Below, in pieces: positions 1 to 64,000 of a DNA stretch of 64,000 nucleotides. Origin of the DNA: Hexactinellida sp. DTS-2022. Lineage: Eukaryota; Porifera; Hexactinellida. The position numbers were made by a program, and so were the translations under genes. Positions within the stretch are counted from its first letter, which is position 1. Each line of letters opens with the position of its first letter. The notes beneath the pieces are model-generated. The model was not told where the DNA came from, did not search any database, and worked only from the letters and a program-made list of their open reading frames with translations. The stretch is taken from positions 3,524,501 to 3,588,500 of the forward strand of contig JAPNXP010000001.1 of assembly GCA_028753945.1 (NCBI GenBank), read 5' to 3'.

Positions 1-372
1 AATTTTGGTTGCGAATTATCTTGTTTTTCTAGCATACTTTTAACATAGTTAAACGCGTTTATAAATATTCTAAATTGGAACATGGTTATACCCAGAAGTA
101 GTAGAATAAAATATATCTAAATTATAAATGGAATGTTGACACATTCCTCGGTTGCCATGGAAATGTATATTTCCTAAAATGTGCCATAACTCAAAAACTA
201 TGAATGTTATGTAAACTAGGCTGGTACTGATCTGTCCGGAATAGGTAACTTCCAATTCATCGATAGTACATTTTATACGCCTAACTTCAATAATTTTTGA
301 GATAGTGAGTCATTACCTAATAATGAATTAAGAGTTAATTATCTCACTATCTCAAAAATTATTGAAGTTCGC
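1..372. repeat. Truncated foldback element copy (family FB1)
   Basis: This is the inner part of the same palindrome seen complete at 1310-2390. The shared arm carries blocks around 'ggttgcgaattatc' and 'acattcctcggttgcc', and the hairpin centre lies at about 289-371 (cttcaataatttttgag and its inverse). The right arm is missing: at 372 the sequence changes to unrelated DNA. It has no coding capacity; the short minus-strand ORF at 70-255 is inside the arm. Confidence 0.75.
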
Positions 373-502
373 GGTTGGTGTGTGGTTTTGTTATGCCGCG
401 AAGCGCGCTAGCTACCTACTAAATTTTGATTATATTATAAAAAAATTGTTATACCGGCAATCATTTGGTCCATATTTATATAAATGTTGGTCTGTTAGAT
501 AG

Positions 503-550
503 TGATGTGCTCCGTTACTAAATCTCCCGTTATTCCGTTACCGTTACTTT
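503..550. repeat. Fragment of the GTAACGG hAT-like family
   Basis: AGTGATGTGCTCCGTTACT followed by GTTAC-rich DNA matches the terminal repeat of the complete element at 27220-27812. Only one end is present. It is cut off by the Tc1-like MITE that starts at 554. Confidence 0.55.
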
Positions 551-553
551 ATA

Positions 554-991
554 CACTGACCGGCCAAAAGTATTTGAACAACAGGAATTATATTCCAGAC
601 ACAAAATGCTTCAAATAGTTTGCTGACGGTTGTTTAAACTACTCTAAAATTACTTTAAATATATTGCCATGATTCTCAACTTAATATCATTGTTATTTTA
701 AGTCAATTTTATACAATATCCATAAAGTGGCATAAGTGGCCCAACCACTTGCCACTTGTGGCACAAGTGGCACAAATGGGAAAATTATATATTTAATTAG
801 CTAATTATATAGTTAATAATTTAACACCTCCATAAAAATTCAAATTCAAATATTTTGTCATTTTATTATACTTAACGTATCATTTTATGTCAACATCCAT
901 TTTGAAACATCCACTAATGTTATTGTACTGCTAGAAGCTTGAATATATTAATTCCTAATATTGATGTTGAAATACTTTTGGCCGGTTAGTG
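554..991. mobile_element. Tc1/mariner-like MITE, family CACTRACCGGCC
   Basis: Terminal inverted repeats CACTGACCGGCCAAAAGTAT and its inverse (ending ggccggttagtg) are flanked by TA on both sides, as expected of Tc1/mariner insertion. A short hairpin of 'gccacttgtggcacaagtggc' type lies at about 728-778. There is no ORF. A second copy is at 21662-22230 and a related, more diverged one at 50406-51093. Confidence 0.7.
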
Positions 992-1245
992 TATATATAT
1001 ATAAGTATATATGTACTGTAGAACCTCTTTTAAGAGCCCTCGAGACGTTACGTTACACGGAGCGCTTGTTCATTCATCTGTGGAAGTTATTCGCTTGTAC
1101 TCCTTTGTGCTCGTCCAATTAGTGGAGATCCAGGGACTGTTCCGTACCGAGCCTAGGCAGCTCATCCGAAACTGCAAGACCAGGCTATTGTTTCTGCCTT
1201 GTCTGAAATCGCAACAATTTGGGCAGCACTGGCTAGTTTTTAATC
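992..1245. other. Unassigned intergenic stretch
   Basis: No coding signal is convincing; opposing short ORFs at 1011-1322 and 1070-1309 are mutual shadows. 'TACTGTAGAACCTC' near 1013 resembles a pogo/Tigger end, but no partner end is visible nearby. Confidence 0.3.
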
Positions 1246-1246
1246 G

Positions 1247-2476
1247 AGCCGCGCCGACATTAAAATCCAAAATTGCAGCCTGTGCCGACGCATGTTCCTT
1301 TGGTGGCACATGGCCTACTTAATATACGGCTATATATGTCGCCGAGAAGGCTATAAAACAAGAGGCCAGTTTCTAATTTTCAAAATGGAGAATTGATCTT
1401 TATTCGAATAATTAGCAATGATAGAGCTGAAAAGTGTATTATAACTATATAGGAATATGGTATCCAGGTATACATAGCACCCTCCAGAATTGTGATATGT
1501 CATCATCTGATGACGTTATGGTTATTTTGGTTGCGAATTATCATGTTTTTCTAGCATACTTTTAGCATAGTTCAACGCGATATAAATGTTCAAAATTGGA
1601 ACATGGTTATACCCAGAAGTAATATAATATAATATATCGAAATTATAAATGGAATATTGACACATTCCTCGGTTGCCATGGAAATGTATATTTCCTAAAA
1701 TGTGCCATAACTCAAAAACTATGAATGTTATGTAAACTAGACTGGTACTGATCTGTCCGGAATTGGTAACTTCCTATTCATAGATAATACATTTTATATG
1801 TCTAACTTCAATAATTTTTGAGATAGTGAGTCATTACCTAATAATGAATTAAGTGTTAATTATCTCATTATCTCAAAAATTATTGAAGTTAGGCATATAA
1901 AATGTATCATCGATGAATAGGAAGTTACCTATTCCGGACAGATCAGTACCAGTCTAGTTTACATAACATTCATAGCTTTTTAGTTATGGCACATTTTAGG
2001 AAATATACATTTTCCATGGCAACCGAGGAATGTGTCAATATTCCATTTATAATTTCGATATATTATATTATATTACTTCTGGGTATAACCATGTTCCAAT
2101 TTTGAACATTTATAACGCGTTTAACTATGTTAAAAGTATGCTAGAAAAACATGATAATTCGCAACCAAAATAACCATAACGTCATCAGATGATGACATAT
2201 CACAATTCTGGAAGGTGCTATGTATACCTGGATACCATATTCCTATATAGTTATAATACACTTTTCAGCTCTATCATTGCTAATTATTCGAATAAAGATC
2301 AATTCTCCATTTTGAAAATTAGAAACTGGCCTCTTTGTTTTATGGCCTTCTCGGCGACATATATAGCCATATTAAGTAGGCCATGGGATGGGTGGCACTA
2401 TATTTAGTTGGTGGTTTATTGATAGTGTCTCCAATGGAACATACTGTCGACACAGGCTGCAATTTTGAATTTTTTT
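1247..2476. mobile_element. Hairpin MITE (family GGCGAAAAAATCC) split by a foldback element
   Basis: The left part (about 1260-1309) has 'aaaatccaaaattgcagcc', 'tgtgccgac' and 'ttcctttggtggcac'. The right part (2391-2476) holds the loop and second arm, ending 'gcaattttgaatttttttccgcc'. Intact relatives are at 8873-8997 and 36797-36932. The interruption at 1310-2390 is bounded by a direct repeat of GGTGGCAC, so this MITE was the target of a later insertion. Confidence 0.65.
1310..2390. mobile_element. Foldback element FB1, near-perfect 1.08-kb palindrome
   Basis: Two arms of about 530 bp are inverted copies, meeting near 1848. The ends are ATGGCCTACTTAATAT and its inverse, and the 8-bp direct repeats GGTGGCAC (1302-1309 and 2391-2398) look like a target-site duplication. 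No transposase is encoded. Truncated copies sit at 1-372 and 32515-33055. The superfamily is unclear; an 8-9-bp duplication fits hAT, P or MULE mobilisation. Confidence 0.75.
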
Positions 2477-2479
2477 CCG

Positions 2480-2760
2480 CCATGTCATGAACGTCTCATG
2501 GTGTTTAGATCATTTAACAAGTTGTTACGGGACAAAGGAACAATTGCGGAATTTGAAGTTTATTTCTACCATAAACCACCTTGAGTTTAATACCATACAT
2601 TAATTATAATTTATTGATAATAAACATAGTATATTATTAGTTAACGGTGCACTATACTCAAGATTACAAAAACATTCTTTTTGAGTTTATTTCATATTCC
2701 TGGTTGTACTAATCGGGAAGATAATATGACAATTTTTTTTTTCCATCCTGAGTTGAATTG
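2480..2760. other. No recognisable feature
   Basis: AT-rich DNA without a convincing ORF. A motif 'gcactatactcaagatta' near 2648 resembles the edge of the inverted-repeat family that follows. Confidence 0.3.
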
Positions 2761-2769
2761 AACTCACTA

Positions 2770-4260
2770 GGGCTAGGTAAAACGGGAAATCAATGATATT
2801 TGGCCAAATTTAGTGTAAGTATAAATGACATCCGCACTATGCTGGTCAGAGAAATTGATACTAGTTTGTTTTTGATAGTACACTATAAAGTACAGCTACA
2901 CTGGAAATTTCAGGTGATTCTGACATTTAGCTTTGCTGTAGTGACCATTGTAAGTTCCAGGAATGTGAAGGTCATCATGAACGGTGTCTTTTTCAAATGT
3001 GATAAAAAGTTTGTAGGCTCGCACTGTCTTAATATGCTTTCAAATACGTTGTTATTCATACAATAATATATTATAATATGTACTTAGGGTGTAAAGCAAA
3101 AAATTTAACATTCCAATGTAAAAATTCCGAGTTATAGTGATTTGATGTCCGATTTCGAATGCCAAGCTACGAAGCCTGACTCCAAAGGGCTGCAACTCTG
3201 AAAGTTTACATTGCAAATTTTAGATCAAGGAATAATCTCTTACTAGATATGTATATTTATGGTTTACACTTGGTTTCAAATAATTTGGACCAAATCTGTG
3301 ACCCCTGTACCAAAATAAACTCGTTGAGTTTTATTTTCCTGTGAGCTCATTTGGTGGTCCTTTTATTCATATTTTTTTATTCTCAGACACCCGTGCACCT
3401 ATAATTGAAATTTTGAGCGAAAAATGCTTCTCAATACCCGACTTCCTAATAGTTGATTATACATTTTATGACCCCAACCCTCGCCGTTTTCAAAATGAAC
3501 ATATATGAGATTGGAATGCGCCACTTTTGATGATTTAGCAAATTTAAAACTCCTGAAATATTGAATCTAGAGCTTAGCACTAAATTTATAATCACATCCA
3601 TGCACTATTGCAAACTATCAGAAGAACAATTGAAACCATTATCCAAAAGTTTGCTAACTTATAAATTCAACGGATTACGCTCATAATAGTGTGAAAAGTA
3701 GATTAAAAATATATTTACATTATGTTCAACTATTGCAAATTTGGTCCAAATTTGTTGAAATCAAGTCTAAACTAATGAGGACATGTGTAATTCCGGAGGA
3801 TTTTTCAAACTAAAATATACCATGCAAACTTTCAGAATTCTATATCTTTGAAGTCGACTTCGACTGCCAATTGATAAAATTCGTCCAATCATTTAAATTT
3901 GGAGGTCGAATTGTAACTTTATTGTGCTACAGCTCCCAAAGTTTAAATGGTAGATGTTAGTTTTTAAAATCCTTCGGGATTATCTATGTCCTCATTAGTT
4001 TAGAGTTGGTTTCAATCAATTTGGACCAAATTTGCAATAGTTGAACCTAATGTAAATTATTTTCATTTGAAAAATGACCTGATACACACATTCCTTAGCT
4101 CTAAAATGGTCGATATAGCAAATGTACAGGTCAGATTCACCTGAAAATTTCGGTGTATCTGTATTTACTGGGTACTCCCCGAAAACATCATAATCTCAAT
4201 TTCAATCTTGAGTATAGTGGCCCTTAATTATTTTAACAATGTTATCCACGGTGAGTTGAG
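2770..4260. repeat. Inverted-repeat family R1, copy 1
   Basis: Phrases such as 'ggtttcaa..aatttggaccaaat', 'cccgacttcct' and 'gttttcaaaatga' recur here in both orientations, again at 11480-12600, and in part at 44640-45560 where a hAT MITE has landed inside. The ORFs at 2800-3066 and elsewhere lie in repeat arms and have no recognisable domain. It is probably a long-TIR or foldback DNA element, but termini and target duplication were not resolved. Confidence 0.5.
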
Positions 4261-4896
4261 TTAAGTCAGCAAATTCCTTATATTATTATATTATATTTAA
4301 TCCATTGTATATAGCTACTACCATAGCCTACTATACATAAGGCCTCACAGTAACAATTGAAATTTGGACCAGGGATGAGGTCGCCGATCGATTATGAAAA
4401 TGACGATTTATTCTTACGATTGTCAAATTTGGTCAATCATGGTCTACCAAACATAAGACTTCACTTTTTTAAGAGAAATGTGGACCAAGTATGCAATAGT
4501 TGATGAAATACGAAATTGATTTATTCTATTTAATTGCCAAAATAAGTGAATCAGAAAGGGAAGTTCTTAATTAAGGATTATGAACAATTAGCACTTTTAA
4601 TTGTTAATAAAATAAACAAATACTATTAGAATTACACAGTGGAGGATGTTAAAACAATTAATCTAATTATTACAAATAGTAACAAAATGCTTAATCTTCC
4701 TTGAACGTGAACTTAAGTAAGAAAAACGTAGAAATGTAGGATCTGTACTGCCAATGAAAGAACTAAGAATTAAACTTTTTCAATTTTCGTTTCTCTAATC
4801 CTTTAGAAATAACCTTAGAATTGTAATTTTTCACTTTATTAGCTATTAAACGATTTACTTAAATGAATACAACTTTGCGAAGAATCAAAGACATAT

Positions 4897-7608
4897 TTAA
4901 TTTGCAAGAGGGACATTGTTCTCGCCAACTTCCATCAACAACTGAACAAACAAGATCCAGTAGAATCTGCCTAGATGGTCCTTCCACAAATATGCGATCA
5001 ATTCTGTATTTCCTTCGATAATAGTTAATATCTTCCAAACAGCTATTATGGAATCCAAGAGTAGCTCAGAGGGATATTTCAGACCTCCACGATCAGTAAG
5101 TTCCAATAGCCTATACTGAGATCCGGCAGATTCATCAAGTAGGAAATTTTTATCAATGATTAATATATCTTGACATATGTGGCATGGTGGACTACGTTTA
5201 AGGTATTGGTGTGCGGCATATCCGGCTATAAAAGCTAATGATTGAAGTATTTGGCCATCACACTCAATGTTGGATAGATCTGAAATTTCATTAAGGAAAG
5301 GGTGAAGATCAAAATCAGTATCCGAAAATGCCTTCTCTTCAGAAGAAAAGGATTGGATAAATTCTTGTAAAGAATAACTACAAGATTCAGACTGATAGGA
5401 AAATAGATTTAAAATATTTGAAATTCGCTCAGCTTCTAATATTTGCAGATAAGAAATGTGGTAATTGGCACCTGACATCATACGATAAAGTCCGAATCGA
5501 TGTTCCAAAGGGTCCGTCTGTAAGAAAGAGGTTAAAAGGTATGAATATCCACATGTGCCCGCCAGATAGTTAGTTATTTGTGGTAAAACAAGGCATGCAT
5601 GTCTTAAGCTTGTGAAAGTTTGTTTGCTTAATTTCCCATCTTTCCCAGGAAGTGAATCCCAAGCGGTTAACCAACAAACTATACGATCTAAAAAGGCAAA
5701 GCGGTCGTCATTAAATGTGAATGGTTGAGAGGGTGGATCGTTTAAACGAACATGCTTGTATGGAGCATTTACATTGAACATTTTCCATAAAGATAAGATA
5801 ATGTCAAGAAAATCTGAAGTATTAGATTTATATGCAGCACAACGTTGGTCATTTTGAATGGTTAAAGCAGATATTGTGGATTCATGTATGACCTTTAAAA
5901 CTAATTTCACATTCTGACGTTCTAAACAAGAAGGAAAACATGCTTTAAATGTTAACCTTGGAGCTAGTTTTGCCAAGCTTTCTTTCTCAGAAAGATATAG
6001 GGTACGGACATCGCGGAAAGAAGCTGTGCACAGTCTCAAAGGATAAGAACAATAATTGGTTTGTATATCTTCTAAATTAGGGTAAATAAAACTCTTACTC
6101 TCTGACTTTAGATTCAACCAGTTATTTCGTATTGTCTTCTATATGTGCACAAAATCAAAGGTGAGATATAGGATCCGATTTGGATCAGAAGGAGGCGGTA
6201 CTTGAGTTTCCAGCTTACCATTTTTAGAGAAGAATTTGAATAATTTTACATTGAGAGGATAGTTGTCGGTAGAGATAATATCTACAACTAAACCACAAAG
6301 CTCTATATCTTGAATACATAATACCACTATAGCGAATATCGTTTCCGCTGAAAGAGAAGCACAGGGTAACAAACGAACAATACAGGACCATTTTTTCTGA
6401 AGACTAGAGACCATGATAGCGAATACAGTTTTGACCGGATCTTCTGGTCTTAAACTAGCACCATATATCTTACCACCAATATATGAAATATCCGATTTGA
6501 CATGAATTTCGTCCATTTGGACAATTACATGTTTTTCAGGATCAGAGAAAGAATGAGTCGCTTGTTTGAGGAAGGGAAAATAGTCACTTTCAAGGCCAGA
6601 TGAAGAATATAACTTGAGTAGAGTATTGACATGAGGAAGAGTTCGAGAAAGCATCTGCTGGAGATATTATAACAGGCTGGAGAAATTAAATGTGTTTTAA
6701 GAGCCAAACTTGTGTTAGTACATTATATCTACGCCTGTTTTGAGGGACGAGGCTGTTTTCTAACTGGCATTGTATGAACTGCAGTCTTGAAAGTTCTGGA
6801 TAATCAGTTGATTCTAAATCGGATTCATTAGTTTGCAAAGGATTGATGGCTTGTTGGATATGGTCTTTCGCTAAAGAGATATGTGAACCAGTCGTCTCAG
6901 AAACAAAAGATTCACAGGGATGTGTTGATTTAGAAATTTCACCAAGAATCGTTTCAAGTTGTCGTATATCACTAATTGAGTTTAGCGAAAGCGAACAAGG
7001 TTTTCCATTACAATTGGCTCTAGCAGATAGATCAGAATGTACTATCAAGTACTTATTTACGAGGATATCGCTATTATTAGACTAGGGCGCATAAAAATTA
7101 TACTCTTTTCGTCAGAATACCATAATGACCATGTTTTTGGCAAGGGAAGCAAATATAACTTGTCAGGAATATCATGTAAACTGTTAATCTTGAACTTCTC
7201 TACCTCTTCAGCTTCTGAATTCAAGCTAAGTGTTAAAGTTTGGTTGAATAGTTCATATTCTCTTAAGTCGAGGGGACGCCTGCGCTTAGCACTAGATTGA
7301 TAGTATGATGGACAACCGGGTAGATAAACTGGTACAGCGCCATCTTTCAGCTTTGGGCTGACTCGAGGAATTTCACGGAAAGTTCCATCTCCATTTGGAA
7401 CTTTGTGGCTGTATTCTCTTTTTTCTTCGCGGAAATGTTTCACGCAAATATAAACAGCCTTCAATTCATCTAAATCATCCCTCCGAAGAGCCCTAAACCA
7501 GGAGTGTCTGAGTTCAGGTGGATTTTGTGGTAATTTGAAAACTGGTACAATTTCTGAAGAAGATTGGTAGTTGCTTTTGCAGCCAGGAGCCGAGCAGCAA
7601 TTAGGCAT
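4897..7608 (-). pseudogene. P-element transposase pseudogene (element A)
   Basis: Reading from 7608: an N-terminal THAP zinc finger (MPNCCSAPGC, then CVKHF), a linker, then the RNase H-like core in pieces at 7048-6686, 6654-6139 and 6117-4897. The three acidic residues are visible: D in VQMDEIHVK, D in ISTDNYPLN and E in TDPLEHRFGLYR. An FDFVHI motif precedes a stop where element B reads on. Frameshifts near 7070, 6710 and 6665 plus that stop break the frame, so no full transposase can be made. Unlike element B, the THAP part is not split by an intron, so introns may have been gained or lost, or the copy differs in lineage. Confidence 0.85.
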
Positions 7609-7701
7609 TTTTGAAAATTAAACAATACTAAAAGCTAAGGTAGAACAAGTAAACAAAATTAAGTACGGTTAAAACAAAGTTTATACACCAGAAGAACAGA
7701 G

Positions 7702-7909
7702 CAGGGTTTCATCTATACCCCCCTCAGGGGGGGGTTAGCCCCCCCCTGAAATTATTTTTTGAGAAAAAAGACCCCCCTGAGATTTTTTCTGACCCCCCTC
7801 TCAGGGGGGGGGTTTAATTAACTATAACGAAATGTAAATTACCCCCCCCCCTGACTTCAATTGGACTTCGTTAACCCCCCCCTGAGGTGAAAGTCTAGAT
7901 CCATCACTG
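7702..7909. mobile_element. hAT-like MITE with C/G tracts
   Basis: 208 bp beginning CAGGGTTTCATCTATACCCC and ending GATCCATCACTG, flanked by exact 8-bp repeats GAACAGAG (7694-7701 and 7910-7917). Five to six runs of 7-10 C or G alternate with AT-rich spacers, so both strands could form G-quadruplexes. It sits in the 5' part of P element A, upstream of the THAP start codon, and is younger than that element. Confidence 0.8.
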
Positions 7910-8255
7910 GAACAGAGAGACTGAATATCCACTGATTACATGACTTACTAAAAACATTATACAATCAAATTATATATTCAAATTAATTTTCTATTGTTTT
8001 GTTAAATTAATAATTACTAAACACTAACTATTTAACATTGTGGTTCATTTAGAAATTACTGCTGCAACCTCATCCTTGGTCCAAATTTCCTTTAAAAAAG
8101 TGAAGTCTTATGTTTGGTAGACTATGATTGACCAAATTTGACAATCGGAAGAATAAATCGTCATTTTCATAATCGATCGGCGACCTCATCCCTGGTCCAA
8201 ATTTCAATTGTTACTGTGAGGCCTTATGTATAGTAGGCTATGCTACTACAATTAA

Positions 8256-8560
8256 ATAGAAGCCAGCTGGAATTTATAAGTTAAAAAGGTGTTAAAGATT
8301 TGTCCGAATTTCTTAGTCGTCATTTGTCCGAAATGCGTTAACTGGCATTTGTCCGAATCGTAATTTGGGAATATGTCATTTGTCGAATCGTATTTTGGAA
8401 TATTGTCATTCCAAATTAAGATTCGGACAAATGACAATATTCCAAATTGCGATTCGGACAAACGCCAGTTAGCGCTTTCCGGACAAATTACAAATTCCTT
8501 CAAATGCATGAGACTCATTGAAGCTAATTGAATTTAATCTAATTAGATTAAATTTAATTA
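8256..8560. repeat. Hairpin of TTTGTCCGAAT repeats (MULE-TIR-like)
   Basis: 'catttgtccgaatcg' units on the left and 'cgattcggacaaatg' on the right fold about a centre near 8400. The motif matches the sub-terminal arrays of the MULEs (39026-41419) and the array at 57570-57810. It looks like two MULE-type termini brought together without a transposase, inserted at the edge of P element A. No clear target duplication was found. Confidence 0.55.
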
Positions 8561-8587
8561 GCTTCAATCATTGTATATAGCTAGTAC

Positions 8588-8725
8588 AATTATTCTGTCA
8601 ATATTAATTATCCACAGTGAATAATATTGATTATTCAGTCAATATTAATTAACCACAGTGAATATAGTTAGGTCAAGACTTAAATTCACTGTGGATAATT
8701 AATATTGACAGAATGATTATTTAAT
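8588..8725. repeat. Small hairpin repeat
   Basis: Arms 'attctgtcaatattaatt' with 'atccacagtgaat' and the inverse ('attcactgtggat', 'aattaatattgacagaat') face each other across about 60 bp. It is probably a MITE; no target duplication is assigned. Confidence 0.5.
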
Positions 8726-8872
8726 TTATAGATTATTGATAACTTATACTTCGGTCATTAATTTCAAAGATGTTCCAGGATAATAACAAACTTCAAATTT
8801 ATCAATCGTTCCTTGTGGCTGTGAATACTTGCTAAATGGGTCTATAACCTTGGGGCGTTCATAAAATGGCGA

Positions 8873-8997
8873 AAAAAATCCAAAATTGGAGCTGTGCTGA
8901 CAGCATTTTACTTTGGAGGCACTATCAATTAACCAACAACCAAATATAGTGCCTCCAAAGGAACATGTGTCGGCACAGCTGCAATTTTGGATTTTTG
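8873..8997. mobile_element. Hairpin MITE, family GGCGAAAAAATCC
   Basis: 'aaaaaatccaaaattggagc', 'tgtgctgaca' and 'tttggaggcactat' on the left are mirrored by 'atagtgcctccaaa', 'tgtcggcacagc' and 'ttttggattttt' on the right, with a short loop. Same family as 36797-36932 and the split copy at 1247-2476. Confidence 0.65.
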
Positions 8998-8999
8998 GA

Positions 9000-10126
9000 A
9001 ACTTTGCATGCAGGTGCGGACTGACAGTCAAATTTGCACCTGGGGTTGCGATTTCTGGTCAAATAATTTTAACACCTATTTAGACTATTATGGCTCATGA
9101 CTTGAAATAATTCGTTGTGACCTTGATAAAATTTCCATATTTGGATAGATAATTAAATTGTCACCTTTTGGCAGATCAGAATCCTCCGGTAGGGTTAGTG
9201 AGGCTATGACACCATCAATCCACATCCCGAGCATACATCCCTGTATGTATTATACAATTTGTGATATTAGGTAAGAACCATAAATTCAGATGAATCAAAT
9301 CAAGTCTAATATCGAAATTAAAACAGTTTACCTAGATAATAAGACCTAGATATGTTTAACATAATAGGACAAGTCATAATTAAAAATAGTTATTTGTAGG
9401 GGGGCATTTGACAGATTATGCCCGTGAGGAGGGCAATATCTGTCATTGGTACAGATTCTTGTTCAATCTCTACTTTTCTTTTAGGCGGTTAGTGGTAAAC
9501 TTGTTCCAGCTCCAACGCCCGCATCATATTATTCTACCGAACTTTATTGTCATTATTGCCAATTTTGTGGTAAAATTAACTATTAATTATCACTTAAAAA
9601 GAGCCATAATTATATCTAGGAACTAAAGCAAAATTATGACAAGCATTATACCCAAAGTTACATCTAGTTTATCAATGCACACATGAACTAGAATATTTGC
9701 AAAGCAAAATTTAAACTATGGTGTCATCAAATATTTTGATAATGATAATGAGATTCAGCCCGCCCGGATCCTCAGATAGACCGTGTGGAGCTGAAACAAT
9801 GTTGCCATCAGTGTTTCATACAGGAATTTGCAAACAAGGGGGGCAATCTCGGATATGTAATTTCTTAAGTGGTGCATAAATTAAAACTTCGTTGTGTAGG
9901 TGGTTTTTCTAGGGAACACTTAAAGGTACCGGGGGAGGGGGGCAAGTGCACCCCCTCCACCCCCTGTATGAAATCCTGACCATTAACATTGGCCTAAAAT
10001 ATCCCAATTTTAAACTCAATTAGCCGTAGAGTAGAGCATAAAATTTATGTATTAATTAATAGTTTATCATTAAGTCTCAAATACTTTAGATTTTATCTTA
10101 ACACTATTTATCTGATCTCCACTTCA
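9000..10126. other. Intergenic region upstream of the PAT1-like gene
   Basis: No feature is recognised apart from a G/C inverted patch at about 9930-9967 (gggggaggggggcaagtgc facing caccccctccaccccc), probably a MITE end. No TATA box or other promoter element can be assigned with confidence. Confidence 0.3.
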
Positions 10127-11116
10127 ATGTTCCAATCAAACACTCTTGTCAGACAGAAAGTTTATCATCCGAATATGGATGGTAGAAATTTTGGTGAGCA
10201 AATTTGTGTCAGTGGAAATAATTTTATGACTTTAGCTGAAAAAAAACAACTAATTAAATACCAGCTTAAATTTTTCAAAAAAGAAACAAGTCAATATTCT
10301 GAAAATGTTTCTCCGTCGATACAAATTCAAGGGTGTGCAAGAATCGATTTCTCTTTACCTCTCCATTCTTATTCACAAGATTCTACAGGTTCGTCAGAGC
10401 AGGATTTTTCAAATAATATCTATATATCAACTATTTCAGGCCTGCAGAAAATGAGTACAACTTCTTTTCCAAGGATTTTAATTAACGTTAATGAATATTC
10501 GGTTAATAATATTTACAATGAGTCTAAAAATCAAATTTTATTGGGGTCTAAAGTTGAATTCAAAAATCTCCTCTATTTAATTGAGCAATTATATTATCTT
10601 TTCTTTCAAATTCAATGTCTAAAACACTCTGAATTATCTCAAAAACAAGCCATCACGTTGAAACTTCAAGTTCTTCTTGGATTTAATCAAAATGAAAATA
10701 ATATTCTTCCGATAAAGTTGATGTGTGTTCGAAAAGGATGTTCATTAATTAATTCTATTTTTGATATTTTAGATTTTTCTAATCAGGGGCATATTCTCAC
10801 TCTCTTCATTGATTACCTTCCAAATTTTCTTACAATCTATTGTCAAGTCGATCCAAACCAGGATCTATTCTCTCATTTGCTCAGAATTCTGCCTCTCTTC
10901 AGCTTTAATATTTTGTGCGATTTTGCTAGAAAGTTAATTCAAAATCTCCATACTTGTAAAGATTGTATTTCCTTTTCAAAAATTCCAATTAAACTTCTCA
11001 CAGCCATTCATAATTTGTTGGAATCTTTTTGTAAAGAGGCTCTATCAGAATATCAAATACTTCTTTATAAAGAAATAACTTTAAGCCAAGCATTATATAA
11101 TCAGTGTAATATTTAA
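10127..11116 (+). CDS. PATL1: PAT1-like protein, C-terminal region (mRNA decay factor)
   Basis: The 329-residue ORF aligns by eye with the C-terminal half of animal PAT1 homologs, the P-body scaffold linking deadenylated mRNA to decapping and the Lsm1-7 ring. Matching blocks: MTLAEKKQLIKYQ (residues 34-46) to the conserved helix before the PAT1 domain, ISTISGLQKM (about 100-109), a helix around LIEQLYYLFF (151-160), then MCVRKG (199-204), DILDF and LPNFLTI, followed by alpha-helical repeats. The basic patch after MCVRKG is reduced (CSL instead of lysine/arginine). The usual acidic and proline-rich N-terminal part of several hundred residues is absent here; it may be in upstream exons or lost. 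The reading frame is intact and compositionally unlike the surrounding repeats, so this is a host gene. Confidence 0.6.
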   Translation: MFQSNTLVRQKVYHPNMDGRNFGEQICVSGNNFMTLAEKKQLIKYQLKFFKKETSQYSENVSPSIQIQGCARIDFSLPLHSYSQDSTGSSEQDFSNNIYISTISGLQKMSTTSFPRILINVNEYSVNNIYNESKNQILLGSKVEFKNLLYLIEQLYYLFFQIQCLKHSELSQKQAITLKLQVLLGFNQNENNILPIKLMCVRKGCSLINSIFDILDFSNQGHILTLFIDYLPNFLTIYCQVDPNQDLFSHLLRILPLFSFNILCDFARKLIQNLHTCKDCISFSKIPIKLLTAIHNLLESFCKEALSEYQILLYKEITLSQALYNQCNI

Positions 11117-11479
11117 ATAATGTGCTTATGATAAAAGTGAAAGGAATGTCACTTTAATTTAAATCTATTGAATATAACTAACACAACTCTAAATATTCAC
11201 TCTTGAGATTTATTCTACAAATATACATTTTTAATACAGAGCAAACTTTATTTAGTAGCGCAGTTGCAATTTTATTGATACAGTTCAACCTCGATTTTTT
11301 AACACCCCAGGCATGTTCCTATGTTGTTGCATTACTTAGCTCTTGTTTGATTGCTCACAAATATAATCATAATATCTAGCGCGCATCGTTTGTCAGGTCG
11401 CTTTGTGGCAGAACACACCAACTGCTTCGAGGTTAGTATGTAGTTTTATATATATACACTTCTAACTTTAATTATAGCT
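11117..11479. other. No recognisable feature (3' flank of PAT1-like gene)
   Basis: AT-rich sequence with possible polyadenylation contexts (aataa motifs) just after the stop codon, none decisive. Confidence 0.3.
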
Positions 11480-12600
11480 TAAGGCCCGTCTTTAGTCAAG
11501 ATGGAAATTGAGATTATAGTGTTTTGGATACTAGCCAGTAACGTATGGTTGCACTGAATATTTAGGTGAATCTAACTTCTACTTTTGCTGTAGCGACCGT
11601 TTTAGAGCTTAGGAATGTGTGAATTGCTAACAAAAGGTCACTTTTCTTATGAAAACAAAAAGATTTTTGGTCTAAGGTTTCACTAATTTGCTCAAAATTG
11701 TTTGAAACCAAGTCTGAAGTAATTAATACATATGTAATTCTAGATGATTAATCATTTTGACATTTACCATATAATCTTTCAGAGTTCTAGCCCTTTGAGG
11801 TCACACTTCGAATGCCAAATTTGCAATTATTGGACGAATTTTGTAGCTTGGCAGTCGAAGTCTGAACTCAAAGGGATGTTATTTTGAAAGTTTGTATTGT
11901 AATTGTAAAAATTAGGTCTACTCCCAAATTACATGTCAACATTAGTTTACACATGGTTTCAACCAATTTGGATCAAATTTGCGACCCCTATACCAAATAA
12001 ACTGTAATTTTCAATTTTATTTTCCCACTATTTTGACATTAATCAGGTGAATTTATATGATTGCAACCACAAGTATAATGGTTTCATCTGTTCTTCCCAA
12101 AGTTTTTTTTTGTTTATAGATGTAATTACCAATTTAGTGCTAAGCTCTAGAGTTTATAGTTTAGGATATATAAATTTGCTAAATCATCAAAGATTGGCTG
12201 ATTTTTATGCCCATAAATAGTCATTTTGAAAACGATGTTTTAGTCAGGGTCACAAAATGTATTATGGAGGAATAGGAAGTCGGGTTTTGAGAGCATTTTG
12301 CATACAAATTTTTAATTAGAGGTGCAAGGGTATCTGAGATTCAAAATAGAAAAGTCAAGGGACCACCCAATGAGATGAAGGTAAATAAACGTCAGAAAAG
12401 TATATTTGGTACAGGGGTCACTGATTTGGTCCAAATTTTTTGAAATCGAGAGTAAATTAATGAATACATATCTAATTTGGGAATGTTCCTTGATCAAAAC
12501 TTTACAATGCAAACTCTCAAAGTTACAGCCCTTTGAAGTCAGACAAGGATGCATTTTGCACCTTGATGTCCAAGTTTGACATGACTGTGAAGTTGGCTTA
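11480..12600. repeat. Inverted-repeat family R1, copy 2
   Basis: Shares blocks with 2770-4260: 'aaattgagattata' near 11510, 'ccctttgaggtc', 'aatttggatcaaatttgcgaccc', 'aatttggtccaaatttt' and 'aggaagtcgggt', with left and right halves inverted about a centre near 12050. The ORF at 12312-12554 lies in the arm and is not credible. Confidence 0.5.
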
Positions 12601-14180
12601 GTATTCGACCAGACTCACTTCAGTCAGATATTTGACTCACTTCTAGTTATCAGATTTGAATAAACTTAGTGTCATTCGAAAGAGGAGATACGGAGGTTTT
12701 CCTTGATATGATTTATTTTCAAATTTTTTAACTTTCAGTTGGTTATTTTATCATACAAAGCCGCACTGGTATCTCTTCAAAAATCACTATTTCTAAATTT
12801 AACTACATTTCTGAAAAATTGGCATTATACCTTTGAGAGATGGAGGTTTATGTGATTAAGGTTCAGGTATCCTCTAGAGTACTTCTACCATAAGTATTTA
12901 CCTGAATTAATTAATTTTTTTACAGCGGATTTACTTCATCCTCAGGATTGCAAAAATACAAATCCTATTGGCAAATAAACTAATAGAGGAAAAAACTTTT
13001 TTTAAATTTTACCATTTTTGCGGAATAGATCAATCAGAAAAAATAAACAATACAAAGAATATTATTGATAAAATGTGTTTAGATGGATGTAATATAACTT
13101 TTGAGTACAGGAATTGTGAATATCTACATTTTTCTGGATTTCAAATACTATTAGGTGATGTCGATTTTCAAATGAAGATTTTCCTTATCCAAAATCCCAA
13201 AAACAGATGAACTATTCATATTAGGGTAAATCGCAGCACTGAAAAGTTGTATCTTTACGAGATCTCTCCGAAACCGTTGAGTTTTTGATTCTACGACCAA
13301 AATTGACAAAATGACTTCTTCCGCAATTCTGAAAATGTTAGTTTTGAGATAGCGGCTTTTGAAAAAAAATTTTACAGCAATTATTCCTAAATTGAGGTGA
13401 CCAAAGTGTGTCAAACTGGAAAAATAATAGGAATCTTTCTTACAAATCTCTTGAGAGTACTCATTGGTATCAATACAATCCCAAAATGCAATAAAAGAGA
13501 AATAGACAATGATTTTGATTTTATCTAAATATTCGAAATTTGTAGAGTATACCTGAACCTTAAAATATCGTTTCAAAATTCCCAATAATTTTGGAGCTAT
13601 AAACATTCAAACTTGAAGTTGGGAAAATGAGTGGAAGTCGAAATTAGAAAAGTCAACCTAGTAGGATTGGTTCAAAGTATCAATTCCTATCCAATATCAA
13701 ACTGAATCTTGTTTATTTAGTATCATTCGTTAGAGGAGACAGATTCTCGAATCTCGAATATTCCCTAAATATCAGACAAATAGTCTTTAGAAAATGGCGT
13801 AAATCTCTATTTTATTGTGTTCTCTTTTCAAACTTTGAACTCAATTTTCCGAGATTAAATATAAACAGAATCGATTCAAACTTTAAAATACTTTCTCTGA
13901 TATGTTATAATTCATTCCCCCGTAAAAAAAACAGGGGTCGCTAGTAATTTCTTTCAGAATTTTTCAATATTCATACTTTAGTTAGTACAGTATACAAGTA
14001 TGCACCTATAGCCCCAAATGATATTTTCTTACAAGTCTAATTTGTTTCACACAATCGTTAGTTCCACTTACAAATTTAACAGTTCGCATTTAGGCTATTA
14101 AAATATTTAAGCCTCGACTCAAGCTTGGAGGAGATTTCGAACTTGACATTCATTGCTTTATTAATCTTCATCATTCTTTC
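12600..14180. repeat. Diverged interspersed repeat DNA
   Basis: Contains phrases shared with other repeats in the window, for example 'gagatctctccgaaaccgttgagttttt' near 13260, which resembles 25780-25815 and 36450-36480. Opposing ORFs at 12968-13210 and 13151-13606 encode low-complexity peptides with no domain and overlap on opposite strands, so neither is annotated as a gene. Confidence 0.4.
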
Positions 14181-14379
14181 AAACTTTTCTTGAACTTTAG
14201 TTCTCTTATACAATTATTTCTTGATTCATTAGTTTTCGTCTACAATTCTTTCTTCAATCATTTGTTCTATCTCAATGATTCTATTGAATTATGGCGTGCT
14301 CGCATCGGATTGCATTGGAGCCGCAGATGCATAATACCTATCATTCACATCAATCAACAGACCAAACTGATCATCTGTT

Positions 14380-14800
14380 TCGATCATCTCGGCTTTTATT
14401 GCATGTATAGTAGCGATTCTACTCTTCATTGGCGGAATTGAGATAAATCCTGGGCCTATCACCCCAACTCAAGATATTCATCACGAACGAGGTAATTTTG
14501 ACTGATGTATGTTATAGATAAGAATAACATTTATTGTTATTTTTTTAGAACTACCAGCTGAGATCAAATCTTTTGTCGACGCACTCCTCTCCACAATCCT
14601 ATCATTCGAACAATTGGTCCAGTCCATGTCTGCAAGCTACAGTTCGCCCAGTTCCATTTGGGGTTCCATATGTAAGAAAGTCTACTTGCGTAACAAGCCT
14701 GATAAGAGACATAGCTTGTACTTGAAGTGGAGAAATTATTCTTATGACGTAATAACCCTGGTGAGGGATGCTTTGAGCGGATGGGCAGAGTGCATTTAGA
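14380..14800 (+). pseudogene. Non-LTR retroelement leader with a 2A-like motif (fragment)
   Basis: A frame across about 14383-14490 gives a hydrophobic run followed by GGIEINPGP (14431-14457), the layout of the 2A-like leader at the start of many CR1/L2-type LINE ORFs (usual core D-V/I-E-x-N-P-G-P; here Asp is replaced by Gly). A GT-AG interval (about 14491-14548) would join it to an ORF running to 14799 that includes IWGSICKKVYLRNKPDKR. No endonuclease or reverse transcriptase follows. It could instead be a host exon derived from such a leader; the downstream domain is not recognised. Confidence 0.45.
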
Positions 14801-14819
14801 AGCCATCCATCTTGCAGTG

Positions 14820-15298
14820 AGCGTAGTAAATGGGAGAATTATTAGTGAATAATTCGGTTAGTAAAATTTATAATATAAAACAAGTTAATTTATAATATAA
14901 AACAAGTTAATAATTCAAGTGATCATGGTCTCTGTTTTGGTAATTTACTTCTCTTAATTCACAAGATTGTTTGCGGTAAGTCAAAGCTGAATTAAAATCT
15001 ACGGAGCAGTTTTCTAATTTATATATGGAAGATGTAGCAGCAACCCAGCAGTATTTCCGTTATTTACTTCCTGAATCCCCATTACCAGGCTATGTTCAGT
15101 AATTCGTACAGGATTCTTTCATTATTAATATGTATTCTTATGAACAGCTGGAAATTCTAATACTAATGAAAATTTAAAGATATTGTCTTGAATTTAGATG
15201 CAACTGGTTCTCTTATTTCTAAACCGCCTACTTGTTTTAAGAAAATATATTACTATGACATTACAATACAACACCCGGAGTTTTCCACCAGTCCCATC
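14820..15298. other. No recognisable feature
   Basis: AT-rich, with one short direct repeat ('tataatataaaacaagttaa' twice near 14870-14905). No coding call. Confidence 0.3.
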
Positions 15299-15306
15299 CC
15301 TATAGG

Positions 15307-15645
15307 CAGGGGCGGCGCCAGCACAGCACCAGTGGGGGGGCGAAAGGGGGGCGGACCAATGCACTGGAGGGGCAAACCCAATAGTTGTAAACATTCCAAA
15401 ATTCATATTTAAACCAAAATCGATATTTTTAATGACAAACTTGGTTAAATAATCTGTCCTATAATAGTGTACGGTGGTGCAAAACGGCAAATTATGAACT
15501 CCCTGTCCAGGGCATTTAGCATTTCCGCATTAACATTAAGTACTCCTATAACAGACAAGCGAGTTCCCGCCCCCCCACAGGGGGGGCGGATCAAAAGCCA
15601 GGGGGGGCGGCCGCCCCCCCGCGCCCCCCCCTCGCGCCGCCACTG
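15307..15645. mobile_element. hAT MITE, family CAGGGGCGGCGCC
   Basis: Ends CAGGGGCGGCGCCAGC and (inverse) CAGTGGCGGCGCGAG, flanked by 8-bp repeats CCTATAGG/CCTATAGC (15299-15306 and 15646-15653, one mismatch). GC-rich sub-terminal blocks with long G and C runs enclose an AT-rich core. ORFs inside (15188-15675, both strands) are shadows of the GC-rich ends. A second copy is at 21135-21580. Confidence 0.75.
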
Positions 15646-15653
15646 CCTATAGC

Positions 15654-16026
15654 TGAAATGATAAGTAGCAATCATAGCACAGCTGAGATCTCACACTTCC
15701 TGAATAAATGGTGTTTGAGTGTAAATTATTTAACACAATGGATTTAAAAATTAAGAAAGTTGAGATATATTTTAGTTCGGCTATGATGTACAGTACCTGT
15801 TTAGCGTTTAACAAATTTACTATTTTTCATTATCTCCAATGTTGTTGGGAATTTATAGCTAATAATGAGAACTTAGGTGTTATAACCGTCCTCCATCTCT
15901 GCTCGGCTCATATCATGCACAGAATTAGTTATAATTTAAATAAGAAATTTGAATTAGAAAAAGCTTTAAAAAGAATAATATTGTATGTATTTGTCGTATG
16001 ATTAATTGTAAACAAATGGATGAATA
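15654..16026. other. No recognisable feature
   Basis: A plus-strand ORF of 97 codons (15708-16001) has no domain or homology that can be recognised; it is left uncalled. Confidence 0.3.
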
Positions 16027-17138
16027 CCTTATTATAGGAAATTAACGCGCCATTAAATTAACGAGAAGGAAATTAACGCGAATTGGAGCTGAACTTCTCA
16101 AATACATGAAATTAACGCGAATAAATTTTAGCAAAAAATTCAGGATTTTTAATCTCCTGATTAAATACTATTTATTGTGCCAAAATAGCCTTCTAATCTA
16201 TTTGATAGACATGGTATATCCTCTCAAGTTAAGGAGATAGAGGCTCAAATTGATATCTATTATTAGATAACGCAAAAATTCTTGTTGAAGCATTCCAACT
16301 ATACTTTGATACACTATCTATCCACTTCCGAAAGAAAATTTCGATTCGGACATTTTTTTTACATTTTTGACCCAACTAAAGGTCCAAATTGTCGTCTTAT
16401 AGAATAATATGGCCATAGAATAGTCAATTATTGTAAATTAATGAAAAAAGGATTAATTTAGTTTAGCCACTCCTAGTTATACATTTACATGCCATATATC
16501 CAAATCAGAAAGAAAAATTTGATTCGGACATTCTTTTGACCTTTTTGACGTCACTAAAGGTCAAAATCACCGCCATTTTGTACAAATACATTCCGTAAGA
16601 ATTTCCGGCGAGTGACCTTGATTATGTAGGTGATATCTCAAAAAGTTTAAGTCGGAGAGACAAAAGATCTCCCTCAAAAATGATCCTTATTAGTAGAGCT
16701 ACCAGATCCGCCGCGTCGATTTTCAACTGTAATACAAAGTTATAGAGTTAATAATTAATCAGAGCCAAATATTGGTAAAAATTGAGCAATTATTTGAAAA
16801 TCTATAGAAAAAAATAATTAAATGGATTCTGACAAATGTACGTGGCGGATCTGATGTAACTCATAGTAAATAGTTAAATTAGCACTATTACAGAACTTGC
16901 GCCTAATAGAGTAAATTGCTTGCTCTTACATTATCTAGTATGGATTCACTATTAGGCTAAACTTTGACTATCAATAACTAATTCAAATTTTTCGATTTTT
17001 GAAATTCTGAGTTTCTATGTCCTTCTTAGAATAACTTGTACTGTCCAAAAACGCAATAATAATTGGGGGTCATCGGGTGTCTAAAATTTGAGCCTCTATC
17101 TCCTTAATTTCATGGCGCGTTAATTTTCTGTAATAAGG
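16027..17138. mobile_element. Long-TIR element, TA target duplication
   Basis: Begins CCTTATTATAGGAAATTAACG and ends with the inverse of CCTTATTACAGAAAATTAACG; TA flanks both ends. Inner blocks such as 'ttttgacctttttgacgtcactaaaggtca' are also found inverted near 38565-38600 and near 43790-43820, so this is a repeat family. No transposase ORF is present. TA duplication suggests Tc1/mariner-type mobilisation. Confidence 0.65.
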
Positions 17139-17139
17139 T

Positions 17140-17584
17140 AAGCAACTTTTCGGGTTAATTTGTTATATTGTGTGTAGTAATAAGCAAACTAGTGTTAAAA
17201 TTGCAATAAATTACACCAACTAGAAGAATGTATTAGGGCGGAGATTAATGTTAGTTATGATGTTCCCAATGAATTGGAGGATGAGACTGAAGTTAAGAGA
17301 ATGCTGTAACTTACAGAGATAAATCTTCTTTTGGCAGACATTTTGAAATGATTTATCGTCATACTTTAGTCTCGATAAGCAAATTCGACAATAATTCGCA
17401 ACTTGATCCTAGTGTATATTATAACCGCTAGATAGTTGAATTTTTTCTCACGGATTATATGCCATTGTTCCGTTGTGGAGTGGGATAATTTTATGTACCT
17501 ACAGCTAATTCGTCAGAGAATGCAGCAGATAGTAATGCGATTGTTGAGTATTGGTTCAGAATTGTTAAACACAGCATACTTAAT
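17140..17584. other. No recognisable feature
   Basis: AT-rich. It may include remnants of the gypsy pol downstream of the RT fragment, but no motif is readable. Confidence 0.25.
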
Positions 17585-19830
17585 TCAGAGACCGGGATAC
17601 GAGCAGCTGATTTCATCAGAACAGCTTATAATAACATAGACGATAGGATCGCGGCGTTTATATTTGCTTTCAACTTGGGCAACATTGGGGAGAAACTCAC
17701 GATAGTAATTCACCAGACCAAGAAAAGCTTTCAACTGTCGTAGAGAGGATGGCCTCTCCTGAATTTTTATCTTCTCAACTAGACGCGGCAATGGGAGATG
17801 ACCTTCAGCAGTGATTACATGCCTCACAAATTCAATCTCTGAGTACCCAAATCTGCATTTATCTCTCCTGAGCTGCATAGACGCACGACGATAGCATTCC
17901 AGTGTACTCCTCAGGTCCTGTATGTGAGCAGTCATCGTAGCCGAATGCACTAAGGTGTCGTCAACATAAGGAGACTATTAGTAGCAGACCTTAAGGCAGT
18001 ATCAATAGCGCGTTGGTAAGTACTAGGCGAATTGGTCAGCCCGAAGGGCATAACCACAAATTCATATTGTCCCCTAGGTGTGATAAAAGCAGTTTTCTCG
18101 CGGTCTTGGTCCGCTACAGGTATTTACCAGTACGCGGAGGCGCCATCCAGAGAAGAGTAATACTTGCTTCCGTGTAGCTTGTCTAGAATATCGCGGACTT
18201 CTGGAAGGGGTAAGAATCTCGCTTAGTATCGTTATTAAGTGATTTGTAGTCCACAGCAAACCTCATGGTTCCATCCTTTTTCTCGATTAGTATTACCCTA
18301 CTGCACCAAGGGGAGTTGGATGGTTTTATTATACCATTGCGGAGCATTTGGCGTACTTAGTATTGATGTTTTGTTCAGCTTGTGGTGATACGCGCATACC
18401 CTTCGCTTTCACTGGTCGAGTCGCCCCTGTAACATTTGAACGTTCGGCTAGGTGTGTAACACTTGGTTTCTTGGGATCAATAGCGAATACGTCCTGATAC
18501 TCAAACAAGAGCTTCCCTAGTGCCTCTCGTTCGTGAACAGCAAGTTTGGCGTTGATATCCAGTCTTTGGAAGAATAACTGTTGAATGGATCATCCAAAAC
18601 GCCTACAATTCCAGCCCTAGTCAAGGGCCACCTCCTCTCACAGTAACTTCCGTGCTCCACCACTTCGATCCCAACATCACTTTATGATTAATCCAATCGA
18701 ACTCGGTTGATTGAAATCGGTGCAGAAAGTCTCTTCCAAGGATTACTGTGGCTTCTGAGCTTTCAATCACCTGAAATTCGTGAAGAATTGCCTGTCCATC
18801 TCCTACGTCCACACTAATATACGCACATCCTTGTACTGCAATTGAAACTCCTCCAACGTCACCCACTCTACCGGGTTTAGTTGAGTATCCAACACCTAAC
18901 GATCGTAACGTACTAGTGTCGATTACCGAAGGTTGTGCACCTGAGTCTAGCATAGCCAAGGTTGCTCGGTTTGCCATGTTAACCGATATTACCACTCCAG
19001 CTTCATTAGCCCAGCCACCGCGTTCGTACAGAGGTTGGCTGGTGATATACACTTTTGCATAACAGTAACGACGAACGTGACCTTGCTTTCCACATCGTCG
19101 ACAATATCTTCTCGGACACGTTCTAGAGAAGTGTCCCGAACTGCCACATGTAAAACACGATCCTTTGCGAGAATTCCCGGCATTCGACGGGTATCTCTCT
19201 CTTGGTTGGAAACGCTCTTTCGAATCCCTGGTTGAGTGATGAACTACTTTAACTTCAGGATCTGTGTACCTGTCCGTTCGACCCGTATCAGTGTACCCGT
19301 CCATTTGACCATCACTTACTTTAACATCTGTTTGTGTTTGATTACCACATACTAGCGGGTTGGTTTGGCTTACTTCCTTGGTCTTTATCTCGCCCACGCG
19401 TTTAAGGTGCCGATTCCCATGATCCAATGGAATACCTTTCTCAATCAGAACTATTACGCTTTATAAATTCTCGTGCCTCCGGTTTATCGATCTCCTCCTT
19501 CGTTGATAGCCATTCCTTCATGGAATTTTGAACATTTGGGGGTAGTTGGCCTATTAAAATCAAGCACGCCATACGTAGTGGGGCATTCGCTCGCTCCGCC
19601 GATTACTTTAATTGATAAAAAAATCGTCGATACCTTGCCCTGGTTCCCAATCAGATCGCATAGGTTGACTATTTCCTTCTGCGCATCCTCGGGAGGGTCG
19701 AGACTCGAGACTCGGGGAATTACGGTACTTATGATATTTGACCCTTGGGGATTATCTCACTCGAAAAATGTATCATATTTTGATCTTCTCCAAAGTTTCA
19801 AAGGATGGAATAATAGGAGTTCTTATTGAA
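17585..19830 (-). pseudogene. Ty3/gypsy-type retrotransposon remnant (gag - protease - RT)
   Basis: Reading leftward from about 19830: gag C-terminus, two CCHC zinc knuckles near 19070-19160 (CFTCGSSGHFSRTC and CRRCGKQGHVRRYC), an aspartic protease with MLDSGAQPSVID, then LGRDFL. RT follows in several frames: an AVDYKSLN block near 18240, the YVDD active-site box at about 17957-17968, and KCRFGYSEIEF plus FLGLVNYYREF at 17950-17585. The order and the RT wording fit Ty3/gypsy. Stops and frameshifts separate protease from RT, no RNase H or integrase is readable, and no LTR pair was found, so it is a dead 5' fragment. Confidence 0.85.
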
Positions 19831-20620
19831 TATTAAATCGGATGCTTCCTAGGATAGATCTATATGCCTACTTATGCAAGAAACTTAGTTTTATTGATTC
19901 GAAATCGAATTGATTTCTCAAGGCCCTACATAAAATAATTTTTTCAGGCAATTTCCACTAAAATCTGCATTAACGGCATTCTAACATTAATGACTATATA
20001 TGTAGGATCGACTTTTTAAAGTTCTCTAATATGAAAACTAGTGATGCGTTACTCCTGAAACTTGCTCTACAACAAAATATAGCATTTTAATAGGTATAAT
20101 AAAATGAACACGAATGATCCGTCAATTTTTGCCCCACCGACTGCATATAGCCTTACAATGCCTAAATAATTAAAGTAAAGCACTAAATAGTATAAGACTT
20201 ATTAAAGATAGATACATTTATGGCATAGCATTCTAATATACTAATGCAATGGTACTCATGATTTTTTGGACCATGGATTGGTTAAACCAGTTAGTATAAA
20301 GTTTTCAATAATATATAATACATTATGTATAATAAGTTTGTCATTGTTTTATAGTCAGGTTACATTGTTGATGCATATTTCTTAAGATTTTCTTGTACCT
20401 TGTTCCCCTTCTGATATTCATTAAAAGTCTATAATAGTAGTAGTTAGTGAAGATTTGAACTAAATCTACATACGGTAGTTAATTTTAATTCATGAAATAA
20501 ATATAGAAGACAAAATGAACTAAGTCTCTCTGTCTCTCTGTAAAGTAATGATATTAGGAGTTAATCTTGTATTCGCAGTAGAATTCGTCAAAGGAACTCG
20601 ACACTTAACAAACAAATAGG
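19831..20620. other. No recognisable feature
   Basis: AT-rich intergenic DNA with no convincing ORF on either strand. Confidence 0.3.
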
Positions 20621-20624
20621 GCAG

Positions 20625-21000
20625 CGGTTCTCAAATTGGGCCCACGGATGAAAGTAGGGGGTCGACAAGAACTCGAACTTGTATTACGGGCTGGAAGGGG
20701 ATCCAGATAACGTGTGGTGTTTGCTAAAGGGGACACGATTGGAAAGGTTGGGATTCGCTGTGATAGTGTGTATCTAGAATGAGTTAGAATTAATTAGAAC
20801 TCATTGAATTTGTTTGATTTTACAAGAATTGATAAAGGCCTGTAGTCATAAAGTGATAGTGGGTGGGGCTATGAAAAATGTTAGTTGGGGTGAGTCTCAA
20901 AATATTTTAATTGTTAATCTAAAGTTAGATATATCATCACAAGAGTTACGAAAAATCTCGGGGGCACAAATTTCGCTTCGTGTCTGGCGCAATATCTAAT
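20625..21000. repeat. Possible hAT-type element end
   Basis: CAGCGGTTCTCAAATTGGGC at 20625 has the form of a hAT (Charlie-like) terminus. No matching inverse end could be located, so extent and target duplication are unknown. Confidence 0.3.
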
Positions 21001-21134
21001 GGAATCAAACTTACTCAATCTTAATTGATACATAAATATACTAATAACTAACTTGAATATTTTCGCCAAATAGGGCGAACGAACACGTTTTGATGGTCAC
21101 TGGCTAGTGTTCGTTCTAACAAGGCTCTACTGTA

Positions 21135-21580
21135 CAGGGGCGGCGCCAGCCTTGGCGACCTAGGGTCGCCAATGGGGCTCCACATTTTTCTATAATTTGT
21201 AACATTATTTAAAATTATCTCAGTGAATACATTGGTAGAGGTTAATTGATAAAATTATATATTGTATGGTTGTTATGATTATTCAAACATCCAGGGCCGT
21301 GACTTCTTTTAGTCAATGTTATTTGCCCTAAATATATTATAAATGTGAACAACCATAGTCTTGCATTTATCTGTTTGTTATTTCTATTTAATAGCATTCA
21401 TAGTTATAACTTTGGTGAAGATTATTCTATTAATCCTTAACAAGTCGTCTTAATCAAAATTGATGTTTAAAAAATGATATTTTGATGTTGAATTAATTGA
21501 AAATTGGCGCCCCCTAAGGGGGCTCCAATCCTTTCACAAGGGGCGCCGCGCCCCTTGGATTACCCCTAGAGCCGCCCCTG
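21135..21580. mobile_element. hAT MITE, family CAGGGGCGGCGCC, copy 2
   Basis: Starts CAGGGGCGGCGCCAGC and ends AGAGCCGCCCCTG, with an exact 8-bp target duplication CTACTGTA (21127-21134 and 21581-21588). The interior is AT-rich without an ORF. Confidence 0.85.
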
Positions 21581-21661
21581 CTACTGTATATTACTTTACC
21601 AGGCCAAAAGTATTTGAAATTCCAAAATTGTGCCACAAGTGGCTGATGACATGGATACATA

Positions 21662-22230
21662 CACTAACCAGCCAAATGTATTTGAACATAGGGAATTTAA
21701 TATTGGACACACAATACTCGTCTGGTTACTTATCAACCTATATCTAAACTACTCTGAAATGACTATAAATATCTTATCATAGATATTATACATTACAAAA
21801 TATTGTGATTTCAATTCAATTTAGAAAATTTCGACGAAGTGGCATAAGTGTTTCTGCCACGTGCCACTTGTGGCATAAGTGGCACAAATTGAAATGTGGC
21901 TGTATCACAGTAGAAAATATTCGGATTGTTTTGAAATTATGCACTTAGAGTAATTTAACCATGTGGAATTCAAATCTTCTACCATAATTAATATATTAAC
22001 ATTGGATTTTAATGATCCCAAGTAAATTTTTTAATTAGCTAATTTTATATTTAATGAGTTTAACGCCTCCATAAAAATGTAAATTCGAAAATTTTGCTGT
22101 TTTATTATACTTTACATATCGTTTCATGTAAATAGCCATTTGGCAGTTTCTACTAATGTTATTTTCCTGGTATAACCTTAAATGTCTGAATACTATTTTT
22201 TGCTGTTCAAATACTTTTGGCCGGTTAGTG
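21662..22230. mobile_element. Tc1/mariner-like MITE, copy 2 of the 554-991 family
   Basis: CACTAACCAGCCAAATGTAT at the left and the inverse of CACTAACCGGCCAAAAGTAT at the right, both flanked by TA. The interior again has the 'gccacttgtggcataagtggc' hairpin (about 21838-21885). A partial third end ('accaggccaaaagtatttga') lies just upstream at about 21600. Confidence 0.75.
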
Positions 22231-22656
22231 TATACCTCTTCAATGTCGACATAACACGACCTAAAACACTAGGTTTTCAAGTTTATAACGATATTTCAAC
22301 CAACTGATATCAATGTAATAGCATTTGTGTTCCTGTCAATGGCCCAATTGTGACACAAGGCACATGTCAGGGACACTATACTGTACACAATGAAAATTTT
22401 AGGCAAATTTTAGAAACTAATACAGTTACTGTCCAAATGTAAAATGTTAATCACCTTGTACGCATAATCTATTGCAACCAATTTGTAAGACGAAACCTTT
22501 CTTCTACTTTATGTTAGCAGTTGCTGAACTAATCGCTTTGGGGAGAATACCGTATTTATTCGAATAGTTTCCTCGTCAATTATTGTTTTTTAGACCATCT
22601 TCTGACCAATAATTTTTGTTACTTTTCGAGAATATCACATGTTGATACAATTTATT
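22231..22656. other. Flank of MULE-2
   Basis: No gene. 'ataccgtatttattcgaatag' near 22550 is partly mirrored by the inverse 'ctattag...atacggtat' near 25600-25622, so MULE-2 may lie inside an older DNA element with such ends. This is not proven. Confidence 0.3.
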
Positions 22657-22735
22657 GGAAACGCGGAATTTGTCCTACAGAAATCGGATTGTGTACTGCA
22701 CTTTTGAGTTAGGAATTTGTCCTACGAGCAATTCC

Positions 22736-23015
22736 GGAATTTGTCCTACACTATATTAAAGATAGGAATTTGTCCTACAGAGAATTCCGGAATTTGTCCT
22801 ACACTATATTAAAGATAGGAATTTGTCCTACAGAGAATTCCGGAATTTGTCCACACTATATTAAAGATAGGAATTTGTCCTACAGAGAATTCCGGAATTT
22901 GTCCTACACTATATTAAAGATAGGAATTTGTCCTACAAAGAATTCCGGAATTTGTCCTACACTATATTAAAGATAGGAATTTGTCCTACACTGTATATTA
23001 TAGATAAGAATTTGT
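22736..23015. repeat. MULE-2 left TIR array, 53-bp unit
   Basis: About five copies of a 53-bp unit made of two half-units: GGAATTTGTCCTACAGAG plus AATTCC (24 bp) and GGAATTTGTCCTACACTATA plus TTAAAGATA (29 bp). The shared half-unit head is GGAATTTGTCCTACA. ORFs translated from this array (22770-22970) are artefacts of the repeat. Confidence 0.9.
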
Positions 23016-23201
23016 CCTATGAACAATTATGAACACTCATTTAACAATATTTTATATAATTATTAATTTTGTAATTATAGAAAGAATTATTAATTTTGTA
23101 ATTAATGTAACACAGTTTGATAAGAGATTAAATGCAATGAAATATATGGAAAAGTAGAGAATTTGTATTATGGGAAAAATTGTGTCTATTTGACTGATAC
23201 A

Positions 23202-24816
23202 TCACGGAAAAATCTGTAAAACTCCTTTTATATTTTCTCTACAGATAGGGCATGTAACTTTAAGATTTAATAATTGATTGGCACATGCCTCACAGAATCC
23301 TCCATGCACGCAATTATCGTGTAAGAGTGCGAAATTAGTCACTCTTGGTAGTAGACAAACGTGACATTTACTGCTATTGTCTTCTTCATTCATGTCATCT
23401 GATATATCACCTAAATTGTCAGCACTTTCAAAGGGTCCTGGTGCTAATTCAGCATTTACGTTTGCATGCCCTATTGTCAATGATATGGCATTGAGATAGT
23501 CGACTGCAGTATAAGTACCATTCAAATACTTATCTTTACACTGGTTTCTGCGGATCTGTTTATCCCTTGTAGTCGCATTAGGACCTCTTGTAGTGGCATG
23601 CCCATTCAACAACCTTTGCAATTCCAAATCGTTATCGGAAATAACATTGTTCAAACATCCCATGAACTTCCAAATGTTTGGATGGGAGCTCTTTATATAT
23701 GTTTTTAGAGATTTGTGATATGTTTCTGCCTCATTATGGCTCGCGGTTTCATGATAAAAAACTGATATGTTAACATGTCCATCCATCCATGTGGTATTAA
23801 AATACCTTCGAAATCTTTTGATAAGTTCGTTGTCCGAATCGATTACGCCATGTGGTGTTTCTAAAGATATATACACTGGACGTATCTCTTCTTCTGGCAG
23901 TAGTGGTAATGCCATTAGTTTTCGGATCCATACTTTGAAAGTTGCATTATGCGTATATAATTTTGCAAGTCCGATTTTCTTAACCTTTTCAAAGACTGCT
24001 TTCGTAAAATGGAACCAGCAACCAATTATTGTGATATATGGATATGTTTGTGCTAGAGCATTCCTTGGAGCTATTTCAAAATCACCAATCGCGAAAGTAG
24101 GTTTAAAATCAGGAAATAATTGACGAATTGATAAAAATACAGCATGATATAGAGCTTCAGATTTACTTGTCATGAGAACATGTATAGCGGGAAAACATGC
24201 CCATCAATGTGAACGAAGATTGTAAACAGTTGATAAAAGAGCCGTGGAACATTAAAGTTCCATCAAAGTGAATCATCGTTGAACTCTTTAGCATGTTTCT
24301 CATACACCTTGAACCAATAATAATAGCAATGTTATCTCTGTTGATGACTGTTTGTAAATGGTTTGAATAATGTTGTGACTCTTGCAACAATTGATCAAAT
24401 TCTAATGCTGTAGTAGGTAATTTAGGTTGCAGGATTCTTCTCCTCTTACACATACTACTTTCCAATTTTTTGAAGGTAACAGTAGATGACCCCTCAGATT
24501 CTCGGCAAGTATAATTAAATATCTCTCGAAGGTTCGAGGTAGATATTTCCGCTTTTCGCTTAATTTTATTACTTAGTTTAATTGCATCATGATTATATGC
24601 TCCAGCTTCATCGTTGTGAAAAGTAGAAATTTCGAGTAAATTTGCTGATTTGTTTATTTTCCCATAACATTCACAAGATTGAGTTCGAAACAGGCTACAT
24701 TTGACGTAAATAAGGGATTCAGATTCCCTAGCCTTGATATAACGGAAACCTTGACAAAAATAATTCGAGGAATTTTTCTTTTTACCTTCAATAACGGTGT
24801 ATTCCATAGAGATCAC
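23202..24816 (-). pseudogene. MULE-2 transposase with FLYWCH finger, DDE core and C-terminal RING
   Basis: The first frame (24816-24163) starts with a FLYWCH-like finger (C40, C48/C50, H67, H76; the usual H-x-H is stretched) and reaches the first catalytic Asp in MIHFDGTLMF. The second frame (24173-23202) continues with AIGDFEIAPRN (second Asp), GCWFHFTKA (the C-x2-H motif of MULE cores) and HNEAETYH (catalytic Glu), then a C3HC4 RING: C270, C273, C288, H290, C294, C297, C308, C311, with tail CRENIKGVLQIFP. One +1 frameshift at 24189-24197 (cgggaaaac on the plus strand) separates the frames; otherwise the gene is complete. The RING type and aromatic tail resemble IAP/MDM2 C-terminal RINGs, which are E3 ubiquitin ligases; ligase activity here is inference. 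Confidence 0.85.
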
Positions 24817-25044
24817 TTAGAAATAGTTGGTAGAATTTCAAAATGAGTAAATATGAATAGTTTTGCAATCTATAACTCGATACAATGGTATATACTACTG
24901 TAATGTGGAATTGTCAAATATAGAATACATAGACACTTGTTAGGTCTTATTAAATACAAAACAATCACTATAAATTTGTTATTGACGCTTATTGTAAATA
25001 CAATACTAGCGAGAAATACAAAACAATTACCACGAGTTGTAGGA

Positions 25045-25446
25045 TAAATTCCTTTCTTTAATATAGTGTAGGACAAATTCCGGAATTCTTTGTAGGACAA
25101 ATTCCTATCTTTAATATAGTGTAGGACAAATTCCGGAATTCTCTGTAGGACAAATTCCTATCTTTAATATAGTGTAGGACAAATTCCGGAATTCTCTGTA
25201 GGACAAATTCCTATCTTTAATATAGTGTGGACAAATTCCGGAATTCTTTGTAGGACAAATTCCTATCTTTAATATAGTGTAGGACAAATTCCGGAATTCT
25301 CTGTAGGACAAATTCCTATCTTTAATATACTAGTGTAGGACAAATTCCGGAATTCTCTGTAGGACAAATTCCTATCTTTAATATAGTGTAGGACAAATTC
25401 CTACACTACTGATTGTAGGACAAATTCCTACATATTTGTAGGACAA
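25045..25446. repeat. MULE-2 right TIR array, 53-bp unit
   Basis: Seven or so inverted copies of the left-array unit (TAGGACAAATTCCGGAATTC etc.). One unit has a 4-bp expansion near 25330 and one a single-base deletion near 25228, mirroring a one-base deletion in the left array near 22850. Confidence 0.9.
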
Positions 25447-25459
25447 ATTCCAGCTACCC

Positions 25460-26480
25460 AATTATTTAGTATATTCGGTTGATAATTGTGTATAGCGACT
25501 AATATTAGAGAAAGAAATTTACTCAGGGTACCGGTATTAAATTAATATTTGCTAATTTGGTGGGGCTATTATTGGAGGTAGACGATTAATCGAATAGGGG
25601 CTACTATTAGACCATATACGGTATCCTTCGACAAGAACTATTTTGGAATGCTCAGACGAGTTAATTCAAAATTGATTATTGCTTCCTACTTAATTCGTAA
25701 GGCAGAGAATCCGCCAAAACTGCATATCATTAGCAGTATATTAGCTATATATTAGGGCAAGAAAGCCATTATTATCTCGTGTCTTTTGAGATCTATCCAA
25801 ACCGTTGAGATTTCGATTTCGGACTAGTGGTTCAGATTCTATATAATCCGGCGTAAATTTTTTTATGTTAGGAGATATGACAAGAAATAGGGGGGGGGGA
25901 CACCTGGGGAGAGATTTTCGGTTAAACACTCATTATTTGGACGAATGTAGCAAATATAGTTATAATTAAGTATTCTAATTATTAGACAAAACATTTTACT
26001 ATAACATACATTCTCATTATCTTAATTAATATATAAAGTACTAGAAATTATAATGTTAATTTATTATCCTCCTCCTCACAGTATTTCTTGATCAGCTTCT
26101 GGTTTCATAAGAGCATACAGTTTTCCTGGAGGTGAAAGGGGGCGAAGGACTGGGAAAGGTATATAACAGATTCCACTTTGGATAGTTGAACATTTTGAAA
26201 TGAAAATGTAAAAAACATAAAATATAACTTGAAATTATAGAAATCATGAGAGCATATATTTATTGAGGAAGTCCTACATAGAAAAATTATCAACTCACAT
26301 ACCAACCTAAATATGTTGACACAATACGTATGTGTACGTGTTAATTTTATAGTAAATCCGTATTATTATTTGTGCGAGTAATGTAATTGTTGTTCGTTAA
26401 AAGTGAACTTTTTTGTTTGTGTATTTGCTATTTTGAGTTGCATATAGGGGAACAGATTTACACTTGGCACCAGAAATTGG
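25460..26480. repeat. Repeat-derived intergenic DNA
   Basis: The segment 25735-25930 ('tctcgtgtcttttgagatctatccaaaccgttgag', then a run of nine G) matches an arm of the inverted-repeat element at 35530-36610 and carries no gene. The rest is AT-rich without a recognisable feature. Confidence 0.4.
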
Positions 26481-26491
26481 TTGCTAATATA

Positions 26492-26675
26492 CAGTGAACT
26501 CCGATTAATAGAGCCACCGGTTAATAGATTTAACTGTTTAATCGGGTAGAAATTTCGCAGGATTTATAGGAAGGAATTACATTTCGGCTTAAAATATTTT
26601 CGGTTAATAGATTTCTCCGCTTAATCGGGTCAAAGCAACCTGGTGCCGAGGTGACTCTATTATGCGGAGTTGACA
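26492..26675. mobile_element. pogo/Tc1-like MITE (CAGTNAACTCCG ends)
   Basis: Starts TA-CAGTGAACTCCGATTAATAG and ends 'tctattatgcggagttgaca' in inverse. Internal 'ggttaatag' / 'ttaatcgggt' motifs recur. The right terminus is degraded. Relatives are at 33999-34136 and 48416-48825. Confidence 0.55.
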
Positions 26676-27211
26676 TTACTAATATTGCTATAAAGCGAGT
26701 TGCTAACAGGAACTTGAATTTATAGAATTCCCCATTTTTTGATCGGGACCTGTCAATTGGTTGCTAATAGAGTAATGTTGCTAATAGGGGAATTGCTAAT
26801 AAAACATCTCCAATGTATAAGCATATACCTTTTCAAATTATATAATAGACTTAGTTATATTTAAATACGGGCTCAAAAATTATTAGCGAAAGATTACTCA
26901 AATTTATATAATCCATAGGTCACGCTTTATTTATTTAAGCTGGCTGCTAGCCTATGCGCAAACGACCGTTGTATAGAGTGGCCTTTAGCAAATTACAATG
27001 TACACCATAGAGCTAGCACGTAGCAGTAATACGTTGTGGAGCTGTAAATCTTAACCCTTTTGAGCTGTACCCTAAGCCGTCTATTTATATCCGTGGGCTC
27101 AGCTATAGGCTAATATAATTCCAAAGTAAATTAATTCGAAAATACAGTAAGCTCCGGTAGTGTTTAAAATTTATGTTGCAGTCTAAATGGTGTGAACGTG
27201 TTCATACTGGT
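26676..27211. other. No recognisable feature
   Basis: Short phrases 'ttgctaatag' repeated near 26755-26800 look like remnants of the preceding MITE type. No ORF. Confidence 0.3.
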
Positions 27212-27219
27212 GTTTAAAC

Positions 27220-27812
27220 CAGTGATGTGCTCCGTTACTAGTAACGGAGTAACGGTAACGGTAACGGTAACGGTAACGGTAACGGTAACGGTAACGGTAA
27301 CGGTAACGGAAAAAGTAACGGTAACGGGTGTCGTCAAGTAACGGTAACGGGAAAAAGTAACGGTAACGGGCGTCGCGGAGTAACGGTAACGGAAAAGTAA
27401 CGGTAACGGGCATCGCCGAGTAACGGTAACGGAAAAAGTAAAGGTAACGGACATCCGTTACTTTTAACTAGTTACCGTTATCTTTAATCAGTTACTCTTA
27501 CCATTACTTTACCGTAATACAGTACCCGTTACTACGTTAAACTTATTCCATTGCCATTACAACGTTATTTTAAATCAGTTACCGTTACATTAAGGTAACT
27601 GTGCTGAATAAAGTTAAACGGATAAAATTAACAAAAGTAACGGAGTAACGGCAACGGAAGAAATAAAGTAACGGTAACGGAGTAAAAGTAACGTGAGAAA
27701 AATAAGTAACGGTAACGGAACAAATAAAGTAACGGTAACGGAGTAACGGTAACGGGAGTATAAAGTAACGGTAACGGAGTAACGGAAGGTTTAGTAACGG
27801 AGCACATCACTG
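27220..27812. mobile_element. hAT-like element built of GTAACGG repeats
   Basis: Terminal CAGTGATGTGCTCCGTTACT and its inverse, with exact 8-bp flanks GTTTAAAC (27212-27219 and 27813-27820). The interior is dominated by (GGTAAC)n and variants: about nine pure hexamer copies at 27246-27308, then spaced 'agtaacggtaacgg' units on both sides of an inverted centre near 27460-27600. The ORFs read from it are hexamer translations, not proteins. A single end of the same family is at 503-550. Confidence 0.8.
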
Positions 27813-27820
27813 GTTTAAAC

Positions 27821-28097
27821 GTTCCCACGGTTTCATTGGATGCGAACGCGTTTACACCGGATATTTTGGTGTGGGGGTAATCTCGTTCCATTGGATTTGA
27901 ACTGCTTATGGTTCATTTAAATATTTGTCTTTGATCTTTAACTTATATTCAGTATTATTCACTTTATTCACTAATAATAATCATCTAAATATTACTATTG
28001 TAGACCGTTGAACGTTGTTACGTAATATAAACATGGTTAATACTAATTCCGGTTAATGTGAGGTGTACCACAGTTTATTTGTTTACCCATTATAACT
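27821..28097. other. No recognisable feature
   Basis: AT-rich spacer between two MITEs. Confidence 0.3.
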
Positions 28098-28098
28098 A

Positions 28099-28271
28099 CA
28101 GTAGAACCTGCAGAGACGCAAGGTCTTAGCTCCATTCTATTCCCCATTTCTGCCGATTCCCCGTTTGTAGAGGTTCATTTATATGGGACTAGGAATTTGC
28201 TGCATTTTTTTTTTCACCCAATTTTCAGAGGATCCCCATTTCCACAGGCCCCGTTTGTGGAGAACCCACTG
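28099..28271. mobile_element. pogo/Tigger-like MITE
   Basis: CAGTAGAACCTGCAGAGAC at the left and the inverse of CAGTGGGTTCTCCACAAAC at the right, flanked by TA. 173 bp, non-coding; the interior has 'ccccatttc' and 'ccccgtttgt' repeats. Confidence 0.65.
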
Positions 28272-28279
28272 TATTAGAA

Positions 28280-29412
28280 GCTGTTTTAAACTCAACTGCA
28301 AAACAGTTTGCATTTCCCTAAAATATAACAACGCTGAAAAACGATTGAGTAACAACAATCCAGTTTATTTATTTAGATAAACCAAATAAATTAAACTCAA
28401 AATAATTCAACTACAAGCGGTAAAGTCAGTGGGATTGCCATCACGAAGGAATTGTTATTGTGGACTTGTGTTGCTGACTTGCAGTGGCGTCGAACTTTTC
28501 CATTTTTCGAAAAATCATGCAGGGGCGAGTTATGAAATTTTTAAAATTTCACCTAGTATAAAATGTGTTCTCCGAAAAGTTGTTTGCAAAAACTTTCCCG
28601 CGGGTGAATTTCGACTGTCACCGATTTATGGTAATTAATTACCTTTCGAGCAGAGGTAATATGGATCAATTTAGAATTTTTAGTTCAGCCGAACCAAATT
28701 TATTGGTCCCACTCGAATTATCTTAGTCTAAATATGTTCTCCCGTGAAATAGGTACGTTGTCGACATGGGCGTAAAATCAGTAGCTGCAAACCGAATGGT
28801 ATCATCAAAAATGATATATGTAATCTCCCAACAGTAGTTTTGGAAGTTCAATGGTAAATTCATGATTTATTATATTTTTGTGTTTGTAGCAATCATATAT
28901 TAATCACCCATGATTATTGATAATGCATCTTAAACTTGGTTAAAAACCATTGAAATGTTAGTCTAAATATCCCAGGTATTCTATATCGCATTGAATTTAT
29001 AGAAGGGTAGATGGATGCTGAGTGTAACTATCGCAGGTGCAATTACTCTCAGGAAACCCTAGATAGTTTTAGCTAGCATAGTCGTATAATATGGAACATC
29101 GCTGGCGCCTAAATTTCTTCCGGATCTCATAAAATTATTTTACTAAAATTCAAAAGCATGGATGAATTTCTAACTTGGTATGCTGAATGAGAGATTTAAC
29201 TTTAAATATTATAAACTGCTTTATTATTCATTATCACTATCAGTTAATGGAAGAAACAACTCAATTAATTGGATAAATAGTGGAGAAATTCAATTACATT
29301 ATATGAATTTTCTGAGGGGATAATGGTAAATTTAAAAAAATCATTTCGGGGCGGGTTTGGGCGGATTCAAAACTAATATAAATATTTTGCTAATATGTCT
29401 ATGCGTGACCTA
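28280..29412. other. No recognisable feature
   Basis: About 1.1 kb without a credible gene. Two short plus-strand ORFs (28183-28380, 28429-28638) have no domain. A possible hAT end 'cagtggcgtcgaac' at 28481 is unpaired. Confidence 0.3.
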
Positions 29413-29454
29413 CGTTATATAGGGAGTGCTGCGTTAGTGCGAAATTGGGGGTTG

Positions 29455-29670
29455 TCACTAGTGCGAATTTTCTAAGTTGTCATTAGCTCTACTGATATTT
29501 CATAGAGTTGTCAATAGTTCTACTGATATGTCATAGAGTTGTCATTAGTTTACTGATATGTCATAGAGTTGTCATTAGTTAGTTCTACTGATATTTCATA
29601 GAGTTGTCATTAGTTCTACTGACATTTCATAGAGTTGCCATTAGTTCTATTGTAAGATTCATGGAGTTGA
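29455..29670. repeat. MULE-3 left TIR array, 31-bp unit
   Basis: Units headed GTTGTCATTAG with CTACTGATATTTCATAGA start at 29476, 29507, 29538, 29568, 29603 and 29634: mostly 31-bp spacing with one 30 and one 35. The right end (about 31857-31920) keeps only one to two units. Confidence 0.85.
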
Positions 29671-29835
29671 CATTAGGGTTTCTTATTCTTCAATAATTTT
29701 CTTTTAGATATCACCTATTGTGTTCTTTGATCACTACCTTTTTTATTGAATTTGTGGGTTTCCCACTCAAAACTGAAAACACATAACAATATTTCTAAAT
29801 TACTATAAATTATCATTCCCTACACACATCGTAAA

Positions 29836-31786
29836 ATGGAATACAAAATAAATAATTATCGACGACAGACTGGCCAAGTTCTCACAACAGCAGATGCCCA
29901 TAACTATCTTAGACGCAAATATACAGATAATGTAGTCTACCTGAAATGTGCTCTCTTCAGAGATGGCTGTAGAGCTACGGCAAAATTGAATAAGAACACT
30001 GACTTGATTACCCCGGGCTCAATCCATAACCATAACTTGCTGAAATACAGTTCTGATATTTTCCAATTAAAAAAGAGATGTAAACAGTGCACGTACCTCA
30101 CAAGATAACCTTAGGAAACTTGTCTGAACTCTTCTTTTGAGCTTTGCATGATAACTTTAAGCACCATTGTTTGTAGTTGATTTTGCGTCAAATATCGATA
30201 ATTCATCAGAACTAACTTGACCGAGCCATCTCTTTGTAAAATATCGTTTGAGCTTGTCTATTTGGCTTTTTCTGTGTCATTAAGTGTCTTCGGAGTACTT
30301 ATAAGGTTATATGTTGGTTGTATAAGTGTACTTGGCAGGAAGGGAATCGCCATTAAGTGTCTTACAAATGTAGATAACTCTTGATTGTTGTGAAAAATCT
30401 TTATAAGTCCGAATTTTTGAGTTTTATGCCAAATGCGTTGTGTAAAATGAAACCAACAGCCCTTTACTTCAACATCTGGATAAATCTCTCTCAATGCATT
30501 TCGTGGAGCGATTTCCCAGTCTGACATACATGTTTGTGGGTTGAATTGGGGTATGAGAATGCGAATGCTATTCAAAATGCACTTGTATAGCTCTTGTTCT
30601 TTATCAGTTAAAAGACAATGGATAGCAGCTAAGTTGTGTCTGCCAACTGTTACAAAAACTGTCCACAGTTGATAGAATTGCTTCGGAACACAGTAGAAGG
30701 TTCCATCGAACTGGATATGATTTATTCGTGGCATCAATTCACTCATTCTATCCATAGGCGTCGGAAATGGGCCCGCCGAGCCTTCGGACCGCCCGGCCGA
30801 AGGCTCCGGGGCCGGCCCAATCGATTCCGGGGCCGCTACATTCACGGGCCGGGTAGCCCCTTTGGGCCACCCGGCCCATGCCGGGTGGCCGGGTGGGTCC
30901 GACGCCTATGATTCTATCAGAGAAGAATATCAGTGCAGTTTGGTTATTCACTGAAATTGTATTTTTATGAAACTTTTCAAAAGTGGTGGTTGAATCAAGT
31001 TGATATCATTTCAGATAATTCAGAAGCATTTGAAGGTATTTCGGTTGCGATCTTCTTCGCGAGCGATATACATAGAGGATTCGCACTCATTGAAGGTTAC
31101 CTCTTGCGGAAAAGGATCCTCTCGTACTTCATCATCAAATATTTAGTCATCCCCGAATTTGGAGCTTTTTATTATTATTTAACGAAATAATCGTAGACAC
31201 TGATCTTGAAGCTGAAAGATTGTTGAGTGGAAAAGAAATAAGCAGGCCGAGAAAACTTAAGAATGTTATTAATGAGGAGCGTCGTATAGCTCATAAAGAT
31301 AAGTTGCAGAATGGGAACTATACACCTGGAGCAGAGTATTTTATAAGGATTTAAAAAAAAAATTTAATGTTTTCGTGGAATAAAAAAATGGATTTTCGGT
31401 AGAAATGGAATCTTGAAATGGATATCAGACGATAAAAACTCACTATTCAAGGGAGTAAAAAAATGAAAATAGGAATTAAAAAATGGGCTTATAATATACC
31501 CTGACCTGGAGGCTATAAATGATACAATCGGAAAGATAGCAGTTCATTTGTAGAGGCAGAATATTTCGATTTTTCCGACAAATCTGAAACATAAGATGAA
31601 TTGAAGAGTACGATAAATAATAATTTTGCAGTTTGTCTTCATCCCAGAACATCGACATGGATCTTTTTACCATGTAAGCATGCGAATTGCTGTACAGGAT
31701 GCAATAAAAGAATTGAAGAACTTGGAAATCCCTGTCCAACATGCCGTTCTCCAATTGAGAATCGATTCCAAATATTTATTAGTTAA
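29836..31786 (+). pseudogene. MULE-3 transposase, rearranged
   Basis: FLYWCH finger at 29836-30105 (C38, C45, H64, H66), ending near SQDNLRKL. The next block of the protein (IFDDEVRE... through SYHAKLKRR) lies on the minus strand between about 31147 and 30118, and the plus strand resumes at about 31146 with SHPRIWSFLLLFNE and continues to YTPGAEYF; a RING frame follows at about 31605-31786. The core keeps IQFDGTFY (first Asp), CMSDWEIAPRN (second Asp) and GCWFHFTQRIW, but the catalytic Glu codon is a stop (NNGA*SYH). The first RING cysteine is Phe (NNFAVC), while the tail FQIFIS is kept. A 158-bp MITE interrupts the core. This copy cannot make transposase. Confidence 0.85.
30753..30910. mobile_element. 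GC-rich hAT-like MITE, family CATAGGCGYCG
   Basis: CATAGGCGTCGGA at both ends in inverse orientation, with an exact 8-bp target duplication ATTCTATC (30745-30752 and 30911-30918). It is about 70 percent GC in an AT-rich surround and is made of nested GGCC/CCGG palindromes. It sits inside the MULE-3 coding region between IFFSDRI and the DGTFY motif. ORFs across it (30636-30951) are its shadows. Confidence 0.85.
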
Positions 31787-31966
31787 TTTAATATTATTAT
31801 TTCAACTACTCTTTATATTATATTCATTTATTAGTAATAAATTATATTAAACTATGACAACTCAATGAAATGTCAGTAGAACTAATGACAACTTAGGAAA
31901 TTCGCACTAGTGACAACCCCCATTTTCGCACTAATGCATGCACCTCGTTATATAAGGCCTATGCAC

Positions 31967-32412
31967 TAGGGTGCGACCCGTACGGGCTTTATTGTAAATC
32001 ACGGGCTGCGGGCCTTTTTCCACAGGCCTCGGGCCCAAAACGGGCCGAAAAGAGTAAAAAAGATCAATTGTTAATTTTTCAATAACTAATAAATCTGAAA
32101 GTCTAGATGCACTAAAGCTGCTATCTTCCACCATTACTAGTAGAAAAAGGAAATAACTAACGAAACTATCAAAGTGTTACCTATATAAAAAGTTTCATCT
32201 AGATACTATTTGCGCATACGATTTCCCGCATTATATAACGCGGAAATTATATGTATTTTCAATTCTTAGAGAATATATTCACGAATTCAGCCAAAGGTGC
32301 CATAAAATAAACAAATTTCCTAAATCGCGGGCTGGCGGAGTAAATAAGCGGGCCGCGGGCTCGGGCTTTGAATAGCGGGCCACGGACCACGGGCTTTACG
32401 GGTCGCACCCTA
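31967..32412. mobile_element. TIR element TAGGGTGCGACCC
   Basis: Starts TAGGGTGCGACCCGTA and ends TACGGGTCGCACCCTA, with sub-terminal 'cgggctgcgggcc'-type blocks. 10-bp direct flanks GCCTATGCAC (31957-31966 and 32413-32422). Non-coding. Superfamily is uncertain: hAT-like ends but a 10-bp repeat. The target was a tandem duplication of about 37 bp (31931-31966 and 32423-32464). Confidence 0.65.
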
Positions 32413-32514
32413 GCCTATGCACCTAATGCATGCACCTCGTTATATAATTATGGCCTATGCACCTTTGTGAAACAGGACTATGGATTAAAGGAAGGCCATT
32501 TATAAATAGGTTAT

Positions 32515-33055
32515 TTATCGTTATCTAATTAACTAGTAGTGATAGACCTCATAAATGTTCTAGAACCATATAGGAACATGATATCAAGGTATACAAAGCA
32601 CTTTCAGAATTGAGCTATGTCATCATTTGATTACGTAATCGCTATTTTTGGTGGGTATTATTGTGTTTTTCTAGACTGCTTTCAACATAGTTAGACGCGT
32701 TATAAATGTTCAAAATTGGAACATGATGATGCCCATAACTAGTTGAATAAAATATATCGAAATTATAAATGGAATGTTAACACATTCCTCGGTTGCCAGG
32801 GAAATGTATATTTCTAAAATGAGCCATAACTCAAAAACTATCTATTTTATGTAAACGAAGTTAGTTTCGATCTATCCGCAATAGGTAACTTCATATTCAT
32901 TGATAATACATTATAAATGCCTAACTAGAATAATTTTTGAGAGAATAAGATAATTAGCACTTAATTCCTTATGAGGTAATATACTCATTATCTCAAAGAT
33001 TATTGTAGTTAGGCATATATAATGCATTATCAATGAATAGGAAGTTACCTAGGTG
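32515..33055. repeat. Truncated foldback FB1 copy
   Basis: Follows the arm of 1310-2390 ('gttctagaaccatataggaac', 'acacattcctcggttgcc') to the hairpin centre near 32930-33010, then part of the second arm, ending at a run of 16 C at about 33058. More diverged than the first two copies. Confidence 0.65.
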
Positions 33056-33345
33056 CGCCCCCCCCCCCCCCCCCGAATTATATGCCTATGCGTGTCGAAC
33101 TATACGTATGATTAAAATTCTCAAGCGATGTTCGTAGTGGGTCCAAACATACAGGAAATTTGCTCAAGAGTTCAGAATCAATAAAAATAACAATCCATGG
33201 TAGATCCATCCAAATTATTACGAAACACCACCAAAATATCACCCCATTTCGGCAGATTTATGCCGCGGCGGAACAGTGGCCGCCCCGGCATGATTTTTTC
33301 ATGCTGGGGCACACCCCGGCCGCCCCGGTATGATCGGCGCCTATG
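33056..33345. repeat. C-run and partial CATAGGCG-type MITE
   Basis: A 16-18-base C run, then AT-rich DNA, then GC-rich blocks 'ccgcggcggaacagtggccgccccgg' and an end reading 'gatcggcgcctatg' (inverse of CATAGGCGCCGATC). The opposite end is not clear. Confidence 0.4.
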
Positions 33346-33997
33346 TTGTGTTGTTAATGTAACAGTAATAGTTAATGTATAGATTGAAAATGGCTGGATA
33401 TCAAATAGATACTGTGGAAAGTTAGATACATGTATGTATAACTTAACAGACGGAACACAAATAACTGATTGGATGCAAGAAAATTAAGTCTCAGTTAGGG
33501 ATTATACAATGCACACTAAACAATTGATAAAGACATTAAAATAAATTCATGCTAATTTAAATGCTAACTGCTAATCCATATACGTAGGGACAACCCTAGA
33601 ATTTAATTGGTTAAAGGTTTTGTCACCCTTTGGGATGAAAGATGTGAATATTTTTATTTTAAATATTTTTAGGAGCGTAGCACAGCTCTGGAATGTCTCC
33701 GACAAAACAGTTGAAAGTGGTCCGGCCAAAACTGGTTATAGCAAATGAAATCTATTCTGGACATGGCCGGTCTGCGTGCTGTCTATGATTTATACTTGTT
33801 CCTAAATACAATATTGCCCACCCACCTGCCAAATTACAAGTCTGTAGCTCGAAAGAGCCTCAATCAATTCCAAACAAAAAATAAGAAATTATTTCATTGT
33901 GAATTAATATACAAATTAAAATATGAGCTGTAATTATTATAATATGCCATAAATTATAATTAAGAATGAGGCTTAGAATGTATAACGAAATAACAAT
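33346..33997. other. No recognisable feature
   Basis: AT-rich; the 62-codon ORF at 33745-33933 has no recognisable domain. Confidence 0.3.
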
Positions 33998-33998
33998 A

Positions 33999-34136
33999 GA
34001 GTCGACCCCGCTTAATAGACCAGGTTGTTTTGACCCGATTAAGCGAAAATATTGTAAGCCAAACTGTAATTCTGTCCTATAAATCATGTGAAATTTTGAC
34101 CCGATTAACCGGTGGCCTATTAACCGGAGTTGACTG
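33999..34136. mobile_element. pogo/Tc1-like MITE, 138 bp
   Basis: GAGTCGACCCCGCTTAATAG at the left and the inverse of CAGTCAACTCCGGTTAATAG at the right; TA on each side. It lies 100 bp beyond the stop codon of the septin gene. Confidence 0.65.
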
Positions 34137-34235
34137 TATATTAAATCCAAGTTTAGAATTATAATATTATACATAATTCATTATAATTTAGTTTGAAAAT
34201 ATTATAAAGTATACAAAATCTCTCTATTCACGAAG

Positions 34236-35468
34236 TTAATTTTTACTCTTTTTAACTGTTTTTTTTCCTGTAATACTGCCAGTTTCCGTTACACTTTTGA
34301 CAAAATCAACGTGTTCTTTTTCAAATTTCTTTTTTTCCTCAATAAAATAATGCTGTTTCATTTGAAAAGTTTGTTGGTGATCTCTAATATCCTTTCGAAA
34401 TTCATGTAAATTGAGATTTAGATCTTTCATTCTTACTTCATGCTTGTTCAAAAGGTCTCTATATTTTGCCTGATACCTACCTTCAACTTCAATTTCACTT
34501 ATATGCATTTTAGAATTAAGAACTGAATTTTGTATTATATTAGGTTTTGATGTGGGTACACAAGTAAGTTTATGTGCGCGAAACTTTTCATATAGTTTAG
34601 TATGTATCAGGTCCTTCAAACTTTGCATATGAAACCTCACTAAAACATCTTGAAGTAGACTAAAATCGCAATGCTCTAAATTGTATATATCAACTATTCC
34701 CCACGGGTACTCCCGTCCATGGACCAATTTACCATCCACCTGGATTGCATTATTGCTCCCAACAACACCAAAAGGTAACCTGTCAATGAATTTGGTGTTC
34801 ATCGCACTGTCAATATCAGATAAAGCAAATTCATTAGAAAAGTCGTAAATTCCAATAGAATTAACACTGATATCTTCTAACAATTGCTTTTTGTATTTTA
34901 CTAATTCTTCAGTTGATAATGTATCCGCTTTAGCAATTATTGGAATCAGATTGACTTTATCATGTAATGCTTTCATGAAGGATATATCAAGGTCTTTGAG
35001 ACCGTGGCCATTAGGAGAAATAAAGTAAAGACAACAATGCACTCGTCTATCTTCAACACTTAAACGATTAACCTTAGATTCATTTTCAAAATACTCTTCA
35101 TACATTTCATTAATATAAGACAAAATAGGATCTGAACAATTGTGATTATCAATAAAATCGGCAAATCCGGGTGTATCAACTAAGGTGAGTGTCAAATTAA
35201 TTTCATTCTCGAAAAGATGAACCTTAGTTGTCTCTATTGATGTAGTTTTAGGAATATTTGTAATAGTGCTATCACTAGATTTATCCGCAGAATAAATATC
35301 AGTCAAAAAGAGAGAGTTAATAAGTGTCGATTTTCCAAGGCCTGATGCACCTACCACCATTAGAGTAAAGTCAAATCCATTTGCAACTGATTTTTTATAA
35401 ACTTGCGAGGGAAGATTTCCGAATCCAACATAGCCAGAAAGAACTTTCTCGAATATTTTCTCCATCAT
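34236..35468 (-). CDS. SEPTIN7: Septin, SEPT7-like GTPase
   Basis: A complete 410-residue septin in one exon. Septins are GTP-binding proteins that form hetero-oligomeric filaments at the cell cortex, cytokinetic ring and cilium base. Visible: a polybasic stretch before the G domain (KKSVANGFDFT), P-loop GASGLGKST (40-48), G3 DTPGF (98-102), G4 AKAD (179-182), the septin unique element around YPWG (255-258) to about 300, and a C-terminal coiled coil at about 330-395. SGYVGFGNLPSQVYKKSV near the N terminus is the hallmark of the SEPT7 group. Animal SEPT7 genes usually have many introns, so an intronless copy is notable; it could be a retrocopy or reflect intron loss. The frame has no lesion and no poly-A tail or flanking duplication was noticed. 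The start could be either of two adjacent Met codons. Confidence 0.93.
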   Translation of the reverse strand: MMEKIFEKVLSGYVGFGNLPSQVYKKSVANGFDFTLMVVGASGLGKSTLINSLFLTDIYSADKSSDSTITNIPKTTSIETTKVHLFENEINLTLTLVDTPGFADFIDNHNCSDPILSYINEMYEEYFENESKVNRLSVEDRRVHCCLYFISPNGHGLKDLDISFMKALHDKVNLIPIIAKADTLSTEELVKYKKQLLEDISVNSIGIYDFSNEFALSDIDSAMNTKFIDRLPFGVVGSNNAIQVDGKLVHGREYPWGIVDIYNLEHCDFSLLQDVLVRFHMQSLKDLIHTKLYEKFRAHKLTCVPTSKPNIIQNSVLNSKMHISEIEVEGRYQAKYRDLLNKHEVRMKDLNLNLHEFRKDIRDHQQTFQMKQHYFIEEKKKFEKEHVDFVKSVTETGSITGKKTVKKSKN

Positions 35469-35529
35469 TTATTTAATATAGACACCTAGTATAGTATATT
35501 AATTAAGAGTTAATGCAACGACAAAAATT

Positions 35530-36610
35530 TTGGTTCGGACATATGGTGAAGGAGCCCACCCCCCCCCGAAAAAGAATTAACACAAGCCAGTTTGCCAACT
35601 TGAATGCAAATCCAGTATGAAACACTATTGATTATTAAATATTGCAATTTGTATAAAATAGACACCATATAATGTTTGGAGAAAGTTTGTAGTAAAATTC
35701 ATATGGACCTCATGATTTTTGGGCTAAAGATCAATTCCCCCCAGCTATTTCTTACCATATCTCCGCACCAACATTTTTCCCTATGAAGTTTGTAGAATCG
35801 TGAACCACTAGTCCGATTTTTCGAAAACTCATTGGTTTTGTATAGATCTCAAGAGGTACGCGCGATTAAGTGCAGCATTTTACACTAATAAAAGGTACTT
35901 ACTAAAGCTCGATTCATCTGAGATTATGAACTTTTTTTTCGAAGGTTCAGGAATTCGAGAAATTTTATGTTTTACAGATATCAATGTTGAGTTACGGTTA
36001 ATCGCTCAATTGACTGACAAATAACCCATTTCAACACTAAATACTCAAGAAAATTAATATTTTTTAAGAGGCGAGTTCATTAGCGGGACAAAATACTAAT
36101 CCGTTTGATTTGAAATTTAGTGTATTTATTCGCACCGCAGAGATCCAGCCAAAAGTGTAATAAAATCTCATCTAACTACTCTGTAAAAAATAGGAATTTA
36201 ATACAGTATTTTGTAAAGGTATTTCGAAAAAATATATTATATTTATCAGAGTTTATTGTGTATTAAATAGCTCATTTGACAGTCAATTGATCTTTTAATT
36301 AGAACAAAACAAAAATATCTGTAAAATAATTGATTTCTCAGGTTCCTGACCTACCATAGAAAAAAGTCCAAAATTTGAGATTTATGGATCTTCAGTAAGT
36401 ATGTTTTATCAATTAGTGTAAAAACGCTTCACTTAATAGCGATCCCTTCTGAATTCTACGAAAACCGATGAGTTTTTGTAAATCGAATTAATGGTTCTGA
36501 TTTTCTAGGCATCAAACTGCAAAAATTTGGTGAGGAGATATGGGAAGAAATAGGGGGTACTCTGCGCGGCGACTCTCCCTCAAAAAGTCAATTGATAGGC
36601 AAATGCAGCA
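35530..36610. repeat. Large inverted repeat, family R2
   Basis: The left arm ('ccccagctatttcttaccatatctcc', 'gtttgtagaatc') is mirrored by the right arm ('tttggtgaggagatatggg', 'aagaaataggggg', 'gaattctacg'). Inverted blocks continue inward ('ctgtaaaa..attgatttctcagg' against 'cgagaaattttatgttttacag'). A single arm of the same family is at 25735-25930. It starts 60 bp upstream of the septin start codon, so any septin promoter lies within or beside it. No ORF. Confidence 0.6.
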
Positions 36611-36796
36611 CATATACATATAACCATGTATTATAAATTATAATTGTTAGATATACGTAGCATCATGCATAATATATGGACATTTTTTAAGAATAATTAA
36701 TTAATTCATTACTACTATAAAATTCAAATTTTTTAAAGAGTAGTTAGATGAAAATTTATTGCAGTTTGGCGGTTTCTCTGCAGTACGAATAGACAC

Positions 36797-36932
36797 TGAA
36801 AAATCCATAATCGCATGCTGTGCCGACGCATATTCCTTTGGAGGCACTATATTTTGGTGGCTACTGATTGGTAAATTGAATAGTGCCTCCAAAGGAGTAT
36901 CTGTCGACACAGCTGCAATTTTGGATTTTTTC
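36797..36932. mobile_element. Hairpin MITE, family GGCGAAAAAATCC
   Basis: Arms 'aaaatccataatcgcatgc', 'tgtgccgac', 'tcctttggaggcactat' and their inverse around a loop 'ggctactgattgg'. Best preserved copy of the family (see 8873-8997 and 1247-2476). ORFs on both strands here are hairpin shadows. Confidence 0.7.
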
Positions 36933-37157
36933 GCCATATCACCATATCACGTCAGGGTGTTTAGACATCAAGTGGTCAAGAGCTACAAGGAATGATTGGT
37001 AAATTGGAAGTTTGATTCCATCTTAAACCATCTTGAAGTTAATGCCATTCATAAATTATGTATTGATGGTATAGTATTGTATAAATAAAAATAACTGATT
37101 GAAATAACTGATGGAACACAAATAACTGATCGGTTGCTTGAATATACTCTCGAGTCC

Positions 37158-37625
37158 CAGGGAATGAAAGGTTCACGAACGGACTGAATAAACCCAATTC
37201 AGTTCATTTCAAATTAAAGCACGTTCAGTTCGTTCACGTTCATCTCCTAACTTCAACACCACCAGCGTTCGTTGCGTTCGTTCCGTTCGTTCAACGGGCT
37301 GACCGGCGTTTGTTTAGTTCGTTCATTCGTACGTTCAGTTCAGATGAGTTGGTGGTTGTTATTAGGTATCAAAGAAGGTATGAGTACTAGTGATCTATAT
37401 ATATTTTACTTTTCTAATGATTTATTTATATTTAGTTATGGATTAATGATTCAGTATTTCTAATTTATCGATATTCAGTTTAGTTATTTCAGTACGTTCG
37501 TTCAGTTCTTTCAACTGCCGTTCAGGAAACCGTTGGCGTTCGTTCAGCGTAAATGCCATAAAAGTCCTGCGTTCAGTTCGTTCAGTTCAAGTTCAAAAGT
37601 TCGTTCGTGAACCTTTCATTCCCTG
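37158..37625. mobile_element. hAT-like element rich in GTTCGTTC
   Basis: CAGGGAATGAAAGGTTCACG at the left and its exact inverse at the right, with many 'cgttcgttc', 'cagttcgttc' and 'gttcagttc' copies inside. Flanks do not give a clean 8-bp repeat. The ORF at 37272-37463 is within the repeats. Confidence 0.65.
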
Positions 37626-38780
37626 CTCTAGACCAAATTAAATTAAGCCTTCTGTTAGCGGTAACCCCTGCAGGAAACATCCGGAAATTTACCCAAAAAC
37701 ACATCTTAAATTTTTTATATTTTTGCTAGGCACTACAGAAGGACCCACAGACTACGTACTAAAGACTGTTCACGGCATTTAACGATGGATTACTTAAAGT
37801 CTTGTATCCAAACTGCTAAAAAATAATATTTCAAAAGCTACTAGACGTAAACGATCTAAATCATAATAAAGTCAAGTTTCATTCTAATAATGAGGATGCT
37901 CCATCATTTAACAAACAATTGCTAGTAGAAAAAAGTATTCGATTGAGATACCATAGGACAGGTGTATGAGATTTGGGACACGTAAATCTCCAGAATTGAA
38001 AATTCTCAAATCCTAGTCTTGAAAGGAGATACAATGGTACATATTCGATACCCGATAACCTCCAATTATTATCGCGTTTTAGAACAGTACAAATTATTCT
38101 AAGAAGGACTTAGAAACTCAGAATTTCTAAAATCGAAAAATTTCAATTAGATATCAATAGTCTAAAATAGCGTAATAGTGAATCCATACTAATCATTTTA
38201 AATTCTAGTTATTTACTCTATTTGGCTCAAGTTCTATTATAGTGCAAGTTTAACTCTACTACATTAGTACAAGTACATATGCCACACAGAATTTGCGAAA
38301 TCGTTTTAATTATTTCTTCTATAGATTTTCAAATAATCACTCGATTTTATCAGAATTTTGGCATTATAAAATTAATAAGTCTATAACTTTGTATTACAAT
38401 TGAAAATCGACACGGCATATGTACTTGATCAACTGATAAGGATCATTTTTGAAGGACTGTTTTTTTCTCTACGACTTATATTTTTTGAGATACACAAAGA
38501 ATACAAAGGTCACTCTCAGGAATTCTTGAGGAATTTTCTTTTGTACAAAATAACGGCGATTAAGATCTTTAGTGACGTCAAAAAGGTCAAAATAGCGACA
38601 AATTTCCAATTTTTCTTTGAGAATCGGAAACCTAGCATGTCAAGTATATTTGGAAATGCTAATAGAGAAAATATGGTATTTAGTTATATTTGTATAAATG
38701 TACCATTGTATCTCCGTGAAATTGATAATTGAATAAGAATATTTCGGCTGCTACTAATAACAAATTGTCGCATTAAAGAA
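37626..38780. repeat. Diverged copy related to the 16027-17138 element
   Basis: From about 37960 to 38735 blocks such as 'ggagatacaatggtac', 'tattatcgcgtttt', 'cttagaaactcagaattt' and 'gtgacgtcaaaaaggtcaaaat' match 16027-17138 in inverse order. The termini are lost. The 110-codon ORF at 38400-38732 lies in it and is not called. Confidence 0.5.
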
Positions 38781-39069
38781 AAGTTTCATTCTATTCTGAA
38801 AAGAATTCTCCATAAACTGGAGACCGCATTAATAACTTCATCAGAAAGATATTCAAGCCCCTCGATCTGCTAACTCGATGAGAATCAAGTGAAAATCCTC
38901 ACATTCAAGAGAAAGACTTTTGAGTTGGGTGAGTAAGGACACACATTCAGGACATAGAGAAGTGGCGGCTTTAACCTTTTTCGAATATAACTTCGACTTA
39001 AATATACTATGTATAGCATAACCAGGGGTGCATTTGTCCGACACAGTATGTAGGCATTTGTCCGAATTT

Positions 39070-39310
39070 TAGATGTTGGCATTTGTCCGACAACATTTGT
39101 ACTATGTTGGCATTTGTCCAACAACTTTTGTACTATGTTGGCATTTGTCCGACAACCTTTGTACTATGTTGGCATTTGTCCGACAACCTTTGTGCTATGT
39201 TGGCATTTGTCCGACAACTTTTGTACTATGTTGGCATTTGTCGGACAACCTTTGTGCTATGTTGGCATTTGTCCGACAACTTTTGTACTATGTTGGCATT
39301 TGTCGGACAA
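39070..39310. repeat. MULE-1 left TIR array, exact 31-bp period
   Basis: Eight units beginning TTGGCATTTGTCCGACAAC start at 39076, 39107, 39138, 39169, 39200, 39231, 39262 and 39293, each 31 bp apart. Variation is mostly single-base (tccg/tcgg/tcca; cttttgtac/cctttgtgc). Three overlapping ORFs across it are repeat translations. Confidence 0.95.
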
Positions 39311-39459
39311 GTTCTTAATTTGCTTTCCTATAATACTTTCTGTCCTATATAGCATATTCTACAATATATTTTAATCCTGATTATTATTTTGAAGATTACT
39401 ATAACAATAATAAGATTAAGAAATATGATTATGAAAGATAAGAAATTCTGTTGATTATT

Positions 39460-41071
39460 TCAGTTAATAAATATTTTAAAACTATTCTGAATAACAGAAC
39501 GACAAGTAGGACATGCTTCTCCAAGTTCTTCAATTTGGGTACTGCAATCCTCACAACAGTTTGCGTGTTTGCAGGGCATGAAAATCCATGTTGTTTCTCG
39601 TGCCCTCAAACAGACCACACACAAATTTGCATTCAAATTTTCGATAATACAAGCATCAGTCTGGTTGGAATTATCTTCTTCATCTGAACTTACATCAAAT
39701 ATACTTATCTCCGTTAAAGACCCCACCGTTTTACTGATATCCTTAATATATTCTAATGGCGAAAAAGCACCTTCGATGAGTTTATCCTTACATTTACGAC
39801 GATACTCCTCATTTAGCAAACAGTTTTTTTCTTTGCTCTTGTAATTGGTAATCCATTTTTCAATCTTGCTAGTTCGTTGTCCGTATCTAGTATAGTTTCG
39901 TTAAGTGTTTCCAAAAAGTTCCAAACCCTTGGTTGGTTGCATTTAATTATAGATTTCAATCTGCCATGGTAGCTCTCTGCCCCGTTATTTGTAGAAATTC
40001 CGTGGTTCCAGATAGATAACTCTTCACTAGATACTTGGTTTATCCACCTTCTTTGTATATACCTCTTCAATTTGGCAAGATTAACAAATTGATCATCAGT
40101 TAGGTTAGGACCTGGGACTGTAATTTCATTGAAAACAGGGTGTATTGTTTCTGGTGGCAGGAAAGGGAGGGCCATAATGTGACGCAAAAAAGTGTGAAAT
40201 GCAGCATTATGGGCATATGCATTTACCAAATTACACTTTTGAACCATTTTCCAAATACGCTGGGTGTAATGAAACCAACAACCTTGTAGCTTGATACCAT
40301 TGTATACTGTTTTGAATGCGTTTCGTGGTGCAATTTCCCAGTCTGAGATAGATATTTGTGGATTAAATTGAGGAATTATAGATTGTATTTTGAATAATAC
40401 GGCCTCATAGAGTTCTTGAGATTTACCAGTTAAAAGACAGTGTATAGCTGGGAGGACGTGCTGATCAACAATAATAAATATTGTCCACAGCTGGTAAAAT
40501 TGTTTGGGCACAGTATAAAATGTACCATCAAAGGATATTTCTAAAATTTCAGCCAGTAAAACCATAATTTCATCAGAAAAAAAATGAAAGCTTGATTATC
40601 ACCGACTGTTACGATACCCTTCAAAAATAATCCATAAGGGGTACCTGATAATGAAGTTTCTAATTGGAATGAAGTTTGGGGTATCTTTGGCTGAAGTTGT
40701 CTTCTAGCGCGATACATCAGTGATTCACACTGAGCAAATGTAATTGCTCTTCCTCTGACATCTCTCCGTGTGACATCATTGAATATCTTCCGCAGATTTT
40801 CGCCAGAAGATTTAGCAGCTTCTTTACAATTAGCCTTCACGATATACAAACCATCGTCGTACTTATCAATCCCATGGTTGTGATCTGCTTGTAATCTAAT
40901 CAGATTACTTTCTTGGATGAGTTTAGCAGTAGACTTGCACCCGTTACGGAAAAGAACGCATTTCAAATAAATTTGGTCACCTCTCCTTTTGGACGCAAGA
41001 TATTTGTGACCTTCAGATGTTTGATATATTGAGCCGCGATTTTGTTTATAATGAGTTGTAGTGTAGTCCAT
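39460..41071 (-). pseudogene. MULE-1 transposase with FLYWCH, DDE core and C-terminal RING
   Basis: Frame 1 (41071-40541): FLYWCH finger (C38, C45, H64, H66). Frame 2 (40565-39813): ISFDGTFYTV (first Asp), SISDWEIAPRN (second Asp), GCWFHYTQRIW and NNGAESYHGRLK (catalytic Glu). Frame 3 (39819-39460): linker, then a C3HC4 RING from CVVCLRARETT through CKHANCC to CPTCRS, tail FKIFIN. The three frames are joined by single-base shifts in homopolymers: A8 at about 40576-40583 and T7 at 39824-39830 (plus strand). All catalytic and zinc residues are kept, so the copy is recent or the shifts are sequencing errors. Confidence 0.88.
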
Positions 41072-41221
41072 GTCAATTTTAATATCCTAGACTAAATTAT
41101 ATCCATTCTTATATACAAATGATGTTTGTAAAAGAAGTGTTGAAGTTATACAAGATATCTGATAATTAATCAACAAATATGTGTGTTGATTCAAAACATC
41201 AAAGTGAGAATTGGAAATGCT

Positions 41222-41400
41222 GTATTCGGACAAATGCCAACATAGTACAAAAGTTGTCGGACAAATGCCGACATAGTACAAAGGTTGTCGGACAAATGCC
41301 AACATAGCACAAAGGTTGTCGGACAAAAGCCAACATAGTACAAAAGTTGTCGGACAAATGCCAACATCTAAAATTCGGACAAATGCCTACATACTGTGTC
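41222..41400. repeat. MULE-1 right TIR array
   Basis: About five inverted 31-bp units (GTCGGACAAATGCCAACATAG), then the unique sub-terminal part shared with the left end ('ctaaaattcggacaaatgcctacatactgtgtcgg'). Confidence 0.9.
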
Positions 41401-42938
41401 GGACAAATGTAGGCGCTCCCATAACCAGCTATAAAGGTTAAGGCTTGACGAGTTTCTTTAATTGGTGAAAAATCAAAGTTTTGATGGAGAATAAAATAGT
41501 AAGAGCTCAGATCTAGTTCAGGTTTCTCAACATTCTCAGTTTCAATGTCAACAGAAAAAGTGTTAACGAATTCCTTCAATGAAGTTTCAAATGTATTATC
41601 TTGGCTTCGATAGAGTTTAAAAATGTTAGAGAGTTTTATCCGGCGTTCGCTTTCAAGAATTTGGCAAATGGATATATTGTAATTACAACCAGACATTAGC
41701 CTGTATACCCCAAAGTGTTTTTCTAGAGAATCTTTTGTAAGAAACCTGTCAAGACATAAGACAAACCACAAGCGTCACTGGTTAAGTAGTTCACAATTCT
41801 TGGTAAAACTCGGAATGTATGAATTAAGCTGGTAAATGTATGTGAGCTAAGTTTTCCATCTCTACAGATACAGTTGAGTGTCTTCCAATCCTGAAGCCAT
41901 GAAACAAATCTAGAAAAGAACTCAAAACGTTAATCCTGTAATATGAAAACCCTTGAATCAGGATCGAGGAGGCGGATATCTTTCCCTGGACTTTGTATGT
42001 TACACATTTCCAAAACCGGGTTATAAGTGAAATAAATTGAGAAGTTTTATTTGAAATGTTATTCTTTTGATTGTATAACAGCATTGTATGTTGACTGATC
42101 CCATACCGCAAGAGCCAAAGGTACACTTTGCCTTTCAAGTGTGGATGGCCAAACATCTCTAGAATTTATGAGCTATCTTGGCATTTCAAAATTGTTCAAG
42201 CTTGTAAATATTTTCTGAGATCGATGAAAGAAGCAGTTGAAATCTGATAAGGAAAAGTTCCACCAAAATAATGATCAATAGAAGGAAAAGTAAATGTCCT
42301 ATTGGTATCCTTTTGATTAATTCAGTTATTCCGGATACACTCAACTATGTGCACCGGATCAAACATCAAAAAAATGGATCTTGTAGGGTCTGAAGGGTTA
42401 GGTCAAGTTAATTCTAAATTAGATGAATTGTCAGCTGGTAATTTGAATAATCTAACGTTATTAAGTTGGTAATCGTCTGTACAAATCGCTATTACTCTAA
42501 GATCACATTTCTCAATGTCAATAATAACTGGTTTTATTATTGGAAGTAATTCAAGAGGGGAGAAGTCTAACTATCTCTGAACACTTTGTGTAAAGGCCTG
42601 AACTTTAAAAGCTAGTACAGTTTCAGCTGGGTGACATTCAGAAGATGTGTCCTCTGCATCATCTAAATCCCAATTGATACAAGAGGATCCAAAAAATTTC
42701 CACCTTTGTAAGTGTAATAGGTCTTCACATGAATTTCGTCGAGCTGTAAAAGAATATTCCTTTTATATTTGTTAAAAGCCTTACAATAAACTTTAAGATA
42801 ATCAATAAAATATGTATCTAAGCCCATGTTTGAATATAGTCTTCGGAGTGTTGATGGATGAGGCAAAAAGAGGCATTCCAATGATTGCAGATAACGGTAA
42901 CATCCAGAAGATATCAGTTGGGCTTTGAGAGAAAGAAC

Positions 42939-44072
42939 CAGGCTTGCCGTGGAGATGAAAAATCGCATCCATATCCATACCATTTTTGTGGATATCCATG
43001 GATACCCATTGCATATTGAAAGATTTCTAACACCGAATATCAACAAAATATCCAGAAAATTTAAGTCCTATAATTTATGTATATTTATTTTTTATCAACT
43101 AAATATTGTACTACTATATTATCAAAGTTCTTCAATATCACCACTATCAGCATCAAAACATCTCCTTCTGGGTCATTATTGATGGCTTCTGCTAGATTAT
43201 TGGGTTCGATAACAAACTAGCTTTTGAAATTCCATCGCGACTAATTTTTTTGAATTTAATTGTCTCCTCTATGGTTAATTAATAAGCTAAAAGTATAGCA
43301 TGCACGGTACGTGGTATACCGATGGTATAATTAGGTATAACCAATTATACCAAATTAGTGTCTAGTTTCGGTATTTCACCTTATGCTTAATATTTATTGA
43401 ATTTACCTAGATTACACCTAGATTATACCAATATTATAGCACAATATACCACGTATATTTCGAGTATTTAGGGTAGTATAGATGTAGGTATATTAAATGT
43501 GTAATGGAAGTTTAGAATATTATACCGAACAGTTCCTAATTTGGTATAATCAATTATACCTAATTATACGATCGGTATACCACGTACCGTGATAGCATGT
43601 AGGATAAACGAAAAAAACAAAATAAAAATCATGGCAAGTAAATATTCAGGAGTGAAGTAAAATTAAGGAGATTGACAGGTCAATCTCAGGAATATAAGAA
43701 AAGTACACATTTCTTGTATTAGCATTCCCAAATATACTTTGACATGCAAGGTTTCAAAAGGAGAAAGAAAAATTCGATTCGGTTACTATTTTGACCTTTT
43801 TGACGTAAATAAAGGTCAAAATCACCTTCTTTTAAAATAATAAGGATAGTAAATAATTTTATTAGATGAACTAAATTAGGCGTGTAAACCAATTTGGGGT
43901 AGGACAAACAAAACAGGGCCACTGAATTTTCACACTCATTTTTTAGAACCCTGGTTTGAAATATTTTCAAAGTTCAATTTGAAATGGATATCCACGATAT
44001 CCATGGATATGACAAAAACTCGATATCCATCCATGGAGATCTCCATGGATATCCATATCCACGGCAAGCCTA
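42939..44072. mobile_element. hAT-like element inserted in P element C
   Basis: Ends CAGGCTTGCCGTGGAGATG and (inverse) TAGGCTTGCCGTGGATATGG, flanked by GAAAGAAC (42931-42938 and 44073-44080). Sub-terminal blocks repeat 'ggatatccatggatatcc'. Removing it rejoins LTLVTLVLS with LKAQLISSGCYRYL of the P transposase. It holds the 43303-43591 MITE and, near 43735-43830, a fragment of the 16027-17138 family. Confidence 0.8.
43303..43591. mobile_element. MITE with CACGGTACGTGGTATACCG ends
   Basis: Inverted ends CACGGTACGTGGTATACCGA with exact 8-bp flanks ATAGCATG (43295-43302 and 43592-43599). Sub-terminal 'ggtataattaggtataa' motifs repeat. 289 bp, non-coding; third layer of nesting (P element C, hAT-like element, this MITE). 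Confidence 0.85.
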
Positions 44073-44350
44073 GAAAGAACCAATGTTACCAATGTTAATA
44101 CGTTATACCGATGGTTATTTTTACTAAGTTTCAAATTTTCAAGTTGACATAGGATGAACTGTAGTCGAATAGAAATATCCTTTAATTCTTTCGTATCATC
44201 TTTCGTTTTCAACTTTTCCACTGTAAGTCTAACGGAATCTGTAGCTTCCATGATACCAACCTCAATCTCATCTTGTTGATGCGTATCAAGCTCTTCAATT
44301 AAATCAGAAATCTGGCGGATATCAGTAATATCGGTAATTTTAGTCTTTAT

Positions 44351-44640
44351 CTCAACTTAACTTAATTTAGAAAACATCTAACATGTAAAGAATCATAAAT
44401 AAGGATTTGATGTGACATGATTAGTAAATGTCCAGACAGTATCCACTTGAAAACATTTATCGTTGTCGGGCCTGAGCGAAAATAGAACCATTGTTGAGCT
44501 AAATTTAACATTGAATGCAATTATTTCAATAATTGAAACAGAGAACTTTTCATTTCTGTTTTAGATTCAGCAAGACTCAGCTCAGAGCTTTTTGAAAATG
44601 TCGAAAATCAATTACATTTCGGTCAGCTGGAATCAAAATA
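44351..44640. other. No recognisable feature
   Basis: AT-rich; it could contain the lost THAP exon of P element C but no zinc-finger frame is readable. Confidence 0.3.
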
Positions 44641-45560
44641 TACGTGTTCAAAATGCTCGCAATACCCGACTTCCTATCCTTCCCATAGGCGCCGAAAGTG
44701 GGGGGGGGGGTCAGGGGGGATTACACCCTCCCTGGTTTTTGTCAGGGAGGGTTTCACCCCTCCTGGCTGAGGAAACAGTCAGGCAGGGTACACCCCTCCT
44801 GGTCAGGGAGGGTATATTAGACATATTCTTTAATCTTACAAGTATAAAACATACACGTTACCCCATTGAAAAATTATATTTCCATAAGAGTTTTTCTAAA
44901 TAACATTGGACGATTTATATATGAACAATTATGCCCGTCCAACATAATGATTTTCAGCCACCATAGCAGTGGCGCAAACAGGGGGGTGCTCTGGGGGACG
45001 TGCGCCCCCGTAAAATTGAAGGGTTCTACATTATTGGTGCGGGTGTTACAGTGCCCTCTGGATAAAAAATACAATGTACAATTTCATTTAGGACAGTATA
45101 TATACGTATAATTCATTCAAAACAAATCGATATCTGGGTATCTCGCAGTCCATTTTTTTTGGGGGGCTTGCCCCCAAAACCCCAAAAGGTCGCTCGAAAC
45201 ACTCGCTCCGCGCCCCCAAACTTTAACCTCATACTTGTAAACTTTGCGTCCATGCACCATAGGAATCGTTTTTTTGACCTTTCACATTTAATTAAATGTA
45301 AAGTTACACCCTCCCTGGAGAGTTTCGGCGCCTATGATCCTTCCATAATACATTTCGTGACCCTAACACGCACCGTTTTCAAAATGACCATATATGGGCA
45401 TAAAAATGTGCCCATTTTTGATGGCGGGGCATTAACTCTAGAGCTTAGCTCTAACCAACTAATCACATCAATATCCCATTACGAACTCATTGGAAGATCA
45501 AGTGAGACCATTTATCCTAATAGTCGCAGTGCGTTAAATTCACATATGGTGGTGTGATTT
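44640..45560. repeat. R1 repeat fragment carrying a MITE
   Basis: Sequence outside the MITE reads 'aatgctcgcaatacccgacttcct' on the left and 'catttcgtgaccctaacacgcaccgttttcaaaatga' on the right, continuous with the R1 family (compare 3427-3500). Confidence 0.55.
44684..45336. mobile_element. hAT-like MITE, family CATAGGCGYCG, copy 2
   Basis: CATAGGCGCCGAAA at the left and its exact inverse at the right, with exact 8-bp target duplication ATCCTTCC (44676-44683 and 45337-45344). The left half has 'ggtcaggg', 'cccctcctgg' repeats and G/C runs; another 'cagtggcgc' end near 44966 hints at a further nested MITE. No transposase. Confidence 0.85.
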
Positions 45561-45609
45561 TAAGATGTCACATAAAACTTAAATTAAAAAATAAGCTAGA
45601 GCCTAGCTC

Positions 45610-46375
45610 GATCATCCTGGTGATATCAAGTATTCCATTACAAGGTAGATGGTAAAGTTTCGAATGTTTCAAGATAATTTTGCGCACTTTATAATTTGTG
45701 TTAGCAATATTGAATTTTGGGAAATTAGTATTCTCACAAAAGATACGTAGACGGGGTTGATCTCGGTGACCACAATAGAATAGTTAGAGTTCTGAAAATG
45801 TTTGCACTTACAGTCGAATAGTATAAATAATATGAATATTTATTGTTGTTGTTTAACACAAACTAGGTAAACAAATTAATGAAAATTCAAAATGAACCTA
45901 GAAGTCAGCTTTCAACGGGTATTATAGGTAAACAAGTAGGCTGAACACTAATTTCGCATTTATAAATTTAGAATATGAACAAGTGTAAAATGTGTCCAAA
46001 AAATGTAATATACAATCGTGACCCCAGGTGCACATCTGTAACCCATGAGACACCCATCCTGAAAATTTCAGTTCTTAGTTAATAAAACTCTAATCTGTGG
46101 AGGATCTACGGACAAATAATAATAATAATGATATACCAAAGCACTAAGATTAGAACTGGGGCACTATACTATAGTATAGTCGGCACAGTAAAAACAAGTT
46201 AAAATATGGAAATCTTATAAAGGGATGTATATAACGTCCCTTTCTACCATTTTCCATGGCAGAAAGAGTGAGGAGTAAGGCCGCACAGTGGCCGTTAACT
46301 TGAGGTGCGTAGCACCGATCTGTCGCAAAGCGACCTTGACCGACGGGCTCGTACATATAAACGCGCAGCTAGGAT
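45610..46375 (-). mobile_element. Helitron-like tandem-repeat element, copy 2 (partial)
   Basis: Inverse orientation relative to 53735-54790. It shares the hairpin cluster (46270-46350: gtcgcaaagcgac, ggtgcgtagcacc, a ggccgc-type hairpin), the 'ttaacttgag' spacers and one unit of the long tandem repeat (about 45830-45965). The superfamily is tentative. Confidence 0.5.
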
Positions 46376-46379
46376 TCAA

Positions 46380-46834
46380 TTTCTACCATGATAAAGCACT
46401 AAAAATTACCATTCAAATTTAATACTCTATGTTCTAGATCTTTAACGGTGTCCTATAACGGAATATAAAAAATAAAAAATATATAAAAATAAATTTTTAT
46501 TGAACGATCGCATAAAGTTCATAAGTTCTGGTACAAATTTGAGTTGGAATAGTTGTAGATTGATAAAAAAATCAACTTTGTGTGACTTGCGATATATTGA
46601 CCAAGATGATAATTTTACTCAAGAATTTACCATACTTCTAGCCGTGAACTATAATATTTCCAAATTTAACCGTTAGAGTATTGTATATTTAAGCAATTAA
46701 AAATTGAGTATTACATGAATATTCTTTACTAATCTGATTGTTTGCAGAATTTGAAAACCCCATGAATCTCAAAAGTTATTATCTGATTTACTTGATGACT
46801 CGCGAGTCACCACGAGTCATCGAGTCAAACTCGG
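46380..46834. other. No recognisable gene
   Basis: AT-rich. From about 46793 on, 'gactcgcgagtcacc' and 'gagtcatcgagtc' repeats form part of an older hAT-like element whose other side follows 48949. Confidence 0.35.
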
Positions 46835-47115
46835 TGACTCGGCAGGGTTGCCAACCTCTGAAAACAAAAAAGCGGGAGATCTTCCCAATTTTGGCGGGAG
46901 TTTACTAAAAAAGCGGGAGGTCGAAGATGAAAAAACGGGAGAAAAGGGGGAGACCCAAAATATATGCCATTTCTTTGAATCTATCATGAATAGAACGATA
47001 CAATATTATTATTTTTTATGTTAGGTTATCTGCAATTAGGAAACGCTTATTTTTCTAGTTCTATCTATCAAATTTGTCCCCGCGTATCTCGTATTCACCC
47101 ATTCTATGCAATAAT

Positions 47116-47948
47116 TAGGGCTGTACCGGATGTCCGGTTCTAATCCGGTATCCGGCCTGTTACCGGATATCCGGCCGGATAACGGTCCCAATTGTATTTG
47201 TGTATGAATTATAGAATAACTATCTCTCCAATATATAGTGAATTTCCATAGCTCTAGGGTCATTAACTGTCCATTTATTCTGTCGTTCTAATGTCTGGTA
47301 CAGGTTTCTTGTAGAATTTAGATATTATAAATGTGTAATAGCAGAACTAGTTGATTGAAAAATACTATGATCACCTTGTTGTAAATTTCTACAAGAAGAT
47401 TTTCATTTATTGATTTTTTTTGTAAATTTCTGGATGTGAATGTTTTATGTGGTTCCACAGTGGTGATATATATTTTAGGATTTTTACCACGTGATATATG
47501 TATTGGCATCACATTCATTACAGTGTGCTCTGAAAGAATCGTTCTTAGATAGTGAGGAAAATGCCAAATTTTACTCATGCTGGGATTGATTAAAAATGCA
47601 ACCTTTCAAGCAAATAGGAACAGCGATCACAAAAAATATATAGGAATCGAAAATAAATATGTTATTGAAAAGATCTTATTTACCAAAGGTGAATGCGATT
47701 GAAAGTATATTCATATACTGTATCAATTGTGGAACCACATAGATTATTTTAGAAGCCCCCCTAAAAAAACACAGCTTAGTATATGTACAAATTAATCAAG
47801 AATAAGCAGAACTTGTTCTTGATGTGATATTATGGTATCATTTGTCAAATACATATTTAGCCGTATATCCGGCAGGACAACCGGATAATTGAGCACCGGA
47901 TATCCGGATCCGGCCGGAGTAGAGAATCTCTAATCCGGTACAGCTCTA
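47116..47948. mobile_element. hAT-like element TAGGGCTGTACCGGAT
   Basis: Starts TAGGGCTGTACCGGATGTCC and ends with the inverse (ggtacagctcta). Flanks GCAATAAT/GCAATAAC (47108-47115, 47949-47956; seven of eight). Sub-terminal arrays of 'atccgg' / 'ccggat' are prominent. No ORF of note. Confidence 0.75.
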
Positions 47949-48415
47949 GCAATAACACAACAAAAACGAGATAGCTAGATTAATGAATTAGAAAATTTTA
48001 CAAATTATGTTTTTTTATCAGTTATACGTAGATGTAGCAGTTTAAATTTCTTCGAAAGTTCTCGTAATTATGGACTTTTTTCTTGAGATTTCACGGAATT
48101 TGTAAAATGTGTTGTAAACTTAATCCACCCGTTTTTGCATAGATCGACATATAAACTAAACGATAAAAAAATTTCAGCATCGTATCTAGTATAACAACTT
48201 TCTGGAGGATGTAGGAGCAAGGCCATCCGGGATATTTTTTAGAATTTCTTCCAAATTCGAATTAAAACATAATAGTACAGTGTACTAATAAGGGCTAAAG
48301 AATCTTAACTAACTTACAAGTATATATGAGTAGAATAAATCTTGGTACTCGTATCTTGACTAATTTTAGCAAAAAAATCCAGTTATTTACTTATATATCA
48401 TAAAATAATAATATA

Positions 48416-48825
48416 CAGTCAACTCCCGAGATAACCAAGTCGGATATAACGAAGTACCTGCTTATATCGAAGTCCTTCAATGGTCCGGAAATCTTTCTAT
48501 CTTATTACATTATTAAAACTTCGGTTACAACGAAATGGATATAACGAAACTCCGCTTATAACGAAGTGAATTAAATCCCATATAGTCTCTAAGCTATTGA
48601 TTTTACTCCGCCTATAACGAACTCCGGTTATAACGAATTCTGCTTCAAACGAACTCCGGTTATAACTAAATCCGTTTATAATAAACCCCTGTTACAACGA
48701 AATTAAACTTGTAATGAACTCTTTAGATCGAACTCCGCTTATAACGCACTCCGCTTATAACAAACTCCGCTTATAACGAAATGAAAATACGGTCCCGAGC
48801 ACTTCATTTTAACGGCAGTTGACTG
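48416..48825. mobile_element. pogo/Tc1-like MITE with TATAACGAA repeats
   Basis: CAGTCAACTCCCGAGATAAC at the left, inverse of CAGTCAACTGCCGTTAAAAT at the right, TA on both sides. The interior is a run of 'ccgcttataacgaactccg' units repeated about ten times. Confidence 0.75.
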
Positions 48826-48949
48826 TACAAACTATTTTCAAAAATGCGGGAGTTTGAAAATTTTGGCTGAGGTCGGGAGGATGGGAGAAAAAATGCAAAA
48901 AGCGGGAGACTCCCGCCAAATCGGGATGGTTGGCAACCCTTGACTCGGG

Positions 48950-49498
48950 TCACCGAATTTTTCCGAGTCAATTGACTCTGTGACTCATGAAAAGCCCTGG
49001 TTTTAATGGATTTAAATTGACTAACTTTGATACACAAACCGGCGAGTTTCGATTGGCCACCAACTTTTGGACACCATTTTTCACTTTTCGTTATCCGATT
49101 TCGCTAGACTTTTAGTATGTTATTCCCCATACATGATATTACGGAAAATGCAATAAAACAATATCTTGAATTTTTTGTGGGTATTTGCTTCATATTTTGA
49201 CCCGACTATAGATATATTGGCTTCAATTGATATCCTTGATTTTTCTAACCGTTAGAAGTAAAAATGAATTGAATTATCACTCGAAAACCAAATATTCCAG
49301 TTTTGAAGAGATATCAAATTTACATTTTGCTCCAATGCATCTAGAGTGGCAATACAATACTTCTCATCAGCTTTGAATGATTGTTGACTTTCCTGTATTA
49401 CCTGAGTAAAGAAATTTTCTTATTCTCCTCAAACTTCAAACGTTTAATTTGTTTAGATTATATGGGTGCTGAAAATGTGTAGGACATCCTGCAAGAAA
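48950..49498. other. No recognisable gene
   Basis: The first 50 bases are the distal part of the GAGTCA repeat element. The remainder is AT-rich with no feature. Confidence 0.3.
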
Positions 49499-49499
49499 C

Positions 49500-49737
49500 A
49501 TGAAACAGTATCATTGCGAAGGACTGGCACTTTTCTTGAAGGGATGCGTTTGGACCTGATGGCACCGAGTACCATCGCGGAAATGTTTTTCACAAACAAA
49601 AGTGTTAGTATGGATATCTACTATGTGTAGCGCTGTTATCCACTTAGATCTGACTTCTGGCTCCACAGGTTGTTTAATCACGGTTACATAACCATCTGTA
49701 GAACTGTAGTTTCCTTTAAACATTTGTTGGGCATAAT
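49500..49737 (-). pseudogene. THAP-domain fragment
   Basis: A minus-strand frame has PEVRSKWITALH followed by FVCEKHFRDG, matching the second half of a THAP zinc finger (R-x-x-W, then C-x2-H-F). The N-terminal C-x2-4-C pair is not in the same frame. No transposase core follows. It is a solo P-element or THAP-gene relic 180 bp upstream of the next, opposite-strand exon. Confidence 0.55.
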
Positions 49738-49918
49738 TTGCTAATCAAACATTTAAATATTATAGTAATGTGTATTATCATGAATAAATCGTAATATATT
49801 TAATTGTATTAATAAAGAAAATTACTTAGTCAATTAAATACCCTGTTTTTAACCCTATTTCTTTGAAATACTAATTTATTTTGGCTATTGATACATTTTT
49901 TATTGCTTTGGTGTTAGA

Positions 49919-50128
49919 ATGGATAAATTAAACCCTGGTATTGCGCTTATATGCAATGATTATTTATCAAGTCAATACATTTCTGACTGTGATTCATTTC
50001 AAAGAATATTTGATATTATAGTAAGAGAAATCTCCAAACTTTTTCCTAATTGTCTTATTACTGAGGACTACATTTTTCTCCAAGTTACACATGCTGGATG
50101 TACTCAAAAGGTTACCTTTACTTTTAAA
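49919..50128 (+). CDS. Probable host-gene first exon, unknown product
   Basis: The frame opens with MDKLNPGIALICNDYL and runs through FDIIVREISKLFPN and YIFLQVTHAGCTQK, an ordinary globular-looking composition unlike the repeats. Possible splice donors follow CTQK (gttacc, 50111) or FTFK (gtatta, 50129). A TACTAAC branch-point-like motif at about 50174 and acceptors at about 50184 and 50203 suggest a short intron; one downstream frame reads LLLVEVNIDKNIKKVHICLS before a stop at about 50280. The product is not recognised. It may be a small two-exon gene, or the first part of a gene that includes 56700-57406. Confidence 0.4.
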
Positions 50129-50405
50129 GTATTATCAATAATATCTTCGGTACGGTCGTAATTTGATAGTGTTACTAACTACTAGATGAATTTTATCACA
50201 CAGGTTTACTTTTGGTGGAAGTTAATATTGATAAAAATATTAAAAAAGTACATATTTGTTTGTCTAGTACAATCATTTAAAACTATAATTAGTTATATAA
50301 ACTCGTATTTATTTGGGCCTTTTGAAGTAAAATTTCAGCTCTTATAATGATTTGTCATGTTTTCGATATTGTCCCTCATTATCTTGATATAAATGAGCTC
50401 ATATA

Positions 50406-51093
50406 CACTGCCTGGCCATAATTATTTGAACACCTAGAAATTCTGCATTGTAGTATTAAATTGGTTGATTTATATCAGGCCTTCATCTGTCACTAAGAGA
50501 CCCGCACACCGGGCTTGGTGTTGTTGATTTTACAATCGCGCACCCAATTTACTAAAAATAGTACATTTACCAAAAAAAGATCAAAATTTTCATTAAAAAT
50601 ACTCTAGGTGCGCAGTCCGCACCCAGATTAATTCCAATTTCACGCACCCTTCCAGCATTTTCCATAAAATCACGCACCCAGATGAAGGCCTGATTCATAT
50701 AGAATCTTGTACCAAATGTATACTGGCTATTCGAGATCTTCGTTTATATTCTGATTGACACATTCAAGTTCAAATTTTTGAAACAATTCACTCAAATACT
50801 GACTTTCCTTTTGGAAATTTGCCTACATATGCTACCTTGTACCATCTGTCATAATGTTTAAACGCTAAATGTGATAGTGCTTATTAAGTGAAGGTGGGAC
50901 ATGTTCCATAATTCAAAATATGCAATCAGTAGTTGTGTTTAAAGCTAATAAAATGGGAACTTTAAAATTAGGATATTAACGAGGATATACATTAGCTAAT
51001 ATACTTTTTGCATGCATTTTGCTAGGAATCAACCTATTTAATACTATTTCAATGGGGAAATCTCAGGTGTCAATTACTTATGGCCAGGCAGTG
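50406..51093. mobile_element. Tc1/mariner-like MITE, CACTGCCTGGCC ends
   Basis: CACTGCCTGGCCATAATTAT at the left and the inverse of CACTGCCTGGCCATAAGTAA at the right, TA flanks. Related to the 554-991 family by end sequence. Contains an inner inverted segment ('gcgcacc' / 'cacgcaccc' near 50500-50690). Confidence 0.75.
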
Positions 51094-51105
51094 TATATAC
51101 GTATA

Positions 51106-51289
51106 CAGGTAAACCTCCCAAAGCGGCGCCCATCGGGAGAATGATTTTGTGCCGCTTCTCGGAGGTTGCCGCTTTGGGAGGTTGCTCGTAAGGTAAAACT
51201 CCCAAAGCGGCACCCATCGGGAGAATGATTTTGTGCCGCTTCTCGGAGGTTGCCGCTACTCGGAGGTGCCGCTTTGGGAGGTTTACCTG
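51106..51289. mobile_element. TA-flanked MITE with duplicated GC-rich units
   Basis: CAGGTAAACCTCCCAAAGCG at the left and its exact inverse at the right, TA on both sides. Inside are two tandem copies of a block of about 80 bp containing 'catcgggagaatgattttg' and 'ccgcttctcggaggttgcc'. Confidence 0.75.
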
Positions 51290-51377
51290 TATTTATTAAA
51301 TGGTGGCTTCTCATAATGGATATTTGTAAAATTGTCATTTATCAGAAACTCAGAATTGTAATTTGCATAGCATTCTA

Positions 51378-51818
51378 CATACATTTAAACCTCAAAAAGT
51401 GAACACCTTCAATGAATGAACTCCAAAAGTGAACACCTTCAATGAATGAACTCCAAAATATGAACACCTCTGAAAAGTGAAATATAAGCATCTAATTTGG
51501 TCCCAATTGCCAAAATTGTATAGGATATGTCCTCTTAGAATTGAGGACATGCCCAACCATGTCTTCAACCATGTTGGAGGAGGGGTATGTTATTTATTCT
51601 GTTTGAGACAGACATTCTGGAGGCTAACTGGCACCTATGTTTTCACACTTGTGTGGATGCACAGATTCTTTATGGTGTGGCTATGTGATAACTTATATGT
51701 TCCTATTGGAACTAGAATCTGGACAGTATGCTTTATGATAAATCATGAAAAGTGAACACCTCTCAAAAGTGAACATTTTTGCTGGTCTCCAGGGTGTTCA
51801 TTTTCTAAATATTTACTG
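51378..51818. mobile_element. TA-flanked MITE with AAAGTGAACACC repeats
   Basis: Left 'catacatttaaacctcaaaa' and right inverse 'cagtaaatatttagaaaatg', both followed by 'gtgaacacc' or 'tgaacaccc'; TA flanks. The unit 'caaaagtgaacaccttc' recurs at both sides. The 92-codon ORF 51477-51755 lies inside and is probably not a gene. Confidence 0.55.
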
Positions 51819-51958
51819 TATATAATTAAGGTACTGGTGCTGATTAATGGACTTTTGCGTAAAGCTTATTTATTGCTAGAATTTCGCATTGTTCTTAGTT
51901 AAGTAATTATTTATACAATTCTACCTCAATTTACATCAAAATAGGTGTGGGTTTCTAA

Positions 51959-52369
51959 TAGGGCTGAAACGAATATAACGAATATTCGAATATTCGTTCG
52001 AAATGATTGAACGTATATTCGTTCGTTTGCTAACGAATATTCGTTACGAAACGAATATTCGTTTGGACGAATATTAGATTGAAACGGATATTCGTTGATG
52101 AATTTTGGACAACAACAAGATTTTTGTATAGCTTAGTGAGATCGTAAATATAAATTCCTACCTAACTAGCTGATTAATAGTTAACTTGTGTATAATATAC
52201 TTTGTAACTATTATTATACCATTGTAACATTATCAAAATCTATTTTCCAATATATTTTGTCTCTAGAAATTGATTTAATGCTTAGTCATCAAAACGAACG
52301 AATATTCGAATATTCGTTCGTTTAGAAAAAGGTTCGTTCGTTTCATTTCGAATATTCGTTTCAGCCCTA
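51959..52369. mobile_element. hAT-like MITE with CGAATATTCG repeats
   Basis: TAGGGCTGAAACGAATAT and its inverse, exact 8-bp target duplication GTTTCTAA (51951-51958 and 52370-52377). The sub-terminal regions are palindromic 'cgaatattcg' arrays. Confidence 0.85.
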
Positions 52370-52377
52370 GTTTCTAA

Positions 52378-53730
52378 TACCATGTCATGCCTTTAGTTCT
52401 TATCAGAAGCTACCCATCAGTAACAATACGTTAGACTTTCTAAAACCATTACTTTGTCCCACCCTGCAAGTCTTATTGTAATAAGATGAATCTACCTCGC
52501 TTTCATTTTACTACTTGAAGGTCAGTTGTACGGTCATGGAATGAATATGAAGCCAACAAGCAAATGAGGTTAAGTTTATTTAGTGTCAGTTTATTACTTT
52601 TTTTCTCATTACGCGAAAATATGGCAACTCGAGTTTTACATACTTGTAATTATTTTTTGACATTGCCCACATGATTGAATCAATTTGTAATAGCTGGTTA
52701 AATTAAAAGACTATGGTTTGAAATTTTATTTAGACATGCATCGATGATAATTCATTACCATTCATTAAAGTTTCTATGCATCTTGCTAATATTATTTTAA
52801 TCCGAGGAAATTGACTAAGTCTAATTATCCTCCGATATGCTTCGAAGGATTTGATGGCCAGAGAACCTTAGGCCAGTGTTAATGATAATATTGTTTTTGC
52901 TCCACACGAAGTTTATCAGAGGATGCAGCCTGTCGCAATCTCATTATTATTATCTCATGATGACGGTATACTTTAATAATTCACTTTCTAATGTGTGAGT
53001 GCTTTCCGATGAAATATACAGTTTATATATAATAACGCTTGTCATAATATGTGCTCGTGTACAGTGTGAACAATGGCCTAAACATTCTGATGATATCTCT
53101 CTCAAATAATATTTGAAAATATTTGAAGGGGACAAATGATTTAAGAATTAATATTATTTGATAATTCATAAATTGAATGCATAAATTACTTGACTGGGTT
53201 TATAATCTTTTCGTACCTTAAAAATTATAATGTCGAGACCAATAATTTTTTAACGAACCAGTATTTTAAATTGTCAATTACTTGATAGAGGCTCACAAAA
53301 GTACCCTTCTAAAAGTATCTACCAATTTTTCATCATATTTAAAAGATATTTTTGAAATCGACAACCATTAACATTAAGTCCGAACTTAAGTCTTTTATTC
53401 TAATTATTTAGTAATCCATACCGTATTTATAGAATAAGTGCCTTGAAAAGAGCTTGATAAAGGGCTTGAAGCTCATCTATAAAGGGCTTAAGTTCAAGTC
53501 CGACTTAAGCCCTTTTATTAAAGGAGGACTTAAATCCGGATTTAAGCCCTCTCAAAAATGGGCTTAAGCCCTTTGGGGCTTGGCCCCATGCCTGATAGAT
53601 AGATAATTTCATATTTATAGAATTCTATAATATTTTAAATAGGAATCTTCGATTCATCGTTTGTTAAATTTTTACAACAATGACCACAAAGATTATCATT
53701 GAACACTGAATCCAAATAAGAGTTTATAAG
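52378..53730. other. Intergenic or intronic DNA
   Basis: No credible exon. At 53440-53600 a repeat of 'gggctt' / 'aagccc' motifs (ending 'aagccctttggggcttggcccc') looks like a degraded hAT-type MITE. Confidence 0.35.
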
Positions 53731-53734
53731 AAAC

Positions 53735-54790
53735 GAGCCCTTCGGTCTCGGTCGCTTTGCGACAGATCGGTGCTACGCACCTCAAGTTAACGGCCGCTAT
53801 GCGGCCTTACTCCTCACATTTTCTACCATGGAAATGGTAGATAGGGACGTTATGATTTTGATTTTCATTAATTTGTTTACCTATTTGTGTAAACAACAAC
53901 AACAACAAAGACTCATATTAGAATTTTATAAATGCGAAATTCGTGTTCAGCACACTTGTTTACTTATAATACCTATTGAAAGTTAACTTCTAGGTTGATT
54001 TTGAATTTTCATTAAATTGTTTAGCTATTTTGAGTAAACAACAACAACAACAACAACAAATATTCATATTATAAAATTTAAACGCAAAATTCGTGTTCAG
54101 CATACTTGTTTACCTACAATACCCGTTGAAAGCTAACTTCTAGGTTGATTTTGAATTTTCATTAATTTGTTTACCTATTTTGTGTAAACAACAACAACAA
54201 ATATTAATATTAGAAATTTATAAACGCGAAATTCGTGTTCGGCATACTTGTTTACCTATAATACCCGTTGGAAGCTAACTTCTAGGTTGATTTTGAATTT
54301 TCATTAATTTGTTTACCTATTTTGTGTAAACAACAACAAAAAATATTAATATGAGAAATTTATACACGCGAAAATCGTGTTCAGCATACTTGTTTACCTA
54401 TAATACCCGTTGAAAGCTAACTTCTAGGTTGATTTTGAATTTTCATTAATTTGTTTACCTATTTTGTGTAAACAACAACAACAAATATTCATATGAGAAA
54501 AATATAACCGCGAAAATTGTCTTCAGCATACCTGTTTACCTATAATATCCGTTGGAAGCTAACTTCTAGGTTGATTTTGAATTTTCATTAATTTGTTTAC
54601 CTATTTTGTGTAAACAACAACAACAAATATTAATATGAGAAATTTATAAACGCGAAATTCGTGTTCAGCATACTTGTTTACCTATTATAACATTTGAAAG
54701 TTAGTTTATATCCCAATATTAATTGCGGTTTCTATTCCCCCATCACTTTAATATAATCCGGACAAACAAACAAACACACACACAAACAAC
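53735..54790 (+). mobile_element. Helitron-like element with hairpin cluster and long tandem repeats
   Basis: A 5' part with three consecutive short hairpins (53750-53810), then about six tandem units of roughly 120-145 bp (see separate entry), then a 3' tail 'ggacaaacaaacaaacacac' ending 'tttaataatatagat'. This layout (unique head, central minisatellite, AC-rich tail) resembles non-autonomous Helitron/Helentron-type elements. No Rep/helicase is present; the class is tentative. Confidence 0.5.
53865..54710. repeat. Tandem repeat, about 120-145-bp unit
   Basis: Each unit reads 'tttcattaatttgtttacc', 'tattttgtgtaaacaacaac', an (AAC)n run, 'aaatttataaacgcgaaatt', 'cgtgttcagcatacttg' and 'gaaagctaacttctaggttg'. 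About six units; the (AAC)n run varies in length and so do the units. Confidence 0.85.
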
Positions 54791-54929
54791 AATCGAGATT
54801 TAATAATATAGATTATATGCATCCTACAAGTGGATAATTGTTTGTCTAGCTAGGGAATCTAATTAAATATGTTTGGATTATACAAGCAAATCTGTCCCAT
54901 TCTTTGACTGCAATTAAAGCCATTAAATA

Positions 54930-55065
54930 CCAAGTTCGGAATCCCGGGATTGAGAAATAATCCCGGGATTGGAAAACGGGATCGGGATTTTAAAAACAAA
55001 TCCCGGGATATAATCCCGGAGGTGAAATGGATTCGGGATCCCGGGATTGTAAGCCCTAGCGCCAC
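54930..55065. repeat. MITE-like insertion of CCCGGGAT repeats
   Basis: Repeated 'atcccgggatt' / 'aatcccgggat' motifs, ending 'gtaagccctag' at the RAG1-like frame. It marks the point where that frame stops being readable. Ends are not fully resolved. Confidence 0.5.
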
Positions 55066-55737
55066 TGAATCCCACGTTATTATTTCTCTCAATGAATTGG
55101 TGGACATGAGCCAAAAGCTTGTGGAGTGTATTACTAACAGAAGCCCAAGGAAATTTATTAAAAATAGCAAGTATGTTTCTTGACTCAATGCACGAAGTCT
55201 TTCTAAATTCACAGACTCACAACTATTTGCAACCGTGAGCAATGCAGTGAATCTCGGTTAGAAATTCTTTATGGACACTTGGTACAAATGATACCGCGAT
55301 TATAAAACACCGCTTTTTGTAAGAGAAAAATGTTCTTGCCATATTACCTGTGCTTGTGTTACCACTTCCCCAAGGTTGGTCGAATAGTAGGTTTGTCAGT
55401 TCATGAATACGGTTACAGACCAAAGATCGATAATCTCGCACAGTTTGATCCTCTGTCCATTTGGATTCAAAAACTAATCTAAAATCCTTAGATAGGAATG
55501 TAAAGGTGATGCGGGAACAACATCAATGTCACTAGCAGGTTCGTGTGTAATTCCAAATCGCTTGGTCGTTTTGTAGTTTAAAAGTTCTTTACCATCGGAG
55601 GTTAATTGAAGGTTTGTCTCTTTGATATCCTCTATCGAGCAATCTAAAGGGAAACCGCAAACAACTTTCGCGATGTTATTTATATCATTACGTGTTGCTT
55701 TGCAGGCAATGCAGGGTGCCCCTCCTTTTCCTGTCAT
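55066..55737 (-). pseudogene. RAG1-like (RAG1/Transib family) transposase remnant
   Basis: Across three minus-strand frames: APCIACKATRND (C-x2-C zinc ligands, as in the RAG1 core), SPLHSYLRILDF, then GSGNTSTGNMARTFF (the GN-x-AR motif), then FPWASVSNTLHKLLAHVHQF with IERNNNVGF, whose H-x4-H pair and surrounding wording match the second zinc-ligand pair of RAG1 just before its catalytic Glu. The Glu region is lost to the adjoining MITE-like insertion, and the two catalytic Asp residues would lie upstream of 55737, where the sequence changes to a different repeat. Frameshifts near 55470, 55230 and 55160 make it a dead fragment. By eye, HK-LAHV-IER is closer to RAG1-like than to Transib proteins; a search is needed to decide. 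Confidence 0.6.
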
Positions 55738-55739
55738 GA

Positions 55740-56175
55740 CAGCTAAGGTTATTTGATGCGGGTTGGTGCGGGTTTGCGCAAGAGTTCTCGCTAAGGATTA
55801 TTTGGGGGTGCAGTGTCCACTAATTGTAACAATGTACCCCTCTATAGTTCCTAACAGAAGTCTTGCGATGGAACGAATTGTACGGTGAATTATTTCGTAT
55901 TCCCGAATAATAAACACGTAATTCTATGTTCAAATTTCCGCCCAAAACATATTGCCGTCTTCTTTATTCCTTAATGATGTAAATTTTTTTGTGCCCGCAT
56001 TGTGCGCCGAGTGTTTACACCCTATTATATAATCCTAGCGATAATACTGGTCAACGAGTTTTGGTTGCGGGTTGAGCGCGGGTTAATGTGTGTTAGTTGC
56101 GGGTTGGTTCGGGTTCATTTGTTTATATTGTCGGATTTGCGGGGCGGGTGCAGGTCCCGCATATGACCCGCGCAG
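55740..56175. repeat. GCGGGTT-rich repeat, probable hAT fragment
   Basis: 'gcgggttggtgcgggtttgcgc' near 55757 and 'gcgggttgagcgcgggtt', 'cgggtgcaggtcccgc', 'gacccgcgcagagctctag' near 56065-56180. The right end has the form of a hAT end (CTAGAGCTCTGCGCGGGTC in inverse), but a clean left partner is not seen. Confidence 0.4.
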
Positions 56176-56186
56176 AGCTCTAGTAC

Positions 56187-56365
56187 ATACTAGTGCACAT
56201 TGCGTGACAGACTCACTTAATTGAATTCATATTTACTTTCAATACTACGGGAGTGACTAGTTGGAATTTTTGAATATCATGACATTTCGAAATTACTCAA
56301 TCATTCCTATTGGTTTCAAAGTTTATATCGCTAATCGAAGTCTGTCACGCAATGTAAACTAATAT
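56187..56365. mobile_element. Small MITE, ends ACATTGCGTGACAGACT
   Basis: ACATTGCGTGACAGACT at the left and its exact inverse at the right, about 170 bp apart. Flanking bases do not give a firm target duplication. Confidence 0.6.
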
Positions 56366-56699
56366 GGACTAAATTAATAAAGGCTCAAATCGACTTCAAA
56401 TCAACGCATTTCAAAAAATAGAGCTATGATGTATACAAATCGCCTTATTTTCAGTTACCGGTAATATTGATTTCTCATAGAAGCGTTTTGGTTCTAATTA
56501 CACAATAATTGCTGAAATATGAAAAGTAGGATAGCTAGATGCAAGTTCTCTGTTACAATAAGATAGCTAATATGTTAAATTAGATTAATCAATATTAATT
56601 AAATGGAATTTTTTGTTAGGGGTCAAGCAGCCATTTCTTGGGGACGCCAAGCCTGAAACCCATTTGCACTGACATTTATTATCTTTGATTCCCTTTAGA

Positions 56700-57406
56700 T
56701 ATATACTTATCAAGAATTGAGTGATGGAAAATGCATTTTGCCCTCACAATTTCTTTCAGATTTTAATATTGAATATTTCAATGATCAACTCGAAAAACAC
56801 TTTTCTACTATGTCAAGAGCCTTTTATATTTCTCGAGTATTTAAATCATTTTCAAATCCTTTACCTTCTCTAAACAATGAAAACTCTCCAAACTCCCAAT
56901 CCAATTCCCCATCTAAAATATCTCCAAAAGATTCAGAAACTGATGTTGTGTCTGTTCAACTTGATATTAATTCCACATTTCTTGATGGAAAAACCTGTTC
57001 TACTACAGCTTTTAGTGATGTACATACTCAGTCGAATACTTCTGATTTTAAACTAGATACTCTTACTTCGGAAGACTCACTCTCAACTGTATACTCCATT
57101 GACGACAATTTTATAAACCCTAATAGTCATTTATCATATATTGATTCCAAGAGCAAATTCGATATTCATGTTGACCCTCCTGGATGTGAAATTTTTAATT
57201 TTCAGAAACCTGTTACTCCTTTACCCTGTGATCTATCAACTCAAAAGAACAAAGTTTTATGTAAAGATAAATTTCAATTACTAATCCAAAATTGGATGCA
57301 AATTCGTATTTGTAGATTTTCTGACTTTTTTTGTTCTATTTATAATGATGCTTTAATGCATAATTTTGGAAATTCTTCTTTTACTGTTGAATATTCTTCT
57401 ACACAA
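56700..57406 (+). CDS. Probable host-gene exon, unknown product
   Basis: An open frame begins after a splice-acceptor-like 'tttgattccctttag' and reads TYQELSDGKCILPSQFLSDF, then a helical SRAFYISRVFKSF, a Ser/Asn/Pro-rich low-complexity middle, and LLIQNWMQIRICRFSDFFCS, ending at donor caa|gtaagt (57407). There is no ATG at the start, so it is an internal exon. About 236 codons. No family is recognised. The next exon was not found; P element B lies immediately downstream, inside the presumed intron. Confidence 0.5.
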
Positions 57407-57569
57407 GTAAGTTTTAAATTTTTTAATTACTAACATAGCTAATTAGATTATAAATTCGTGAAATCTTTTGTTTATGAAATCGTGACCCTCTATTTATAAG
57501 GCCATACCACTGAGTATATTTTTCTCGACCATGGATTACTTAAAAGTTCATTGATAAATAGGTTATTTA

Positions 57570-58068
57570 TGAGGTGCCTGCATTTGTCCAAATTTTGATG
57601 TTGTCATTTGTCCGAAAATGTGGGACTGTTACTTGTTCGAATCGTTTTTCTGTATGTTGTTACTTTTCCCGAATCGTTTTTCAGTATGTTGTCACTTGTC
57701 CGGATCGTTTTTCAGTATGTTGTCACTTCTCCGAATCGTTTTTCAGTATGTTATCACTTGTCCGAATCGTTTTTCAGTATACTGTCACTTATCCGAATTG
57801 TTGATTGTTTTTGACACTAAATATTTTATACTCTTATTATTTTTTGACACTATATCATTCTATTGTTATTTCATTTATATTATTGATTGTTTTTCAAATG
57901 CAAATTTGAATATTGTTTTGCGGTACTAAAACCAACTTAGCACCAGATATAAATTAAAACAATTTGTTTTCTTTGAAACAAGATGATACTTATACCTTGA
58001 TACCAAGTTCCTATTAGTTATAGTACATTTATGATGCATATAATTACTAGTTTTGTAGATAAATATAA
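57570..58068. repeat. MULE-type TIR array inserted in the left P TIR
   Basis: Starts GAGGTGCCTGCATTTGTCC, like the right end of MULE-1 (GGAGCGCCTACATTTGTCC), then about five 31-bp units of TGTCCGAATCGTTTTTCAGT (57635-57805). The rest up to 'ataaataaccatagcc' is AT-rich and unmatched. The right P TIR is continuous across this point, so it is an insertion. No inverse end was found, so it is a one-ended or decayed MULE derivative. Confidence 0.7.
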
Positions 58069-58356
58069 ATAACCATAGCCTACTAGAACATAAGGCCTTT
58101 TCACTGATTAAAATACACCTATACCAGGGATAAGAGAAAGGGGATTTTTTTATGCACCCATAATGTTACTTTTCAAATTTACAACGATTAGTTTAGTTTT
58201 TTCTAGATGGGTATTGATATTGATTCAGTCATAGCCTGCTAGGACATATCTTTATAGGCTATGATTCAAGTGTATTATTAACTCTTCTCGTCTAAACATA
58301 TTTTGTTTTCAATTACGTATTAGTACGATTATTTGTTAACGTCTCACCTGTCACAT

Positions 58357-61300
58357 ATGCCTAACTCTTGTTCTGCGCCCAGATGTCAAACTGGGTACTA
58401 CAATGACCACAGCGGAATACAAGTGTTTCAGATGCCTTCCACACCTCAAGATCTTCGACATCGGTGGCTGCGCTTTTTGCACAGAGATGGTAAGTTAATT
58501 ATTCATACTTAAATTATCGAAATTTCATATCAATAATTGGAACTTCTCAAATTTTAGACGCGGAAAGCTTGAAGAAGATCTACTTATGTGCTAAGCATTT
58601 TGATGTTCATGATATAATCGACACACAGACATATCTAGATATTGATGGCTCGTATAAAACACGACGTATCCAAGCTAGATTGAAGAAAGGAGCAATTCCT
58701 AAATTTCTTCCAGATTGCCCTGAATACTTGAATGACAACTCGGTCAAATCGCAGCGTCTTGATAGGGACAAAAGAGAAACCGAATTACATATTCAGGTGA
58801 GTATACTGATTCCTAACATCCTATTAAAATTTCCTGTGCCAACTACTGTGTAGTGGGTCAGTAATTAAACTTTTTTTGACTTTTATATTTATACGTTTGT
58901 AGGCAATCGATCTAAGCAATGAGTTTTTTGAAGCAGAACAAAAGAAGTTTTCAGTGAACAATTTTGATGAACTCATTACTAAGTCGCGTGAGATACAAGT
59001 TCCACCTGGATGGATAATTTGCTATCCGAATTCTACTTCAATAATTGTTATTAACGTTAAATTCTCACATCCGATTAAAGTCCAAAATTATTTAGCTATT
59101 GACGATTCTCTACATGTCATAACTTATCATAATGAAACACCAGTTAGTCTTCAAATTCAAACAATTAATGATATTCGTCAGATTGGTAGTTTGATAGATG
59201 ATTTGACAAATTACAGTGCTGATAAAGTTTTGATCGGTTAGTATTTATGAATTCGTTTTTGGGAACTATCAAATGCTGTTATTAAACACTTTTATATTTT
59301 AGAAGTCAACCGTAGTATTTCATGTGTAAGGATGTCAATTTTACTGCTTGAAGAATCGTTATCAGAGTCAGGTACGAGCATAATATGTTATTTTATTATA
59401 CATGGCTTTTGATTGCCTCTTTATTAGGTACATACAAGTTTCCAGAATTATTACCACAGCTTTACTTTATATTGGGTCAACTGGAAAATTCTATTGTTAA
59501 GAAGACTAGGCGACGTTATAATATGACTACGATGATTTTATCACTTAAATCACATTTGTTATCACATACATGCTATAAGCAAATTCGCAATATGGAGTGT
59601 ATATCTCTACCACACGAATCATCTCTACGACGATTATACTCTAGTTTTGGATTGGACACAGAATTTCTAACTTTTCTGAAAGCTGAGACGAGCGGATTTA
59701 GTACGTTTGAACGTCATCTCTGTCTAAACATCGATGAAATGCATGTAAAATCTAATATTACCTATAAAGGTTCGTTGGATCTTGACCCTAATTTTGTATA
59801 TTTAAATATTTATTTTCTTAACTATTTCTTAGGTGGGAATTTTTTTGGTAATGCTGAATGTTTCAACTCTTCCCGTGAGATAGAGCTTGCCAAAACTATT
59901 CTTTGTTTCATGGTATCTAGTTTATCTAAAAGATGGTCTTCTGTTGTGCGCTTACTCCCGCTGGTGAATCCAAAAGCGTTGGATCTACTCCCTATTACTA
60001 TCCAAGTGGTCAAGGATATTGAAAAGTATGGCCTCTTTGTAGATGTTATAGTTTCAGATAATTATCCTCTTAACGTTAATCTCTTCAAATTACTTGGGAA
60101 AACTAAGGAACTTTTATCACATGTGCCACATCCTACTAATAGTGAACGCTCCCTTTTTTTGTTATTCGATTTTGTGCACATAATAAAGTGTATTAGAAAT
60201 AATTGGCTAAATCAAAAAGACTTCAATTGTACTTTTCATTTTCCAAATTTTGAAGATATCGTCAACTCTAATTATCCAATGAGATTGTCTCTTGCAGCTT
60301 TTCAGGTAGGTTTTATTTTATTTCAATTTAAAAGTCGATATTTGTGCATCTGTTATATGTTTTCTGTTTAATCAATATTTACATAGGACTTGAGGCGACA
60401 GTACAAATCTCAACAGTTTTCAGTTGCAAAACTTGCACCGAGGTTGACTTACAAGTCTTGTTGGCCATCCGCCCTAGAGAGGCAGAATGTGAGCCTTGCT
60501 TTGAGGATATTCGATGATTCAAATGTAGCTGCCCTTACTATCCATCAATCCAATGTCGATCAAATTGACCAGATACAGACTAATACTTTCATTAAACTGA
60601 TTAGTCGTGTTTGGAAAATATTTAATATTAATACTCCTTGGAAAGGCTGCCGTCTCAACGATCAGGATAGCTTGCCATTGAAATCTAATGACCCCCGCTT
60701 AGAGTTCTTATCCTCAATAGTTCGTTGGTTAGAAACCTGGAGGCTATTACCATATCATCAAGGCAAATTAACACCTCAAACATTCACAAGCTTTCGGCAT
60801 TCATGTCTAACGCTACCCAAATTGGTTGAATATTTAACTGGTGATTGTGGCTTTTCTTATGTGCTTTCTTCATTTGTTCAGAATGACCCTATCGAACACC
60901 GTTTTGGACTGTACCGACAGATGTCTGGATCAAATTATAATGTATCTGTTTGCCAGGTACTGGAGAGCGAAAGAACTTTAAAGTTATCCAATATACTTAA
61001 ACTTTATAAGCGGCAGACTATTGTTCGAAAGGATAGGGCTTCCTTCAAAGAATTTCTCAGTACATTCGTAATAGAACAAGCTAACCCTACTGAATGTAGT
61101 GAAACTCAAGACTTAACAATCTATTCATCAATCATCACAATAGACACTGTGGAACCAGATTTAGAAACACAACAAGCCTTGGCTTTTATTGCTGGTTATG
61201 CAGCCTTTTCAGCAATGAAAAAGTTGTCAAAAACATCGGAATTGTGCCTTGATTGTACTTCGTTTCTATGTGAGGATAAATCTATGGAGGTTGAAGAAAT

Positions 61301-61685
61301 TCAACCAACTTTTCAATTAATTCATCTTTCAGATCGTGGTGGGCTAAAGTGGCCCTCGAAACAAGTTTTGAGTGCAGTTTTCATCCTATGGAAAATATTT
61401 GTAGATATCGAGCATTCTCCTCTTCTCCTGAAAGATTTTCTCATTTCACACTCACGAGCTAAATTAGTTCAGCTCACAATCCTTAAACTCGAAAGTGAAG
61501 GCTGCAGCGATTGGACTTATGAGTGTTCGCATTGTTTCTATGAAGGAAAAGAAGTATTACATGGAATATTAGTAACTGCAAGCAATTGTTTTCTCAATAA
61601 CATGGCGAAGAACATCAATTCTGTTAGGATACAAAGCCATTCGAAAGAAACTGGAAGGAAGATCCTCAAACTTAGCTCAAAATAA
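58357..61685 (+). CDS. P-element transposase (THAP9/Tnp_P type), seven exons, intact
   Basis: Exons by frame and GT-AG: 58357-58489, 58558-58796, 58903-59236, 59303-59371, 59428-59769, 59833-60305, 60387-61685; joined length 2889 nt, 962 residues plus stop, no lesion. Exons 1-2 give a THAP zinc finger (MPNSCSAPRC..., then LCAKHF) that should bind the element's own DNA. Exon 5 has LNIDEMHVKSNITYKG (first catalytic Asp), exon 6 VIVSDNYPLNVNLF (second Asp) and FDFVHI, exon 7 QNDPIEHRFGLYRQMSG (catalytic Glu) and LAFIAGY. The GTP-binding insertion domain typical of P transposases should lie in the middle of exon 7, but its motifs were not assigned. All three acidic residues and frame integrity suggest recent activity. 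It lies in the same orientation as the presumed host exon at 56700-57406. Confidence 0.92.
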
Positions 61686-61989
61686 TTAGTTAAACTTGTA
61701 TTTTTCAAGATTTTTATTGTCTTATGCTTAATAAAAGAGGCAATTGTATAATATATGCATACCAAATACTCATGAGTTAGTAACTTTTGACGTTTTACAT
61801 ACACCAGCTGTGTAATGTTATGATAACCACCTTTAAAAAACTCGACTTTCTCTTATCCCTGGTCCAAAGTGGTGAAAAGGCCTTATGTTCTAGTAGGCTA
61901 TGAAATAACCTATTTATCAATGGACTTCAAGTAATCCATGGTATACTCAGTGGTATAGCCTTATATTTCAAAGGTCACAATGAAATATA

Positions 61990-62432
61990 TTAATTTGTCA
62001 ACTTTGACTAGAACTTATCCATCCATAAGGATTATATCTAAGGTTAAATTGGCTATATTTGACTATGTAGTTATGTCTTATTTGGGAACACAGCGGATAA
62101 TTTGAGAATTAATTATTTTTTGATTAATTAAATCCTATTTATGATCAATTGGCATAGTTTCTTACTTCCCCTTTCTAGTATCTGGTTATATATCAATTGT
62201 ACCTTTCCCAATTTTTATTTCTAAATTGTCTTATACAATTTGCAAACTTGAAATGTTAATTTTGTATTAAGCGTAATTATGTTGTATTTTATTGTCAATT
62301 GTCAGTTGAGTCATGCAATATATCATCATAACTATGTATTATAAACATACCATAATATAATAATAATATTACTAAGTTTAGCAAGTTTACATAATTCGTG
62401 TGTTTTCTCGGACATGAGTCGTAAATAATAAT
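61990..62432. other. No recognisable feature
   Basis: AT-rich DNA after P element B. No continuation of the host exon at 56700-57406 could be identified. Confidence 0.3.
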
Positions 62433-62440
62433 GTATGCAT

Positions 62441-62879
62441 CATGGGCGTATAATATAATTTATCGCAAAAATCTGGGGGGGTCGGCTTGACAAGATATTT
62501 CTAATAACGATTTCCATTAATTTCAAATCTTAAAAAAAAAAGTCTAATATACATAGTGTTTCTGCAGTACATCCTCAATTATCCGAAATCGTTGGGACTG
62601 GTTAAAAATGTTCGGATAATATCCAATTCACAAAGAATCCAATTTGGTTTTTACAAAACACCTTTCTTTCAAAAGGTTTCAACTTAATTGGGTTATTTTT
62701 ATTGGGTTGGCCTCAATAACTTTTTGATTAATTTAGTTTCCTTCAAATACTGAGGATTCGTTTTAATATTTTACTACACATTGAAGAGAAAAGAACCAAA
62801 TAGTGGGGGGGGCGGTAGTATGGACCGCCCCCCAGCTTAACAATCTCGGAGGGCGCGCCCCCCGTATTCTACGCCTATG
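62441..62879. mobile_element. hAT-like MITE, family CATAGGCGYCG-related, copy 3
   Basis: CATGGGCGTATAATA at the left and the inverse of CATAGGCGTAGAATACG at the right; flanks GTATGCAT/GTATGCGT (62433-62440 and 62880-62887, seven of eight). GC-rich blocks with G runs lie just inside both ends. No ORF. Confidence 0.7.
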
Positions 62880-62887
62880 GTATGCGT

Positions 62888-64000
62888 GTGTCTGCGGGTC
62901 TAAATATGGGTTTATTTAATAGGGTAGATGAAAGACTAATGATTCATGTTGACTATATTTCTCAATTGCCCTCAATTGTATATTTTTAACTTTTGATGAT
63001 CTAACAATACAGTAAATTAATTTTAACGAAGGGAAATGTAGAGAAGAGAAAAATCTATATAATTAGTCTATGAATCTGTACAATGTTATTATCATTAGAA
63101 AGAGGAAAGTAATAGTTTCGAAACATGTCATGTTGTTACTATTTATTTAAGCTATCCTAGAGATTGTGAGAGAAAATTGTATTTTTACCAACTTAAATTT
63201 AAACCAGGAAGTTCATATCATTCCATGACTTCAGCTTGGTGAAATTGTAATGTATACCTAATCAAGGAATTTACCAGGAGCTCGAGACGCTCCATTTGGA
63301 GCATGATTTTTGGTAAATTTGAATCTAGGAGTGCGAAAATTTAGAATCCTCTCCAGGCTCTCCTATACCATAACATTAATTTGTGATTTAGGCGTATGAA
63401 AATAGGATCAGACCAGGATTAGGAGCGTATTTACAATTAGCTGTATAATACGCTGTCCCTAATGATTAGTGATGAAACATTTTTCTAGGTTTTCGAATAT
63501 GCTGAATTCAAAAGAAGTAAAATAAATGAATTTATTAACTTTAATTTCACAATTTTCTCCTACTTTGACCACTGTGAATAGGTTATATTGGGAATATACT
63601 CCAAGCTAGATCAAGTGGCTTTCTAATTTTGAATTATTCGATATTTTGGTAAATCATGGTTAATCTCGAATAATTTTTATCAAATCACGTTTTACAGGGT
63701 CGGTATGTGTATAATCTATACTATTAAGACACAAACCTTTATGTGTATATATACGTATATATGTATATATACATAGTATATATATATCCAAATTTAGTAT
63801 TTTAATTATGGTTTATGGTTATTATCAAGCAAAAGTGTCTTTACTCGGCAAAATGAGCCATAGGACACGCTTTAATTTTTCCTAGACAACACACCGGCTT
63901 AGGGACAATTTTTGGATATAGAGACAAAAACCAGCTTTAGGGACAGTTTTTGTATATATATATGATTCACATTCTTTAAAAGTAATTCAATGAGCTGAAG
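62888..64000. other. No recognisable gene
   Basis: AT-rich sequence with a TA-rich microsatellite (tatatacgtatatatgtatatatac) near 63745-63790 and two copies of an 'agggacaattttt' / 'agggacagtttttg' phrase near 63900-63955, probably the edge of another repeat that runs off the window. Confidence 0.3.

Follow-up and report, generated by a model that had tools for sequence, protein, structure and literature searches.

The window, by which we mean the whole stretch of 64,000 nucleotides of Hexactinellida sp. DTS-2022 analysed here, contains three copies of MULE transposable elements, referred to as MULE-1, MULE-2 and MULE-3. All three have a MULE/DDE core that scores above the cut-off of PF10551. 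Their features, with the evidence for each in brackets, are as follows.

MULE-2
24163..24816, minus strand: first piece of the transposase, 217 codons, with the N-terminal part and the first catalytic Asp (..IHFDGT..) (similarity to relatives)
23202..24203, minus strand: second piece of the transposase, with the MULE/DDE core (second Asp, C-x2-H, Glu), an acidic linker, a RING and an aromatic tail (Pfam)
23241..23366, minus strand: RING, C1 to C8 (motif pattern, Pfam, PDB matches)
23205..23240, minus strand: linchpin Arg and aromatic tail RENIKGVLQIFP, then stop (sequence, alignment)
25038..25451: terminal array upstream of the ORF, repeated motif GGAATTTGTCCTAC, spacing mostly 24-29 bp (TRF, spacing)
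22665..23019: terminal array downstream of the ORF, inverted copy (TRF, inverted match, spacing)

MULE-1
39026..41419, minus strand: whole element between target-site duplications (ORFs, similarity, TSD)
39017..39025 (left) and 41420..41428 (right): target-site duplication CATAACCAG, 9 bp (exact repeat)
39502..39621, minus strand: RING, tail FKIFIN (PF13920, 46.0 bits)
39030..39310: terminal array of 31-bp iterons with 24-25 bp steps (TRF, inverted match, spacing)
41226..41409: terminal array, inverted copy, 31-bp iterons (TRF, inverted match, spacing)

MULE-3
29791..30105, plus strand: N-terminal piece (tblastn)
30106..31241, minus strand: middle piece, which contains the MULE core and is inverted with respect to the pieces on either side (tblastn; PF10551, 41.2 bits for 30261-30845)
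31145..31783, plus strand: C-terminal piece with the RING, tail FQIFIS (tblastn, motif pattern)
29475..29676: terminal array of 31-bp iterons (TRF, spacing)

The original prediction had read MULE-2 as a protein in which the transposase core is followed by a C-terminal RING. Both domains of the second piece score above their Pfam cut-offs (PF13920 for the RING, E 9e-8, 32.2 bits, cut-off 27; PF10551 for MULE, E 1e-6, 29.5 bits, cut-off 27.6), but the protein does not occupy a single ORF: positions 24816-24163 and 24203-23202 are read in different frames, and this copy is therefore broken by a frameshift. The ligand spacing given for MULE-2, C-x2-C-x14-C-x-H-x3-C-x2-C-x10-C-x2-C, is exact at 23366-23241 on the minus strand, and an extra His with the spacing H-x4-H lies ahead of the ligand His. 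The two terminal arrays of MULE-2 match each other in inverted orientation at 93% over 337 bp. Structure prediction for MULE-2 was of low confidence, with a mean pLDDT of 52.9 for the RING (3 rows) and 36.4 for the second piece (5 rows).

MULE-1 had been expected to end in the same manner, and it does so with a RING of 46 bits against PF13920 and the tail FKIFIN, although its transposase is broken into three ORF pieces (41071-40541, 40565-39813 and 39819-39460). Both copies of its TSD were placed, and their 9 bp fall within the 8-11 bp of MULEs; a stricter search that required matching ends missed this TSD because the outermost bases of the two element ends differ. MULE-3 has undergone an internal inversion of ~1.1 kb, which leaves its N- and C-terminal pieces on the plus strand and its core on the minus strand. 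Its RING region and its tail FQIFIS are as foreseen, but the domain is defective, with an in-frame stop ahead of the RING and the first RING ligand Cys missing. Among the copies for which it was sought, a FLYWCH domain was recognised by Pfam in MULE-1 only, at 23.9 bits, barely above the cut-off of 23.6; the first piece of MULE-2 matched 0 Pfam families at E<=1 and hence gave no FLYWCH match. No TSD of MULE-2 or MULE-3 was found by a repeat search at their flanks. Since all three window copies are broken, they were by themselves insufficient to settle the question of the RING.

The remainder of the window is also rich in repeats and pieces of mobile elements. Iteron-type arrays with the motif TTGTCCGAAT occur at 8298-8410, which has a nearby inverted partner, and at 57627-57802, with no adjoining MULE match in either case; both are likely foldback or MITE-like derivatives. 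P-element-like pieces with a TNP-like RNase H N-terminal domain lie at 6142-6654 and at 59385-60368 (plus strand), and a THAP domain is found at 7060-7608, within the P-element-like stretch 6142-7608 (minus strand). The neighbouring ORF at 4900-6117 matched no family. A retroelement piece at 18624-19427 (minus strand) has a CCHC zinc knuckle and a gag-type aspartyl protease. At 34239-35468 (minus strand) there is an uninterrupted ORF of 410 aa that matches septin-7 over residues 7-390, with no visible intron; such a gene is suggestive of an animal genome. Arrays of GTAACG-type units occupy 27249-27785. A 142-bp tandem repeat at 53853-54700 looks like a dispersed satellite, as a similar 142-bp unit also occurs upstream of the MULE in L055, one of the relatives described below.

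A RING-bearing MULE lineage across the genome

Relatives of the window copies, numbered as L loci, were searched for in the same genome (112.4 Mb, 18 contigs). One of them, L007, is uninterrupted and encodes 540 aa from stop to stop; used as a query, it recovered copies of as little as 38% identity. Among the best 81 of 2519 first-look candidates scored, 28 of the 30 near-full-length matches to L007 (start no later than residue 25, extension beyond residue 460) reach the RING end, as do 50 of the 60 matches with a start no later than residue 400 and the same extension; with MULE-2 as the query, the RING end is reached by 92 of 105 matches that start no later than residue 150 and extend beyond residue 250 (best 121 of 1830), all of these being counts of best-scoring candidates rather than copy numbers, obtained with stops read through and with RING-bearing queries that favour RING-bearing copies. 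Two further searches of the genome scored the best 150 of 961 and the best 150 of 606 candidates. When 150 RING matches were compared with MULE matches (87 of the 91 rows of the L007 search and 76 of the 123 rows of the MULE-2 search), 46 overlapped and 9 more lay within 1.5 kb, which is a lower bound because MULE-1 of the window was itself missed.

At a threshold of E<=0.001, Pfam recognises both MULE and RING in all 22 single-ORF relatives, which had been picked for the RING and whose ORFs measure 523-609 aa from stop to stop; FLYWCH is recognised in 5 of them. The genome also holds RING-less FLYWCH-MULEs; the 10 that were scanned all score above the cut-offs for MULE and FLYWCH, and none of these 10 matches RING at E<=0.001. 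Several of the RING-less proteins stop in the last part of the core, at the alignment position where the linker begins in RING-bearing proteins. Neither of the outcomes that the original prediction had named as refutations was observed: RING similarity was recovered above the cut-offs in MULE-1 and MULE-2, 28 of 30 near-full-length matches of this lineage carry the domain, and the RING-less MULEs form a separate group. The RING has been lost or altered in a few members of the tree set, L021 and L029 being without the RING end and L024 having C2 replaced. A chance motif was ruled out by the Pfam scores and the many RING-bearing copies, and a single-copy chimera by the many copies together with the co-inheritance of RING and core.

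Several further observations were made in the course of these searches. L019 and L020 (G000:C13:4110537-4118547) are uninterrupted RING copies with identical ORF translations that lie in opposite orientation, with their ORFs ~1.8 kb apart. L003 and L004, which are outside the tree set, represent another RING-bearing MULE-like type with the RING CRVCLVQEADTLILPCRH.. and, in L004, the tail FLQIFL. Several families of RING-less FLYWCH-MULEs (L082-L087, L047-L067), mostly with 15-bp iterons, are near the published Phantom layout. A scan of viral contigs gave 45 pattern matches, none of which was confirmed. Of eight contig ends retrieved, one consists of N, and no plain telomere repeat was seen in the displayed portions of the other seven. 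Rfam gave no match over the gathering score.

Phylogeny of RING-bearing and RING-less elements

For phylogenetic analysis, 88 loci were reduced to the 60 with a longest ORF of at least 380 aa, and removal of the exact duplicates L009 and L020 left 58. An ingroup tree of 39 rows was built from the shared part only, with RING and linker left out, after 19 of the 58 had been dropped (fragments, near-copies, a non-MULE and two outgroups). For a second tree, in which two very distant MULEs served as the outgroup, 17 of the 58 were dropped (fragments, near-copies and a non-MULE).

In the unrooted ingroup tree the 28 RING-bearing rows are split from the 11 RING-less rows by a single branch (support 100/100; 100% of 200 bootstrap trees), i.e. 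the RING was gained or lost once. In the outgroup-rooted tree the RING label needs two changes and the RING-less rows are nested within the RING-bearing rows (97/97), which would, if read literally, mean that the RING was lost. We give this tree little weight because of its very long outgroup branch, which carries a long-branch warning. Given that the published Phantoms Tm1 and Muta1 are RING-less, parsimony favours a gain of the RING, although the rooted tree points the other way.

Distances between RINGs follow distances between cores (r 0.80 in 25 rows, with 0 of 2000 permutations as high), which indicates that the RING has travelled with its transposase. Both the 100/100 branch and this correlation bear out the proposal that the RING is an inherited part of this MULE lineage.

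Constraint and conserved residues

Codon models were applied to 26 rows, i.e. 25 loci and the second piece of MULE-2, or to 23 rows in the case of the N-terminal region; the 26-row set, as well as the 22-row set used for alignment, had been picked for bearing the RING. Omega came to 0.078-0.082 in the RING, close to the values of the DDE core (0.085) and of the N-terminal region (0.081-0.085); it was lowest in the 11-codon tail (0.05-0.06) and highest in the linker (0.17-0.18). These values are model-based and rough, as the lineages are far apart (their trees measure 43-130 substitutions per codon site) and the RING has only 41 codons, so that it is the contrast between RING and linker that matters. 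An omega of 1 was worse by 278 log units for the RING and by 33 for the linker, and was thus rejected for the linker too. The linker tree is 2-3 times as long as the core tree and the tail tree about twice as long, and mean amino-acid identity is 0.47 in the RING, 0.47 in the core, 0.43 in the tail and 0.17 in the linker. The RING is under strong purifying selection and is constrained as much as the core; the dN/dS comparison across copies that the original prediction had put forward thus came out in its favour, with the RING (~0.08) close to the core and below the linker.

Among the columns that do not vary in the 22-row alignment are C488, C491, H506, C510, C513, C524, P525, C527, R528 and I531; C504 (C3) is nearly invariant, and the other seven RING ligands are invariant. 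In the core, D191 and D253 are invariant and E373 nearly so (L007 numbering), and in the N-terminal region C47, C54, H73 and H75 are invariant in all 22 rows. Each of the 26 chosen RINGs has V/I two residues after C1, a Pro following C7, the linchpin Arg following C8 and a tail of the form [IV][FY]. The full C3HC4 ligand set is present in 23 of these rows; L069 and L070 are without the third Cys but have a His in MDM2-like spacing, and C2 is replaced in L024. In IAP and MDM2 proteins, residues of this kind make the contact with the E2, hold the linkage between E2 and ubiquitin in place and form the dimer of RINGs. Binding and activation of the E2, and not dimerisation, are the task of the linchpin Arg, of the Pro that follows C7 and of the V/I at C1+2. 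The RING is predicted to bind both zinc and an E2.

Class of the RING and a putative ligand shift

A profile of 20 RINGs compared with solved structures matched cIAP2 first (2.4e-11) and cIAP1 next, with MUL1, CGRRF1, MGRN1, MEX3C and XIAP among the lower matches; for the IAPs, the tail lies inside the match. The L007 RING alone matched CGRRF1 first, followed by MDM4, MYLIP and cIAP2, and the MULE-2 RING matched RNF8 first in PDB (26.8 bits), MDM2 next (24.7 bits) and then RNF4 and MDM4. For the RINGs of L073 and L070, which belong to the MULE-2 subclade, MDM2 was the first match and their H-x4-H aligned on the H-x4-H of MDM2, with the first Cys pair out of register in the L073-MDM2 alignment; in MDM2 these His are zinc ligands. 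MDM4 is a weak E3, and in the alignment with the L007 RING it has Lys at the linchpin position.

Assignment of the RING to the IAP/MDM2 class with an aromatic tail, as originally made, is upheld by the nearest profile matches (cIAP1/2), by MDM2 as the nearest match of L073 and L070, and by the tail in 26 of 26 RINGs. The likeness to cIAP1/cIAP2 and MDM2 consists of a C-terminal PF13920-class RING in which C8 is followed by Arg and, for the IAPs, of a tail aromatic within the match. The difference is that the present RING is part of a transposase, in which Pfam recognises no BIR, UBA, CARD or p53-binding domain.

Within the MULE-2 subclade, the old third Cys is still present between the two His in MULE-2, L072 and L073, and is Tyr or Phe in L069, L070 and L071. 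The simplest reading of these sequences is that the zinc ligand shifted within the existing RING by way of intermediates in which both sets occur together, and that L069, L070 and L071 would rely on the putative His ligand. The alternative is that the RING of this subclade was replaced by an MDM2-like RING.

Terminal arrays, iteron spacing and mobility

Inverted matches between the two flanks were found in 22 of the 24 elements tested and consist mostly of tandem-repeat arrays, i.e. long, foldback-like TIRs with tandem repeats of the Phantom type. The iteron motif varies by lineage and only the spacing is common; TTTGTCC was ruled out as a common iteron motif for this reason. The iteron spacing of RING-bearing elements is about twice that of RING-less elements and goes with RING status. 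All 29 loci of the RING-bearing clade have at least one array with a median spacing of 23-32 bp, either 31 bp with 24-25 bp steps (MULE-1 types) or ~24 and 29 bp mixed (MULE-2 types), whereas the spacing is 15-16 bp in 14 of 15 RING-less loci, L082 being without such an array. These numbers include several loci that are near-copies of one another. The loci of the RING-bearing clade are 19 of the 30 in L009-L038 and 10 of L055-L066; L058, L060, L065 and L066, whose ORFs end before the RING, were placed in this clade by similarity, as were L049, L051, L052, L054 and L059 in the RING-less set. L068 and L083 were left out of the comparison. Additional arrays with other medians (in bp) are present in L015 (11), L024 (38), L029 (14), L031 (16), L036 (15, 17), L037 (11) and L055 (81) of the RING-bearing clade, and in RING-less L049 (34), L054 (29) and L087 (22, 23). 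Since the RING changed only once, its link to iteron spacing is one contrast and not a replicated correlation, and the RING is inseparable from other differences between the two groups. The diverged FLYWCH region of the RING-bearing set, recognised in 5 of 22 proteins as against 10 of 10 RING-less ones, could by itself explain a new footprint.

A TSD scan of 20 elements yielded five symmetric exact repeats (9 bp in L031 and L036; 8 bp in L016, L020 and L024), with a slop that chance can satisfy. In 13 chosen pairs of RING-bearing elements, the longest piece that aligns measures 1.3-3.5 kb and shows 97.7-99.9% identity (e.g. L055/L057, 99.7%; L073/L074, 99.9%; L019/L034, 99.9%). The inverted arrays, the TSD and these near-identical dispersed copies point to recent mobility of RING-bearing elements, with duplication of larger stretches as an alternative for individual pairs. 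A domesticated gene was ruled out on the same three grounds.

Discussion

The best reading of these sequences is that they form a mobile MULE lineage of the Phantom type, in which the core of the transposase is followed by an acidic linker, a predicted E2-competent RING of the IAP/MDM2 class and an aromatic tail. We consider it probable that this RING is an active, dimerising E3 put to use by the transposase at the ends of its element, the most probable substrates being the transposase itself and its neighbours. The model for such a role is RAG1, a transposase-derived recombinase with its own RING. It is hypothesized that the N-terminal zinc-finger region binds the iterons of the inverted terminal arrays, and that many subunits bound side by side would have their RING tails paired, as in the dimerising RINGs of IAP and MDM2. 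Pairing would switch on ubiquitin transfer at the element ends, with the transposase itself and adjacent proteins as the likeliest targets, and ubiquitination may then limit or disassemble the transposase-DNA complex post-cleavage.

The main rival is a pure pairing module, i.e. a RING used for dimerisation or assembly only, which pairs subunits along the 23-32 bp iterons and across ends with no need of ubiquitin transfer. The roughly doubled iteron spacing that goes with the RING (29 of 29 as against 14 of 15 loci) counts in favour of such a module, and the short spacing is found in RING-less relatives as well as in the published Phantoms Tm1 and Muta1 (PMC3169594, PMC5225508). A role in dimerisation only would also predict the same conservation of the RING, which counts against the E3 reading, and the aromatic tail of all 26 RINGs also speaks for such a role. 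We nonetheless regard this explanation as unlikely, because the E2-type residues (linchpin Arg, Pro after C7 and V/I at C1+2) are likewise present in 26 of 26, and MDM4, a weak E3, has Lys in the place of the linchpin.

A ligase used offensively, to have silencing or chromatin proteins of the host degraded in the vicinity of the element, would fit the strong, lineage-wide constraint on the RING and the action of the RAG1 RING on histone H3 and karyopherin alpha 1 (PMC3124419). However, the 22 relatives have no further Pfam domain able to bind a host substrate, and the RING omega of 0.08 is not the fast evolution of host-parasite conflicts, so that this role seems quite improbable. The loss of the third Cys in L069, L070 and L071 might instead suggest that the RING no longer binds an E2 and serves only as a structural zinc knuckle to stabilise the C terminus, which we find very doubtful: the E2-contact residues are kept in 26 of 26, the third-Cys change keeps a His aligned on an MDM2 ligand, and RING-less relatives, which stop at the core end, manage without the domain. 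A chance join, a host-gene chimera in a few copies or a domesticated gene, to which the broken state of all three window copies could lend itself, is hardly credible and is refuted by the many RING copies, the co-inheritance of RING and core, the inverted arrays, the TSD and the near-identical copies.

For the RING as an active ligase, a more specific history can be offered only tentatively, and we would not expect it to hold in full. A one-time gain of the RING would have re-set the geometry of the ends from ~15 bp, or 1.5 turns of the helix, to a spacing of either ~31 bp or 24 and 29 bp in alternation, such that the RINGs of neighbouring subunits pair and the ligase is on only on a filled array; the MULE-2 subclade would then have shifted from C3HC4 towards the MDM2 pattern. 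The alternative is the reverse order, in which the RING was lost as the spacing shortened.

RING-bearing transposases are in print for Chapaev/RAG1, the Transib/Chapaev group being the source of RAG1 (PMC4411706, PMC3124419), and the RAG1 RING has E3 activity and is reported to ubiquitinate itself, karyopherin alpha 1 and histone H3 (PMC3124419). RAG1 and RING-bearing Chapaev (Transib superfamily) resemble the present elements in that a DDE recombinase is combined with a RING, which in RAG1 lies within the dimerisation domain (PMC3124419, PMC4411706), but they belong to a different superfamily and their RING precedes the catalytic core. In the Ghost clade of MULEs (aphids, spiders, cnidarians), the copy of the aphid Myzus cerasi has a RING zinc finger alongside the MULE transposase (PMC6446971). 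Unlike in the elements described here, that RING lies in a separate ORF of 420 bp beside a truncated transposase, no TIR or TSD was found there, and SWIM is tabulated as the zinc finger type (PMC6446971). Compared by description, the Myzus cerasi Ghost could be a frameshifted member of the RING lineage described here. The same source lists a C3HC4 RING for 37_Pi, a MULE of an oomycete, and describes aphid Phantoms in which the ORF is followed by a minisatellite (PMC6446971).

The elements also resemble Phantom (Tm1-A of Meloidogyne, Muta1 of Aedes aegypti), with which they share a MULE DDE core, inverted tandem-repeat arrays and a TSD of 8-9 bp (PMC3169594, PMC5225508); their N-terminal region may correspond to the FLYWCH-type N-terminus of Phantom. 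Tm1 repeats have a spacing of 13-15 bp (PMC3169594) and Muta1 has 12-bp repeats with 3-4 bp spacers (PMC5225508), and it is the RING-less elements of this genome that match the Phantom layout, including its spacing at ~15 bp. The Tm1-A and Muta1 proteins measure 496 and 504 aa, and the word 'ring' does not occur in either paper (PMC3169594, PMC5225508). Relative to Phantom, the RING-bearing elements have an added acidic linker and RING, iterons of 23-32 bp and a diverged FLYWCH region. No printed fusion of FLYWCH, MULE and C-terminal RING was found in open-licence papers. The remark in the original prediction that no described family with this layout came to notice needs to be qualified in view of the RING transposases of the Chapaev/RAG1 group and the separate-ORF RING of Ghost.

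The combination of a transposase with a RING is known; the fusion of a C-terminal RING to a MULE transposase seems to be a fresh form of it and comes with an unexpected link to iteron spacing. The doubled spacing ties a difference in protein to a measurable difference in DNA. Uninterrupted natural copies are available for asking what role the predicted ligase plays, and the RING-less elements of the same genome provide a built-in comparison. If the RING was indeed gained independently in MULEs, a ubiquitin ligase of their own would be a repeated solution for transposases.
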